A DNA stretch of 64,000 nt from Morchella semilibera (Eukaryota > Ascomycota > Pezizomycetes > Pezizales > Morchellaceae): the NCBI GenBank assembly GCA_009192285.1, contig CM018606.1, positions 248,001 through 312,000 on the forward strand, written 5' to 3'. Within the stretch, counting starts at the first letter, position 1. Every line of letters starts with the position of its first letter. A program made the translations under genes and the position numbers. Shown piece by piece: positions 1-64,000 of the stretch. The notes under the pieces were generated by a model, which worked only from the letters and a program-made list of their open reading frames with translations, ran no database searches and had not been told where the DNA came from.

Positions 1-878
1 TGCTATCAGCAGTGAAAGTGGCCTTCATATTTGTGCTGCGGAGCCGTGTCATATGAACTTCTTGCATCGTCACACGTATACCTCCGGTTGTGTTTCTTAG
101 CAATGATCTGATAGCCGGACTGTGGTCAATGGTCATAAGAAGTCACTAAATGAACTTAAGAAAAAGGGTATCGGATAATACTGGGGGCGTGAACAATAAA
201 CTCTGATATATTCGCCTAAATATCCGGGCATCATTTTCGACGTAGAAGAAAGCTTCGCTTCTGTCGTAAAAAATAGAGAGTTGGCGGGCACAACAAGGCC
301 TGGCGAGTCAGAACAAGTATCACTTAGAAGCTAGATCCCTCATTCATTACATGTGTCTAGATCTCTAATGCTTTGACTTTAGACTACATAATAGTTGTCG
401 CAAATCTGCCGGTAAGTTAAGTTTACATTTTTTAAATACCTTTTTCATTCATACACTAGAGGTACATAGTTTCCAAATTCAGTAAAAGGACATTAGTACC
501 TACTTCCCAATCCACACATTCTGCTCTAAAGATTTATACCTTTTCATTCCATTGAATCCCTCCTCTACAATGCCGAAGGGTCCCGACAAGATGAAACCAA
601 TCCCCCCATCACTATCTAGGAGATCCACCCGAATAACACAGATTTCCTCTGTTACAATCGGTTTCCAACAAGCCGGGGGATGTTTGAAACGCCGGCTCCA
701 AGATTCCTCTTTATCGAGAATCCAAATTTGTGGAGAGGAGTGTAGTCATTGCGAGTAGGATCTTGTAGCGGACTGGAGTTGGGGCTCTCAGCAGCTGGGT
801 TTCTGTGACGTAGATTCATCCCAGCAAATCTTGGAATACCAGTCATCCTCTTAGGGTACCTGATGACCTGAGATATGA
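1..878. other. non-coding flank, nothing recognised
   Basis: This is the downstream flank of the first kinase gene. The short open frames here overlap on opposite strands and have no recognisable protein features. No tRNA or clear repeat was seen. Confidence 0.5.
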
Positions 879-2592
879 TCATCCTCTGAGACGATTCTGT
901 GACCTCATCAAATGGGGAACTGGGGGAGTAGTTCTGATAATTGGAGCTCGCCGGGCCTCGGAGATCCACATATCATCTCCGGCTGCGGGTTCGATTGTTG
1001 AGGTTCGCTGCGCTTCTACTGCCCATAAGTCCTCGGTGGCTAGGGGTAAAATGTTTGTCATTCGCTCTGCTTCAATCACCCACATATCCTCGTTGGTATC
1101 GATTACTCCGTCGCTATCCATGAGAAGGTCGCTGTTTATAAGCACCGGGTTTCTAGCACTCCCATCTGCCTGTCGAGCTGCGGGACCCTTTTCTCTAGAA
1201 CTTGGGTCTAGCAGGTTTTGGTTGTGGGTCGGTTGGAACCGGAGCGGAATTGCCAACCTGCCGTTGGAGCTAGGCCGAACGTTTTTTAAAGGTCCCCGAA
1301 TTCGCTCGGGGGTATGGTTCTCGCCATGCAGGTGACCGCCGTGATGGACTTCACGACGTAATAGAGGTGTGGCGTCAGAAGCCCTAACGCCTGATGCACG
1401 GTCGATTGCTAGTTTCTTCGGTGTAGGGACGCGGAATTCCCAGATGAGCTCCTCTTTATTGCGCTTCTGCCTTACGGTGCGTAAGAACGGATGATTGAGG
1501 AGTTGAGTCGCGGTGAGCCGACGTTCAGGATTGATGCGAAAGCAACTTTTAATGAAGGCGAACACTATCACATTTTGACAATTAGCTCACAGAAATTGAG
1601 GAAATTGAAGAGGAGAATGTCTGTGGAAGTACAGTTTGGGTTGATCCTGGCTTTGTTGGTAAACCAACCCGGCTTCAAAGCAGCGGTAGTCTCGTATATG
1701 CGTCCTTCAGGCCAGGCAACCGGAGGTTCGTGAAAGGTCATATTGTAGGCGAGCATGCCAAACGACCAAATATCACTAGGATAAAAACCATCAGATTAAT
1801 GTAAGTCGAGCTTTGGTGGGTAAGTAATACATACGCTGGAAAGCCATAGTCACGGTCCGCACACACCTCGGGCGCCATGTAACGGGGGGTACCAAATCGC
1901 TCAGCCATCACTCCCTTGTTTCCATGACACTCCATACTAATACCGAAGTCTGTGATGATGGCACGTGCAGCCCGTGTCTTTGTTGTTAAGAGAATATTTT
2001 CTGGTTTGATGTCTGGTTTGCGTTAGAAACATAGATCTCTCGGCGGGGACGGGTACGAGGGGAGTTCACTTACCTCTGTGCATGATTCCCCTCGCGTGAA
2101 GACCTTCTAACCCCTTCAGAATATCATAAAAGATTTCCTTAAGTCGGAATTCATCGAAATGTTCCTGGGACTCGTACTTGCTAAACAGGTCGCCACCAAG
2201 TGCCAGCTCCATGAAAATATAATCTAAGCTCATTGTTAGATAGGAAGGTTGACACATAGGGTGGGTGCATACAGTTCCGGTTATCCCCCGTGAAGACGTC
2301 GAGAACCTTGGCCCAATTCCCATCTATATTGCTCAAGGCCTGCAGTATAGCAATCTCCTTCTCCACCTGTTTGCAGCATCAGCATCAATGAAGACTTTCA
2401 TGATGGGTGAAGGTAGCTTACGTTCTCTGCAGCGTTTTTCCGCTTGCTCATTACTTTGACACAGCATTTTTTACCGGTGTCACGGTGCGTGCACAGCTTA
2501 ACAGCACCAAAGTTTCCTGCACCAATTGTGTTTCCGAGCACATAACCGTTTACAATCTTTGCTCTGTTCATTCTTGTCTTTGTTCTGTTCAT
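879..2592 (-). CDS. Ser/Thr protein kinase, paralogue 1, six exons
   Basis: Predicted protein kinase of 473 residues. Exons on the minus strand are 2592-2422, 2366-2273, 2223-2074, 2022-1835 corrected to 2012-1835, 1775-1633 and 1564-879; every junction is GT..AG and the sum stays in frame. The glycine loop is IGAGNFGAV, the ATP lysine K46 (CCVKV), the helix-C glutamate lies in VEKEIAIL, the catalytic loop reads MHRDIKPENIL, then TDFGIS and YMAPEV. All residues needed for catalysis are present. After the kinase domain comes a basic, disordered tail that ends in three 19-residue repeats with the pattern D-[ML]-W-x-x-EA-x-R. The start at 2592 gives an N-terminus as short as in the neighbours; an in-frame ATG at 2748 would add 52 Thr/Pro-rich residues. 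Substrate and pathway are unknown. First of four same-strand kinase genes. Confidence 0.88.
921..1091 (-). repeat. three-copy 57-bp coding repeat in kinase 1 tail
   Basis: Three consecutive 57-bp units encode 19-residue repeats that begin EDMWVIEAER, EDLWAVEAQR and DDMWISEARR. The aromatic Trp, the EA pair and the Arg are fixed while the second half of each unit is variable. Such a regular spacing suggests repeated docking sites; this is inference. Confidence 0.85.
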
Positions 2593-3380
2593 AGTGGGTG
2601 TTGGGTATTGTGGAACCGTGGGGTATTGCTTTGGGTGAATTGGATGAGATAGCGCGGTAGTCCTAGTGGGAGAGTAATAGTGGCGTTGAGTAACTTGAGT
2701 TGGAGTTAAGGTTGTGGTGAGTTGACTAGTGTTTAACTGCGATGTCACAAGAGCGGAGAAAGAAGAGTGTTAAACAAGTGATGCACTCAGTCGAGAGGGA
2801 GAAAAGAGAATAGAAAGGGAGATCTTGGTTGACTCGTATGATACGGAGGTGTAACAGAGGGAGCTTAGAAGGTAGATGAAAGGAGGGATGGACAAAGAGG
2901 GGTTCTGCTCGGCGATGAACGGCACGACTTGTGTGTGGTTGCTATTTTTTCAAAGGCCGTGAGAATTGGTGCACATTCCATTCTATAGCAGAGAGGGCGG
3001 ATGGTGCCGGCGGAGAGCCCCCTTTGCATCATTATCGCGTGTGACTACACACTATAAGTACATATACATGCTCTTTCGAGCGGATGTCTTCTAGATTCTG
3101 CACGTAATAGGTTTGCGACTTTTAAATTTTGACCAAGGCCAGGACTGAACACTGTTCCAAACTACAGCCTGTTTGGGCTTTCATGATATATATTGTAGTA
3201 CTTGCACCTGGGGTGGAACTAAGTATTGTCCCAACAAGATTGCACGGCAACCATTCAACCCCACAAGACTTGAGACCATACAGAACCACAGTCACTAGCT
3301 TAGTCCGATTGTATTAAAGTCAAGCCACGGCTATTTCCCCACCCCAAATTTAATAGTTATATCCGACTTGAACAAGCACG

Positions 3381-3778
3381 GCGGGGCCTAGTCTCTTTCC
3401 CAGCCCATACGGTGATGTTATTGGTGGTGGTGGTTCAATACAGGCCCACCACAGTAGAGTCTGGAGCAATAACTTCTCGAAAAGAAACCGGGTTTCTAAA
3501 TGACCCCGCCGGACTTTTTTTGGTAGAGATTCCGGAGTTTCTGGCCTAGCAACCGGGGATTTTAGAGGGCAACCGGGCTCCCCTTGTTGCAGAATCCGGA
3601 GTTTTGGGGGGCTCTTTGGCATAGAGACCGGACTTTTGGCATAGCAACCGGGAAAAAAAAGGACTGGTACGAACCTTTTGGGTAAGCACACCAGACCGTT
3701 CCGGTTTGTGAAAATAATACCCCTGTAACTTCAATCACAAACCAGTTAGGTCTGGGAACGAGACTAGGCGGGGCCGGT
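3381..3778. mobile_element. MITE-like element enclosing a minisatellite
   Basis: An inverted repeat of about 18 bp (core GCCTAGTCTCTTTCCCAG at 3386-3404; its complement CTGGGAACGAGACTAGGC at 3754-3773) bounds a segment of about 400 bp. It has no coding capacity. No target duplication could be fixed. The interior is dominated by a degenerate tandem repeat. Confidence 0.55.
3486..3660. repeat. degenerate ~22-bp minisatellite
   Basis: About eight diverged tandem units of roughly 20-30 bp resemble ACCGGACTTTTGGCATAGCA. Every unit starts with CCGG followed by a T-rich core and a GGCATAG-like end. The last two units are the best preserved. Confidence 0.7.
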
Positions 3779-5191
3779 TCCTATCTTGCGCGAGAGACAA
3801 TCCTGAATTTCGCGGCAAGTACATCTCTACTTACCCCTCGGCACTATATTGACCAGGTGACCCAGAGAGGCAAGCAAACGGGCAAGAAAACACTTATATA
3901 TCGAAAGGAAGTGCAGAGGGCTTGCAGATCCAACTCTACATACCATGTATGGTGGGTTTCCACAAGTAAGCGAACATTGACCTTGCAACCAAAATTTGTA
4001 TGGGAATGCAACTTTAAAGACGTATTTCTCCACAACCACAAGGAGATGGAGCAGGAGAACCTTGGATATAGATTCTCCAGCTGTGATAGTACCTACGACT
4101 AAAATGTCAGCTCGAGAGTGCGACTTTGAAATTTTGATGTTGTTAGGTGGTTTGTATGGTTACTACCCTCATGTTCAACTACTTGTGGCACCGTGCAATA
4201 CATACATGTAGTCAGTGATTCGAACCCCAGTCCCAGAACTCAACCCCAACAGGGATTAGCGGCGGGTCACGGCTAACAAAGAGGTACAACTACTCTACCT
4301 TAATATACCAGACCCCGCTTCAACCCCGCAGGTCTATGGGTAGATAGAGAAGAGGCTCTCTAATGTCACACTCCGGTAAGGGGTAAAGTCCCTATACACC
4401 CCCCAGCCATAGCATCACACCCCCACAACCGCCCTTGTCACTGATATATCTCTCCCTACTTTAAATATCGGTCGTGGAGTGCTGCTTTTGTGTAATTACT
4501 ATCTAGCTAGCTAGCTCAATGATTCCCCCGTTATGATATTACCGTAGCTAGGGGCAAGGTAACTACCCAGTACAATGATCCTGAAGCTTGAGTGACAAAG
4601 GTAATAGGTAAAAAGCCCCAGTTTGGTACGAAACCATCTATAGTATATTCAGCGTGCAGTAAAAAAAGAAATGTATAGTAGCTACAGCCTTGCCACTTTG
4701 CTAAGATCAAGGGAATACTCAATACTGTCTGTATATGTATTATCATAATATAATATAGGAGAATATATAGTTTATACAGGCGCTAGGTCATATCTCGAAC
4801 CTGTATCTGGGATTTTGTATTCATGTAGCAATGGAGCATATATTATATCGAGTAGAATAGTTCAAGTAGCAAAATATGGCCATATCTAACCCCATTTGGC
4901 TTGTTCTTAGTAATTCATTTGCGGCGCATTATAATAGTCTTTTATATTGCGCGTAAACTCCGTTACAAACAAGCTCCTTCGGGAATTCCAAATGCAGATA
5001 AAAAAACCCGAAGGAAATACACAAAACTCATAATATCTGGAACAGAATACTTTCAAAACAGGAACGCCAATGAAATCTTGAACCATCTCAAGGATTATAC
5101 CCCCAAATCTCTCTCCATGTTTATCTCACTCCCCTAGTCGAACATCTTGTGGTCGCCATCGCTACCAATATTCGGTCAGAACTGGTTTTGC

Positions 5192-6154
5192 TTATTGTTT
5201 GAACCAGTTGTGCTGGAGTGCCTCTTCAGCAGACATCCTAGTCTTCGGGTCTCCGTTTAAGCAGGCTCTGATGAAGGCATTGCCATTCTCTGAGAGACCA
5301 GGTGGGAAAGCCTCGATTTTACATTCGGTATCGCCTTCAAATTCGAATAAGATAGCTGGCTCGGTGGGGAAACACATGTTCCAGACAAGGATACCGAGAG
5401 ACCAGATATCAACCTCGGTGCCATAACTGCTGGCCCAAGTCATTTCTGGTGCCATGTAGCCCCGAGATCCACACCTGACCTGGAGTGGTTCTTCGGCAAC
5501 GTTGCAAAAAGCTGAGAGACCAAAATCGGTGATCATTGCTGGAGAGTCATCGGCAGTAGTCTTAAGCAGAACGTTCTCGAGTTTGATATCACGGTGGACG
5601 AGTGATCTACTGTGCATAGCTTTCAGTCCGTGAAGGATGTCTTTAGTGATGGACCTAGCTCGGTCCTCGCTGAACGGACAGCCTTCACTAAGGTCGCCTC
5701 CTTCGGCAAGCTCCATAATAATATACCCTATTTGAAAGAATGCAGATGTTAGAAGCTAGAAGTTTAAACACATATGAGAGCAAAGCAATGCGGGACAGGT
5801 TATTACAGTATTCATGACGACTCTGGGCTTGCACAAAACCGACAATATTTTCGGAAGCACCACGAATACTCTTCATAGACCTTACTTCATTCCTGTACTG
5901 TATTATGGAGTCATAATTAGTACCTTATCGAATACGGTCCGTGAATTAAATAGTGAAAGGATTGAGCTGGGGAGACTTACAGCTTTAACTTCGTCTTTAT
6001 CATCTGACGCAGGAATAATCTTAATGGCATAACTAGCTTTCGACTGAACATGAGTACCGACTCTAACCTCGCCAAATGACCCAGATCCGAGAGTTCTCCC
6101 AAGAGTAAAGCTGGCTGGGTTCTCGATCTGTTGCGTTGTGAACAAACTCATCAT
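5192..6154 (-). CDS. Ser/Thr protein kinase, paralogue 2, three exons
   Basis: Predicted kinase of 266 residues, essentially a bare catalytic domain. Exons are 6154-5981, 5897-5807 and 5727-5192 with introns of 83 and 79 nt. Visible motifs are LGSGSFGEV, K45 in YAIKI, the helix-C Glu in YRNEVRSM, IIMELAEGGDL at the hinge, VHRDIKLENVL, TDFGLS and YMAPEM, then VDIWSLGILVWNM. The catalytic set is complete. The two introns sit where kinases 1, 4 and 5 also have introns (phase 0 before helix C, phase 1 before the hinge), but the three downstream introns of those genes are absent. Start chosen at the first of two adjacent Met codons, giving a 58-residue first exon as in kinase 5. Further upstream codons in frame look like leader sequence. 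Confidence 0.88.
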
Positions 6155-8350
6155 TGTGTTTGGTGTTTGTGTGTTTGTTGGGGGTTTGGTGTCTTGTGAT
6201 ACGAAGTTGTGATACACACATAGGCAATGAATGGCGGAGAAAGCTTATTCTTGAGCTGTTAAGGGGATAATGGTCCAGTGTTGTGCGAAAGTGCTTTGGT
6301 GCTAAGGGTGGGGGTGGTGCAGATAATAAAAATATTATGGCCAAGGAGAGATTCGGAGGTATTTATAGCACTAGTAAAACTGAGGCGCTAGGAACAACTA
6401 CTCCAACAATAGAGGGAAAGTATATGATTGGGTATGTATCTTGCTGGGCCGGGCTTGTATCAAAACCCGTCGAAACAGCTAAGGCGGTGAATATCGTAGG
6501 GAAAACGAATGGTATGGAAACTAGACATTGACACCATACACAAATTAGTGCTGATTGTACCGATGGACCTCAGATGGACAACACTCTCTCTTCTTTCCCA
6601 GCAGCGGATGCCAAATTTAAATGGCTCCAGAAGTGACGCTGGAATGATAGAGGTAGAGATGGATGAATTCCCTGGTTTATAGTGCAATAGGTAAAATATG
6701 ACATGATCACTTTCATGACATGAAGTGTATCGTATAGTATCATACTTTCATTGAAATCTCATTAAGAGTCTCTTCGCCATTTGCTCTTCTAAGCTGTATC
6801 GTTTCTGCCCGAATAGTTTTCTAAACATGAGACATCATTCGTTCCACTATGATAGAACATGTTGAGAAGTGGGGCGAGATAGGTATGCGACCTAAAGTGG
6901 ATAATGGACCTATCTATATTTATAGTCACGGATCAAGGAGAACAGATATGATGACAGGTATCGACTTCATACTCAATTTAAACGGAACACCTGTTCGGGC
7001 CCGACATCATTTGGGAAGCCAAATATCAAACAGTGCATTTTGTTAAAGTTGTATGCTAGTATAACACTATGGAGCGGAGAATGAAATATATTTTTTTTGG
7101 AGATTATGGCGTTAAATCATACCGATACGCCCAATTAAGAGCCCCGCCAGGGCTCCCCTGGAAATGACTCTAGCTAGCATCTAACAACGGTGAGGGTTAA
7201 TTATTTAATCGGTGTATTGAACAGCAGCCAGTAGAGGCTAGTGGGTATACAAAAGGCTGTACCTCTGTCTATAGCTTAGCACAGCTAGCCGTGTTTTGTT
7301 CAGCTATCTTACACCAGTGCAAACTTTCTGTATAAAGGCTCCCAACCCCACTAACCCGCCGGGCCACAACCCCACGCCCCATATCATCAACTAAACCACT
7401 GCCAAGATAGGTTTACCCTCAAATCACCGCCCCGAAAATACAGTAGTAATCAGCTAGCAACAACCCTCTGGACCTCCCTGCCACTATGTTCGTGTGGCAC
7501 ACCGTCACCGCACACGCGCGCAAATACCTAGCTACGGGGCCTCACGGCCCGCCAGCGGGTGCGCCTCATTGAAGGAATATATAAGGCTAGCAAAAGGAAG
7601 GAATTCGTGAATATGGAGGCGTACGCGTGCGGGGTGGGGTGGGGGGGGGGGGAAGGTGGCCCTGAGCAAAACAAGAAATAAATTATGACTGCTTATTGAG
7701 CCCTCTGGAGTGACAATGAAGGTATATCCGTTACTGCCTAGGTTTGGTTCTTTGTAACTTGTACACCTCGACCAGGATATTTCGGTCGCCTGATTGATAG
7801 TATATCTAATTATACATGATTGAGAAAGCGATACACAGAGCCTGTAGATCAAGACTGGAGCTTTGATGCAGGAAGTAGGCCTTGTACTCGGAGTGGTTGG
7901 CAGTGTGGTGCCTACCTTACCCCGCAATTTACCCCGCAATTAAGTGAACTAAGTAAAGGCATATAGGGGGAGGAAGAGGAGCCACGTGAGAGAGAGTAGT
8001 ACATCTATGCTTCTTGTAACCAATGAGAGCTAATGGCTGGTAGTACCATAAGTAAGGCCTAAATAGCTAACAAAAGAACTATTCGAAAAAGGTGAAACAG
8101 ATTAGAAGAGTGGAAAAAGGCGAGCTGATAGAAAAGTGGAACAGAGTAACAAATAAGCAGACGTAGAATCCAAAGAAGCCATAGATCTTATCATAAGGAT
8201 AGCACAAAATGTATGTAAAACCAGAAAATGACGAAATGAAATTGAAGAAAGAAATAAAAAAAAAAAAAAAAAAAAAAGAGAGCATCCTGCATGGCAGAAA
8301 TAACACGCCAACCACAAGGTAGAGAGTCTTGCCGCCCTCGGCCCCAGCAA
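6155..8350. other. intergenic between kinases 2 and 3
   Basis: No supported gene. The only longer open frame (7532-7939, minus) crosses a G12 run (7641-7652) and is of biased composition, so I do not call it. An A-tract of about 22 nt lies near 8256-8278. Its orientation is poly-T relative to the kinase 3 transcript, so it is not a retroposed poly(A) tail of that gene. Confidence 0.5.
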
Positions 8351-9349
8351 TCACTTCCACAAGTAATGGGAGCCTTCCCGCAAATCCTCCATTCTTCTAT
8401 CCCTATCTTCCGCTGAGACTCCCTCAAATTCAGGTCCTCGCATTTCCCACTGTTGTTGACCAACATGTGCATTTGGAGCTGCTTGTCTCCTCGTGATCGC
8501 ATCATTCGCCCTTCGGAGAAATGGGTGGCGTAGCGCATCTCTTGCGGATAGCCGCTTCAAAGGATCGGGGGTCAAACACTGCTCCATAAATTGCGCCCCC
8601 ATACGCGATAGGCAATCGTCCACATCTAACCAGCACTCCTTGAGTCCTACAACCTCGCATATAATGTCCACCCTGTTGTCGCTCGCCTTCCACGGGAACT
8701 TGCCGAACCACAGATTGAACATGGTGATCCCAACGGCCCACATATCGGCAAGAGCCTCATGTTCCTGATGTAAGTGGATCTCTGGAGCCATGAACTCCGG
8801 GGTTCCCTTACGCCCGACAGGCCCATTGCGGTAATCACGACAGAACCCGAAATCGCAAATAGCAAGGCGGGAATTGACCTCGGAACTAAGCAGGACAATG
8901 TTTCCTGGTTTGATATCGCGGTGGACAAGTCCTATCTGGTGGAGCTCCTTCAATCCGAGGACTATATCAAGAATAATCTCTCCCAAGCGGAGTTCACTGA
9001 GCGGTGGGGGGTTTCGAGGAAGGATATATTTTGTCTCAAGATCTCCACCTTTTGCAAGGTCGGTGATTAGGACCCAGGCGTCGTCTCGGTCAACCAAGTG
9101 AATTAGTTTTACTAAATGGGGGAACGAAAAGGGTATCTGATTCTTCACAAGCTGCATCGCACAAAGTTCGGTATCGAATATGGCCCGGATATCAACAGAC
9201 GGGTCGGGGTGCCTCGCCTTATACATCCACTTGGCTGCAAATGCAGCCTTGGTGTACTGGTGAGTGCATATATAGACCCTACCAAAGTATCCATTCCCTA
9301 TCTGTCGCCCCATCTTGTACGAATCGATAACCTTCCTTCTTTCCGGCAT
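8351..9349 (-). CDS. Ser/Thr protein kinase, paralogue 3, intronless
   Basis: A single open frame of 332 residues encodes a complete kinase domain. Motifs are IGNGYFGRV (about residues 17-25), K40 in AAKWM, helix-C E61, ITDLAKGGDL at the hinge, HRDIKPGN at 143-150, DFG at 166-168 and FMAPEI near 187-192. The C-terminal lobe continues through ADMWAVGITMFNLWFG and ends with PLKRLSARDALRHPFL, followed by a short charged tail. The catalytic loop has Gly in place of the usual Glu (DIKPGN), which is common in several kinase groups. No intron is present at any of the five positions used by the paralogues. Likely cytosolic; no membrane segment or signal peptide. Substrate unknown. Confidence 0.93.
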   Translation of the reverse strand: MPERRKVIDSYKMGRQIGNGYFGRVYICTHQYTKAAFAAKWMYKARHPDPSVDIRAIFDTELCAMQLVKNQIPFSFPHLVKLIHLVDRDDAWVLITDLAKGGDLETKYILPRNPPPLSELRLGEIILDIVLGLKELHQIGLVHRDIKPGNIVLLSSEVNSRLAICDFGFCRDYRNGPVGRKGTPEFMAPEIHLHQEHEALADMWAVGITMFNLWFGKFPWKASDNRVDIICEVVGLKECWLDVDDCLSRMGAQFMEQCLTPDPLKRLSARDALRHPFLRRANDAITRRQAAPNAHVGQQQWEMRGPEFEGVSAEDRDRRMEDLREGSHYLWK

Positions 9350-11200
9350 TTTTGTTGATCTTAGCTGGAGTTGGTTTGTTCCTGTACCTTGGGCAAGACG
9401 CCTTTAGGATTCTTCTCAATACAGCTGCGGAATGTTAGTTTATACGGAGTACTCTAAAAACGGGAGAGCGGTGAAAGTCATGTACATGGGAGACTACGAT
9501 AGATTTTTGATGGCTGTATACCAGCAAGGTCGATATTTGGCCTGCCTTGTGACAGTTATAGGGATTGGAGAAATGGATTGATGAGGAATAGGTTTGGAGG
9601 ATTTTTTAATTCGGTTGGGGATGAGGAGGAGGAGAAAGTGACGCAAGGTACGTCAAAGAGAGTTCTTATATACGCCCGATTTGCCCCGGCTATCTGCACC
9701 TGTCCTTGGCACATGGGATAACCGAAATGATTGGTGTGGGCTAGGTTATACAAATACTCAAATCGGGTGGAATATGTGCGTTTCCCAAGCACCGGATTTC
9801 ATTCACCCATGGTCAAATTTTTTCTGTGTGACTCATTGCTTGGCTACATGCTCTGTGACACAGGGAATGTCCCTACTACACATCACTTCTTGAGAGCTGG
9901 ATCATGGAGTAGCGACTAGTTTTTATGTACTCTGCAGGGTAAAAGGATCGTATCAATAAAAATATGCAGGGAATTCCTTCGTGTGTTTAAATTATGGGTG
10001 TATGGTATCCCCACCCCAGGTTTACGCCTTGGGCGCGCCACACCATGATTGGTTGCACCCAAGATCTCAAACGGCCGCAGGAGCTGGAGCGGCCAATCAT
10101 ACCCACCCATTACACAATAGCCATTCTAGATCTTATAATTATAAGCATATCGTTTTTCGAGTTAAAAATCTTCTGGAAGCCCACGTTACACCGCCGGGAT
10201 ATTATCTCTTAACTCGCTTATCGTTTGTTTTATTTGTAATAGCCATATAGTCACCAATTCCCCTTAGGTTACGTGTCTCTATAACTTTGTACTTGTTTAG
10301 CACCAATCAAAAATCCCAGTTTCTCAGTCATTGAATGGATCTCGCATATTTATTCTTTGTGATACAATCGTACAAGATTGGTGATATCAGAGGGGGGGGG
10401 GGTTGATTAGCAACAACCGATATTCCTTCCTGTCGCATCGCATGTGATTCAACTAGACATGGCGAGATAGAAATACCTACAATATACTACCAAGTAGTTG
10501 TGACTCTAGATCTCCGGATACACTCCTCCACCACCCCCAACCCACTCCCCGGCTACAGATCATTTTTTAGGATAGTGATATGACTACATATAGTTTGGGC
10601 CGCCACCGACCTACCCCCTTTCAATATTAACAGAAGTGACCTTCCATCTCATTCTTTTATATAATCTCTCTGGTGTATGCTGTTGTCTCGCAAGAATGTA
10701 ATCTTTTTATAGAATGGCATACGGAGGCGGTATTGCCGGGAGTCCGGCTACAACAATACATGTACGCTATTACGAGTCGAACATAGCGCGGAATAGTGAT
10801 CCAGAAGCAACCGCAGATGGTGAAGAATCTGCGGTACATCTTCAATCTCTACGGTCTCTAACAGGGTACAAGCCTATGTAAAGACAGGTCATACAGAACT
10901 CATTAATATGTGGTAATTGAAAAAAGAGTAGAGATGAGTTTATTCGTAAACGTATCTGGCCATACCTAGGCCTACAAAGGGTGCTGGCATGATAAAAGTT
11001 ACAGATAATATCCATGACCAATTTCATGACCAGCTAAATATCTCTTCCAACACTGACACTGGCACAAAAGATAAAGGCCGGGCTAACAGGGCCGCCAGGG
11101 ATACGTATACAATACCGCCCAAAGGACGAAAACGTAATTCGAACCGTTATAACAGGAACGCCTGCATTCCACCAACCGGTGCAGATCATCCATCCCCTGC
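9350..11200. other. intergenic between kinases 3 and 4
   Basis: No supported gene on either strand. Notable only for a G11 run at 10392-10402. Open frames are short and overlap each other. Confidence 0.5.
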
Positions 11201-12586
11201 CTAATTACCCAAGATATTCCTGAACTTGGAGCTAATACCGCCGCAAAATGATCCCAAGACGGAATGCTCGAATACAGTTCCTTCTTCAAGAGTCATGATA
11301 GGTAAGCTGGTCTCCCGCCGCACAACCTCGAAAAACGGATGATATACGGCCTCAATAGCGGTCAAGCGCCTCCTAGGGTCCACAATCAGACACTTGGTGA
11401 TAAGATCCCTCGCTATATAAAAACACGCGGGTGTTAGTAATGCTAGCATAGGGGTCTTGATTGTTATCGTTATCTCACCTAGAGGACATCCAATACCCTC
11501 CATGTGCTTCTCAACCCAACCTTCCTTTAAGTTTGAAATCTCCTCAAACATGGCGCGGAACTGGTCTTGCTTGTAGCGGTTCTCCCACGGGAACCTGCCG
11601 ACTAAGAAAGAAAGGAGAAGGATTCCAACCGACCACATATCACTACACCACAATTAGCACGGGCGTAAACATACTTAGATTGGAATATTACAATGGAATC
11701 CCATATAGCTTGCCGCTGCAGGCCTCTGGTGACATGTAGTCTGGACTGCCATACGGACCCTTGGCCGAATCATAAGGTCTCTTCATGTCGTATTTTATAG
11801 TAAGTCCGAAATCACCAATCATTGCTCCAGTGAATAGGTCCAATTCGGGGAACATGATATTCTCGTGTTTGATATCTACCAGGTGCATAGAAGTGAGTAT
11901 CTAGGTGAGGCCATTTTGTTAAGATTGGGGCTTACCTCTGTGTATATATCCATTCTTGTGCAAGATGGACAGGCCATGAACTACACTGAGCCCGACTCTT
12001 GAAAGGATGGTGTAATTAGACTCATGGTGTTTTCTTAGGTCTTTAATGGTATATCCAACAGCGAGATTAACAATTAGAGCGACTAGAATTAAAAGTGGGG
12101 GGGTCAGCAAAGTTGAATCCACAAGTAGTCACCTTATCAGGCGCCTTGCTTTGCTTTCTTGTACTGGTAGGGAATGAGGCAGGATCATTACATTCATAGG
12201 GTGTTTCAATTGCCTCGTGCAACTTGATGAAGCTTTGGCCAGGAATGACCGAGATGACTCTCATATGTGCAATCTCGTCTTGGATCTAAGTTGATGCATA
12301 GAAATAGTAAGTAAAGGGGCGTCTAAGTTGTAAGGTAAGATCGATTGTGGCTGATACATACAGCTCGACGACTTCCTCCGGCGGCACGTAGGTTAGCTTT
12401 ATTGACGACCTTTGCCGCCCAGTTGAGCATCTTGTCCCCATCATAGAGCAAAAAGACATTAGAGGTAGAACCTTGGCCGATGCATGGACCAAGGATATAC
12501 TTTCCAATCCTGTGTCCAGGACCACGGATTGGATTGTAGGGCACGTGCTCGCCAGGGCGGCCGAGAATTATAAGGGGGCGGGACAT
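11201..12586 (-). CDS. Ser/Thr protein kinase, paralogue 4, six exons
   Basis: Predicted kinase of 364 residues. Exons are 12586-12362, 12285-12123, 12082-11936, 11875-11692, 11642-11479 and 11412-11201; introns are 76, 40, 60, 49 and 66 nt. The 40-nt intron is short and its donor (GTGGAT) is the least certain junction. Motifs: glycine loop IGQGSTSNV, in which the third glycine is lost; K59 in WAAKVV; helix-C Glu in IQDEIAHM; hinge ALIVNLAVGY; IHRDIKHENIMF; GDFGLTI; and YMSPEA, where APE has become SPE. The essential Lys, Asp and DFG residues remain. An insertion between helix C and the hinge (Thr/Ser/Lys-rich) is longer than in the others. Overall the most diverged member, though still apparently active. 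Confidence 0.85.
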
Positions 12587-15500
12587 ATTTCTTATTATTA
12601 AATAATCGACCAGCAATTATAAAATGTTTTAGAGATATCAAAAGAAAATAATCTGTGAAATAATTTTATCGGTATTTTGGTTGTGAGAATATGTTCCTCA
12701 GTTTTAGTGTTGTAGGTAAGAGGGGTGGAAATGGGTGGTTGCAACGGGGTATTTATGCGCGTACCTAACTTACCTAACTTACGACACATCTGTTTCCCAG
12801 ACGATGGGCCGGCGACAGAGAGTCAGCTATACTAAGAAAGCAGAATGATGCAATCAATTAAGGAAGAATACTGGAGGTTGTTCGTAAGGAATAATCTAGC
12901 TCATTACTCAAACAACATAGGTTAATCACTATTACCTGCGAATGTTTCAAATACAATACAGTCATACAGTGAACGGTTCCACTAACGTGAAGCAGGCTGA
13001 GCACAAAGCCCAGCTACTCCGCATCCAAAATACTACCCAAGTCCTGATAGATTATACGTCGTAGAGCTAGAGGTCTGGCACTTGTGTCGGAATTTGACAA
13101 TAACCTACCCAAATTGAACTTCCGAGAGGACCATCTTTGCCTGGGTTTAGTCCCCATTTCTCCAAAACGCGCCCCAAAATGAAACTGCCCCCCCGGGAGA
13201 AACCGATGCCCCTAGCCCGCCATGCGGTGTATACAATCACCGCTCCCTATACCCCACCAAGATGGCAGAACTACCCGGTACGTGACGGACGCAGGAACTG
13301 TTCAAGTTTTTTATGGCAAGCCCTCGTGCAGGCACTAGCTCCTGCTCCTCGCTTTTTCATTTCCCTCCACCATCAAGGCTTGTGACGAGGCCACCGCCCG
13401 ATGAGCAGCAATCACCCGCACTGCAGAATTTGCGGAGGCTCGGGCTATGCTTTTTTACGTGCGGAACCCCGCTTAATGGGAGATGGTTCCTTCGGTCAAA
13501 CATCCTCCCTTCCCCATTCAGATAGAGTATATCTGTTCTTGAAGCGATGTCTGCGGCTCAACCGGTTGTTTCCCAGCACATACGTTGCTGCTTCGTGGAC
13601 CTGTAACCGCTGGCCCTAGGTGGCTAGATAATTGTTGACCAACCCTCACCACCCCGAAGCTCAGCCCAAGGCTCCACCTCCATGCACGCCCCACCCTGGG
13701 AGGGGGCGGGGACGACAGAATTTCTTTCTGAGCATATTCTGCACCCTTACCTCCCGATCCCCGACCCAGGGCTACTGGCCGCACTAACCCAGACACTACA
13801 CTGTTCAAGTGCCGTTCGCCTAGTTTTCCTATGTTTTTTCTTGAGATGGCGGTGGAGGAAGGGGCGTTCAGGGATAAAATGGTGAGATATTGCCATACCC
13901 TTAGGGCTGCATGCAATTAGTGATGTAAACAAAAAAGCAAAACAAAGTGCCGTCCACCCCCAGGATCGCTGTGTTGTTGGTTCCAACGCACTTCAACCCC
14001 TTAGTGACTAGTGGTAGGACTTAGATACAGCTGTCACTGAGTCCTAGAAGGTTTATCCTTCCTTGAATCCTAATATAATAGCCCTGGTTGAGCCCCATAT
14101 ACGCTCCAGGCATTCTCATGGTGCCCCCCTCCATAGTGGCTGGGTAGAAAAACATTTCATTAGCACCGCACCACCCACCACACTACACAATCCCCTATAA
14201 AAGTCTAACCTTCATTTCCAGCGTGTTATCTCCTCCATCGGCGGGACCCAGGTGCGAGTTAATTGAAACCTCTCTTGTGTCTGGAACCTAAGACTCCTTC
14301 TACCACACTTCACGAGAAAGCTTTAACCTCGGCCAAGCACCCTAATAACCCAATACCCAACGTAACTCACTCTCATCTGAAACACTCGCATTTTATTAAT
14401 TTGCACTAGTTAGCTTGGTCCCCACCGAACGGTTCTTATTTGATCTCACCAACAATCTCACACTCGAAGCCCAGGGCTAGGAGCCTGAAACAAGTCAATA
14501 CCACGACAGGCGCCACCACACCGATATAGACTTAAGAATGCGGGCTGGTGGGTAAAATGGTGAGTGTATTTTATTTCTAAAGAGAGACTCGAAATATTAA
14601 CGTTGTCCCCCCCATGCAGTAGGGTAACAACCTTTATACTAGCTTCAATACCCCTTCTTGGCTGGGTTGCTATGGCGAATAGCCGATAACATATGCGGCA
14701 GGTAGCTAGGAGAATAGCTCCTGGGGGTGACCAGGGGCTATAATCATAAATAACACAGTATATACCTGTACATCAATACGGGTTTTTTCGCCTCAATGAT
14801 CCCCCCAATACCTTATACCTCGGCGGAGAAGCATCCGGTACTCACGCGGGACGAATCCGCGGCGCACAACTGACAGAACACACCGAAACCCTAACAATCC
14901 CGGAACTGTGGCGCTTTGTAATCAAACACCAAACACCACGCGATTCTTATTCAGCAGGCAGGATGGCAGTGGCCTAGTGGAACTTGAGTATTCTCTTCTT
15001 TTTGAACAACTCCAAAAGTTTTTCACAAGCACCCCCGGTGGGACCTCAAGGTCGGGTTTCCCTCCTACGACTTTCCTAACGTGTTTTTTATGTTTCTGTC
15101 ATAGCTCTTATAGCCTTCGCTGCCTCATGAAACACCTCGTTCTACATTTGCGATACCTCTATTCTCCTTTTACACCCGAGCCATTGGTCCCGGCAGTCCC
15201 GAAAATAAGCTAGCCTGCACCGAGTGTTTGCCCTAGACAATTTGTATTGAGATTATATAAGGAGAAACACGTTTTCTAGAGCGATTCTAGTTCTAAAGAA
15301 GCAACTGGGCGGGCCATCACTGCATTGCGCAGCCATTAAGATCACGGGAAATGTACCTAAGCTGCTTTGGCTTTTGTTACCTCATTTTGTATTCTAAACT
15401 ACTAGTTTAGGGTTAGTGCTCAGCCTCAGATAGCCCATAATTCCAATACACCATTCGTACTATGACCCTCGCTTTACGTTCCATAAGGATTGGATGGCAA

Positions 15501-17395
15501 GTGAATGACGTGTATTTAGCCAGAAACCTTTGCTTCAAGCTTCCTCCCTCCCCCCTGGCATCTGCCTTCCACGCATCAAAATGAAAAAAATCAGAAAAAC
15601 TAAAGCACTTAAAGATCCTTTCCCATGTACGATTCACAGTAGAAGCCATCCCGGAGCTTTCATACCCACTTATCTAACTTGAGCAGATACTAGAGCAGTC
15701 TCATAGGACCCATAAATTAGCAGTATCCACAAAGCTAAGTACCTCAAAATCACCAGCGGCCCTAATCCACGAGGCCGCAATGCAAGCGGGGCAAACGACC
15801 TAATTTCGGAATAGATGTGTACCCAACCTGACAGAACACAGCCACAAGTATGAGGCTACGAAGTAGAGAATATCTATCATAGAAGCTTAAAATCAAAACA
15901 CAGTATAGAGAGTCTGCGTCATGGGGGGTCACTCGGATCCCTCAGCCCTGGACTCAAATAATTTATGAAGTTTCTCATTGGGCCTAACTGGGCTCACATA
16001 TATGTCCATCTAGTACTTTTATACTCTTATCATCACCTTTCACACCACCCCCCCAATGAATTTTGATTCTATTCAGAAACACTCCCGGTGGACAGTGTAG
16101 ATGCTTTCAATAATCAAGAGGTGATTACAACAGTCCCTACACGTTATGATAAAGGATACATAATACAAACATAAACTGTCTGACATCCTGTCTCTTAGTA
16201 GCTATAGTGCACCCTGGCACCATGCTAGACTCCGAAGCTCCTGAATTGTACATAACTCTCTTTAAGCATGAATCATGAGGGTCAAGAGTAGCTATATTTT
16301 CGAACCAATCACATGAGCAACAGTTAAGCCAGCTCGCTAGTTATTTAGACATATCGCGTTTGGCTGTTGGTTCTTTAAGTGTATGGTTGAGTTGAGTATG
16401 CGAAAGCCCTCCAAACGTCCACTCTTTTGAATATTAAGGTACCACCACAGTAATGATTGCATGGGGACATGTACGGCATTTTATCAGGGTGAACCGCCGG
16501 AACATATTATCTTACATCCCTAATACCGCCGTCTAATTTAGGGGATGACTGCTGGTTCCCACGAACATCAAAGAAAATGTTTTACCTGAGCCAAAATAAC
16601 CGTTTTGGTGGGCGTCGGCCTTATCTAGGCCCGCGGTGAAGATATTGCACAGGATTCATAAGCAATGATATCCGGCGGGGGCCAAGTCAATATCTCAGAG
16701 TTAAAAGAATATTTTTACTGTTACTGCCTCATAGGATTATGCACAGATGAATACAGATTTGAGACCAGATACTCCAAGATGTGAATTTCAGTTCTTGTCT
16801 AGTTAAGATCTGAGAGGGTTAAATAATTCGGATCCATTTGGTGAGCTCTATCGAGTGATAGGTTGTGACTCACAAGCGAGTGATACCTGGTGATTAGGAC
16901 TACGAAACCAACATGTTAGACCAAAGGTGACGATGAAGGGACAAGTAGGCTGTCAGGAAGATTCCCGTATCTATATCCCAATATCCCATACCAGGCCTCT
17001 CTCCTGCGTTGGGGTTATTACAGATGATATGGCTCATTCCTAACCCGGTGATCTAGTACTGCTAGCATTAACGCGCCTGGGACACACTTCCTCCTAGAAG
17101 CTGTGGGTGTGACCTCACAAGAAACCTCCCCATACAAACCTGCGCACGCCTTCCTAGCATGAGAATTAAATACATATTCTATAGGTATCTTGCCAACCGA
17201 ACAGTTGTTGAGATTAAGGAAATGATTCAATAGACTCTTTACCCTATGGACCTACAATGATCCTTTTAAAAGCCCGTTATAGGTCCGGTGGATCAATTAT
17301 TCACAAACTACAGGATCAATTATTCACAAACCACAACCAGCCTGCGTAAGCAAAATTAACCACGACTAAACACTCCTACCCGCCCACCCCAACTT
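12587..17395. other. 4.8-kb stretch without a supported gene
   Basis: Open frames here (for example 13518-13916 minus, 14908-15213 plus, 15413-15649 minus) overlap one another and show no domain, no plausible start context and no splice pattern. A short copy of the GGGCTGCATGCA repeat lies at 13890-13915. The stretch is otherwise unique-looking, decayed sequence. Confidence 0.45.
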
Positions 17396-17755
17396 ATGGA
17401 AAACAAACCTGAACCCGATGCCATTATGTATGGTAATCAAATGATTGAAGGCATGCTTCAACGGATACCCGAAGCTGAGAGAAAGCTGAAACGCAAGATT
17501 AAAAAGCTCCCAAACGTCCAATCTGCGAAAAAGAGCTATTTTAAAAACCAAAGGATAGAGGAGTGGTCGAACCTTGAGACCTTGGAATACATGATGGGCG
17601 ACATCCTGCAGCAGTTGAAAAGTTCGGGATACGAAAAATACCCAGTTTTGAGGGCGAGGTGGGCAAAGGTGACGGCAGCTATGCAAAAGCTAAAACAAAC
17701 GATGGAGGAGCTGGATCGAGTCTGCGTTCAAGAGGAGAGGGTGAGGCCAGAATGA
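17396..17755 (+). CDS. small helical hypothetical protein
   Basis: Intronless frame of 119 residues, basic and almost entirely predicted helix. The N-terminus contains YGNQMIEGMLQRI, followed by a Lys-rich segment (ERKLKRKIKKL) and two amphipathic helices separated by a GYEKYPVLR loop. No signal peptide, no membrane segment, no cysteine pairs. The upstream sequence is C/A-rich as in fungal leaders. It is the first of three small same-strand genes within 3.6 kb and shares the YGN-x-[ML]-[IF]-[ED] start with the next one. I do not recognise the family. Confidence 0.65.
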   Translation: MENKPEPDAIMYGNQMIEGMLQRIPEAERKLKRKIKKLPNVQSAKKSYFKNQRIEEWSNLETLEYMMGDILQQLKSSGYEKYPVLRARWAKVTAAMQKLKQTMEELDRVCVQEERVRPE

Positions 17756-18172
17756 TGAGGTGATATAAATTCATGGGCCATCTAGCTTTGATATCTAACT
17801 CTATGGGGCATTTATATGTATACTAATATCGAGAGCTGTTGCGGTGGTCCGTGGGGGGCGGCGGGTGCAATCCTCGAACTCTTTAATACAATTATGCATG
17901 CTGCTCTGGTACTTTATATTGGATAGCCGTCCCGTTCGCTGTGAAAACTCAATTAAATCCTCCTACATGAACTGGTCAACCACCGATCGCTGAACGTAGT
18001 TTCTTTGCCATCCACCTTCAAACAAAACCATCCACTATTTGACAAGGCTTATCCAACATCGTCCGCTAATTCAAAAAGTCACTCCAGCACCACCCCCGAG
18101 CCCACGCACCCACGCACTATCAACACACCCGAACCCACTCGATACCTCTAAATTCGCAAGAAACCTTAAGCT

Positions 18173-18412
18173 ATGGCTGAAGCCTATGGGAACGAGCTCT
18201 TTGATAGCATATTTAGCAAAATAGAGACGTTCCAGCAGAACGTCATACAGAACCATAAGGCTGCACAGGAAGCAATATGTGATGGGTTCGTGTTCTGGAA
18301 TCAACAAATCGAACAGCAGCAGGCACGCTTTGATGTCCTGAAAAATGAGATACGTGGGTTCTACGACAAGTTGGAGGGGATCAATGTAATTATCAGACCT
18401 TTCCTGCATTAG
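18173..18412 (+). CDS. small helical hypothetical protein
   Basis: Intronless frame of 79 residues. It starts MAEAYGNELFDSIFSKIETF, which aligns with the start of the gene at 17396 (YGN, then hydrophobic-acidic pair, then I at +12). The rest is a continuous Gln-rich amphipathic helix. A C/A-rich leader of about 400 nt separates it from the upstream gene. Possibly a coiled-coil interaction module. Function unknown. Confidence 0.6.
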   Translation: MAEAYGNELFDSIFSKIETFQQNVIQNHKAAQEAICDGFVFWNQQIEQQQARFDVLKNEIRGFYDKLEGINVIIRPFLH

Positions 18413-20579
18413 TTAGGAGGAAGAAGATGGCAGATACGTCATTTGATGGAATGATTTGTCACTTGAAGATTTACAATGAGTATTGCGTTGGAAGGCGCGA
18501 TATATTCTGCATATCGTTAATTTAGTTGAGATAGACTATATAGTTACTTAGTAGCGATGCACACACAATATCTTTGAGTATATTATTATTAGGATCAGCC
18601 AGGACAGCTACAGAGCATCCCTTTTGTTTCATCATTTGGCTAGTCTAGTAATAATTATATCATCTTTTCCTCAAAAATCGTATTCTTTCACACTGTCTGG
18701 GGTACTAGTAACTAGTACCCACCCTACTACACCACCCCTAGCTATATAACCAGTTGGCGGTTGGAGACGGAGATAGCAGTAGCACTCCAATGCAACTAGC
18801 ATGGCTTTAACAATACGCGCGCTGGAGACTAGACTCCTTGTGCCGACTGCATAATGAAGGCGCCTTTATTCTACCACATATGGTGTCCTGAGGGCCGAAT
18901 ATATTGTTATCTACGACAACAAACAGAGACGAGTACTATTTCATATCCGCGGGATATCCATTGTCTTCAACCTTCACTTGCAACATAGAGATCTAGGTCC
19001 CTCGACAACCACCCCCAACGCGCTACGAATCGCGCCGGATAGCTCTGCAGCTGGCCGGTGCTACTCCGGTCCTTTCCAATGTGCTCCTAGGTGTCTTCGG
19101 GGTCGGTGGAATAATTAGATTTCAATACAGATAAAGGCAGGATACAGGTTAGGATCCCAGGAAGCAAATTATTGGTAATCCCAAGCTATCTGTAGATCCT
19201 GAGACTTATCAATATGAGCCGATTTTTTGCTGTTGGCCGAAGAGGTCTCCGATCGGGAGCCACGTATGAAACCCCCCGTACTCGATTTTAAGTCGCGCCG
19301 CAGTGTACTCTTAGATCATATCCAGAGTCTCGTAGGATTGTTGCAAAACTGGTTCTTGCATGACCCGATAGTCTTATCATTTTGGCCCCTAGAGGAAAAT
19401 GAGTAGATAAAGAATTACAGTCCTCAGGGGGTGGGGATCAAACGCACCCCCATACACAGCTAAGGAAACCATTCCTCCACGACCACCCCATATCCATGGA
19501 TCCCCGACAACCACTAGCCCACAGCCTCTCAACGCATGGTGGTAGTGACCCTTTTTGCTCTCTCAAACCTTCTTTGGGTGATTGGGAAGAAAAGAAAGAT
19601 GACCCAACCTAGCCCCTAAGAATTCCCAGGCGGTTGGCGTTTAGAATTAAAGTCAGGTACCGTTCTAAAATTTCTTGGTCTATGCTTGCAGCAAAAAAAT
19701 CCTTTAAGTTAGGACTGTTGGTTCGCGGTAAAACTACATTTACAATAGTTCTACTAGAGTCTGTATGGGACTGGGAGAGCTGGTGAGGGAAGACCATCTG
19801 TTTGCTTTTTGCTTTTGTGAGTTTGTGCGCCTCTAAGATCTCCTTTGTTTAATTCATTTTTTTAGATACATCGTTCGAACATATAATCTAAAGGCTGTAC
19901 GCTTATCACCGGGGGGCCCGATGAGATGATAATCTCCGGGTCTGGTCAGAAATTATCACTGACCTCCCCCACTCACATCTTTATAGCACGGTCCATAGGG
20001 GGCTCCTCCCTGAATTCCTAGCGATTCGCGAGATACCTGTATGTAGCCGTTGTTGCACAACCCGAAGACAAGTCTTAACCGAGTGAGATCTCATGAACTT
20101 AAATTCCCGGAGTTATGACTGCATTCAATACAAACAGTGGTGGATGTTAGAGCTCCAATCATTGTATTCCCTTAGCACGTCATCGATGGATGATCGTAAA
20201 GAGTTGGTTGGCGGACCAACCAACTTGCTTTCCCGGATGCTGGGTGTTCATCCAGACCAATCAACTGCTTTCCCGACAGATCGATCTCCACCGGGTCGCA
20301 CATATATGCAATAGGATATAGGAGCCGTTATAGTTCTGTACGCCCCCACGTACCCTGTGACTATAAAATCCTTCCGTTAGAATTGGTACCCACCGTTGTT
20401 ATGCATTGATTCTAGCCCTACAATCCGCCCCCCACCCTCCTTTTCATACGGTAACTCCCATACCCGACGGAATATTAAACCACAATCATTCAAATACTCG
20501 GTCTCACAAATCCCTCTAGAATATAACAACTATCAAAATCTCATACCTCAAAGAAACAACCTGCCAAGCTTGCGCCAAC
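18413..20579. other. intergenic, with one strong hairpin
   Basis: No supported gene. The ORF at 20093-20314 contains a perfect hairpin and is not called. Nothing else was recognised. Confidence 0.45.
20203..20224. repeat. perfect 9-bp hairpin
   Basis: GTTGGTTGG (20203-20211) and CCAACCAAC (20216-20224) flank a four-base loop CGGA. It lies about 350 bp upstream of the small gene at 20580. Too short to be a transposon end by itself; could be a binding site or RNA hairpin. Confidence 0.6.
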
Positions 20580-20948
20580 ATGTCCAACCCAAGATCAAGC
20601 CCAAACACCTTAGACGACCCTCTCAGCATCGCTAAAGGGCTGTTCGATGACATGATTGACGACTGCGAAGACTTTAAGCGCCTGACGGATGATGGCCACT
20701 GCTTGAACCGAATGACAGGGCGCAAGAACAGCTACTACTGGCTGAACGAGGCCGATATACAGATGACGACATATGAACAACTGAAGAAGGGAATCATAGA
20801 AACGTTTGACGACATCGAGCGCCGTGTCGGCACGGAGTATTGTGGGTGCGGAGGGAGAAAGGGGCTATTTGACGAGGCTTTTGACAAGGCGGATGAAGCA
20901 CAGAAGCGGTATGATGAGTACTGCCATCAGCGGGCGGGTTCTGATTAG
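20580..20948 (+). CDS. small acidic helical hypothetical protein
   Basis: Intronless frame of 122 residues. The segment GLFDDMIDDCEDFKRL near the N-terminus resembles the LFD-x-x-x-x-x-I-x-x-F motif of the gene at 18173. A middle part reads YYWLNEADIQMTTYEQLKK, then a CGCGG cluster, then a Tyr/Asp/Arg-rich C-terminal helix. Strong bias to purine-rich codons and a CAACATG start context support translation. No transmembrane segment. Family not recognised; perhaps a third diverged copy of the 17-18 kb gene type. Confidence 0.65.
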   Translation: MSNPRSSPNTLDDPLSIAKGLFDDMIDDCEDFKRLTDDGHCLNRMTGRKNSYYWLNEADIQMTTYEQLKKGIIETFDDIERRVGTEYCGCGGRKGLFDEAFDKADEAQKRYDEYCHQRAGSD

Positions 20949-22536
20949 TGATCGTCTCAGGGATGTGTATGAGGAGTATCTATTATTCATTCTTGTTCTC
21001 ATATGTGCCTCTAGCTACTGTTATGCCGCTGAATGATGATACAGCATAGTATACTTTAGTTTTCGTTCTCGTTCCATCCCTCATTTTTCTGTTTTCAATG
21101 GTCGATCTTTGCCGTCCTGGTCCGTCTTTGTAGAACTTTGCCTTTTTTCTATTCTACCTCTGATAAGATAATACTTTGCTCCTGTTCTAATAGTCACACA
21201 TAACGGCTCAAGCCACCCCTCGAATGCTTATGTGCTTTGTGAGCATATCCAACAATCGGCATAAGCCATGTCGTGAGAACTATTTGCATTGTCTAGTAAG
21301 GAAAAGGGGGATTCGCTCCAGGGTAGTGTCTAAATAGAATTGCAATGAAATGCTAGCTTAGCCATTAATTGAGACTGGGGAGGTCATAACAAATCACATG
21401 ACACTCTATGCTATTGAATTCAAATTATATATTAGTAGGAGTATTGGAAACATATTCCTTCCACCTCCCTTGGACAAATAGTATGCCAAAATAGGTCACA
21501 TGCTATTCAGAAAAACAATAACGTCGTGCATATCTAACGTGTATTTGGGTATATCTGATGGCTTTTAGGTCCTACTATAGAGTTAGTACATTGAACTCGA
21601 CAATTCATGCCTGTTTTTTATCATTACAAATGATTTCCCGGATCGTTTTCTGGCGCGTGTTTTCTCGAGCTGCTTTGGTATAAACAGGCATTGTAAGAAT
21701 GTTTTTGTTCGTAGGTATTGGGTGGTACTTCTGCTCGCCAAAGTTCTATGTCTGTTCCTGTTGGTACCTGGAGTTTGGTTGCGTGCAACCGGCGCAATAC
21801 CCAGTACAAAAGGGACAGACTTAAAATCTTGCGTGTAGTTCTCTCTGGGAGCTCTCTTATAGGCCTGGGACTTTCACTACCGTCCTCAAACCCCCGAGCC
21901 CCAGCCTTGGATCTATCACAATATTCCCATTACCTCGCAATATAGCCCATGCATATCCGAGTGATATAGATACATAACTACCATCACCTGGCTATAGATA
22001 CGATCCTGTGGAGGTGCAGCCGACCGGTTCCTACCAGGTGCCTCGTCCATTTGTGGGGCGCGCGGCCCTTACCCAGTACGATAAATGCATTTGATACTAT
22101 GGCGAGTGTTAATGATCTGAAAAGGATTAAGAATATCCGAGTGTAGCATACCTCATCAATAGTAGTTAGGAGAAAACGCTTCTTCGGACTTTAAGAAGAC
22201 AGTGGTGATTGCATGGGGGGGGGGGGTCCTCTGGGCATCCATAGTAGTTGTGGGAGCTACCACTCTATACATCGCGCTGTACTGGTACCGTGATTCATAC
22301 CGATAATTCTTCTTCAAGTATCGGCTCCCCTGTTGTAGAGGAGGACATCATGGGGCCTAGATATACTAATGCATTCCTTACCTACTAAAGCAACTACAAC
22401 TCCAAGTAACAACATCGGCGGCTGCAATGGAACCTCCCCCTCCGTGCCAACCCTCCCGGTCCTTGGCTAATATATCTCAATATCACCTCCTCCATACGAA
22501 AGCGCCGTAGAAAGCTCCCCACAAAGGGCGGTGAAG
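20949..22536. other. intergenic
   Basis: No supported gene. Contains a G12 run at 22215-22226. Confidence 0.45.
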
Positions 22537-22554
22537 TATCTGGAGTACGGTAAG

Positions 22555-22680
22555 ACGAGGGGTTACCGCCTCGCGACCGCGAATTGTGTAAGTTTTAATT
22601 CTCTAGCAGGTACATATACATGTACTCTAGTTATGGGCCGGGGGCCTTCGGCGCCCCCCCCCCCCCCCTCTCCCCCTCCG
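22555..22680 (+). repeat. dispersed repeat, copy A
   Basis: The stretch from the GGGGTTACCGCCTCGCGACC-like start to the C15 run matches the minus strand of 33985-34090 almost base for base. Shared blocks include CTCGCGACCGCGA, TTGTGTAAGTTTTAAT, GGTACATATACATGTAC and GGGGGCCTTCGGC. The apparent protein in this frame is repeat-derived. Confidence 0.8.
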
Positions 22681-22736
22681 GCCAGTGATTCCAACGGTCG
22701 GAGACTGGCTGTATCTGCAGGTCATACCATACCGGG

Positions 22737-22806
22737 CTGAACTGAATTACATGTTCAACTGAACTGAATTACATGTCCAACTGAACTGAGCTGAACTAAA
22801 CTGAAT
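22737..22806 (+). repeat. 22-bp tandem repeat with CTGAA sub-repeats
   Basis: Two near-identical 22-bp units (CTGAACTGAATTACATGTTCAA, then one substitution) are followed by a partial third made of CTGAA/CTGAG pentamers. Confidence 0.8.
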
Positions 22807-23038
22807 ATTGGTTCTCTAAACCGGTTTAAGAGCTAGAACCGTTCTTTGTTTGGTTTACAGGTCCACAAACTAGATGTGTTTTCAGAGTCCTTCCCTTGAT
22901 TTATTAGGTGCAATTAAGCCCGCCCGGCGCCCAAAAACGGTGAAGGCGGGGGATACAATTTTAATCATCACATAAACGAAAGGCTTTCAACCGAATTTCA
23001 CATAAATTCAATGACGCCTGTTGTACATCTACACGTAT

Positions 23039-24646
23039 TTACAATCCATCATTGTACTGTACACCATGAAAATCATCAAAACAAGTCTCGCAAAGCGACA
23101 CATCACACTCCTTACAACCACGAGAAGGCTTCCTAATGACAAGAGGTGTTGGGGAAACTTGATCGTTCCACCTACACAGAATACAGACGGTCCTAGATGG
23201 CCTAGATTCCTTCTCATGTAGGGCCGGTGGTGGGTACCTGACTGGCTGGGGGCGCTCGGATGGACGCTTTTCAACCTGTTGGGACCTTGTATCTGGTTTT
23301 CCTTGGTATGTTGCCTTTCTATGCCCCCCTTTAGGCTTTTGATGTAAAGGCGGTACCCCCTTCCCAACCCCAATATGACCTGTTTGGCCCCCCAGCTGCG
23401 CGGCCCTAGATCCCCTTCCCTGGTCATCGCTTATTGATGGGGGTGGTGCGTGTGTAATCCCAGCACCCCTCCCCTGTGCCTCGTCCATCGTTGTGGGTAG
23501 AATATAAGGACCCCCAAATCCACTCCCCCGAGCCCCATTTACGGGATGTGGAGCATATATACCCCCAGACCCACTCCCACTCCCATCGGTCTCTTTCGTT
23601 CCGGGGGTCGACGGGCGCCTAATCTTCATGACGCTCCTAAGTGACTGCTTGTAATCGGCAAGAAACTCTTCGGAACCGCTGCTGCGAGACGGGGAGAATG
23701 ACGGGGCGTTGAATCTGTCCAAAGCATCGCCAGTTATTTGGAAGTCACTGCCAATAGTATTAATACTTTCCCCTCCATCCTCTATCTGCGGATATACTAG
23801 CTCCCCCACATCCGCCAAAGCATCAGTAAAGCTCTCAATCTCTGGTACCCCCATATCCATCTCCTCCCAAAGATTCGGTGCGACATCAGCAGTGCTCGTG
23901 ATCTCAGGTATCTGCATGTTCACCTCTAGCCCCGGATCCAAGATCGCACCGATAAGGTTTACATCTCCGCGAGGATCTGGGTCTATCGGGGCCACGCGAG
24001 CCGGCACCATGTCAGTTGGAGCTAGGACAGTAGTAGCCAGTTCGGCCGGAGCCAGCTCGGCCGGAGCAGTAGTATTAATCAATATATCTGTCAGATCAGC
24101 TGCATTCGTACGAAGTGCATTTGCGATCATGTGAGTATCCTCAGCGCTTTCCCTCATTTGCGCCGCTGCACTCAGCCCCTCACCCTTCTTCATAGCGCCG
24201 GCGAGTTTCCTGATGATGATAACAAGATCCTGTACAATATTAGTCAATCCTAATACCCCGCTAGCTAACTCTCGCTCGGTCACGCCGCCGCCGCCTAAAG
24301 ATATAGAGAGATCAAAGGAGGCATTTCCAAGCTGTCCAACCCTCGTAGAAAGCTCCTCTATGCCCTTTTCCAAATTGTCTATAGGTATCTGAGAGACATC
24401 AGCAATTCCATACATCTCTAGAGCTATCTGTAGTATCAACGGGGCCCTCACATCTCCGTCGTCCTTCGTAGATATAAAATTGTTCACCGGCGTTCCCATC
24501 TTTGGCCGCTTATGTTCGGAATCCAAAGGACTTGCGGAAGCTTCCCCGTCATTCGAGGCGGCGTCGTCGGAGGGGTCGTGCAGGCCAAGATCCATCAAGG
24601 CATTATCAAAAAAATACGAAGCTGTACGGTCATGTTTGGGCGCCAT
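23039..24646 (-). CDS. orphan protein with piggyBac-like cysteine-rich C-terminus
   Basis: Single frame of 535 residues, taken from MAPKHDRTAS rather than the upstream in-frame codons. The first 220 residues are acidic then helical (a Gly-rich loop SLGGGGVTEREL near 170). A Pro/Ala stretch repeats APAEL twice. The middle is acidic, and residues about 370-480 are low-complexity Gly/Ser/Pro. The end carries C488-x2-C491-x19-C511-x2-C514-x4-C519-x2-C522-x4-H527 with RGCKECDVSLCETCF. This Cys spacing and the V-x-L-C-x-x-CF signature are those of the cysteine-rich DNA-binding module at the end of piggyBac transposases. No DDD transposase core is visible. It may be a fungal gene that captured the module, or an unrelated zinc-binding fold. 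Probably nuclear (HKRPK near residue 45). Confidence 0.75.
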   Translation of the reverse strand: MAPKHDRTASYFFDNALMDLGLHDPSDDAASNDGEASASPLDSEHKRPKMGTPVNNFISTKDDGDVRAPLILQIALEMYGIADVSQIPIDNLEKGIEELSTRVGQLGNASFDLSISLGGGGVTERELASGVLGLTNIVQDLVIIIRKLAGAMKKGEGLSAAAQMRESAEDTHMIANALRTNAADLTDILINTTAPAELAPAELATTVLAPTDMVPARVAPIDPDPRGDVNLIGAILDPGLEVNMQIPEITSTADVAPNLWEEMDMGVPEIESFTDALADVGELVYPQIEDGGESINTIGSDFQITGDALDRFNAPSFSPSRSSGSEEFLADYKQSLRSVMKIRRPSTPGTKETDGSGSGSGGIYAPHPVNGARGSGFGGPYILPTTMDEAQGRGAGITHAPPPSISDDQGRGSRAAQLGGQTGHIGVGKGVPPLHQKPKGGHRKATYQGKPDTRSQQVEKRPSERPQPVRYPPPALHEKESRPSRTVCILCRWNDQVSPTPLVIRKPSRGCKECDVSLCETCFDDFHGVQYNDGL

Positions 24647-27600
24647 TCCGTTTAATATTTCTGTCGAGATGAACGAGTACAAGCCGATGAAGAAGGGGTG
24701 GGGTGTTGATGTTAGTACCTGTAGCCTAGGTGTCATCATGTGGCCTCGGCATCGCTGCGCTACCCCAGCAACGCCTCCCATATGCAAGGAGGATACATTT
24801 GCTGATAATACCTCTAGAGGGTCTATTATTTAATTCGCGCGGTGTTGGAGTGCGACGTCGCTTCATATAATTAAAGACGGCCTATTTTAGATGGACCTAG
24901 AGTAGATCCAGCGCAACGCCTGGATATTTTGAGGCACAAACCATTGCAAATACTCTGTGGTCTGTTGTACATGTTACCACTAGAGTATAACGATAAGCTG
25001 CCTTGTCGCTCAGGTCCAGGGTCTCCCAATTTTAAAACTCCATAATTTACCCTCTGATAAATCTCCACCATTTCTTTTAAAATATTTAATACCTCTGCCC
25101 CATTCGTCAATTTAATCATTCGCCGAGGTCATTGAACTACTTTTACCCCTTGACGGAGCCCACTACTAACCTCTTCCCCGCCGGAATAGAGAACCCTATG
25201 CCTACACCATCGGTTGTAGCCGTATTCTAACCTTATTATACCTAAAGTTACTAGCCTAAGGTGAGAAAGTCGACCTACCTATAAATGCGGAGATGGGATT
25301 GTGCTCAGAACCTGCCCAGCCTCACAACCAGCAGATTTGATATACTGACATATGCTATTTTATGCCCCAACCCGCTAGCGGGGGTGCTGCGTGGCGATAC
25401 CCCTCCTCTCCCCACCACAGGGATCCTGCTGTATCAACATGCTAGAACGCTGAGTACGTACTTCAGATCCGAATGTTTTTGTGGATCTGCGAGGAATATT
25501 CAAGTTGTATACCCCCCCCCCCCCACACCCCCGATTAGAGAAGATGACAATAGATTCCTATAGGAGGATAGTCGGCTTAGTACATAATATATCCCTTTCA
25601 ACTCCCTGGTCCTCTACGTGTCTTACAGGACTCCGGAATTTCACTGTTGTTAGAAAGGGGTGCGACTTAGCTAGGTACTGTCTTGTATGGCGGGGTGGTG
25701 AGCTCACGATGAACCAAAACCACCCCAAAACCCCGAGTGTGTATGTGATACCAACACTTCCAGATCAAATTTCCAGTGGTTCGCGTTCCCCAGATTGTCA
25801 ACACTCTCTGTAGCTGGAATACCTACCTCATTCCTGTCAGGAAAGCTCAATCACTTTCCTTGCCCTTTAGGCTCGTTGTGCTACTTGCTCTAAATATCGT
25901 TCGACATTAGAGGCCTACCTACCTCTTGTACTCTGTGCGGATTTGAACTGCCGATGATCTCCCTACGTACGTCTCCCGAACGAAATGAGAATATGGGCTC
26001 AGTTAGGACCTGCGGCTCCGTATATTAGTGCTAGCTACTCGTAGGGGATGGGTACGAGACCGTACATCAGCCTGATATTATACTGACGGACAAAAACAGG
26101 TGTGCGCTAAGATTGGAAAGTGTTGTCACAACAGGGCTAGGGCATCTGTCTTGCCAAGCCTAGCTTCGCACACAGAACGAGCAACCAACACCGTCGTTCT
26201 CCCACCCATCCATGTACCATCCTCATCTTTCTTTACAACCCATTCATCTATTTAAACCTCCCACTACCCCTCTAAGTGCTCTTTTCATTTACTCTCTTTC
26301 TTTTCTTATTTTTCCTTAACACCCCTACAACAACACCACGAGACTGTTCGGCGTGAGGTAGTCCCCGCTCTCCCAAGCATGGTATCACAAATCCTCCCCA
26401 GCTTTATTGTGTTTCTCCCACTGCCCTCTCTACTACGTTGTATAATGCATCGCAAACGCAATCCTTCGTGTGCTAATTATGAACAGGTAAATGAATCCTA
26501 AACGCATCCTAAATATATCGACATATGCATCCCACTCCCATTTGACAACTTTCCAATCAGTAAAGGGGTCCGGAGATAAAAAATATTATGTGTGGGAGTT
26601 GAACCTGGATGCTTCCACCGAGAGAATCCATATCTTATCAGCTAGGTCATGAATCCACGTGATGATGATATGATAAGAGATTTTACTAAGCGAGTTTATA
26701 GCTACATGTATTCAACAACTTTCCTGATGTATTTCCTGATGCCTTTCCCAGTGAGATACATACATGTAGTAATGTCATCATAAAATGTATCAAATATACC
26801 GATCAGGAGAGCCCCGATAGGTAATGCATCAAGGGATGTATTACCATGTTCGGTTTTGTATGGGCAATGTGTCGATAATGCATCAAATGATGCATCTCCT
26901 AGCGTTGTAGAGCCTGTTCGGCGGTATATCTGAGAGGTGAGTTTTCCCCTTCGGCGTCGCTCTCCCCTCTCGCTTCACTTGTCATCCTACATCATCCTAT
27001 ATCATCTCTCACCGGGCGCCCAAATTTTCCTTAGACATTCTCCATACGATGATTCTATTTTTTCTCTCACATCTGCTTTCTTCTCCGTTCCCTCTCTTTT
27101 CCCGTTCTGCCCCCTACGTCTGCTCTGGCTTGATTGTACCATCAAACCATACAACTAGCTGTTTTTCGGTCCCTGAGCTTCATCGCTTTGGTCCTTCCCC
27201 ATCGTTCCGACCCACAACAGCTTCCCTGGCACACCTCCTTGTACCAACCTTAACTCTTTTCTCCTCGTTTTATATCTTATCTATTGCCTATATCTAGCTC
27301 CCTATCCCACTGCAGCGATTTTCGTCTGGTCCCACTATTGTCTGCGGTCTCCTCGTGCGGAGTCCCAGCGAAAAGTAGGGCAAAGCCATCGACTCAACCA
27401 CCCGCCCCCTCCTGTGATCTTAATCACATTTTGGCGGCTTTATATTCAAAAGCTACCGATAGATGAAGGAAGTATAGAAACCAAGACCAACGAGCCATGG
27501 TTACTGCCACCAGACAAGAGAGCATCAAAGTGAAGATATCTTGTGCTCCATGCCAATCTTCATAGAGCCAGGAACGTGAGTAATTCCAATTCTGACCTTT

Positions 27601-29178
27601 CACGCTCCTGGTAGGTAGCAACATTCGTAGTAGCTTGCCCCCATACCATGCTACCCAGCACTGGTATATGAGCCACCAGTTGCTTTCTGGTCCCGTACCT
27701 AGCCTTTTCTGCCCTACCTTTGATCCGGTAGGTCTTTTGCGAGGTAGTTTTCGCATCATATTTAAAGGGAGACCAAACCTCAAGCTCGCTTCTCAGAGTT
27801 TCACTACCCATATTCCACGGATGTTCTCAGCAGCGGCAGCTTGATTGCGCTATTCAAGATCAGCAAGAATGGTAAAAAGGAGAGCTGGCGATTTAGAGTC
27901 TAGACCGTTCGTCTGAGCATTTAGCTTTTTTGGGTTCAAATTCAAAGGTATAGACACCAGGCTATGATCAAGTGTCCAAAGTTTCTAAATAACTCCACCT
28001 TCCTGCGACGGACTCAGAGGTTATCACGACTACCATGAGCACCTAATGGCTCCGACCACCTACCAACCTTCGGTTTTTTGTATGCCCACCACTAAGGGGT
28101 GACCTGAGTGCCCGAGAGAGTCTTTTTCCTGGCTGTCTTACAACGCTGATGATGTTAGCAAGAAAGGTGTACTACGCCATACTACTGGACCTCTTACCAT
28201 ACCGCGATGAGTTACATCCAAAACTCTTGATCTACGCGACTCCTTCTCGCAGGCTTGACTTTCCGTGCCTGCATTATTCGCAGGGAGAGTGGGTAGTAAC
28301 CCCACGATTAGGGTTAGGGCATGACCGATTGTGGTGTGACGATCGCTTACTATGCCAAGCCGCCCTACACAAGGTTACATGCATGGCAGACTCAAGGGGG
28401 AATAACTTACTTGGGAATACATACATGTAACTTAGAGAAAGGTGGCGAAAATGAATTGTCGGAAGATGAATCCAGTACTAGATTATCCCTTCCTCGTAGG
28501 GAAGTTAAATTCTTTATCCGCCGAGTCAGCTTTTCTCGATGACCCATTCACTCCTAAGAAAAATATCGATGGCGTGAGTATGCACTCATTCTGGAGCTCT
28601 CAAAGGCTCCACCCCGTGTAGATACACAAATGCACGTAGTTTATTCCTGGGGACTTTGAACACCTACCCCACAAGAGACAATCTGGCGGAAGGTGATGTA
28701 TGGTGGTCCTACTACCGTGTCCAGCACATTATTTATCAGCTACTCAAGCTAGGACAATGCCATCAGAACTATCATGGCCTATCTTGAGGCCACTTGGGCT
28801 ACTAAAACTCCCGGTTTCTTTTCTTAGCTGAAGCGTACGATATACGTCTCTGCGCCGAACAAAACAAAACAACGGTCGACCTTCTAAGACTTTACATTTA
28901 GAATGTCAACTAAACTTTGAGGGCCTGAGACTCACTGCCCTACTCAGCGCACATATTTTCTTCCGTACCCACTATCAACCTCACCCTCCCCTTATTTCAT
29001 TGAAGAGGCTCAAGATCTAATCACGAGCTAGGAAAGAGTGTAGTTTTGGCAAGGTTTATTTCGATTCATCTTTATTGCATCAAATTCAAACCGCATGAGA
29101 TACTAAAAAAAAAAAAAAAAAAGGGAAAAAGAAAAAAGGAAAAAGGAAAAATGAAAAGGAAAAAATGTTTCAGTCGCG
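24647..29178. other. 4.5-kb stretch without a supported gene
   Basis: Contains a C13 run (25512-25524), tRNA-like B-box fragments on the minus strand near 25945 and 26590, and pyrimidine-rich sequence at 26930-27280. Two overlapping minus frames at 27424-27811 might be exons of a small membrane protein, but I could not build a convincing splice. A purine tract (A18 then AAAGG repeats) at 29104-29165 lies just beyond the end of the next gene. Confidence 0.4.
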
Positions 29179-29880
29179 TCAACTACATGTATCTTGTGAC
29201 ATAGCGATCAACGCCAACATCGACTGCTCACACATCCAATGCACTGCCCATATATTTTCGTTCTCCAAAAGCCCAACCAATACCTTTAGTTTGACAATCC
29301 GCCGACTACTCCGTCTCACTATGGCTCTTACAGCCCTTTTCACCTGCAGCCAATCTGCATATATCCTCCCCTCTGGCAATAGCGGTCTCTCATACCCTTC
29401 CATGTACCCCACCAGTTCGTCGATCTCCTCCTCGTAGCTAATAATTGTGTTCCTCATGATAACCATATTCTGCGCATCCTGTGCCTTTAGCAACTCACGC
29501 CGCTCAGCCCGAAGCTTGACCTCCACCTCCCTCTGGGCCGAAAGCCACTCATTCACCCTCCTAGCCAACCTGCACAGGTTTCTGCGTTTTATAATGATAT
29601 GGCTGAGGGCATCAGCCCCAGAATCTAAGGCTAGCATCCTATCGACTTTCTCCAGCTTCCTGGCAATACGCTTTAGAGCTAAAATGGCCCGTCCACGGCA
29701 GATCGAGAACCCATGCCGGCGCGCATTATTCTGTTGTAGGAGGGTGGTGTAGTTGATGTAAACGTTCCGTGGGAATAATGCCCCTGTGGCAGGCTGGTTG
29801 ATAGGACTGCTATAAAGTCTATCGGGTTCACCTAGTGGCAGTGAGGAACCAGGGCCGTTACCACTCCGCACGTCTTCCAT
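29179..29880 (-). CDS. coiled-coil orphan protein, larger paralogue
   Basis: Frame of 233 residues from the first ATG (MEDVRSGNG); codons upstream have no ATG. After a Pro/Ser-rich N-terminus comes LFPRNVYINYTTLLQQNN, a GRAILALKRIARK helix, an Arg/Leu-rich helical core and RAERRELLKAQDAQNMVIM. This core aligns with the neighbouring gene at 30309-30689 over about 110 residues (LFPR-x-x-Y, GRA, ERRELL-x-AQ-x-x-QN). The last 90 residues are unique to this copy and include YEEEIDELVGYMEGYE and a basic helix. No membrane segment. Function unknown. Confidence 0.72.
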   Translation of the reverse strand: MEDVRSGNGPGSSLPLGEPDRLYSSPINQPATGALFPRNVYINYTTLLQQNNARRHGFSICRGRAILALKRIARKLEKVDRMLALDSGADALSHIIIKRRNLCRLARRVNEWLSAQREVEVKLRAERRELLKAQDAQNMVIMRNTIISYEEEIDELVGYMEGYERPLLPEGRIYADWLQVKRAVRAIVRRSSRRIVKLKVLVGLLENENIWAVHWMCEQSMLALIAMSQDTCS

Positions 29881-30308
29881 GGATTTTGGTGTAGATATAC
29901 AAAAAATGGAGCAATCGTGTACAGAAAAAACACCTGTTTTTTTCACCCTTAACAGAATTGTTCAGGGATTACACTACGGGGTGGTCTATAGGGCCCTAGT
30001 AGTAACATAACGGGCGAGGCTAGATTGAATGGAGTCAAGGCCTTTTCTCACTTCTTAATCTAAAACCACTCAATGATAGGAGAATTTACGGGATTCATTA
30101 CTATGTACTCCTTCGGTATCATGTGATGCCCCCTCTCACTCCCTAAAAATTACAATTTCTTCTTTGCCCCCAATCGACATGTCCCCCAGCGCTTCTACTC
30201 ATTCCACAAACCTCCAAGCAACCAGCATACCACCAGGCTAAATTTAAGATACCACGGGAGGCTTTTCCCCCACACTCGCCTCAGGTTTCTCTTTCTCATC
30301 TCCTGCTT

Positions 30309-30689
30309 TCATCTCATGTACTCCCCGCAGATTATATCGCAATTTTGATAATACTGAGCCACAAGCAATTCCCGCCGCTCTTGACGAAACTGAAGTCCTC
30401 GCTCCTCCATTTTCTTCAAACGGCAGTCAATCGCCTTGTATTGCTCACTCAGCTTACTCCGTCTTGAAATGAGAAGTCGAATTCTGAGCCCATCCTCCTC
30501 TACCTCTAATCGCTCGTTGGTTGACAGTATCTGAGCGGCTATATCACTCAGGGCGCGCCCAGCCCTCCTTATCATGAACCGGTATACATTGAAGCCTGTG
30601 TTGTTGTTGTTGAGGCGCTCATCATAGTCCACGTACGTGGTTCGCGGAAATAAGGTTTCAGAGGTCTGTTTGTTTTGTGCCATATCCAT
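30309..30689 (-). CDS. coiled-coil orphan protein, short paralogue
   Basis: Frame of 126 residues (a second ATG lies two codons in). It starts MDMAQNKQTSETLFPR and continues YVDYDERLNNNNTGFNVYRF, a GRALSDIAAQIL helix and RQERRELLVAQYYQNCDII, then stops where the downstream copy continues. It is a tandem relative of 29179-29880, same strand, 430 bp apart. The shared core is helical and basic, which suggests a coiled-coil or nucleic-acid-binding role; not proven. Confidence 0.7.
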   Translation of the reverse strand: MDMAQNKQTSETLFPRTTYVDYDERLNNNNTGFNVYRFMIRRAGRALSDIAAQILSTNERLEVEEDGLRIRLLISRRSKLSEQYKAIDCRLKKMEERGLQFRQERRELLVAQYYQNCDIICGEYMR

Positions 30690-33277
30690 GTTTGTTAAAA
30701 ACTGGGTGGGATCCGGATAGATTGAAAGGAAGGCAAGTTTAGGCGTTGGTTATGAATGCCAGTAGTGAAGTAGTTCAATTTTATTACATAGGAGCGACAG
30801 AGTGTAATCTCTTAAAGACAGCTGGAAGGGCAGGTCTCAGCTTCAATGGGAATCTCGCGTGCTGAGTGTCCTCTTGTCTAAAAGACACGATATTGACTAT
30901 TTGATAGTGGGGAAGCCTATAGAATTATGTGATACCCATTTAATGACTTTCGTATTTCCCCAGGTATTTAATACAATAAAACATACATGTAATCTTGTAC
31001 CTCAAGTGCCCAGTGAGGGGTAAGCAAAACCGTTGTTCAGACTCCAACATCCTGCGAAATCAAAGTTCTCAGATACATATACATAATGTTCTCCCCGGAT
31101 CGCGAGCTTTTCAAAAAAAAAAAAAAAAGGAAAAAAATCAACTGATTCCTCTTTCTCAAAATATAAACCAGACACTGGAGAACTTTCCCACCATTGCATA
31201 CATTATTCAGGAGTTACTTATCAATCTGGACATGCACTAGCTAGATCCGTCCGGTGAAGGTTCATACATGTATGTACATGTAGAGGCGGGCAAAATCGGC
31301 GCCAAGCGTTGACAGCGACTCCGTATCAGCCGTAAGCCCTATGTCACCCTAAGCTAGCTGTGTCACCCTGGAATCCAGGTATAAAATCACCGTCCCCCCA
31401 TTGCCCCTCTTCTTCCCACTAATCCACACGAAATGACCTCTCCCGCTCAGAGGCAACACCAACGCGCCAGGCCACGGTGCCCTAGGACGAAGGATAGAGC
31501 AGTCCATTGGGACACTCTTCCGGGTATCTGACGGGCGGTCTCAACACCCGCCACCCCTGACCCTCACAGAATCTGCAGCCTTGGGAAAGCTGCAGTGGTG
31601 GGGGGCTGAGGGTGGCCACACCTCAAAACTCCTTTCTCCCCTGCCTTCCTCGTCTCTCTCCTCACGGAGGAGACAATGCCCCTTTTGACTTCTGGCTGAT
31701 AGCGAGGAGTCAATAAGGGGTTTATCACTCTTTTTTTGGTTCCTTTGGCTCTTCTCCTCTGTTTCCCTTCCTTGTGCCTTGTAAGTTCCCTCTCGTTTTT
31801 TTTTTTTACTTCTTTTTTTTCGCCCCTTTTTTCCCTCCCCCTTTTCCCCTTATCCCTTATACCATTGACCCCACCCACTCCGCCTCTTCCCCCCTTTACT
31901 CTCTCATTTTTATTGTCACCCCTCTTCTTTTTATTGTTTTTACTTTATTTTCTATTTTTTTATTTTCTACTTATTTTTGTTTATTTTTTATTTTTTATTT
32001 ATTCGTTTTTTATTCGTTTTTATTTATTTTGTTTATTTTTTGTTTATTTTTTACTTATTTTGTACTTATTTTATTTATTTTTAATTATTTTTAATTTATT
32101 TTTTATTTTTTTCTGTCCGTTCCCTGTTTGTTCTTCACTCGTTCTTCGTCCGTTTTCGCTTATTGCTCCTATTCCGTATTTATATCATTCTTTATTCCTT
32201 CCACCCCACCATTTACTTCCCTTGCTTTGTTTATTTTTTTTTTTTATTCGTTTATTATATTCTATATCTGTTTATGTTTGTTTCGTTCATTCCAAATCTT
32301 TGATATATACATTTGTCTATCTATCGACCTGCCCTTACATGTGTTCGGCTAATCATAATGACCCTCCACCTCAATCACCTGCGCGTTGGCTCCTGGTCAA
32401 GAATTGTTTCCAGTAGCCCTCTCCCAATTTTACAATGGCAACGAGCAACCTAGATTTCTTTTATATTCTGTACCCAATAGGGCAATCTGTGGTTACAACT
32501 CCACCATCAATCTGCTAGTAGGAGGGAATTAGTCCAGGGATGTCTGTAGGTTCGGCGTTATCTAAGATCTTTGCCCACTCTGCGCGCTGCTGTGATGATG
32601 TTCGTTTTGCGGAGGGACTAATTGTGTGGTGTTGCTCTTTTTCGTTTTCTTTAGTCTATATCTCTCGTTCCGGATGTTACTCAACCCCGGAGCTTCTCTT
32701 TTTATCTCTCCCTAAGCCCTTACCTCCCGCATATCCTTAACGATGGGTGAGCATCTCCCCGCCTCGAAATGATGAGAATGATCCCGGGGCCAAACCATGA
32801 CGGACTCTAAACCCCCTCCCTCTCGAGTGCTCACATCCCTATACACAGCGTGTTTTACACGGCGGGGGAGTCCTATCGTCACTATCAGAGGATTCCTTTT
32901 TACTTTCATACCCTCTGGAGACTTTACTTATGAGATAAGGAGCGGCTGTTAACTTCCAAATCGAGACTGAGATACCCCACTCAAACACCACTACCTGATA
33001 AAACTCAAGACCTCCGTAATCGTTAGCACCGCAGCAACCTTGTGATCGTTCAAGAGCTGGACCCTTCATGGGCATCTACCTCTTGGAATCAGGCAACAAA
33101 ATCAAAGCGTGTTTTACTGTTTCTCATTATATAGCCGGCTTAGTTCCCCGAATCCCCAGCACAATCTATTTCATAAACTCGAATCAGTGACCTTTTCATT
33201 AATTCTGCTACCACACCCGAATATTCATATTAGGTGTAGTTTATACCTCTATTAAATACAGAAATTAGTAGCATAAA
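30690..33277. other. intergenic, low-complexity rich
   Basis: No supported gene. An A-tract lies near 31111-31128 and the long T-rich tract at 31720-32330 is listed separately. The open frame through that tract is a composition artefact. Confidence 0.45.
31720..32330 (+). repeat. T-rich low-complexity tract
   Basis: About 600 bp are pyrimidine-rich on the plus strand. The core at 31960-32115 is nearly pure T with spaced single A (TTTATTTTTT-like units). The C content rises at both edges. Confidence 0.85.
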
Positions 33278-33706
33278 TACAGCATGGAGAGACGAGGTGG
33301 AATCACTACCATATGAATACCGAATTCCGTGACGAATACCAAATGAAATTGGCATTTCATAGAGGGGGAATACTATATCCTTACTACAGTATCCATTATG
33401 TACTAGATTACATCCGTTTTGAAAGTTTCTGTAATAAGATTGGTCGGGCACGACTGGGATATTTGACTAGGCACGACACATGAGGGTACCGAAACTCTAC
33501 CCAGAAGGTTTCATAATTGAGCAAAAAGACATAAATGCATCAATGAGGGAACATAGAGGAAGAACGCGGAGAGGCCCCCCGGCCGGGGGGGCGCCCAAGG
33601 CTAAAAAAAAAATTAAATGATAAAAAAAGCCGGCAACAAAAGACTTATGTGAAAGAGTATCATCCCTCAAGAGCGTCGCTACCATGTTGGGCATTCTCAT
33701 CACTGC

Positions 33707-33779
33707 TCCCACCAGGATTTGAACCTGTCGTGGTCATATGACGAAGCCCAGTGTATTACCACTAGGCCACGCCACGATG
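33707..33779 (-). pseudogene. tRNA-like sequence with A and B boxes
   Basis: The minus strand shows TGGCCTAGTGG (A box) and GGTTCAAATCC (B box) at tRNA spacing. The sequence before and after does not form an acceptor stem, and the T stem has a mismatch, so it is a tRNA relic or SINE head, not a working tRNA. Confidence 0.6.
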
Positions 33780-33984
33780 CTTTTGTTTGTGTCGTTGTGG
33801 CTTATAAGCCCCCCCATTTGTGGAAATATCCTTGGTAGCGCATCAAAATCTGTGAACCAAATTGTATCACAGGGCAATGAAATGTCAAACTGGCGGGGAT
33901 TGGGGGGGAGGGAGGCCGAAGGCTGCCATATGATATGTCTAACTTGCAGGAATGGGAATTGGCCGGGGAAGGGGCGGAGGGGGA

Positions 33985-34090
33985 GGGGGGGCCGAAGGCC
34001 CCCATAGCTAGAGTAGGTACATGTATATGTACCTACCATAGAGAGAGCTAGATTAAAACTTACACAACTCGCGGTCGCGAGGTGACCCCC
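33985..34090 (-). repeat. dispersed repeat, copy B
   Basis: Minus-strand match to 22555-22680. It retains CTCGCGACCGCGA, TTGTGTAAGTTTTAAT, GGTACATATACATGTAC and a perfect GGGGGC-CTTCGG-CCCCC hairpin at 33985-34003, i.e. a C(UUCG)G tetraloop if transcribed from the minus strand. Confidence 0.8.
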
Positions 34091-34166
34091 TAGTTGATTA
34101 AGGTACTGAGGAGAATAGATATAGTGTAGTGATCCCACCCGCTTTTTAATTCTAGTATATACTGTA

Positions 34167-34981
34167 CTACATCTCTAAGTTATCTTTTTCTAATGATACA
34201 TACTGCTCAGGGCGGTTGTAATTCAACACCACGTCTCACAGATTTCCTCCCCCCTAACTAGCACGCACTAGCAGGTTTTTGCGCTTGCTAACAATAGGAT
34301 AATCTCTCAACGTAACGCCCGTCACCTCGGGGGGTCAGAATTTCCACCATCTTGGGATAATAGAACTTATGCTATTTTATGAAATTATAATGCATATTGA
34401 CTTGTGCCGCGGGTCGTTTGTGATGAATGTTCTTTGTATATATGCATTCCGCCCACCTCCAGGCTCGAGGCGATCCACTCATCCCAGTATCACCCTAAAA
34501 TTGCTCAGGACAGCAATACACCCTCCACATCCAACAAGGTGTGGGAATATGTTACCAGTTTGGGCCTAGACCTGGAACTAGTCAACCGACTCTTATCATT
34601 AAGCTGTTCCGGCCAATCAAGCTTTTTATATTTGGCAGTAGCACGCCCCAGCATGACCGGATACTGCCCACCCGGCCGGGGCAATATAAATTGAGACTGC
34701 CCGCCAAATGAGACGGCACGATACACCGTTAGGGTACCATACGCATACGTAGGACCTTAGGGCTTAACCTACTGATCCAGACTCTTGAGCAGTCATCTGT
34801 CCGCACTTTGAGTCTACCTATCCAGACTCTCTCTGTCATTCCCTTCATCCCTAGGTTCATCAAGTCAGCCGTACCATTCTCATCGATTTTGACAATCAAA
34901 CTCCTCCCCCTTACTCAGAATCCAAACCGAGCAAGGTATTTATCCCCTCTGCCTGCAAAGATTATCTCTAATATCTGTAGT
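34167..34981. other. intergenic and leader
   Basis: No supported gene. The last 170 bp are C/T-rich and probably the 5' leader of the next gene; the frame is open through it but the leader-like composition favours the downstream ATG. Confidence 0.4.
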
Positions 34982-35296
34982 ATGAGTGTCGAACCCACTC
35001 CCACCGCTTCCCAGGTACTCTCGGCCGACCTCGCCTCAATCCAAGCTGAGCTTCGCATCATTCTGCAGAAACACGATATGTTTCAGTCACTCCTCGTGAA
35101 GGCGCACTCAACTCACAACATGGAAAGCCGTTTGCCGTTAGCTGTCATTGAACGCGCGTTTAAGTTAATGGATGCTATCAAGATACAGATGGAAATGTGC
35201 GTCAGGGACGTGGAGGAGAAAGAACGGAGGTTGAAAGTCCTCTCCACCGGGTTGGCTGAGGCGAAGCAGGAGGGTAAGCGTGGCGGGGAGGCGTAA
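34982..35296 (+). CDS. small coiled-coil hypothetical protein
   Basis: Frame of 104 residues from MSVEPTPTASQV; the same frame is open upstream to 34808 but that part is hydrophobic and C/T-rich like a leader. The protein is two long helices (ADLASIQAELRIILQKH and KIQMEMCVRDVEEKERRL) joined by a segment with NMESRLPLAVIERAFKL. The charge pattern suggests a coiled coil. Ends in a Lys/Gly-rich tail. No recognised family. Confidence 0.62.
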   Translation: MSVEPTPTASQVLSADLASIQAELRIILQKHDMFQSLLVKAHSTHNMESRLPLAVIERAFKLMDAIKIQMEMCVRDVEEKERRLKVLSTGLAEAKQEGKRGGEA

Positions 35297-36091
35297 ACGG
35301 AAAATATCATGTTCATATAATCTTTGAAACACTCTCAGGGCTCACAAAGACGATCAGTATCATCTTTGTCAGGGAAATAAATTTCAAAGGTCTGTTCCTG
35401 TATAACTGTAACGAAGGAGAGTGAAGTGGTTTGGCATCCTAGCGTTGCTTTTTCTTTCCGTTTGCGAGTGTATAAATGTAGAATTCCGTCTCTTGCCATC
35501 CTACTTCCTTCGGCAACGAGCAGCCATTGAGCTTGCCGCCGGTGATCGCTTTGGATTATCCTGCTTCCCATACATTTTACGAAACCTTTCCCATGCTATT
35601 TTAGCGCTCTAAGCCTGTATTCCCCCTCCACACCCCCCCCCCCCCCCCCGGGCCCCATATTTTATAAGCTCTTGTCGGCGTAGCCATAGAACTTTGGCAA
35701 CGCTCATAGAGTAGTTATTCCGCGGCTTATAGCATCGGGATATTTTCTAATATTGCAAGAGATAAACTCATCCCCCAAAGCACGTGTTGTAGAACTCTTT
35801 TTCGTCATTGTTCGTCCTAGTCCTGATTCTATGGGCTGGAACGCGCGCGGTGACCGGCTCGAATCGTTAATCCAGGAGCCATATATCCATTGCTAAGCCT
35901 GGGTAACCCCGTTGCTCCATCATCCATTTCACAGTCACCCCTTCCCCCAATCACCCAACAAACTCGACACCACAGTCAAGCATTCCCCTCTTTATCAAAG
36001 CTCAACACCACTTGTACCAACATTTCCAATAGTTAGGAAGTGTGTCCACCTTGCCTCGTTCTACCAATAGCCATCACTAACGTGCTGCAGC
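35297..36091. other. intergenic with C17 run
   Basis: A run of 17 C lies at 35633-35649 and is followed by GGGCCCC. No supported gene. The final 150 bp are C/A-rich leader of the next gene. Confidence 0.45.
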
Positions 36092-36340
36092 ATGAGCGAT
36101 ATTTCCATTCCTCGCACCACTAGGCCCCTACCCGAGCTCGTCATGCGCCTCCAGACCGAAATTCGACAGCTTATGGAGTGCTATTACGACGCCCAGGTGA
36201 GGCTCGTCTTAGCTGCGGCTGGCGGGTTGGATCCGGATACCGTCGCCCTTTACCAGCGCCGCCTAGCACAGTACCTTCAGCTTGCGAGACAGGCGAACGA
36301 GATATTGAGGACCCTGATGAGGTGGGACCTAGTAGGCTAA
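36092..36340 (+). CDS. small helical hypothetical protein
   Basis: Frame of 82 residues starting MSDISIPRTTRPLPELV after GCAGCATG. Two amphipathic helices (MRLQTEIRQLMECYYDAQ and YQRRLAQYLQLARQANEIL) flank an Ala/Gly turn. Third codon positions are GC-rich in the helices, supporting translation. No signal peptide or membrane segment. Unknown function; size and helix content match the other small genes of the region. Confidence 0.6.
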   Translation: MSDISIPRTTRPLPELVMRLQTEIRQLMECYYDAQVRLVLAAAGGLDPDTVALYQRRLAQYLQLARQANEILRTLMRWDLVG

Positions 36341-38143
36341 ACCTCAGGCAGCCTACGAGAATTAGTTTGGGTACAGTGCTTAGGCCAGGACGTATTGCAG
36401 TTTCTCACCCTGCCTGGGCCATGCTGCTCAACGATGCCGATCAATGAAAGTTTCTTCACGCCACCAGTGTTCCCGAATCAAGTGGTCACCGTGTGATTTT
36501 TCTCTTCCATGATAGTGACCTAAACTATGGCCAGTGATACGTATGCAGCGTGTTATCCCAGCTCTCCCGGACTGGTGGCCGTTGCCTAGAGAGCGGGGAA
36601 GCATAGAGGCGTATTAATAGTCCTCATGTACCGGCCGGCGGCAAGGCAGGTCTCTGGATGCTTTCATTGATCTCCTGACCCGAAATCGATATCTCTCCAG
36701 TTCTTTAAACTCTTGCTGAAATAATCCTCTCTACCACCTGCACCAACGCGCCCTTCAACCCCAGCTGTTGCCTCCGCCTACTCTCGTGCTGTTGCCGGTG
36801 CTAGTATAAGAAACCTTTTTAAGATATCTGCCCTATGTTATATATATAAATGCTATTAGCTAAGTAGCAGGATGGTGATCTCAACGAGTTCGTGCGGATC
36901 TACAGGAAGGTAGCGTTATGATTGAATATAATTAGGTGTATGCATACCGAATCGATCCCTTATTCATTAAAACCCCGTCGCCCCATGGCGAGCATAGTCT
37001 TAGCCGCTTTTTTGAGAACCTGATACCTCCCTGCCGCTTCCCCCTCGGCCGGTTGCCTGCCCTGCCACTTCAAGGACATGTTGCCTTCATTAGTGGAGGA
37101 TCTATTACATCAGTGTCATATCGACTGCCTAGTAACCGATTTTGTCATTAACATCTTTGCTCCTATAATCGACGGTAGCATCACCTTTGGATTTGGTAAT
37201 AGCTCTCTACCTTCTCTTGCTTGCGTAAAGGCCTCAATAGGCTATCTACTACCATTCTTTAGCATTGCAGTTTCGTGGCACGTTAACAAACCACAACCGG
37301 TTTCTACCACTGGAAACCTTACCTGGGGTGGGGTCCATCGTGCCCCATCTTTTCTTCCCTGCCGTACTAGAAACGCGTGCACGTAACCGCTCGGTTCACG
37401 TACCCTTCCAAAACTTGCTGTGGACCCTAACCAGCGATGAAATTCGATCGTAACCTGTCCCCTCAGCCTCCGATCGATGTGTTGAGTTCGAGTATATTTG
37501 TATTCAAGTCGAGTTTTGAGCGGGGTGAAGAGGACAGGTGATGTGTCCATGAATTCGGAGCTAGAGGTCGGGTGACGTTAGTGTAGGCTAACACGCTAAG
37601 GAAGCATGACCGACACTACCCGGCTTTCTAAACATTCAAAGGTGTGACCTCCTATAACCTACCACATTCAGTCGCGTTCAACCCCCCCCCCCCCCCTTTT
37701 CTCTCTCTAGCACCCTTACCTGTATTTGTGTTTTATAGCGAGCTGACGAGTATATTCTTTCTCGAGATCCCCTCGCTCCCACTAGATTGTCGGCGCCGAG
37801 ATCCAACTCGACAATAACCTGTCAACTGTTTAGATGACCTGGATTCCCCGCTGATTGACATCGTACTGGCTAGCTAAAGTATTTAACATCTAGTTCACGT
37901 TCTTTTCGGGATGCAATTCTCATCACCAACAGTTCATTCATACTCAGTCTACCAAGCAATCCTATAATGAAATCTATTCTAATTTATGTTACCAAATAAT
38001 CAAAATTGCGCCGTCTATCCCAGATTTTTGCCGCTCCTCTCACTAAACCACCCCGCCCAAAAAGAAGCCCGAAACCACCTATCGCTAGATACTGATCACC
38101 AACCCGTCATTCAACCTGGCCGTCGCAGAGCATCAGCCTGCCC
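36341..38143. other. intergenic
   Basis: No supported gene. A C15 run lies at 37682-37696. Frames at 37078-37386 (plus) and 37242-37550 (minus) overlap and neither has supporting features. Confidence 0.45.
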
Positions 38144-39367
38144 CTAATCCTCACTTATATCCTCCGGCCAACCGCATTTCGCACCCCACAAGACCTCAAC
38201 CGATGAACATTGTTTACGATATGCCAAATTCTCGCTACTCTCCGAGAACTCCGGAAATCCTGCGAAAGCATGGTACTGCAGCGCCTCCCGTGCGGTCCAT
38301 CGTTGGGCCGGATCGACGGTCAGGCACCGTCGAATGAAAGTCTCTACTACTTGATATCAGCACGAGGAAAACGCTAAACTCCGAGAAAAACGAATCTAAA
38401 ACCTACCGGTTTCTGAGCAGGCCAGTTGTAGATATCCATGGCAATTGTCAACGTACTCCTCTGAGTCGGAGTCCTCAGCGAAAGGGAGCTGTCCCATGAT
38501 GAGCAATGACGCGCAGACGCCAACGGACCACATGTCTCTATATTCTTGTCAGTCACTACCCCAGTTACCAACGTCAGATGCGGCAATAACCTACACGCCA
38601 AAACCATATCCGCCATCTGAGAAAATCTCTGGGGCCTGGTAGCCTAATGTTCCCACCCTTCCGGTCAATTTCTCCCCCTTACTTACGGTAGTCGCCAGTC
38701 CAAAGTCGCACAGCAATATTCTCTTAGGTTCGTCCTCCTCATCATTTATGCCGAGCATCTCTTCGATCAGAATGTTGCCGAGTTTGATATCTATACCTTG
38801 CGGTCAGATTACCCGCCCCCCGAAAGGTAGAGAGGAAGACTTACCTCGATGCACGATATTTTTATCGTGACAGATGGCCACTGCTTGGAGAAGCTGGTGT
38901 ATTATCCTCATCATTCCAGCTTCCTTGATATACCCATGATCTTTCCTCCACATACTCATATCACCGTAGACAGCCAGGTCCATGACAACATGCACTAATG
39001 CCAAATGTCGTCAGCTAGTATTAAACAATCATGGAAAGGCGATACTTACGAATGTCCTCGACATAAAATATATCGATTATCTTGACGAAATTACCCTCCA
39101 CACTCCTCAGTCCGGCCATGATTTCGAGCTCCCGATAAACCTCCACCACAAGTCAGCGAAAGCAAATAGAGACTGAAGGAATCTCATAGTTACCGCTTTT
39201 TCCTCTGTTTCAAGAGTCTCTTTGCTGTATATCTTTACAGCAAGTAAAAGTCCGGTTTGGATATGTTCGCATTCGTGCACGGCACCAAACCCGCCTACCC
39301 CAAGACACTCCCCAACCCTATAAGGACATGGGACAAGCGAATCTTCTTCATTAGCTTTGGGGTCCAT
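38144..39367 (-). CDS. Ser/Thr protein kinase, paralogue 5, six exons
   Basis: Predicted kinase of 314 residues. Exons are 39367-39194, 39140-39050, 38994-38845, 38790-38595, 38537-38407 and 38346-38144; introns are 53-60 nt and all GT..AG. Motifs are LGVGGFGAV, K45 in LLAVKI, the helix-C Glu in VYRELEIM, HVVMDLAVYGD at the hinge, VHRDIKLGNIL, LCDFGLA and YQAPEI, then VDMWSVGVCASLL and FIRRCLTVDPAQRWTAREAL. The catalytic residues are intact. Exon 1 (58 codons) and exon 2 (91 nt) have exactly the lengths seen in kinase 2. It lies 25 kb from the other four, in the same orientation, and has the same five intron positions as kinases 1 and 4. Much of the 3' half is only visible after splicing. Confidence 0.87.
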
Positions 39368-41548
39368 CCTTGTATGGCGGAAATGATCGATATGCAAGAA
39401 TTCGAACAACAATAAAGTCTAGTGAGAGTAGGCAAAAGTAGCGCGGCAAAAGATGAGACAGAAAATGTGACGCTAATGGAATATAATCTTAGAGCTAGTA
39501 GTGGGATGCCTAGTCTAGCTAGATCTCGGGGGCTTCCATGGAAACTTATACCTGGATACTATTTTTCAAGCATACCCCACCAGAAGCTGTCAGCGCCGGA
39601 GAGGGGGGTGTTGGAATCAAGATGCACTCACATTTCTTAGCCTGTTTTCAAGAGGAGGATCTTGACTCGTGAGTTACTTGAATAGCGGGGACTTGGTAGC
39701 GGAGACTTGAAGGTACTCAAAGCAGACTTGAAATTTGATGCATTCCACCCAGGAGCTGAGAAATGCCTAGGGTTCTTCAGGTGCTGGTAGCAGATTTCAA
39801 TATTCAACACATGCAGGATCGCTCCCCGGCGCTACTAACAACGAAGTAACTCATCTGTACCCCTTAGAAGTCGATACCTTTAAAAATTCTAGGTGCTACA
39901 CACCGACTTCCTTTTACCCACTTCCAGATAACAAACCCCACCCCCGCCCCTAAACATCATTAGTGAGACTTAGGCCATACATACAATTAACACCCGATAA
40001 AACCGGCTTCTAACCCTACTATTCGTTCGCTATCGAGTTTGGCTAACGAAACTCCCTAACTCGTCAGTCTAGAACATTACGCTTGAAAGTCTTACTTGAT
40101 ACCCTCAATACAAACTGATTTCCTAAACCGAGATTACGGCCCAACAAATCTTCCATTCTTTACGAGGGTGCAAACACCAACGTTCTAAGTTTCACATGTC
40201 CTACCACCCCCTCCATAACTGGCATACAAGATCTTATTACAACGTACATCATTGTGCCGCAAGCCGCCCCAAATTATTAGCCAATATTTGAGCCATGTGG
40301 AGTGACTTTGGCGGTATACGCCCGCCTCTCTTTAGTTCTATAGGACCTTGGTTCCCCTCAATTTTGTCATCCCAACTATAAAGGCTACATGGCTATGCTT
40401 GAGTTTCACGTATTCTAGAGCTATCGTAACTCACAATAGCTGTAGCTAGGTGGGAAGGCCCTTTCGTAGAATATTTATCCATTCTAGGGGCTAACACGAA
40501 GTAAAATGCGTTACTTGAGCATCAGCACCGACAGCCACCACTAGCGGGTAGTGATACCCCTCTGCAGCTTGATATTTTGTAGATCACCTAGAATGGAATC
40601 CACATTGCACTAGTAACTGATCAGCAGTTACTACTATGGCGATAATAGAATTATTTCGACTTTTGACAGACTTTTAAAACTAACCTTCCAAGTGCAGAGC
40701 ACCCTAAGGTAGAAACATGAACTCAATACAGACGTACCCACACCCCAGTATTTTGTAATAAATCAATATACGTAACGTAAAAAGACAACTAGTATCTATC
40801 CAGACAGCAGCTGTCAAATGTGAGAAAGGAAAAATTTAAATATGACTAACTTTGACTTCTCCTCTCATCTAATCCCACTTATCAGACTTGGCGGACAAAC
40901 TACTGAGACGCGAACAAACATGTACTCGAGTCTTACGGGGAGCGTTTCATGCTTTAATATTTTGTATACATTAGCCATCAAAACACCCCCTCTTTCTACG
41001 TGCTCGGAGCAGCCTACAGCCCAACACAGCAGAGCGGCATATACTAATAGATATCTTACCCTCCATTCTTTCCCCGCTCATACGTAAATTCTCTGACGTT
41101 TTTTTCGCCGAGAGCAGGGTGTATCAACTTTCATTCCACTCTTATCCTTATCGAGGAATTGTAGCAGCATTTTTTATACACAGAGTTCGAAATACTGCCT
41201 AGTAATTGTGCCACCCTTTCACTCGTCGCTCCACTAGCTTCGCGTTGTATTTCCCAAACAGATCTAGCTCAGATACAATCGTCGAAAGCTCCCAAGTGGC
41301 CAAAGCTAACCGTAGTATCTTTCAGCCTTAAACCCCTCGTCGGAGTTATTGTACGGGGCCGGGAGAATATATCCTCGGTGTCATTGCTGTGCCAATAACC
41401 AGCAGCCAAACATGTTATTCCATGGAGAAATGTCCAGATTTACGCCAAGCCAAAAGCTGGTATATAAGGCTTGCCAAATCCCTCTATGGTAGTACAATAA
41501 TTATAAGAAAAAAAGGTCAATTGATCGAGGCATCCCTCCCCCATACTC
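39368..41548. other. intergenic
   Basis: No supported gene and no clear repeat; short scattered open frames only. Confidence 0.45.
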
Positions 41549-41866
41549 ATGTTTCACACTCCTCCGAAAATGGACTGTCCACCCACACCATCGGTCAAGC
41601 AGACACCGCTCGCACCAGATGGCGAACCACCACCACCACAGCCCACAAACACTGCCCACAACAACGAACTAGTTCATCGCACGCGAGCGGAAGGCCAGAA
41701 GGAACAAGATAACCGCCCAGCCAGAAAGCCGCGCAAATCCCCCTGTGCGGACGCTCACCTAGACCCTGCGCTCAGAGAGACCGTGGGTAGCGTTGTCCAA
41801 GTACGGCACCTATTTAAGTTTGATATGGACGACAGGCAACCTGTCTACTTTTGTCCCATTCTCTAA
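41549..41866 (+). CDS. hypothetical Pro/Lys-rich small protein
   Basis: Frame of 105 residues: a Pro-rich N-terminal half (PPTPSVKQTPLAPDGEPPPP), a basic patch RPARKPRKSP, then DPALRETVGSVVQVRHLFKF and an aromatic C-terminus. The alternative frame (41389-41712) is His/Thr-rich and looks non-coding. The basic patch could be a nuclear localisation signal. Weakly supported; no family recognised. Confidence 0.4.
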   Translation: MFHTPPKMDCPPTPSVKQTPLAPDGEPPPPQPTNTAHNNELVHRTRAEGQKEQDNRPARKPRKSPCADAHLDPALRETVGSVVQVRHLFKFDMDDRQPVYFCPIL

Positions 41867-42056
41867 AGAATTACGAGGAGGGGGGTGCTGTTGGTAGTGT
41901 TTCTGGTTGCAATTATATGTACTTTATAACTGAGCTGTATATAGAAAGAAAGACGCAGCCCAATATCTTTACATAGGTACGCCCCCCAATATTGTACAAC
42001 CGGTCGTGTTAAACACAAACCCATATTGTCAAGTTTCTTCTATGCCTTAACAATTT

Positions 42057-42173
42057 TTTTCCTCCAGTTTGAGTAACCCTGCCTTCGGAGAGTGGAAGGT
42101 AAGGTTTTGCCATAGCCTACGGGCTGCATGCATGTATGAAGTATCAATCAATCAATGAATTTTCCTCCAGTTT
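42057..42173 (+). mobile_element. short retroposon with 14-bp target duplication
   Basis: TTTTCCTCCAGTTT occurs at 42057-42070 and again at 42160-42173. Between them is an 89-bp insert ending TATGAAGTATCAATCAATCA, a simple-repeat tail. Related sequence (GGGCTGCATGCAT with a similar tail) occurs at 56191-56235 on minus and, partly, at 13890-13915. The pattern is that of a SINE or a 5'-truncated retroposon. Confidence 0.7.
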
Positions 42174-42479
42174 AAAACTAACCCTAACCCTTCCCTAATA
42201 ACTGTTTCTCCCCGTAGTCGCCTAAAAGGCGGTCTTAGAGCCTTTTAGCCACCGCCCGTAGAAAATTCCAAATGGAAAGTCCCAAGAAATCAGATGCCAT
42301 TACTCAGGGAACAGCAGGACCACCGCGTACCGGCGGACAGAATATCAGTATCTATGGGCCTTGCCTCGATTCAATTCACGGGGGATTTTGAGGTGTGTGC
42401 TTAGTCACCTACCCTGTCCAATCATCATCGTAACAATGGTAACAGAATTCAAAGGGAGGTCTTCAAACTTGCAATATTG

Positions 42480-42980
42480 CCAACAGTCGCGTCCTACTAC
42501 AGTCGATTGCAGTCGACTGTGCCAAGCCAGGGAATCCAAAATTACCTTGAAGGACTACTGGACTGCAGTCGACTGTGGTCCTACAGAAAGTCCAGTCCAT
42601 CCACTTTTTGGACGGACTGGTAGACTGTGGACTGAATACTGCCTAAAGGGGTTTGGTGAAACTGTCATGATGTGCATAAATACTTAATAACAGAGCTCGT
42701 CTTAGGGCACATGCCTAAGAACCCCACTGTAGTCTGATAATGCAGTCAATAGCCCTGGCCACAGTTGGGCTGTGGTAGGATAGCGGTCCCCTAGGCTCTC
42801 AGGATCAGTCGCGTCCGGTTCAGGACCGGACCATTGAGCGTACTGCCCGGGCGGACTGAAGTTCAAAGGACTACGGACTGCATATCGCTTAAAGGAGTTT
42901 AGTGGCATTGTTCACCTGGACAACGTCTATGCCGGACATGATACGGACTACGAGTAACAGTCCATGCAGTCGGGGTTTAA
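42480..42980. repeat. CAGTCC/GGACTG-rich degenerate repeat region
   Basis: GGACTG, CAGTCC and CAGTCGACTG words recur throughout. Inverted copies lie at 42491-42512 and 42563-42588, a hairpin CCAGTCCATCC/GGACGGACTGG at about 42592-42620, and two direct copies of an ACTG...CTTAAAGGAGTTTAGTG block about 255 bp apart (near 42617 and 42872). Confidence 0.6.
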
Positions 42981-44048
42981 ACATGGACCCAACTGCCTAT
43001 CTCGGTAACGTGACCTGGGGACTTTTCAGATACCTAAGACTTTAATGCATGCATTATGGAGCCTTGGCATGCATGGTATGAGGAATACTCGCAAAGGATA
43101 ATTCTAGGGATTGGTATTCTAAGTATCAAACGGCGTATTGTTAAGCACGGAATTCAAAAAAAACGATATGTGATATGCATAGCTATCCGATAGATGGCGA
43201 GTCAGAATTGCAATTCGAGACTTAAACCTTTTATGGCAACGTGATAAATCAAACGCCCAGAACGTCCGAATCGTAGTTTTTGGCATTCGTGACAGTATAT
43301 GACGGTATTTGAGTCCTGTGCGCTGTTTATATCATGATTACTAGAAAGGGTTTAGGTGTCTCGTTGCAATTTAGACTGACCGCCTATCGGATACATACAG
43401 CTTTTCTCTCTCTATGGGTGTTACGAACCCTTGACCCGCCAGATATGCAGGTCATAAAATGTTATTGAGGCACTATGTACGTTTACGTCATTTTAAATAA
43501 AACCTAATCGGATACTTGCAGCTATATGTAGAGTAACATACCTCAATAGAGTCTTTTAGCCAAGAAATGAGAAGTCCCAAGACCACTCTGCATATGATAT
43601 GTCACTTCAGTAGCTGTCGTCGTACCAACCTGCTGCAACATCCAACGATAGCACCCAGAACTACATACCTAACCGACCCTCACAGGCAGACACTATCACA
43701 GCTATACCTTCCCTATGTACCTCAAAATCCAAGACTCATTTTTTCACTTGCCAGGCAAAGGGGCAGACTATTAGGATGCGGAGAACCAGCGTGGTCTTTA
43801 TGGGGATTCAATGGCGAACCCAAACATACTTATTAAGAGATTCGCGTGGTTGATCTATTATATTATCATCACCGGAAGACAGGATGAGAAAACAAACAGC
43901 AATTACCATTTCCAAACACATCTACAGCAGTACTAAACATAAACCGAAGAGCAAAAAGAATAAAAAAGAACAAAAAGTATCTCGCGCTCCCTCTGTACCG
44001 CCCTCGATCCCAAAGCACATGAAAAGCCTGCACTCCCAATATCAGCAT

Positions 44049-44384
44049 CTACCTCTCACCCTGCTCATACTGAGTTCTACAAGCCTCCTGTAGCATCCGG
44101 ACTTCCTGCTCCCTCCTCTCTCTCATCATCTCCTCCGCACCCCTCTCTCTCTCCATCTCCATAATCATCTCCTCCCTTTCTTCCAGTCTCCGCCATTCCC
44201 TTTCCGCATCCTGCAGACAGTAAAGTTTTTCCAGCGACACACGCTCCTCCGGTGTTAGCGGGCCGTTCTGGTCAATCTGTGCGCAAATTTCTTCGATGCC
44301 GGCAAAGCTCTGCTGGGCCCAGTAGAGGTGGAGGTAGGCATTATTACGTTCGGTAGTACGCTCGCTTAGTGTAGGGTACGACAT
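44049..44384 (-). CDS. small coiled-coil hypothetical protein
   Basis: Frame of 111 residues starting MSYPTLSERTTERNN. The first half is mixed helix (YLHLYWAQQSFAGIEEI); the second half is a near-continuous Glu/Arg-rich coiled coil (REEMIMEMERERGAEEM...REQEVRML). The start context AACAATG is good. A strand-antiparallel open frame (43884-44093) is a shadow. Unknown family. Confidence 0.6.
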   Translation of the reverse strand: MSYPTLSERTTERNNAYLHLYWAQQSFAGIEEICAQIDQNGPLTPEERVSLEKLYCLQDAEREWRRLEEREEMIMEMERERGAEEMMRERREQEVRMLQEACRTQYEQGER

Positions 44385-46940
44385 TGTTTGAGCGTTTCCG
44401 GGTATAATATCGAGGATAGGGAGCTAGGTAATTGGGAGATCTATGTTGTCTGTGGAGACGAAATGGCACTGAGGGTAACAATGGTTTTTATTTGGGAACC
44501 GGCACTACAGGAAAAACTACTGATCTGGTGCCGAGTGTACCCTGATTGGTGTAACACGATTGTCCCTCACCCCTTGCTGAAAATCAAACCACAAAACTAC
44601 AAACTCACAAAGCACACGGGACCCTCGGAAGTACTTTTTTGATCATACGAAAAAAAAGAAAAAAGAAAACAAAACAAGGCGCAATAAAAACCAACCCCCC
44701 CCCCGGTACAGCTATGGGATTCCGAACTATACACCCCCTCCCCGCCCAAGGAGAGGAATACTACAGTAGACTAGAGTAGCTGAAATTAAAATGATATACG
44801 AAGAAACAATGACTTCGGATGGCCATTGGGTTAATATAGTCTGTCTCTAGCCCGACAGTCCGAACCGACGTTAGCGAAGTGAACCAACATCGGTAAGATG
44901 TTAGATCCCTACCTATATCAACTGAATACTCTGCCGCCCTAAGCCAGACGGCTTTAAAGCGACCAATTGCAATCGGTAATATGATCCAGCGTAGAATCCT
45001 TACCTACTGCACCACCATCCTCCTCCGGCAGTGGGGCATCACCCCCAAAACAAATGGTCAAGAATATTATAGAGGACAAGATATAAATGTTAAAATAGAC
45101 CAAGAGAATTAAGCTCCATTCCAGTTGAAGCCGCCCCCGATCACCCGTCCTATCCTCAAGAAAGCCAAGATTTTACGGCCGAGTGATAGCATGTGACTAA
45201 CGGACGAACCCCAAGCCCCAAACCTACGGAGCATATATGCTACTGTCACGGTCCTAAATATACTACTTACATTCTCCCTTCCAATAAGAATACACATTTA
45301 ATACCCTAGCTAGATGTTATTAACTCGATTCATTAATACATGTATACATACATGTACCCCTCACGGCTAGATGCATGATGTATTAATCAATCGATCAACG
45401 TGGCTGGACATGACCCCCATCCTGACCAGCTAGGGGCAGGATGATGACGAACCAACCTCACACATCACAAAGCAGCCGACATCCCCTCTAGGCCCAAAAT
45501 AGTAATGTTTTTCATCCGTACGGCAGCTTCCCGATGTATATTGAGTATCCATGGTAATAACATCTCACTAAGACGCCTCAGAACGCCACAATCCTTAATT
45601 ACACTCAGTACGACGTGATCATAGGCCATTACGAGTGTTGTGGCGTTGCACTTTTAATGTCCACATCTGCACCACAGTTGGCATATCAAGACTTACACCT
45701 ACCCCCTCCCATATCAAGGACCTTAGATTGAGAACATCAGCAGTTAAAGCTTATAAAAGTAGCTCCCGGGAGAGCTTGTCTGCTCACCCGCGCTGCAGCC
45801 CCGCCCTTCTAAGAGGGCGACCTCGAAGATCGACGCCCGAGTGATAGTCCATGACTCACTTTTCTACTAACCTTTCACCACCGATTCCTGAATCTAGGGC
45901 CCTTCGCTAAGGCTTTGGAAGGACCTTGCGAGACAAATACGAAATGGACCCGCCCCACCGAAACCGGTTGGAGATGCCCATGACCTCCACAAACTACTTA
46001 CTAACCGGCCGGGAGCAATGTATCGCACGGGAGAGCAGGGCCGCTCTACGTAGTTTTGAGCACAGCGCCCTCTGATCTGAGGATCGTATAAACAGCTGGT
46101 CATATATCTTAGCACAGAATCAATCCGATAACTATACAATCCCACGGATACCAGGATATCCGGTGAAACGACTTGAAACATTTAGAAAGTATCCAGTGTC
46201 ATTATAATTTGGGATGAGATGAGAGAGGAAGGGAAAGGAAGATTGTGGTGGTAGTGAGCATATATAATGTAAATGCGAGCATAGAAACGTCTGGTTTGGA
46301 GGTCTGGATGGGCCAGATGGGGACGGGGTCAGCCAATAATTGGGCTACAACTGGCCGGTTACACAGTAGGTGACTTGATTGAGGCGGGAGGCGCTAATAA
46401 GGGCGAGAAACCAAATGTAGCAGAAACGGATGGACTATGGACACTAAGCTTTTCGACTATATCATAAGTAGCACTGACTTAGTTCTATCAGCTTTCGGGA
46501 ATTGGGGGTGTTGAAGAATTAACGTACGGTTACGGAGGGGCTACAAAAATATAAAAAAAACCCCGGGAGTGAGTCTACAGGGACAACGTCTCATATCGCT
46601 CTACAAACTATTAGAGTAAATCAGGAAAAATCATGCGAGTTAATGGATCAAATATGACATGTGATAAGGCACTCTCTTTTTATATCTAAATTCTCAAAAA
46701 AAAAAAAAAAAAAGTGGATCTTGATGAAAGTTGAACTCTCACTACCTTGAGTCTTTAGCCTAGATCTTGTAACTTCCGCCAACACTTCAGATAATGTTAT
46801 TTAAGAGAAAGTAGTAATGTATGAAGTATAAATAAATATAAATAAATAAGAGAAAGTAGTAAAGAGGAGTATTGATTGATAATGGATCAGTAAATAAATC
46901 AAGTAAATCAAGTAAATGAACCAAAAAACTTTGTTGCAAG
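44385..46940. other. intergenic
   Basis: No supported gene. A C10 run lies at 44695-44704, an A-tract at about 46697-46714 and an AATAAAT microsatellite at 46828-46848 between two copies of AAGAGAAAGTAGTAA. The minus strand at 46717-46790 has B-box-like sequence followed by a T run but no cloverleaf. Confidence 0.45.
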
Positions 46941-47022
46941 GTCCCCCGAAAACGAATCACTTGATCCACCCCCCAATCTTGCCTCAGTGGGAAACGAACC
47001 AAGTGATTCGTTTTCAGGGCCG
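46941..47022. mobile_element. 82-bp inverted-repeat element
   Basis: AAAACGAATCACTTG (46949-46963) and CAAGTGATTCGTTTT (47000-47014) are perfect 15-bp arms; with mismatches they extend to about 24 bp. No clear target duplication. Confidence 0.55.
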
Positions 47023-47042
47023 GTAGTGTTGGTACTCACTTA

Positions 47043-47185
47043 CCGCACCAATTAGTCTCGACAGCTGGTCACACAAGACGTCGAAGTTCCCCTTCCAGCG
47101 GGGATCATGGCGTATGCAAGATAAATAGCCAAATAGGGGAATTCCAGCGTCTTGTGTGACCGGCCGTCGAGACGAATTAATGCGG
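47043..47185. mobile_element. 143-bp MITE with TA duplication
   Basis: About 40-bp terminal inverted repeats (CCGCACCAATTAGTCTCGAC... and ...GTCGAGACGAATTAATGCGG) with the inner part CACACAAGACG/CGTCTTGTGTG perfect. TA stands at both outer edges (47041-47042, 47186-47187). Confidence 0.85.
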
Positions 47186-47316
47186 TATAGCCCGCCATAA
47201 ACAGAAAAATATGGCTGGTAATTATTAGCAGAATCGTTTCCTACCCTTCCAATGTTTCTCATTCCGGATTGTTACAGGCTTTAGCAGAACCTCATAACAT
47301 TTCGTGAGTTTGTTTA

Positions 47317-47475
47317 TCCCTTAGTCTGTCAATGCTGACCCCCCCCTATAATAGAGGAATTAAATTTTTATGCAAGATCTATTATCCGATAAGGGAGATA
47401 ACGGGATCTGTTAGTAAGGCCACACAAAATTTGCTTCTTCTTGGGGGGTCGGCACCTTACTGACAGACTAAGGGA
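47317..47475. mobile_element. 159-bp MITE with TA duplication
   Basis: Terminal repeats TCCCTTAGTCTGTCA and TGACAGACTAAGGGA are perfect over 15 bp, followed inside by a CCGACCCCCC-like stretch. TA flanks both ends (47315-47316, 47476-47477). No coding capacity. Confidence 0.88.
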
Positions 47476-47845
47476 TAGTCTCTTCCGGTGTTATTGGCAA
47501 TAGTTATTGATGTATAATACGAGATTTTTACCTCTCTAACACGTACTTGGTACATGTAGTTAGGTACATGTTATCCGACGGTTGTATTTTGTGCGGAATC
47601 GATGGCATATATATACAGGGGTGTACTAGGTTGTGCGAGAGCGATTTCGGATCTCTTGAATATTTCAGTCACCACCCCGGCATCAAAAGACACCCCCTTG
47701 TCAGGATATATGTACGCTGACTATAAGACAGGCCATAAATCCTTTAACTACGACAAGGCTGCTCTTGACGGATGTGCTTTTTCTCTTCATGAAGTTTTCC
47801 GCCTTCTTACGTTTTACATCCAGATATGGGTGTGAGGGGTATATA

Positions 47846-48016
47846 CAGTACGAAAAAGTGGGGTGGGATCACTACCATAGGACTACCGAATTTAGTGACT
47901 AGTACCGAATTAAATCGGCATTAGAGGAAGAGTACTGTACAAATACCGTATTCTCACCGCAATGCTAGCGTACCAATGAGAATACCGTAGTGATCCCACC
48001 CCTCTTTTTGGTACTG
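47846..48016. mobile_element. 171-bp MITE with TA duplication
   Basis: Ends CAGTACGAAAAAGTGGGGTG...and ...CACCCCTCTTTTTGGTACTG form a ~31-bp inverted repeat continuing through GGGATCACTAC. TA flanks (47844-47845, 48017-48018). Its ends match those of the 885-bp element at 33280-34164. Confidence 0.88.
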
Positions 48017-48018
48017 TA

Positions 48019-48397
48019 TGGTGCCGCGCACGTTAAAGGTGACAAAAATTGCATCGCTTATAACTTTTTAACCAGACAAGATATCAAAAATCTAACAGAC
48101 AAAATTATAGATATACCTAATATGAAGAATTTGGCCTGTTAGATTTTTGATATCTTGTTTAGTTAAAAGGTTATAAACAATGCCATTTACCTATTTTTGT
48201 ATGTAAAAAGCGCCAAGACTTGGTGAAACAGTATTGTACCCATTTATACCCCTACATTACAGGATTACAGCCAAGATTTAGTTTTCAGCCATAACATGGC
48301 TGGAGTCTAAGGCTCTTATTTGTTCATAAGCAGCCGGAGTGGCCAAGGTTGTTCCAACTGAGATACCGACATGTCACCTTTAAGACGCGCCGCACCA
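48019..48397. mobile_element. 379-bp MITE with nested inverted arms
   Basis: Outer repeats TGGTGCCGCGCACGTTAAAG and its near complement ending GCGCCGCACCA, with TA on both sides (48017-48018, 48398-48399). Inside the left half a second pair of arms (GATATCAAAAATCTAACAG and CTGTTAGATTTTTGATATC) forms a long hairpin at about 48050-48180. Confidence 0.88.
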
Positions 48398-49807
48398 TAT
48401 ATATAAACCCCCGCCTAGTCGTCCAGAGAGCTGGAGCCTCTAGGCCTGGCGAAAGAGATCCCGGAGATGCGCGCATCATCTGGTGATTTACTGTTCTCAT
48501 CCAGAGAGGGGTTTTTCGATATACAGTCGATCCGGTAAGGAAGTACTACATGCATGGCCTGTGTAAAAAATGCCAGGCCGCGACACATAACTTATAGAGA
48601 GAGCTGCGTGTTGGTAGATATTGCTTTGCAATTTTGATTTCACCACCCTTCCCGCTACTGGATCCAGTATAACGAAATTTAACGGTTCAGGGGGATTTCT
48701 TCAAAAGCGGTAGCCTAGTTTCGGAATATCTGTTTCAGCCACAGCAGATTGAAGTTTTCCGGTGGAGTGCCTTCGCCCAAGACGCGAGAATGTCATTAGA
48801 CTCTTTTAAGTAGGCCCACCGTAAGCCACAATACCCATAAATGATCTTTCCCAAGCCACAACCGAGTGGCTTGAAAGCAGGGTTAGGGTTTTGGTCATGC
48901 GCTAGCACTCGGCCCCCTGCTCGCTTAACAGCCTCTGTGTCTGAAAACCCTGACCCTAAACAAAGACTTGAGCGACCACAACACCAAGATTAGCTAGCCA
49001 CACATGGATTACCACCTACTATCTCCGAGGGGCGCACCAGAGCCTTGGGCGAACCAGAGCCTATCCCGGTCCTAATATTATGTCATCCCATGCCCATATG
49101 AGCCGAGTGACAACCGGCTCGGACCTGAGAGCTCCGGCCCAATCCCCGCGAAATAAAAAAAAAATACACGCGGAATGAGCCTGAATTACGTTTGCGTGAC
49201 TGAGGGTGATTACTATGTGTGTGTGTGTGTATGAGTAGCAGAGCACCCCATAATTACTCTACTGACATCCATGTGGACGGACGATTACGCACGTCCCAAG
49301 CCTATCCATCACGCTACCCTTGATCCCGATACCTTTTGCGGCAGTACTGGGATTATGTCCAGATGGGCATTTCTATGAAGTAGCTACCCCTTATGCATAG
49401 AAATAAAAGGAAACAAAAAAAAGAAAATCCCACCTCCAAGGGTACCTACCTGTCACTCCCCCGTAGGTAGAGCTTCCAGAACACCCCGGGTCGTTTCACC
49501 ACCCCCCAAAGGAATCTCGCTTACCAGTGCGATAAGCGCCTCCAGAAGCAGCAATGCGTCCGGGGGTGCTGCGCCTCAACCGGGATGGGATGGGATTACG
49601 ACGCTTGCCTGCATGTGTGTGTGTGTCTGACCTGCCCGACAGGGACATGTGGGATTTTCTCTCCCATTATATGGGGGCCTGTCTTTCCCCCCCGTAACCT
49701 TCTTTCAACCTCACTTCATCTTCTCTCACACTCACTTCACCCCCCGTCTACCTACGCAACAAACAACCGCTGAACAAATAAACAAACAAACAAGACCCAC
49801 CCCAAAG
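48398..49807. other. intergenic and 5' leader of the CYSTM-like gene
   Basis: No gene recognised. A short (TG)n run lies at 49215-49232. The last 120 bp are C/A-rich with AACAAACAAACAA, a typical fungal leader. Confidence 0.45.
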
Positions 49808-50217
49808 ATGACCCACGGTATCAAAGACAGCTACGTCAGTCCCCCCCTTTTCCCTCTCCCAGGGTACAGAGCCACCAAGCTAACTAACCAATCCGCCAGA
49901 CCCCACCCCCCCAATACCCACCACCAGCGCACCCCGACCCATCACAGCAGGGCTACTACCCCCCACAGGGCTACCCCCCACAGGGCTACCCGCCACAGGA
50001 CTACCCGCCCCAGGGCTACCCCCCGCAGGGCTACCCACCGACCCAACAGCAAGCCTACGGCTACCCGCCCCAGCAGGGCTACCCGCAGCAGCCCATGGTC
50101 TACGAGATGCCGCCGCCGCCGCCGGGCGCACACAGGTCCGACAGCGGCGCCACCAGCTTCCTGGCGGCGTTCTGCGGCGCGTTGGCGTGCTGCTGCTGCT
50201 TGGATGCGATCTTTTAG
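49808..50217 (+). CDS. CYSTM-like PQ-rich cysteine-tailed membrane protein
   Basis: Two exons (49808-49834 and 49900-50217) join in phase 0 across a 65-nt intron with a CTAACTAAC branch site, giving 114 residues. The N-terminus MTHGIKDSY leads into a Tyr/Pro/Gln region with repeated GYPPQ pentapeptides, then EMPPPPPGAHRSDSG and a hydrophobic, cysteine-rich end SFLAAFCGALACCCCLDAIF. This layout (PQGY repeats plus a C-terminal CCCCL-D-x-x-F segment) is that of the cysteine-rich transmembrane module family, short tail-anchored stress-related proteins at the plasma membrane that are often palmitoylated. The family link is from the motif, not a search. The donor GTCAGT is slightly unusual. GC content is higher than in the flanks. 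Confidence 0.85.
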
Positions 50218-53200
50218 GCGTGTTGGTTGGGTTGGGTTTTGGAAAGGGGTCGGAAAGGGATAGGGGTAATGATGGATGGGTGTGGGATGAGCGTTTCGTG
50301 ATTGGCATTTTGTGTTTGTTTTTGTTTTTTTGTTTTCGGGTTGTTTTCTGCTTTGGTCCCTCTTTTTTGTGGCTTTTTCTTTTGTGGTGCTTTCTTTCTT
50401 TTGTTGATATACATTTCATTATGCTGCATTGCCTTTTGTTGGCGGACGGACGGACGGTGGCTGGCCGGCCGGCCAGAGAACGCGCAGCCAGAGCACCCAG
50501 TTGATTTCACCATGTACTAGAAGCGGGCACCCACCAACCCAAACAAACAAAATAGAACGCACTGGCTTCCCTTCTTACCACAGCAAAATAGAACGCACTG
50601 GTTTCCCCTTCCCTTCTCCGTGCAGCGGAAAAAACAAGCTTCTGCACATTCCAACCAGACCAACCGCCCCCTGCGGCCGATCCGGGCGGTGGCGCTGTCG
50701 CGCGCGCATGTGTGTGGTCCGTGCGTGTCTTTGTGTGACGTACTGACAGGCGGGCTTGGAAGCGTTGAAACAATGGATGTATGCACTGGGGTTGGGGTTC
50801 GGTGCTTGCCGATGCGACTCATGGGGTGTCACTCGCCGTTGTTGTTGTTGTGCCGCGAATGGAGTCGGTTGTCTTATTGGGTATCGCTCTGTATGTAATA
50901 TCTACTCTACTCTGCTCCTACATAGTGATGTGAGCGCGGTGTTTAGACTGTGGGGTACTCCCCCACCCCACCCCTTAGAGGTGAATGAGGCTGCCGTTTT
51001 ATCTTTACCCCTTTGCTCACGGGGGCCGGGCAGGAATACTATCCCCCGACAATCAACAGCACCCACGACCACATCGGGTGGGTACTTATATGCTCGCCAA
51101 TTCTTAGAGCCTGTTGATACTTTGCGTGGCAACTGCACCAACAGACTTGAAAATTTGTCGAGTATACACAGCTAAGTATATATTGTATACAAGACATCGA
51201 CCGCCCCTTATTCTCCATTGACGCTTTGTACTGCATCTTCACGCCTGCATCAGTACTCCCACATGTCACGTCACGTCACGTCGCGCCATGGCACCACCGG
51301 CGGCGCCGTGGATACAGACAGGCTGATGCATCAGGGTGGTTTGGCGGGTTATGTATCACACCAGGGCTCTAGCCACAAGACGCCCCAGCCACATCTTTGC
51401 TGGGGCGCATCACGGAGTGGTGTATTACTAAGCAAGTACAACTACAAGCATACTGCTACGCTTAGCAACGCGCTGAGGTATAGTTGAATATTACGTCCTC
51501 TACAAGTGCTCCTTTCTCGCCTTGCTGCAGGTTCGAAGGATGTAAATTCGAGTAAGAAACGGTGAGGTTGGTGGCTAAGGGCCCGGTACGGATTACATTG
51601 ATGGATTATTCCAGAGTGTCGATTGTCGATGAGTGGGTGAAATAATTTCAAATAAGCGGAACTTGGGGATAATCTCATATCGGTACATCGTCGCAATGTA
51701 CAGTTGAGAAGCTCGCTGTAGTTGGAGAGAAGAAGGAAGAGAAAGATAATCACTAGTTGTTTTCTTGGCAGATTATTTGAGTGTAGCTAATCAGACTGTC
51801 CGAACGGGCCCCAACCACATGCCAAACCTCTCATTGACTGGGCTCACCGTAGTCTAAGTAGCAGATGCAGCTGCCCTGAATGATTGATGATGACTAAACG
51901 GAGTGACTAAGCAATGCCCAGTGTCGCCTGCTTAACCCTGGGGTAAATTTCAGGGCACTACAGGCTGTCAAATAGAGACGTGAGGAGAGCCTCTCGACTC
52001 CTCCCACAAGTGCTTGTAACTACATGTATTTATCAACCTCCCGAGCTACTTCAGAGCCGGTAGGCACGCGGGCTGGGACGACCGACCGCCTCGATCGGAG
52101 GGTTTCCTTGCCGCGGTGTGTTCGCTTTTTGTTACTCTGGGTCCTCGTGGATTAATTGGTTTGGGTATCTCGGTCCTGGAGATCCATGCACCACACCACC
52201 ACACCACCCCGCCGGCCTCAATCCAACGCCAGCGCCGCGGCCGCTCTGCGTGCGTGCGTAGGGACACCGCCCAAGGACAATAGTACCACACCCAGTTGAT
52301 ATGGTATGGCACGGGTCTAGTATACCGGCTGGGTGAAGTATGTAGAACAAAATACTCTCCACGACCAAGCCCTAACCCACGCCAAGCCTGCCAGTGACCG
52401 TCCCACGTGGCTGCAATTAATATAATATAATGTAAATTGGAAAAACGGGGTCGTCTCCAGGGCTAAGGGGCGAGAGTCTCCTAAGGGTGTACGCGGTGGG
52501 TGGGTGGTCTGGTTAGAGGTGTGCTCAAGGACGGCATTGTCGATTACTGCTGTGTACCATTACGGGACAGCAGCCACAGGACCGCATATTGGCACACGTA
52601 GAGTATCTAGAGTAGACACCAACGCAGCTACATCCTTAAGTACGCACCGCCCCTCCTCCCCCGCAGACCAGCAACGACCGGAACACATTTTTTTGTCTTT
52701 CTATTACATACTTGGCTTCTACGCATCAAGGCTAAGGCTCCACACACTCTATCCCCCTTGGGCTCATTCGTTTCTTTCACACACGCACACAGAGAAGAAA
52801 AAAAAGTGGGTTCGCATTGGATAAGCAAACGGGTAAGGAGCGGCTGGCTGCACGGCCTCAAACGGAGAAGTAGAGTAGAGTAGAATGGTGGAAAAATACC
52901 AATGCAGCCACAGGGGGTAAACGAATAGCGTAAACGAACAATCTCTCTCGAGCACTAAACACATATATCTCTCTCGCACCACACCAGACAGCGGACCTAA
53001 CAGTAAAAATAAAGCACAACAACCCATACGCCCCATAGCAACCCAACCGGTAAAAATAGTGTAGAAAAAGGAAAAAAGGAATAGGTCAACAAAGGAAAGG
53101 TCAACAAAGGGAATTTAGATATTCTGGTTCTCCCCTCTGGGATCGATAAGACAACCAGCCCGCCCGCCCGCCCGCCTGACGTTTGCAGGGGGGGGGGGAT

Positions 53201-53480
53201 CACATATCCAACGACGCGGTACTGCGTCCTCTGGAGCTGGCAACGGAGGGTGTGCTCCTGCGCACGCTCGCAACCGACGGCGTGCTCCTTGCCGACGCGC
53301 TCGTCGACGACCCCGACTTTGGCGGGGGTCCATGGCCGCTGCACCTCCTGCACGTCGACGTCTGAATCCCATCATCAGCCACAACTGCACGCCACAACCA
53401 GGATGATGATGCAGGAAGACAGGACAGGGAAGAGGAGGAAGGGGGTAAACACACCATAAAGGTCGATGGCCGTGGATGCA
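50218..53480. other. 3' region of CYSTM-like gene and intergenic
   Basis: The first 220 bp are T/G-rich and likely the 3' UTR. Beyond it the many overlapping open frames are a by-product of GC-rich composition; no domain was seen. On the minus strand 53203-53481 an open frame ends with repeated RSTPSVAS and may be a disordered exon of the next gene, but no in-frame splice was found. Confidence 0.4.
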
Positions 53481-53750
53481 CTATCGGTGCAGGGCGATGA
53501 TACGTAGTAGTTGGTACCGGGTGGTTGATTTCTGCCAGCAGATCCCGCTATGCCCCTGTTAGCCGGCCGGCGGGTGGGAGGTACTGGATGAGGGGAAGGA
53601 AAGGGGAGGAGGAGGAGGAGACTGCAGTCTCTTACTTACCAGCATGGCAACTTCACGCTCCTTTGCATCGATCATGCGTTGAAGCATGATGAGGACGTCA
53701 GTAGCGCCCACGGCCGACTGTCGTTGCCGGGATACGCGGCGAGAGGACAT
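53481..53750 (-). CDS. possible small two-exon hypothetical protein
   Basis: Exon 1 (53750-53640) encodes MSSRRVSRQRQSAVGATDVL and a short amphipathic helix ending DAKEREVAML at a GTAAGT donor. A GGCTAACAG branch site and GGCAG acceptor lead to exon 2 (53531-53481), which adds KSTTRYQLLRIIALHR and a stop, in phase 0. The product would be 53 residues. The first exon looks genuine (good donor, balanced codons), the second is less certain. A G-run lies 40-65 bp upstream of the start. No family recognised. Confidence 0.45.
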
Positions 53751-54481
53751 GATGCGGTGGTACCTATACCTACCAGCAGCGAGCGAGCGGGTGGGGGGGT
53801 GGGGGGGGGGGGGGCGGACAAGACACAGCCGGGTGGTGCTGGGTACTGCTGGGGGCTAGATGTGGTCTGGTTATCGCTCTCTCTCTCTCTTTCTTTTTTT
53901 TTTTTTAATCTTTCGGAGCTCGGAGTCGGGGTGTGTTTATGGATGTGGGGAAAGGGAGGGAAAAAAATATGTTGTGAGACGGGCGGCTATGGGCGATTGT
54001 GTTTTGTTTGTTTTTGTTTGTTGTGTGTGCGGGTCCCCCGTCTAGCAGGAAGAAAAAAAAGGGGGTTGTAAAATTAACAGACACGATATTCGTTACAACG
54101 TAATTGACAAACACCACAACATTGCTGGGGGAGAGGCCGGCAAAGGGATAAGAAACAAATTCTTGTGTTCATTCATTCGCAGCAGCAGCTCCGTGATATC
54201 CACTTATCAAGTATACGTATCTGCAACTTAATATATATGTGAAATATACTTAAAATGTGAAATATACTGACAAATGTGGAGTCGCATGCATGCAGGGGGC
54301 ACAACAGGAACCCTAACCCACACAATATGCAGGCAGTTATTGCTGTTCGCCAAGAGGAGAGCGGCTCTTCTTCCAATTAACACATGTTCAATCCCCCCCC
54401 GGGCCCCCCACCTTCTCCTCCTACTTCTCCTCGATCCCTAATTAGGACATACTTACTTGCTCGGGATCTGTAAACGTCGAG
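53751..54481. other. divergent intergenic with G7/G14 run
   Basis: Runs of 7 and 14 G at 53793-53799 and 53801-53814 precede the minus gene; a CT microsatellite lies at 53877-53891. This may hold promoters for both flanking genes. No further gene. Confidence 0.45.
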
Positions 54482-55287
54482 ATGCCTCCTCCTCCAGCTC
54501 TCTTGTCCACGCCTGCGGTGCGGCGTCAGAACCTCCTGGTTGAATTGTATGGAATTAGCTACCCCCCCCTATATATATACATACATACTGTGAAAGCTTC
54601 TGCGTGGAGATCAGGAGCTAACACCAACCAGTGCAAGCCTTAAACATGCCGCCCCCGCCGGCGTCTACATGTCCCTCACGTCCCCAGACCCCACCCTCTG
54701 GTCCGGCGTAATCTTCGTCCGCAAAGGTAAGCACCCCCCCTACCTCTACCCCATACCCTCCACTAACACCCCCCACAGGCCCCTACCACGGTGGCATCTT
54801 CAAGTTCACCATCTCCTTCCCGCCCACCTACCCCTCAACAGCCCCAACCATCATCTTCCAAACGCCCATCTACCACCCCCTCATCTCAGCGCCCACGTCG
54901 ACCACCACCCCGCCGGGGCTGTTCTCCCTGCGCCACGGCTTCCCGGCATGGTTCATTGAGCGGCCTGCGGCGCCGCGGTCCCCCACGCCCACGCTGGACC
55001 TGCTCCAGTACGTCAAGGCCGCGCTGTCGGAGCCCGAGCTGCTCGACGCCGTGCCGCTGAGCGCGGCCGAGAACGAGGGCGCGTGGCGCGGCTGGAGCGT
55101 CGGTGTCGGCGGGAGGGGCGTGGCGGGCGGGTGGGAGGAGAGGGTGCGCGATGGCGTCGAGAGGAGCGCTGAGGCCGTGTATGGCAGGGAGGGGCCGGTG
55201 CGCTTCGTGCAGGTGGAGGACGGCCTGGTGGAGGGCGTCAAGGAGGTGGTCAAGTGTGTGGTGGAGGAGGGGGTCGTGCTGGTGTAG
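54482..55287 (+). CDS. E2-like ubiquitin-conjugating variant (AKTIP/FTS type)
   Basis: Three exons (54482-54546, 54632-54726, 54779-55287) give 222 residues; introns are 85 and 52 nt with clear GTATGG/GTAAGC donors and a GCTAAC branch site in the first. The UBC fold is visible: LLVEFASLKHAAPAGVYMSL, then LWSGVIFVRKGPYHGGIFKF, FPPTYPSTAPTIIF and YHPLI. Canonical E2 enzymes have HPN and a catalytic Cys shortly after; here HPL is followed by a Thr/Pro stretch and GLFSL, with no Cys, so thioester chemistry is not expected. The order and the GVIFVR-G-Y-x-GG block match the AKTIP/FTS group of inactive E2 variants, which act with Hook-type adaptors in vesicle transport. The C-terminal 80 residues are an extension with a coiled, acidic tail. 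Family assignment is by motif. Confidence 0.85.
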
Positions 55288-55502
55288 GGCGGGTGGGTGG
55301 GTGGATTTAGATAGGTAGTGTAGACTAACGTTCTGCGCCCCCCTTATGACATGGGGGTAGGTAATTGACATGGTCGCAACCGGCTTTCGTTCTCCGGCGG
55401 GTGACCGCGTGTTTTGGCCTGGGGCGGGCTAAGCCTGAAACATCTAGTAGCGTAGATAGTAGAAGAATTAGTGGCAACAAAGAACACCCGGGAATGTCAA
55501 TT

Positions 55503-55585
55503 GGCTGGTTGGCGCAATGGTAGCGCGTGGTCCTCCTATTCAGATAGTAAGACCGAGGTTGCGGGTTCGACTCCCGTGCTGGTCG
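55503..55585 (+). tRNA. tRNA-Arg(CCU) with an 11-nt intron
   Basis: Acceptor arms GGCTGGT/GCTGGTC pair with several G-U; D stem GCGC/GCGC; anticodon stem TGGTC/GACCG; anticodon CCT at 55535-55537. The loop is interrupted after position 37 by 11 nt (55539-55549). T arm GCGGG-TTCGACT-CCCGT. Discriminator G at 55585. Confidence 0.9.
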
Positions 55586-55591
55586 CCATCC

Positions 55592-55596
55592 TTTTT
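55592..55596 (+). terminator. Pol III terminator of tRNA-Arg
   Basis: A T5 run begins seven bases after the discriminator base of the tRNA gene. Confidence 0.7.
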
Positions 55597-56190
55597 GTCC
55601 TTCGCATTGTTATTCCCGTCCATGGTGGAATATTTGAATTTTTTTTTGTCGCGTGCAGGGGCGGTTGCGGGGCGTGGGCGTGGGCGTTGGTGGGGAGCTC
55701 GCTTAGCGATGGATGTTGGGTGGCTTTGTTTACGTTGCCCGATGTGGGTAGGCGAGGCGCAGAAAATATGTAAAACCCATCATTGATTGTCCCCCGGGTG
55801 CATGCAGCAGCTGCGAGTGAGCATCCGTGACTGCGCGAGGTTGATCATTGGCTGTATCGCGCGGGAGTGTAGGGGGAGTTTTTTTCTTTCTTTTTTTTTT
55901 TCTTTTTCTTTTGGCGGTTGCCATGGGGTGGTGGGTAGGTATGTACGGTTGTGGGTTCCGATCGTTCGTCCGGTTGTTGCACGCTGGAGATGGGGGTTCC
56001 CTTGTTCATGTACTTTTTTTTCTTTCTTTTTCTTGTTTAATTCATTAATTGTGCATGATGTACTTCTGTAGGTGCATATCCCAATTCCCGCACCTGTGTG
56101 GAACGTGCGCAGCGCGCGAGCGCCTGTAGAGTTACCACGCCTCAGTCGATCATAGGTTATCACCCGCTCGTGCGTGCGAGTGAGAGGCTG

Positions 56191-56235
56191 TGATTGACTG
56201 ATTGATTAATACTTCATGCATGCAGCCCGTAAGCG
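56191..56235 (-). repeat. retroposon tail-type repeat
   Basis: The minus strand reads CTTACGGGCTGCATGCATGA, then AGTATTAATCAATCAGTCAA, closely matching the 3' half of the insert at 42071-42159. Confidence 0.75.
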
Positions 56236-56603
56236 TGAAACGGAACGTACTGGTGTGACCGTTCCTTGATATCCGATACTGTATGGCTTTTAAATTTCAG
56301 GGGTATATAACAACCCCCTCCCCCCCCGATCTTCCAAACACGCTCACCACTCATCACCCTGTTTACGCGCCTAGGTTATTATATTAGCTGTCGTGTCTTC
56401 AATATATATATATACGTATACGGCCAGACCCATAAATTAGCATATCTATATCCAGCCTACACTACCACAGCCTAATGCCATCCAACCTCTAGCTTCGACC
56501 ATCACCTGTCGTCTTCACCCCGCTCGCTCGGGGCGCCACTGGAATACAAAATATACCCACGCTCAGCACAGACATATATATACAGGTCTCGATCCGGCTA
56601 GGG

Positions 56604-57383
56604 TCAACAGCAAGAGCGGTCAAGTGCACGTGTTTCCAGCGCGGCCGAGAGACCCCACCCCAGGCACCCCAGCGCGTTGGGGTCGATTAATCTATTAATC
56701 TCGGAGGGGGTTGGGCAGAGGGGGTTGGGCCCCGGCCCCCGCCCCCGCCCCCGCCCGCAGATCAGGCCTCGCCGCCGGGTATAGATGGGCCTCGAGGATC
56801 CGGCGCAAGCCAGAGAGTCGGCTGGCGCTGCTGGGGTGTTTGCTGTGAAGAGTACTGGAGTCACCTCTTCCCCGATGGCTTCGCGGTAGTGCGGAGGGAG
56901 GCGCCGTTCTGGGTTTGTTGGTTGCTCACGGCGATCGGAAGCTGGGAAGAAGCTGGCAATCGTAGAAATTGGGGCAGATGTATATGGGGTGTTCTGCGCC
57001 GTGACCGACGAGGCAGTGGAGAAAAAAGACGGAGTGGGTGTGCTCTTACAATTAACTATTTCGGTATCGACTCCCAACCCCCAATGATCAACTACCAAGG
57101 AATGCATCGCCACAGAGAGGCGATATATAGATACAGATACAAATCCCAACCCGCCACCCAAACCCCCGCGTAAGGAGGTTTTCAATGCCCCGAGACGACT
57201 CCACGTTCGACCGGCGACCTTACACTCGCCCGTACTCCCCCCATACAAATAGGGCTCCCCATTATATATTACCAACACCTTGATAGGACCCCCACCACGG
57301 ATGAGTGCCAAGCTGCTGTTCCTCAACCCCACTGAAACCGTACTACAGAGATGCTCCAGCAAGCGAGCAGATACTCTACTCAT
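56604..57383 (-). CDS. weak hypothetical open frame
   Basis: Uninterrupted 259 codons in GC-rich DNA. A middle part (about SAPISTIASFFPASDRREQP and RRLPPHYREAIGEEVTPVLF) looks protein-like; the C-terminal part is Arg/Gly-rich because it reads through the CCCCCG repeat. No domain and no splice evidence. It may be chance. Confidence 0.25.
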   Translation of the reverse strand: MSRVSARLLEHLCSTVSVGLRNSSLALIRGGGPIKVLVIYNGEPYLYGGSTGECKVAGRTWSRLGALKTSLRGGLGGGLGFVSVSIYRLSVAMHSLVVDHWGLGVDTEIVNCKSTPTPSFFSTASSVTAQNTPYTSAPISTIASFFPASDRREQPTNPERRLPPHYREAIGEEVTPVLFTANTPAAPADSLACAGSSRPIYTRRRGLICGRGRGRGPGPNPLCPTPSEINRLIDPNALGCLGWGLSAALETRALDRSCC

Positions 57384-59335
57384 GGTCTACCGCTCTGTAT
57401 GTGGCACACGTACCCCGTATGTCTCCGCGTCATGGATTATCACTCGAGCGGGTCTGATACATTGTTAGAGCGATTCGGCGCCTGCCAAGGGCCCATCCTC
57501 GGAGAATTGTGCCAGAGGCATGCATGGTAAAGCGGGATGGATCCCTCGTAGATTGCTACCGGCGTCGCATCTTTGACCCGGACTGTATATATATATACAT
57601 GGATTCTCACACGGCCATATAACCTGAACCACAGGCCCGCCCCGGCAGTAAACCCACCCCGGCCGGGATATAGACATGCAGGGGTGATAGGGCGTGCGCC
57701 TGCACCGATAATACAAAATACCACAGTGCCCCCCAATCCTTTCTTGCCAGGGCTGTTAGCAATAGTGCTTCAATCTTCACCGCACCACCCCCGGGGCTGG
57801 CTCAGCGGTTATAGCGCCGGCCCTCCCCTTTGGTGCCGCCTCCTCGCTGCCCCACAGGATGGCACTGTCTCTGGACTATTTATATACCCGACACCTACAC
57901 TTACACCTATATACTTCTGAAGTAGTTCTAGCTCTTTGCCCCTAACCGTGTCCGCCAGCCAGCTGATCAGGTCATCACACCTTAAACATCCTCATCTATA
58001 CAAGCCGGACTCGCCCGCTCTGTTGATCCCGGGGCCTGGCCCCTCGCGGAGTATCTAGAATAGCGCAGCAAGGGCATTTACGCCGCCTCAAGCTTACCCA
58101 GAGCCCGCCGCCACAGCGCCCCCCGCAACCGGTCGATGCGGGCGTGTAATGTATATCTACGCACCCCCGCATCTGCTTCAAGGAAGAGGTGGACTAGGCC
58201 ACACTGGACAAGCAAAACTAGCACTGCATCTACAGTGGACAAACGACGGTTTCGGCTTGTACAAGCGCGGTGTTGCAGCCGGTGGTGGCTTCTCCGCGCG
58301 GGGGTGCCGGCCATGTCTGCATACGAGCGGGACCCCGGATTCTGGTCCTAGGGGCTCGCAGTGAAAGTCACGGCGGGGCTTTGGGGGCACATTCCGGATC
58401 CAGGCAGCTCATGTCAGTGGTTATGGGTCAAGATGTCAAGGCAAAGGCCTTGTTCGCAATACTGGGGCCGCGGTTTCTGGTTGTCTTTTTCACGGCTTCT
58501 CGTGCCCGGCGTGCGGGCTTTGCGGCGGGGGTGTGGGTGTGGTTTATGTGTAGGGCGTGGTATCGGTCCGCCGGTGTCATCAATTTTCGGAGATATCCGC
58601 ATACTGATCATTGACCCACTGCCAGCCAAGACGAACGCCACAAGTGGCGCATGATCCTTCGGTGCCGATTAGAGGGGCTATACTCCCCTACGATGTAATA
58701 TTAGTAAATACCTGATTTAATTAGCGGCTCGCTGGAACCACCTCACCGTGCTCTTCGGGATGTGTACGTACGAGAAAAAGTCTGTATTTGTTATAGTTAC
58801 ATATCCCCATATATCTGGTGCTTTTTTCCCGCTTTCCGTTGTTGCGCATCGTTCTGCTCGCCCATGTGGCCAACCTCAACATGCTACATCGAGGTGGGCC
58901 AAGGGTGGGTGTGTTTGTGTAAAGATCAGAATGTGAGGGTTGAGGTGGAGAGTCTAATAAATGGTATGGTTCTAAGCTAGGTTGTGTATTTATGTTTATC
59001 GTCGGTTATTCATAATTATAAATCAGTATACGCGGACAGGAAAGAAATAAATAAACAAATGAAAATGGCGTGTATACAAAGGAAATTCGTACAAAAGAAG
59101 TGCTGGATGTGGTCTACAGCTTCTCGAATATAGTTATCAACTAATAACGCCCCGTACCCCAAGGTTTTCCGTATGGAGTGATACCATTCCACTATCAAAA
59201 TAATACCTGTCTTTAACATCCGGACTGTGCTGACCGGTAGTCAAGCACCCCCAGATCCTGTCAGCTCAACTAATACCGAACCTTTGTCCTTATCCCCTGC
59301 AATCCTCTGCTGGGCTCTGGTCTCACCCACCGTCC

Positions 59336-59617
59336 CTATATTTTGACGCCTTTTATTATCCGGCCCCAGATAGATATCATCCTCCCTAATCTCCTCTTCG
59401 CCGGCTGGTTGCCAGCATTGTAGTAAACAATGGTATATTCCTTCGCAACGTTTCCACACCTCGCGCAGGGGCAACATTTATCGTAGTTTTTGAGCCTTAG
59501 CTTCTTTAGTATCCTCTTCTTCAGGCCTCTTGTATAGCTCTTTTGCTTGGGCAGGTAGTATCCAATGGCCGAATCATCGTCCTCTAGCAGGCGGCCAAGA
59601 GAAGTGGTGCTGTCCAT
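59336..59617 (-). CDS. hypothetical basic protein with Cys cluster
   Basis: Frame of 93 residues: acidic start MDSTTSLGRLLEDDDS, basic middle (RGLKKRILKKLRLKNY), a CCPCARCG cluster and a basic end. A second minus frame overlaps its 3' half (59241-59477) and reads acidic and plausible, so a spliced longer form using that frame cannot be excluded. Family not recognised. Confidence 0.45.
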   Translation of the reverse strand: MDSTTSLGRLLEDDDSAIGYYLPKQKSYTRGLKKRILKKLRLKNYDKCCPCARCGNVAKEYTIVYYNAGNQPAKRRLGRMISIWGRIIKGVKI

Positions 59618-59974
59618 TGTATACGTAGTTGCGGTGGTTTTGAGTTAGAGGTGGGTAGATAGAGAGCAGAATATTGGTGCTGGTGTCTGTTCTTATTGCC
59701 CATTTTCTTGGGGTGGTAAATTCAAGACGGGCGGTGTTGTCGCTTGGATTTCATGGTAGCCGGGTTTTCAAGGTTGCACAGGAGAGGCCAATGATAGAAA
59801 ATCCGGAAAATGTGCCTCGCCTATTCTAAACACCCCACAACAACCGCGTCCCCCCAATGACTCCCGGAATTTGTCAGTATTACAGAGTGCTCCGCGCCGC
59901 CGAAATAGGCCCAATTTAAATCAAATTTCTTAATTTCTTTGAAGATACCTATGCTATTATTCCCCATATTCTAG

Positions 59975-60520
59975 CTAGGAGCACCCGCAGTTTATATCCA
60001 ACTTGTCACCATCTCCCCTTTTCTTTAAGCCACTGCCTCCAGCCCTCCCCCCCTCCTCCGCGCCCGTACCCCCAGTGCCCCCATCCCCCTCCTCTAACGC
60101 ATAAAGACCTCTCCCGATCTCGATCCTCTTCATCTCACCCCCCTCTGCACCCTCTCCGAAGACCCAGGGCTTAGTCATAGCATCACCAAACTTTTTCGCT
60201 ACCCCGTCAATCTCGATCTTAGCTGATAGCCTTCTCATAGCTAGCTTCACCGGGCTGTTCTGTTTCTTCTTCCCATACCCGCTTTCCTCGCGGTACTCTT
60301 GCTCTGCAGGGGGAACCTCTTGCATCAAGTTGTAAGCGCCTCCTGCGGCCAGCGATCTCTCTGCTTCCGGCACCGTGGGTCGCGGGGTGGCTGCTGTTAT
60401 AGCTTCTGTAGGCGCCACCACACCTCTGGAGTCGGGGTATCGGGGGGTAGTTGATGCGGTAGATAATTCAGCACGCGGTTCCGTCGGCTGCAGATCCGTG
60501 TTATTGGGGGGTTCTGCCAT
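59975..60520 (-). CDS. hypothetical disordered protein
   Basis: 181 residues from MAEPPNNTDLQPTEPR; an upstream in-frame ATG at 60574 would give 199. The N-terminal half is Thr/Pro/Ala-rich, the middle has PVKLAMRRLSAKIEIDGVAK, and the end is Gly/Glu-rich with a terminal NCGCS. The final CGC could be a lipidation-like cysteine tail, but it is not a canonical CaaX box. No domain recognised. Confidence 0.55.
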   Translation of the reverse strand: MAEPPNNTDLQPTEPRAELSTASTTPRYPDSRGVVAPTEAITAATPRPTVPEAERSLAAGGAYNLMQEVPPAEQEYREESGYGKKKQNSPVKLAMRRLSAKIEIDGVAKKFGDAMTKPWVFGEGAEGGEMKRIEIGRGLYALEEGDGGTGGTGAEEGGRAGGSGLKKRGDGDKLDINCGCS

Positions 60521-60802
60521 TATTTTCTGTAACCAGGTCTCTTCAAAGTGGGGGCGCGGCGGGGTCGACGTCAAGTAAACGGTCTATAGAGTGGCAGTGA
60601 TTGAGCTGATGTACTGCTTTTATATGCTTTTCGTAAGGGATCTTGAAGCATAAAAACATGAACACCCTAGACTCTTGTGGGTCGGAACATCCGGGACACT
60701 TGAATACGCTCTTATCCTAATCGAAGGTTTGGTCCAGGTGGTTAATATATAATTAATATTTATGAGCTCGGGCCTAAGCCGGGTTACTAATTTAATGGTG
60801 GG

Positions 60803-61127
60803 CTTCCCGTAGGCGATAGAAACTGTTCCATCGCTATTTAGGTTCTATTCGAGGTTGCAACGGATAGAACATGGGGTACCTACCACAGGAAGTTTTCTAT
60901 CGTTAGGACCCCCTCTCAAAGGGGGGGTGGGTCCTATCTGTTTTGCTCCTTCTATGATTTCTATTGCTTGTTGCAATGAGTACCTTCCACTACTGGACTA
61001 GTAATCGAATAGAACAGAGAGGTCTTTCTTTACCTACGGGAAATTAAATTTGTTTTTGGTTGCTTCTATTCTAGCTATTGAATAGAAAGAAGATAGGGGT
61101 GGGACAGCTTCTATAGCTCACGGGAAG
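60803..61127. mobile_element. 325-bp inverted-repeat element rich in TTCTAT
   Basis: Left end CTTCCCGTAGGCGATAGAAA and right end, read on minus, CTTCCCGTGAGCTATAGAAG form about 22-bp inverted repeats with few mismatches. The interior repeats TTCTAT/ATAGAA about a dozen times on both strands. Target duplication not resolved. Confidence 0.7.
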
Positions 61128-61146
61128 TCCTCTAATATAATAGGTA

Positions 61147-61380
61147 ACATGTACCCAGAGTGTTGGAAAGTGATGCACATTTTGACTAGACAACGCCCAA
61201 ATACTTTATCACAATACAACAAAAGCGTACAAAACCTCTCTACTATACCTAAGTGCTAAGCATATACTTGATGAGGAGTATCTGAACACTCATAATTACC
61301 TTGAAATAGCCTGGTGTGGAAATTGATTCTCGTGTGGCTATGAAACCACCGAATGTGCATCACTTTCAGGGTACATATGT
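61147..61380. mobile_element. 234-bp inverted-repeat element
   Basis: Left end GTACCC...GAAAGTGATGCACATT and right end complement share GTACCC and GAAAGTGATGCACATT. The left arm has an 8-nt insertion between these blocks. No coding capacity. Confidence 0.7.
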
Positions 61381-61784
61381 AACGGAACGAAGAATTGCAG
61401 CGAAAGTTACAATAGTAATCCAGTGGCAATTCTTGTGTAATTCATAATAGCTTTCCATACCATTAATCTAGTTGATGTTGATTTAAGTTTGGGATCCAAT
61501 CTTCCTAAACCCGGGAGTCTAATTCATGATAGAATCCTGGGATAGGTGCGAGTGATAATTTATGATTTTGGCAGGTCTGCCACATTATCAGGAAGTGTGA
61601 TAGGGATCGTACCTGTCAGGGTCAAAGGACTGTCAGTTCACTACTAGAGCTGTTTTTTTCCTTAGTATAAGCTTCTATTCTGTGCACCTTGAATAAAAAG
61701 CAAGTTAGTACACGAGCACCATAGCAGGTCTGCCATACTTGGAGATGACCGACCGGGTGTAGTTGTGCAAGCTGGTCTAAAAGC

Positions 61785-61788
61785 AAAA
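61785..61788 (-). terminator. Pol III terminator of tRNA-Ala
   Basis: TTTT on the minus strand a few bases beyond the 3' end of the tRNA; a second T4 follows at 61779-61782. Confidence 0.6.
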
Positions 61789-61796
61789 GAGAAGAC

Positions 61797-61884
61797 TGGA
61801 CGGACCGGGGATTGAACCCGGGACCTCCTCAACTTTCAATGTTTCCATTGCAAATGAGGCGTCATACCACTAGACCATACGCCC
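61797..61884 (-). tRNA. tRNA-Ala(UGC) with a 16-nt intron
   Basis: Acceptor GGGCGTA/TCCGTCC contains the alanine identity pair G3-U70 and one mismatch. The anticodon stem is CCTCA/TGAGG and the loop reads TT-TGC-A before a 16-nt intron. T arm CCGGG-TTCAATC-CCCGG; discriminator A. Confidence 0.9.
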
Positions 61885-62745
61885 ATGAGATTACCCTCAA
61901 TGGCTTGCTTTTGGACATAATTGGAAGTCAATGAGTGGGAAGATTGAAATCCCCGAAGATTCCCTATCATAGGTGTATTACTTGGTTTAAAGCAATGAAT
62001 ATTGCACGTTCAAACTCGTTAGGGTGTGGAAAACTACTACTATATATATCATCATAGAAGTCCTATGAATACTAGGTGTGAAAGAGACGCGTGCTAAAGT
62101 CTTCTCAGGGGATCGCTACCAACATGCTTGTTGTGAGATGTACATGCGTACTAATCCCGTCCCAGACCCAATCGGTATTTCTTTAGGTGGTGTTCTTGGT
62201 GTGGACTAATACATAAAATACTACAACACCAACCACACCAAAATAGGGGATGGGCACGAGACTACATGCGCACCTACTCACTTACAATGTAAGTACAAGT
62301 ATATATAGTTTTGCCTTAATGGTTAGGGATAGGTCCACAACAAATTTAGCTCTTTGAATGATACTACACGCGAGCGGGGCTGGGGGGTTATCGGCGGTTG
62401 TGGAAGTGGAAACTTAACGGGGGAGTGGGACATTCTCCATCCTCTACGTAAGAGAGATAGGCAACCAAAGTAAAAGCAGGGCTATTACCTAATTGCCGAG
62501 CGTTGAGTCATGGTAAAGGTCTCACTTGAATATTTTTTTTGGAATCGAGTGCATTAGAGAGGTTGAATTTCGAATATTGACCTCGCTCTCATTCATATCT
62601 CTTTAATGCTTCCAACCAACATTTCCCTTAGTGTCTGTAAGAATGGGTATTGCTAAAGAAATTCGTAACGATCGTATGAAGTGCAGAGGTGGAGTGAATA
62701 ATTCGAAGTAATAAACGTCATAAGTACTTAAACCACCCTTTCTTG
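61885..62745. other. intergenic
   Basis: No gene. A degenerate inverted repeat of about 30 bp at 62151-62277 encloses a GGTGTTCTTGGTGTGG/CCAACCACACC hairpin and may be another decayed small element. Confidence 0.45.
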
Positions 62746-64000
62746 TCACATTGCCCATGGCCCGAAGTCTGTCTCTCTGACATCACGCAGGGTGACCAAA
62801 CTTTTGAGAGTATCCTGCACCAAATTGTTACTTCGATCCACATTTTTAGTCGGCCTTTCCCTCCTTTGATTCTGAGCCCCACTCTCATCCCCAGATTCTG
62901 ATACCTGGACGGTACCAAGAATATCAGCACGCTCACGTTTAATCCCAAACCAGTCGTCTAGTGGCGGTCTGACATATACAGGGCTGCTTTTCTTGGACCT
63001 CATGGACCGCCGCTTTATGCTCCCACTGCTAATACCTCTTTGACGGAGTCTCATTTCAAACCAGATACGTTGAGCTTCATCCTCCGGTTCCAAATCATCT
63101 GGAAGTTCTGTTTCCGGAGATGAGTCGATCCCTGCAATAAAAGGTGCTCTATCTTCATTTCTTAGTTCCTTACTCCCACGGTACCGGCAATCCAGATCTA
63201 CTGGTGTGATAGGTAGTGGTTGCAACGTGATACCTGTTGGTTTATCATGAAATGTCTGGGGGCCAGACAACCAAGCTTCTCCACAGTCCCAACCAGTCCC
63301 GGAAAGGTCGTAATTATCTTTCTTGTTCTCGGCATCATAATTGGCCCGATAATCGGGGTATTCGTTTGATACCCTAGTATCTTTGAACTTTCTCTCGACC
63401 CTTTCTCTATATTCAAGCTCCTTTGAAATATCAGTGAGGTCGATCCCCCAAGTCGGTGCCCCATTTGTTATTTCTTGAACTGCTCTGATTGCCTGCGTCG
63501 GATTGCTATGCATACTAGCTACACGTTGAATTAAGACCTTCTTCACATAATCCTTTGCAGTTATAGGTGACATTGGTGGTGATTCCTGTTTATCAACAAG
63601 CTTGTTTCCGGTGGGAGAAAATCTCCACAACGAGTCCTGAGTGAACCTTGAAACCTCGACATGACGTTCGGTTGAGAGTGATGTTGAGTCTGGGAAGTTT
63701 GCATGGCGATATGTTGCCTTAACCGTCAAAAGACGGGTCTGTAATTCTCCTAGGGTTGCTTCCAGGTGTCTCTCAAGCAGTAACCACCGTGGTATAGCCT
63801 CGTGATCACAGTGATTTGTGATATCTGACAAGGTTACATCGCCAACCTGAACTTGAACTAACAAGGTCCTCTTTTCACCTGGCAAGAGCTTTTGGAATCG
63901 TACTTCCCCCATAACAGCCCGAACAGCGCAGTTTTCCCCGGGGGTAAGGTCGATCACAACATCATGTAGGACACCTAAATCAACTGCTGTCCTCAGGAGG
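62746..64000 (-). CDS. C-terminal part of a large hypothetical protein, cut by window end
   Basis: The frame is open to the window edge, so the start lies outside; 418 residues are visible. The first visible part (VVIDLTPGENCAVRAVMGEV, then LLPGEKRTLLVQVQVG) looks like a beta-sandwich domain. A mixed helical region follows (RWLLLERHLEATLGELQTRL). The second half is charged and disordered with RRSMRSKKSSP and ends DFGPWAM. Such a tail is typical of long fungal regulatory or signalling proteins, but I do not recognise the family. The internal ATG codons are not taken as starts. Confidence 0.7.
   Translation of the reverse strand, partial: LLRTAVDLGVLHDVVIDLTPGENCAVRAVMGEVRFQKLLPGEKRTLLVQVQVGDVTLSDITNHCDHEAIPRWLLLERHLEATLGELQTRLLTVKATYRHANFPDSTSLSTERHVEVSRFTQDSLWRFSPTGNKLVDKQESPPMSPITAKDYVKKVLIQRVASMHSNPTQAIRAVQEITNGAPTWGIDLTDISKELEYRERVERKFKDTRVSNEYPDYRANYDAENKKDNYDLSGTGWDCGEAWLSGPQTFHDKPTGITLQPLPITPVDLDCRYRGSKELRNEDRAPFIAGIDSSPETELPDDLEPEDEAQRIWFEMRLRQRGISSGSIKRRSMRSKKSSPVYVRPPLDDWFGIKRERADILGTVQVSESGDESGAQNQRRERPTKNVDRSNNLVQDTLKSLVTLRDVRETDFGPWAM

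Follow-up and report, generated by a model that had tools for sequence, protein, structure and literature searches.

A tandem array of six diverged kinases in Morchella semilibera, probably derived by local copying of a CaMKI-type gene

CaMKI carries a C-terminal autoinhibitory, calmodulin-binding segment, and it is phosphorylated by CaMK kinase at a T-loop site three residues before the Gly of GTP (position -3 in what follows). CaMKII and DAPK, which function without T-loop phosphorylation, are known from animals, and CaMKII and DAPK1 both have regulatory tails. Among fungal kinases, the FunK1 family (PF17667, Pkinase_fungal) is noted for its expansions. As a case of kinase expansion in an ascomycete, the published kinome expansion of the Fusarium oxysporum species complex (PMC6001611) is a parallel to the array reported here. 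For morels, a literature search returned no CaMKI-derived kinase array in Morchella among the matches listed, though one may already have been published; in those portions of the main texts of four morel genome papers that were available, the word "kinase" is absent (PMC7014384, PMC13208314, PMC6164635, PMC10868677).

The window, by which we mean the whole stretch of 64,000 nucleotides that was analysed (C4:248001-312000, within a searched genome of 56,756,124 bases in 23 contigs), was described in an earlier sequence-only reading as holding four Ser/Thr kinase genes head-to-tail on one strand and a fifth in the same orientation. Manual splicing bears this out. Four intact genes, K4 to K1, follow one another on the minus strand at 879-12586, and the fifth, K5, is likewise intact and on the minus strand at 38144-39367. 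K1 (879..2592, 473 aa), K4 (11201..12586, 341 aa) and K5 (38144..39367, 314 aa) each consist of six exons, at 2422-2592, 2273-2366, 2074-2223, 1835-2012, 1633-1775 and 879-1564 for K1, at 12362-12586, 12192-12285, 11936-12082, 11692-11875, 11479-11642 and 11201-11412 for K4, and at 39194-39367, 39050-39140, 38845-38994, 38595-38790, 38407-38537 and 38144-38346 for K5. K2 (5192..6154, 266 aa) has three exons (5981-6154, 5807-5897 and 5192-5727), and K3 (8351..9349, 332 aa) is a single, intronless exon. The five frames are free of internal stops and all their introns are GT-AG; those of K1, K4 and K5 were also recovered by a purpose-written spliced-alignment program.

The extent of the array had been given as four genes plus an outlier, with its left edge at K1. 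That edge has moved, as a sixth kinase gene, K0, extends the array leftward. K0 encodes 636 aa on the minus strand at C4:243802-245997, outside the window and 2,004 to 4,199 bases left of its first base. It was first seen as a weak match at C4:245021-245371 when the genome was searched with K3, and the gene was then spliced. Five kinases, K0 to K4, therefore lie within 16.8 kb. When 110 or 150 kinase genes were scattered uniformly over 56.76 Mb, a null that has no tandem duplication in its model, five fell within 16.8 kb in 0 of 20,000 trials for either number. The next 1.1 kb leftward of K0 gave no further kinase match, profile scanning at high sensitivity picked up neither an additional kinase nor a kinase relic within the window, and genome-wide protein searches with the six array queries, in which the best candidates were scored, listed no other kinase on C4 between K0 and K5.

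All five kinases of the window match Pfam PF00069 at 145-199 bits. Each also has a local match to the FunK1 model, three of them above the cut-off, but at 19-36 bits over 68-89 residues these matches are short and score far below PF00069 in all five, so that the window kinases do not belong to FunK1 as a family for which PF17667 is the best, full-length model. The alignment confirmed that K1 to K5 keep the Lys, Glu, HRD and DFG, as had been proposed, and the same is true of K0; the residues that follow DIK in the window kinases are PE, LE, PG, HE and LG, exactly as first read. The Asn, the APE Glu, the Asp of DxW and the late Arg are also present in all six, which places K0 to K5 among the active-type eukaryotic protein kinases by their catalytic residues. 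Pairwise identity is only 26-34% among K1 to K5, and K0 is at most 27% identical to any sibling. Since six open frames keep their catalytic residues despite such low mutual identity, catalytic function seems to be maintained by selection, and we predict that the six proteins are active kinases.

The same genome contains a CaMKI-type gene on another contig (C12:547.7-548.9 kb), of which the kinase domain is known here and whose best PDB chain is CaMK1D (6qp5, 262 bits). We compared the array with the kinases fetched from its own genome by phmmer, using the first 504 of the 636 residues of K0 both here and against the PDB. K5 scores highest with CaMKI (150 bits, followed by the CaMK-type gene L046 with 109 and K1 with 108) and is the top scorer to the resident CaMKI among the six. 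K1 (CaMKI 138 bits, then K2 134) and K4 (CaMKI 104, then K1 93) show the same preference. The best non-self match is a sibling for K2 (K1 at 130 bits, then L058 at 125 and CaMKI at 124), for K3 (K1 at 124) and for K0 (K4 and K3 at 65 each). Outside the array, CaMKI is the best match of K1, K3, K4 and K5; for K2 it is preceded by one bit by L058, a CaMK-type gene, and for K0 it comes next after L003.

The best PDB chains are a CDPK for K0 (55.8 bits), CaMKII for K1 (133.3), a CDPK for K2 (116.1), DAPK1 for K3 (107.3), CaMKIV for K4 (97.2) and CaMKI for K5 (122.9). Taken with the matches in the genome itself, they assign to the array a CAMK-type domain that is nearest to CaMK. For all six kinases the best match in the genome itself, sibling or CaMKI, outscores the best PDB chain, narrowly so for K1 and K4. 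The sequence-only reading had held that a closer orthologue in distant fungi for each kinase would speak against local expansion. Within the comparison made here, with the fetched kinases of the genome and the PDB, a sibling or CaMKI is the best match of all six, but K1, K4 and K5 prefer CaMKI over their siblings. This means that separate duplications from CaMKI may have contributed, above all in the case of K5.

The introns provide a second record of descent. K1, K4 and K5 are interrupted at profile columns 45-50, 83, 133, 192 and 243, with phases 0, 1, 1, 2 and 1 in all three. K0 retains four of these five sites (phases 0, 1, 1 and 1), K2 the first two (phases 0 and 1) and K3 none. The resident CaMKI gene has four introns within its kinase domain, and each of them coincides with an array site in both position and phase. 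Allowing a tolerance of one column, and bearing in mind that the gene models of the other kinases were themselves predicted with an array-derived profile, we counted shared sites in 66 models (the 70 non-window models minus the duplicate fetches L057, L059, L060 and L061): the CaMKI gene shares four, five models share one and the remaining 60 share none. A scripted estimate puts the chance of a four-out-of-four match at about 1e-7 for a single model, before correction for the 66 models. The intron at column 133, which splits HR|D, occurs in K0, K1, K4 and K5 and is absent from the CaMKI model; as it is also found in L046, it may predate the array.

The array and the resident CaMKI thus have in common a CAMK-type domain and these four intron sites with their phases, but they differ at the T-loop and share at most 38% identity over the domain (K5). 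At position -3 the array carries G, E, V, G, G and G, from K0 to K5, and Ser or Thr in none of the six. Among the other kinases of the genome, 53 of the 55 scored have Ser or Thr there (seven of 62 non-array kinases were set aside, the search motif not being found), and the two exceptions, L010_4369 and L035_149, both belong to a second kinase family, F2, considered below. Fisher's test gives p = 5e-7 for this difference, a value calculated over family members that are not independent; the most sensible reading of the loss is therefore a single ancestral change or a single shared release. In our alignments, CaMKII and DAPK1, the best PDB chains of K1 and K3, also lack Ser or Thr at -3, which means that a kinase of this type can still be active. 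As none of the six has the T-loop residue of CaMKI, we class the array as CaMKI-derived and not as members of the CaMKI family.

The C-terminal tails that follow the kinase domain differ in both length and kind. The K2 protein stops where the domain ends, and the tails measure 38 aa in K5, 40 in K4, 51 in K3, 198 in K1 and about 330 in K0, where part of the tail is made up of repeats. By eye, a basic repeat of about 40 residues occurs roughly four times in the tail of K0 (C4:243802-244907).

Phylogenetic trees were built from a subset of the kinases of the genome. The larger tree, with 68 rows, was derived from the 70 non-window models by removing the four duplicates and L066 (replaced by the longer CMK_C12), leaving out models below 190 columns (L017, L024, L028, L031, L064 and L068) and adding nine rows (K0 to K5, CMK_C12, C9_115 and C1_5931); it includes the best-scoring non-array locus for each array query. 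The smaller, with 33 rows, further leaves out 28 of the 31 rows labelled F2 and seven others. A single branch unites the six array kinases in the larger tree (67/72, 74% of 200 bootstraps), and the branch with the six recurs in the smaller (61/69, 63% of bootstraps), where a further branch (54/70) separates the six plus three CaMK-type genes from the rest. End branches are long, reaching 1.86 changes per column for K0 in the larger tree and 2.47 for K0 and 1.6 for K4 in the smaller. The monophyly that had been anticipated among the kinases of this genome is thus recovered, but with weak support, and the trees neither reject nor prove a single origin.

Based on the shared intron sites, the common absence of the T-loop Ser or Thr and the weakly supported trees, we propose that the array is a local family that probably arose by tandem copying of a CaMKI-type gene, followed by deep divergence. 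Expansion from one ancestral gene, as originally suggested, is favoured by the introns and the T-loop, with weak backing from the trees, and it might, as was also suggested, be specific to a lineage; the case for descent from CaMKI is fairly good. We regard the array as an unusual local gene family and not as a new kind of system.

The main competing explanation is that these are old CaMK-type paralogues, produced in one or several rounds before Morchella and still linked in many Pezizomycetes, with nothing lineage-specific about them. The low identities among K1 to K5 are compatible with an ancient origin no less than with rapid change, and K5 is the member nearest to CaMKI. However, no array-type gene was found elsewhere in the genome among the best candidates scored, a result that leaves the array undated. 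We regard this explanation as unlikely, though deserving of serious consideration.

If local copying from CaMKI is correct, a CaMKI-type gene would have been copied repeatedly in place, and the copies would have diverged deeply, losing the T-loop Ser or Thr while retaining the catalytic residues. The products would be Ser/Thr kinases that require no activating phosphorylation of the T-loop, as is the case for CaMKII and DAPK. Control by calmodulin may have been lost, and regulation could have shifted to expression, to targeting by the tails or to other partners. Our guess, and a plain one, is that the kinases act in signalling under expression- or tail-based control. Should the model be confirmed, the locus would show with unusual clarity how a conserved signalling kinase can be duplicated in place, a whole group having been released from its upstream activating kinase while ancestral introns record the descent. 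We suggest that the morel kinome deserves attention. A far more speculative scenario, which we consider a long shot, is that CaMKI was turned into a bank of fast-diverging kinases, free of T-loop phosphorylation and embedded among genes for orphan small proteins, that would serve recognition or conflict (for example self/non-self, or against mobile elements) and not housekeeping signalling.

It is also conceivable that rearrangement assembled six unrelated kinases from different ancient families, each of which would have a distant orthologue of its own. The best PDB chains do differ from gene to gene, no starred branch of the trees joins the six, and the percent identity of K2 is highest to an F2 kinase (40% to L012 and 35-36% to other F2 rows, compared with 34% to K1 and K3). 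These identities also weigh against local copying from CaMKI, as do those of K0, whose top row is L008 at 29%, and of K4, for which L019 and CaMKI tie at 29%. Yet the common intron sites and phases, together with the common absence of the T-loop Ser or Thr, argue against such an assembly, which the introns already disfavour, and the best PDB chains, all of which we take to belong to the CAMK group, score below the array or CaMKI matches within the genome. We therefore judge it very improbable.

Kinases in tandem also occur elsewhere in this genome. F2 is a separate family of at least 33 members, set apart on a 100/100 branch in the 68-row tree and spread over many loci, and four of its members lie in about 11 kb at C1:4026020-4036842 (L009 and L010). 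Its introns are mostly of phase 0, near profile columns 63-68 and at 138, and scans of six F2 open frames revealed ankyrin repeats in L021 and an SH3 domain after the kinase in L013. The notion that fungi rarely hold local kinase families is contradicted by this four-member tandem of a different family, and in the present fungus such local groups are not uncommon. That the array is itself part of the F2 expansion is scarcely credible: both are expanded, partly in tandem, and identity between K2 and several F2 rows lies at 35-40%, but the array lies outside the F2 branch and has different intron sites, and the F2 rows scored, apart from the two exceptions, have Ser or Thr at -3. A genome-wide Pfam search also showed many kinase matches that start near model position 127. 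The idea that the array forms part of these was dropped, because splicing assigned most of those fetched to a different family, one whose genes carry a phase-0 intron at column 138.

As for the array of K0 to K5, its surroundings include small orphan open reading frames. Between K4 and K5 they lie on the plus strand at 17360-17752, 18170-18409, 20520-20945, 34733-35293 and 36071-36337 and on the minus strand at 29182-29961 and 30312-30749. The orphan frames that were scanned had no Pfam match. By eye, their products are charged and helix-like, and they occupy a lower-GC part of the window. The frames at 29182-29961 and 30312-30749 are a diverged neighbouring pair (about 35 bits), the only clearly related one when ten orphan frames were compared, and a genome search with the 29182 protein found no relative except this neighbour. 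None of the ten gave a tblastn match in the fetched kinase loci. The orphan frames are tied to the kinases by position alone and serve as context only.

Some scaffolds of the assembly resemble each other closely. The pairs C9/C10, C12/C13 and C21/C22 gave the same kinase matches at nearly equal coordinates in the genome-wide Pfam search, the C22 kinase at 1985844 having no C21 partner there. One stretch of 901 bases of C13 matches C12 with 100% identity, as does one of 801 bases of C10 with C9, and the assembly may thus include redundant scaffolds.

Within the window, a 596-aa open frame at 23042-24829 has no Pfam match, nor does a further small orphan frame at 44052-44423, which is helix-like by eye. 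Ordinary genes begin rightward from about 49.9 kb, with a CYSTM protein at 49888-50214 and a ubiquitin-conjugating enzyme fragment at 54712-55284, and tRNA genes are found at 55503 and 61797.
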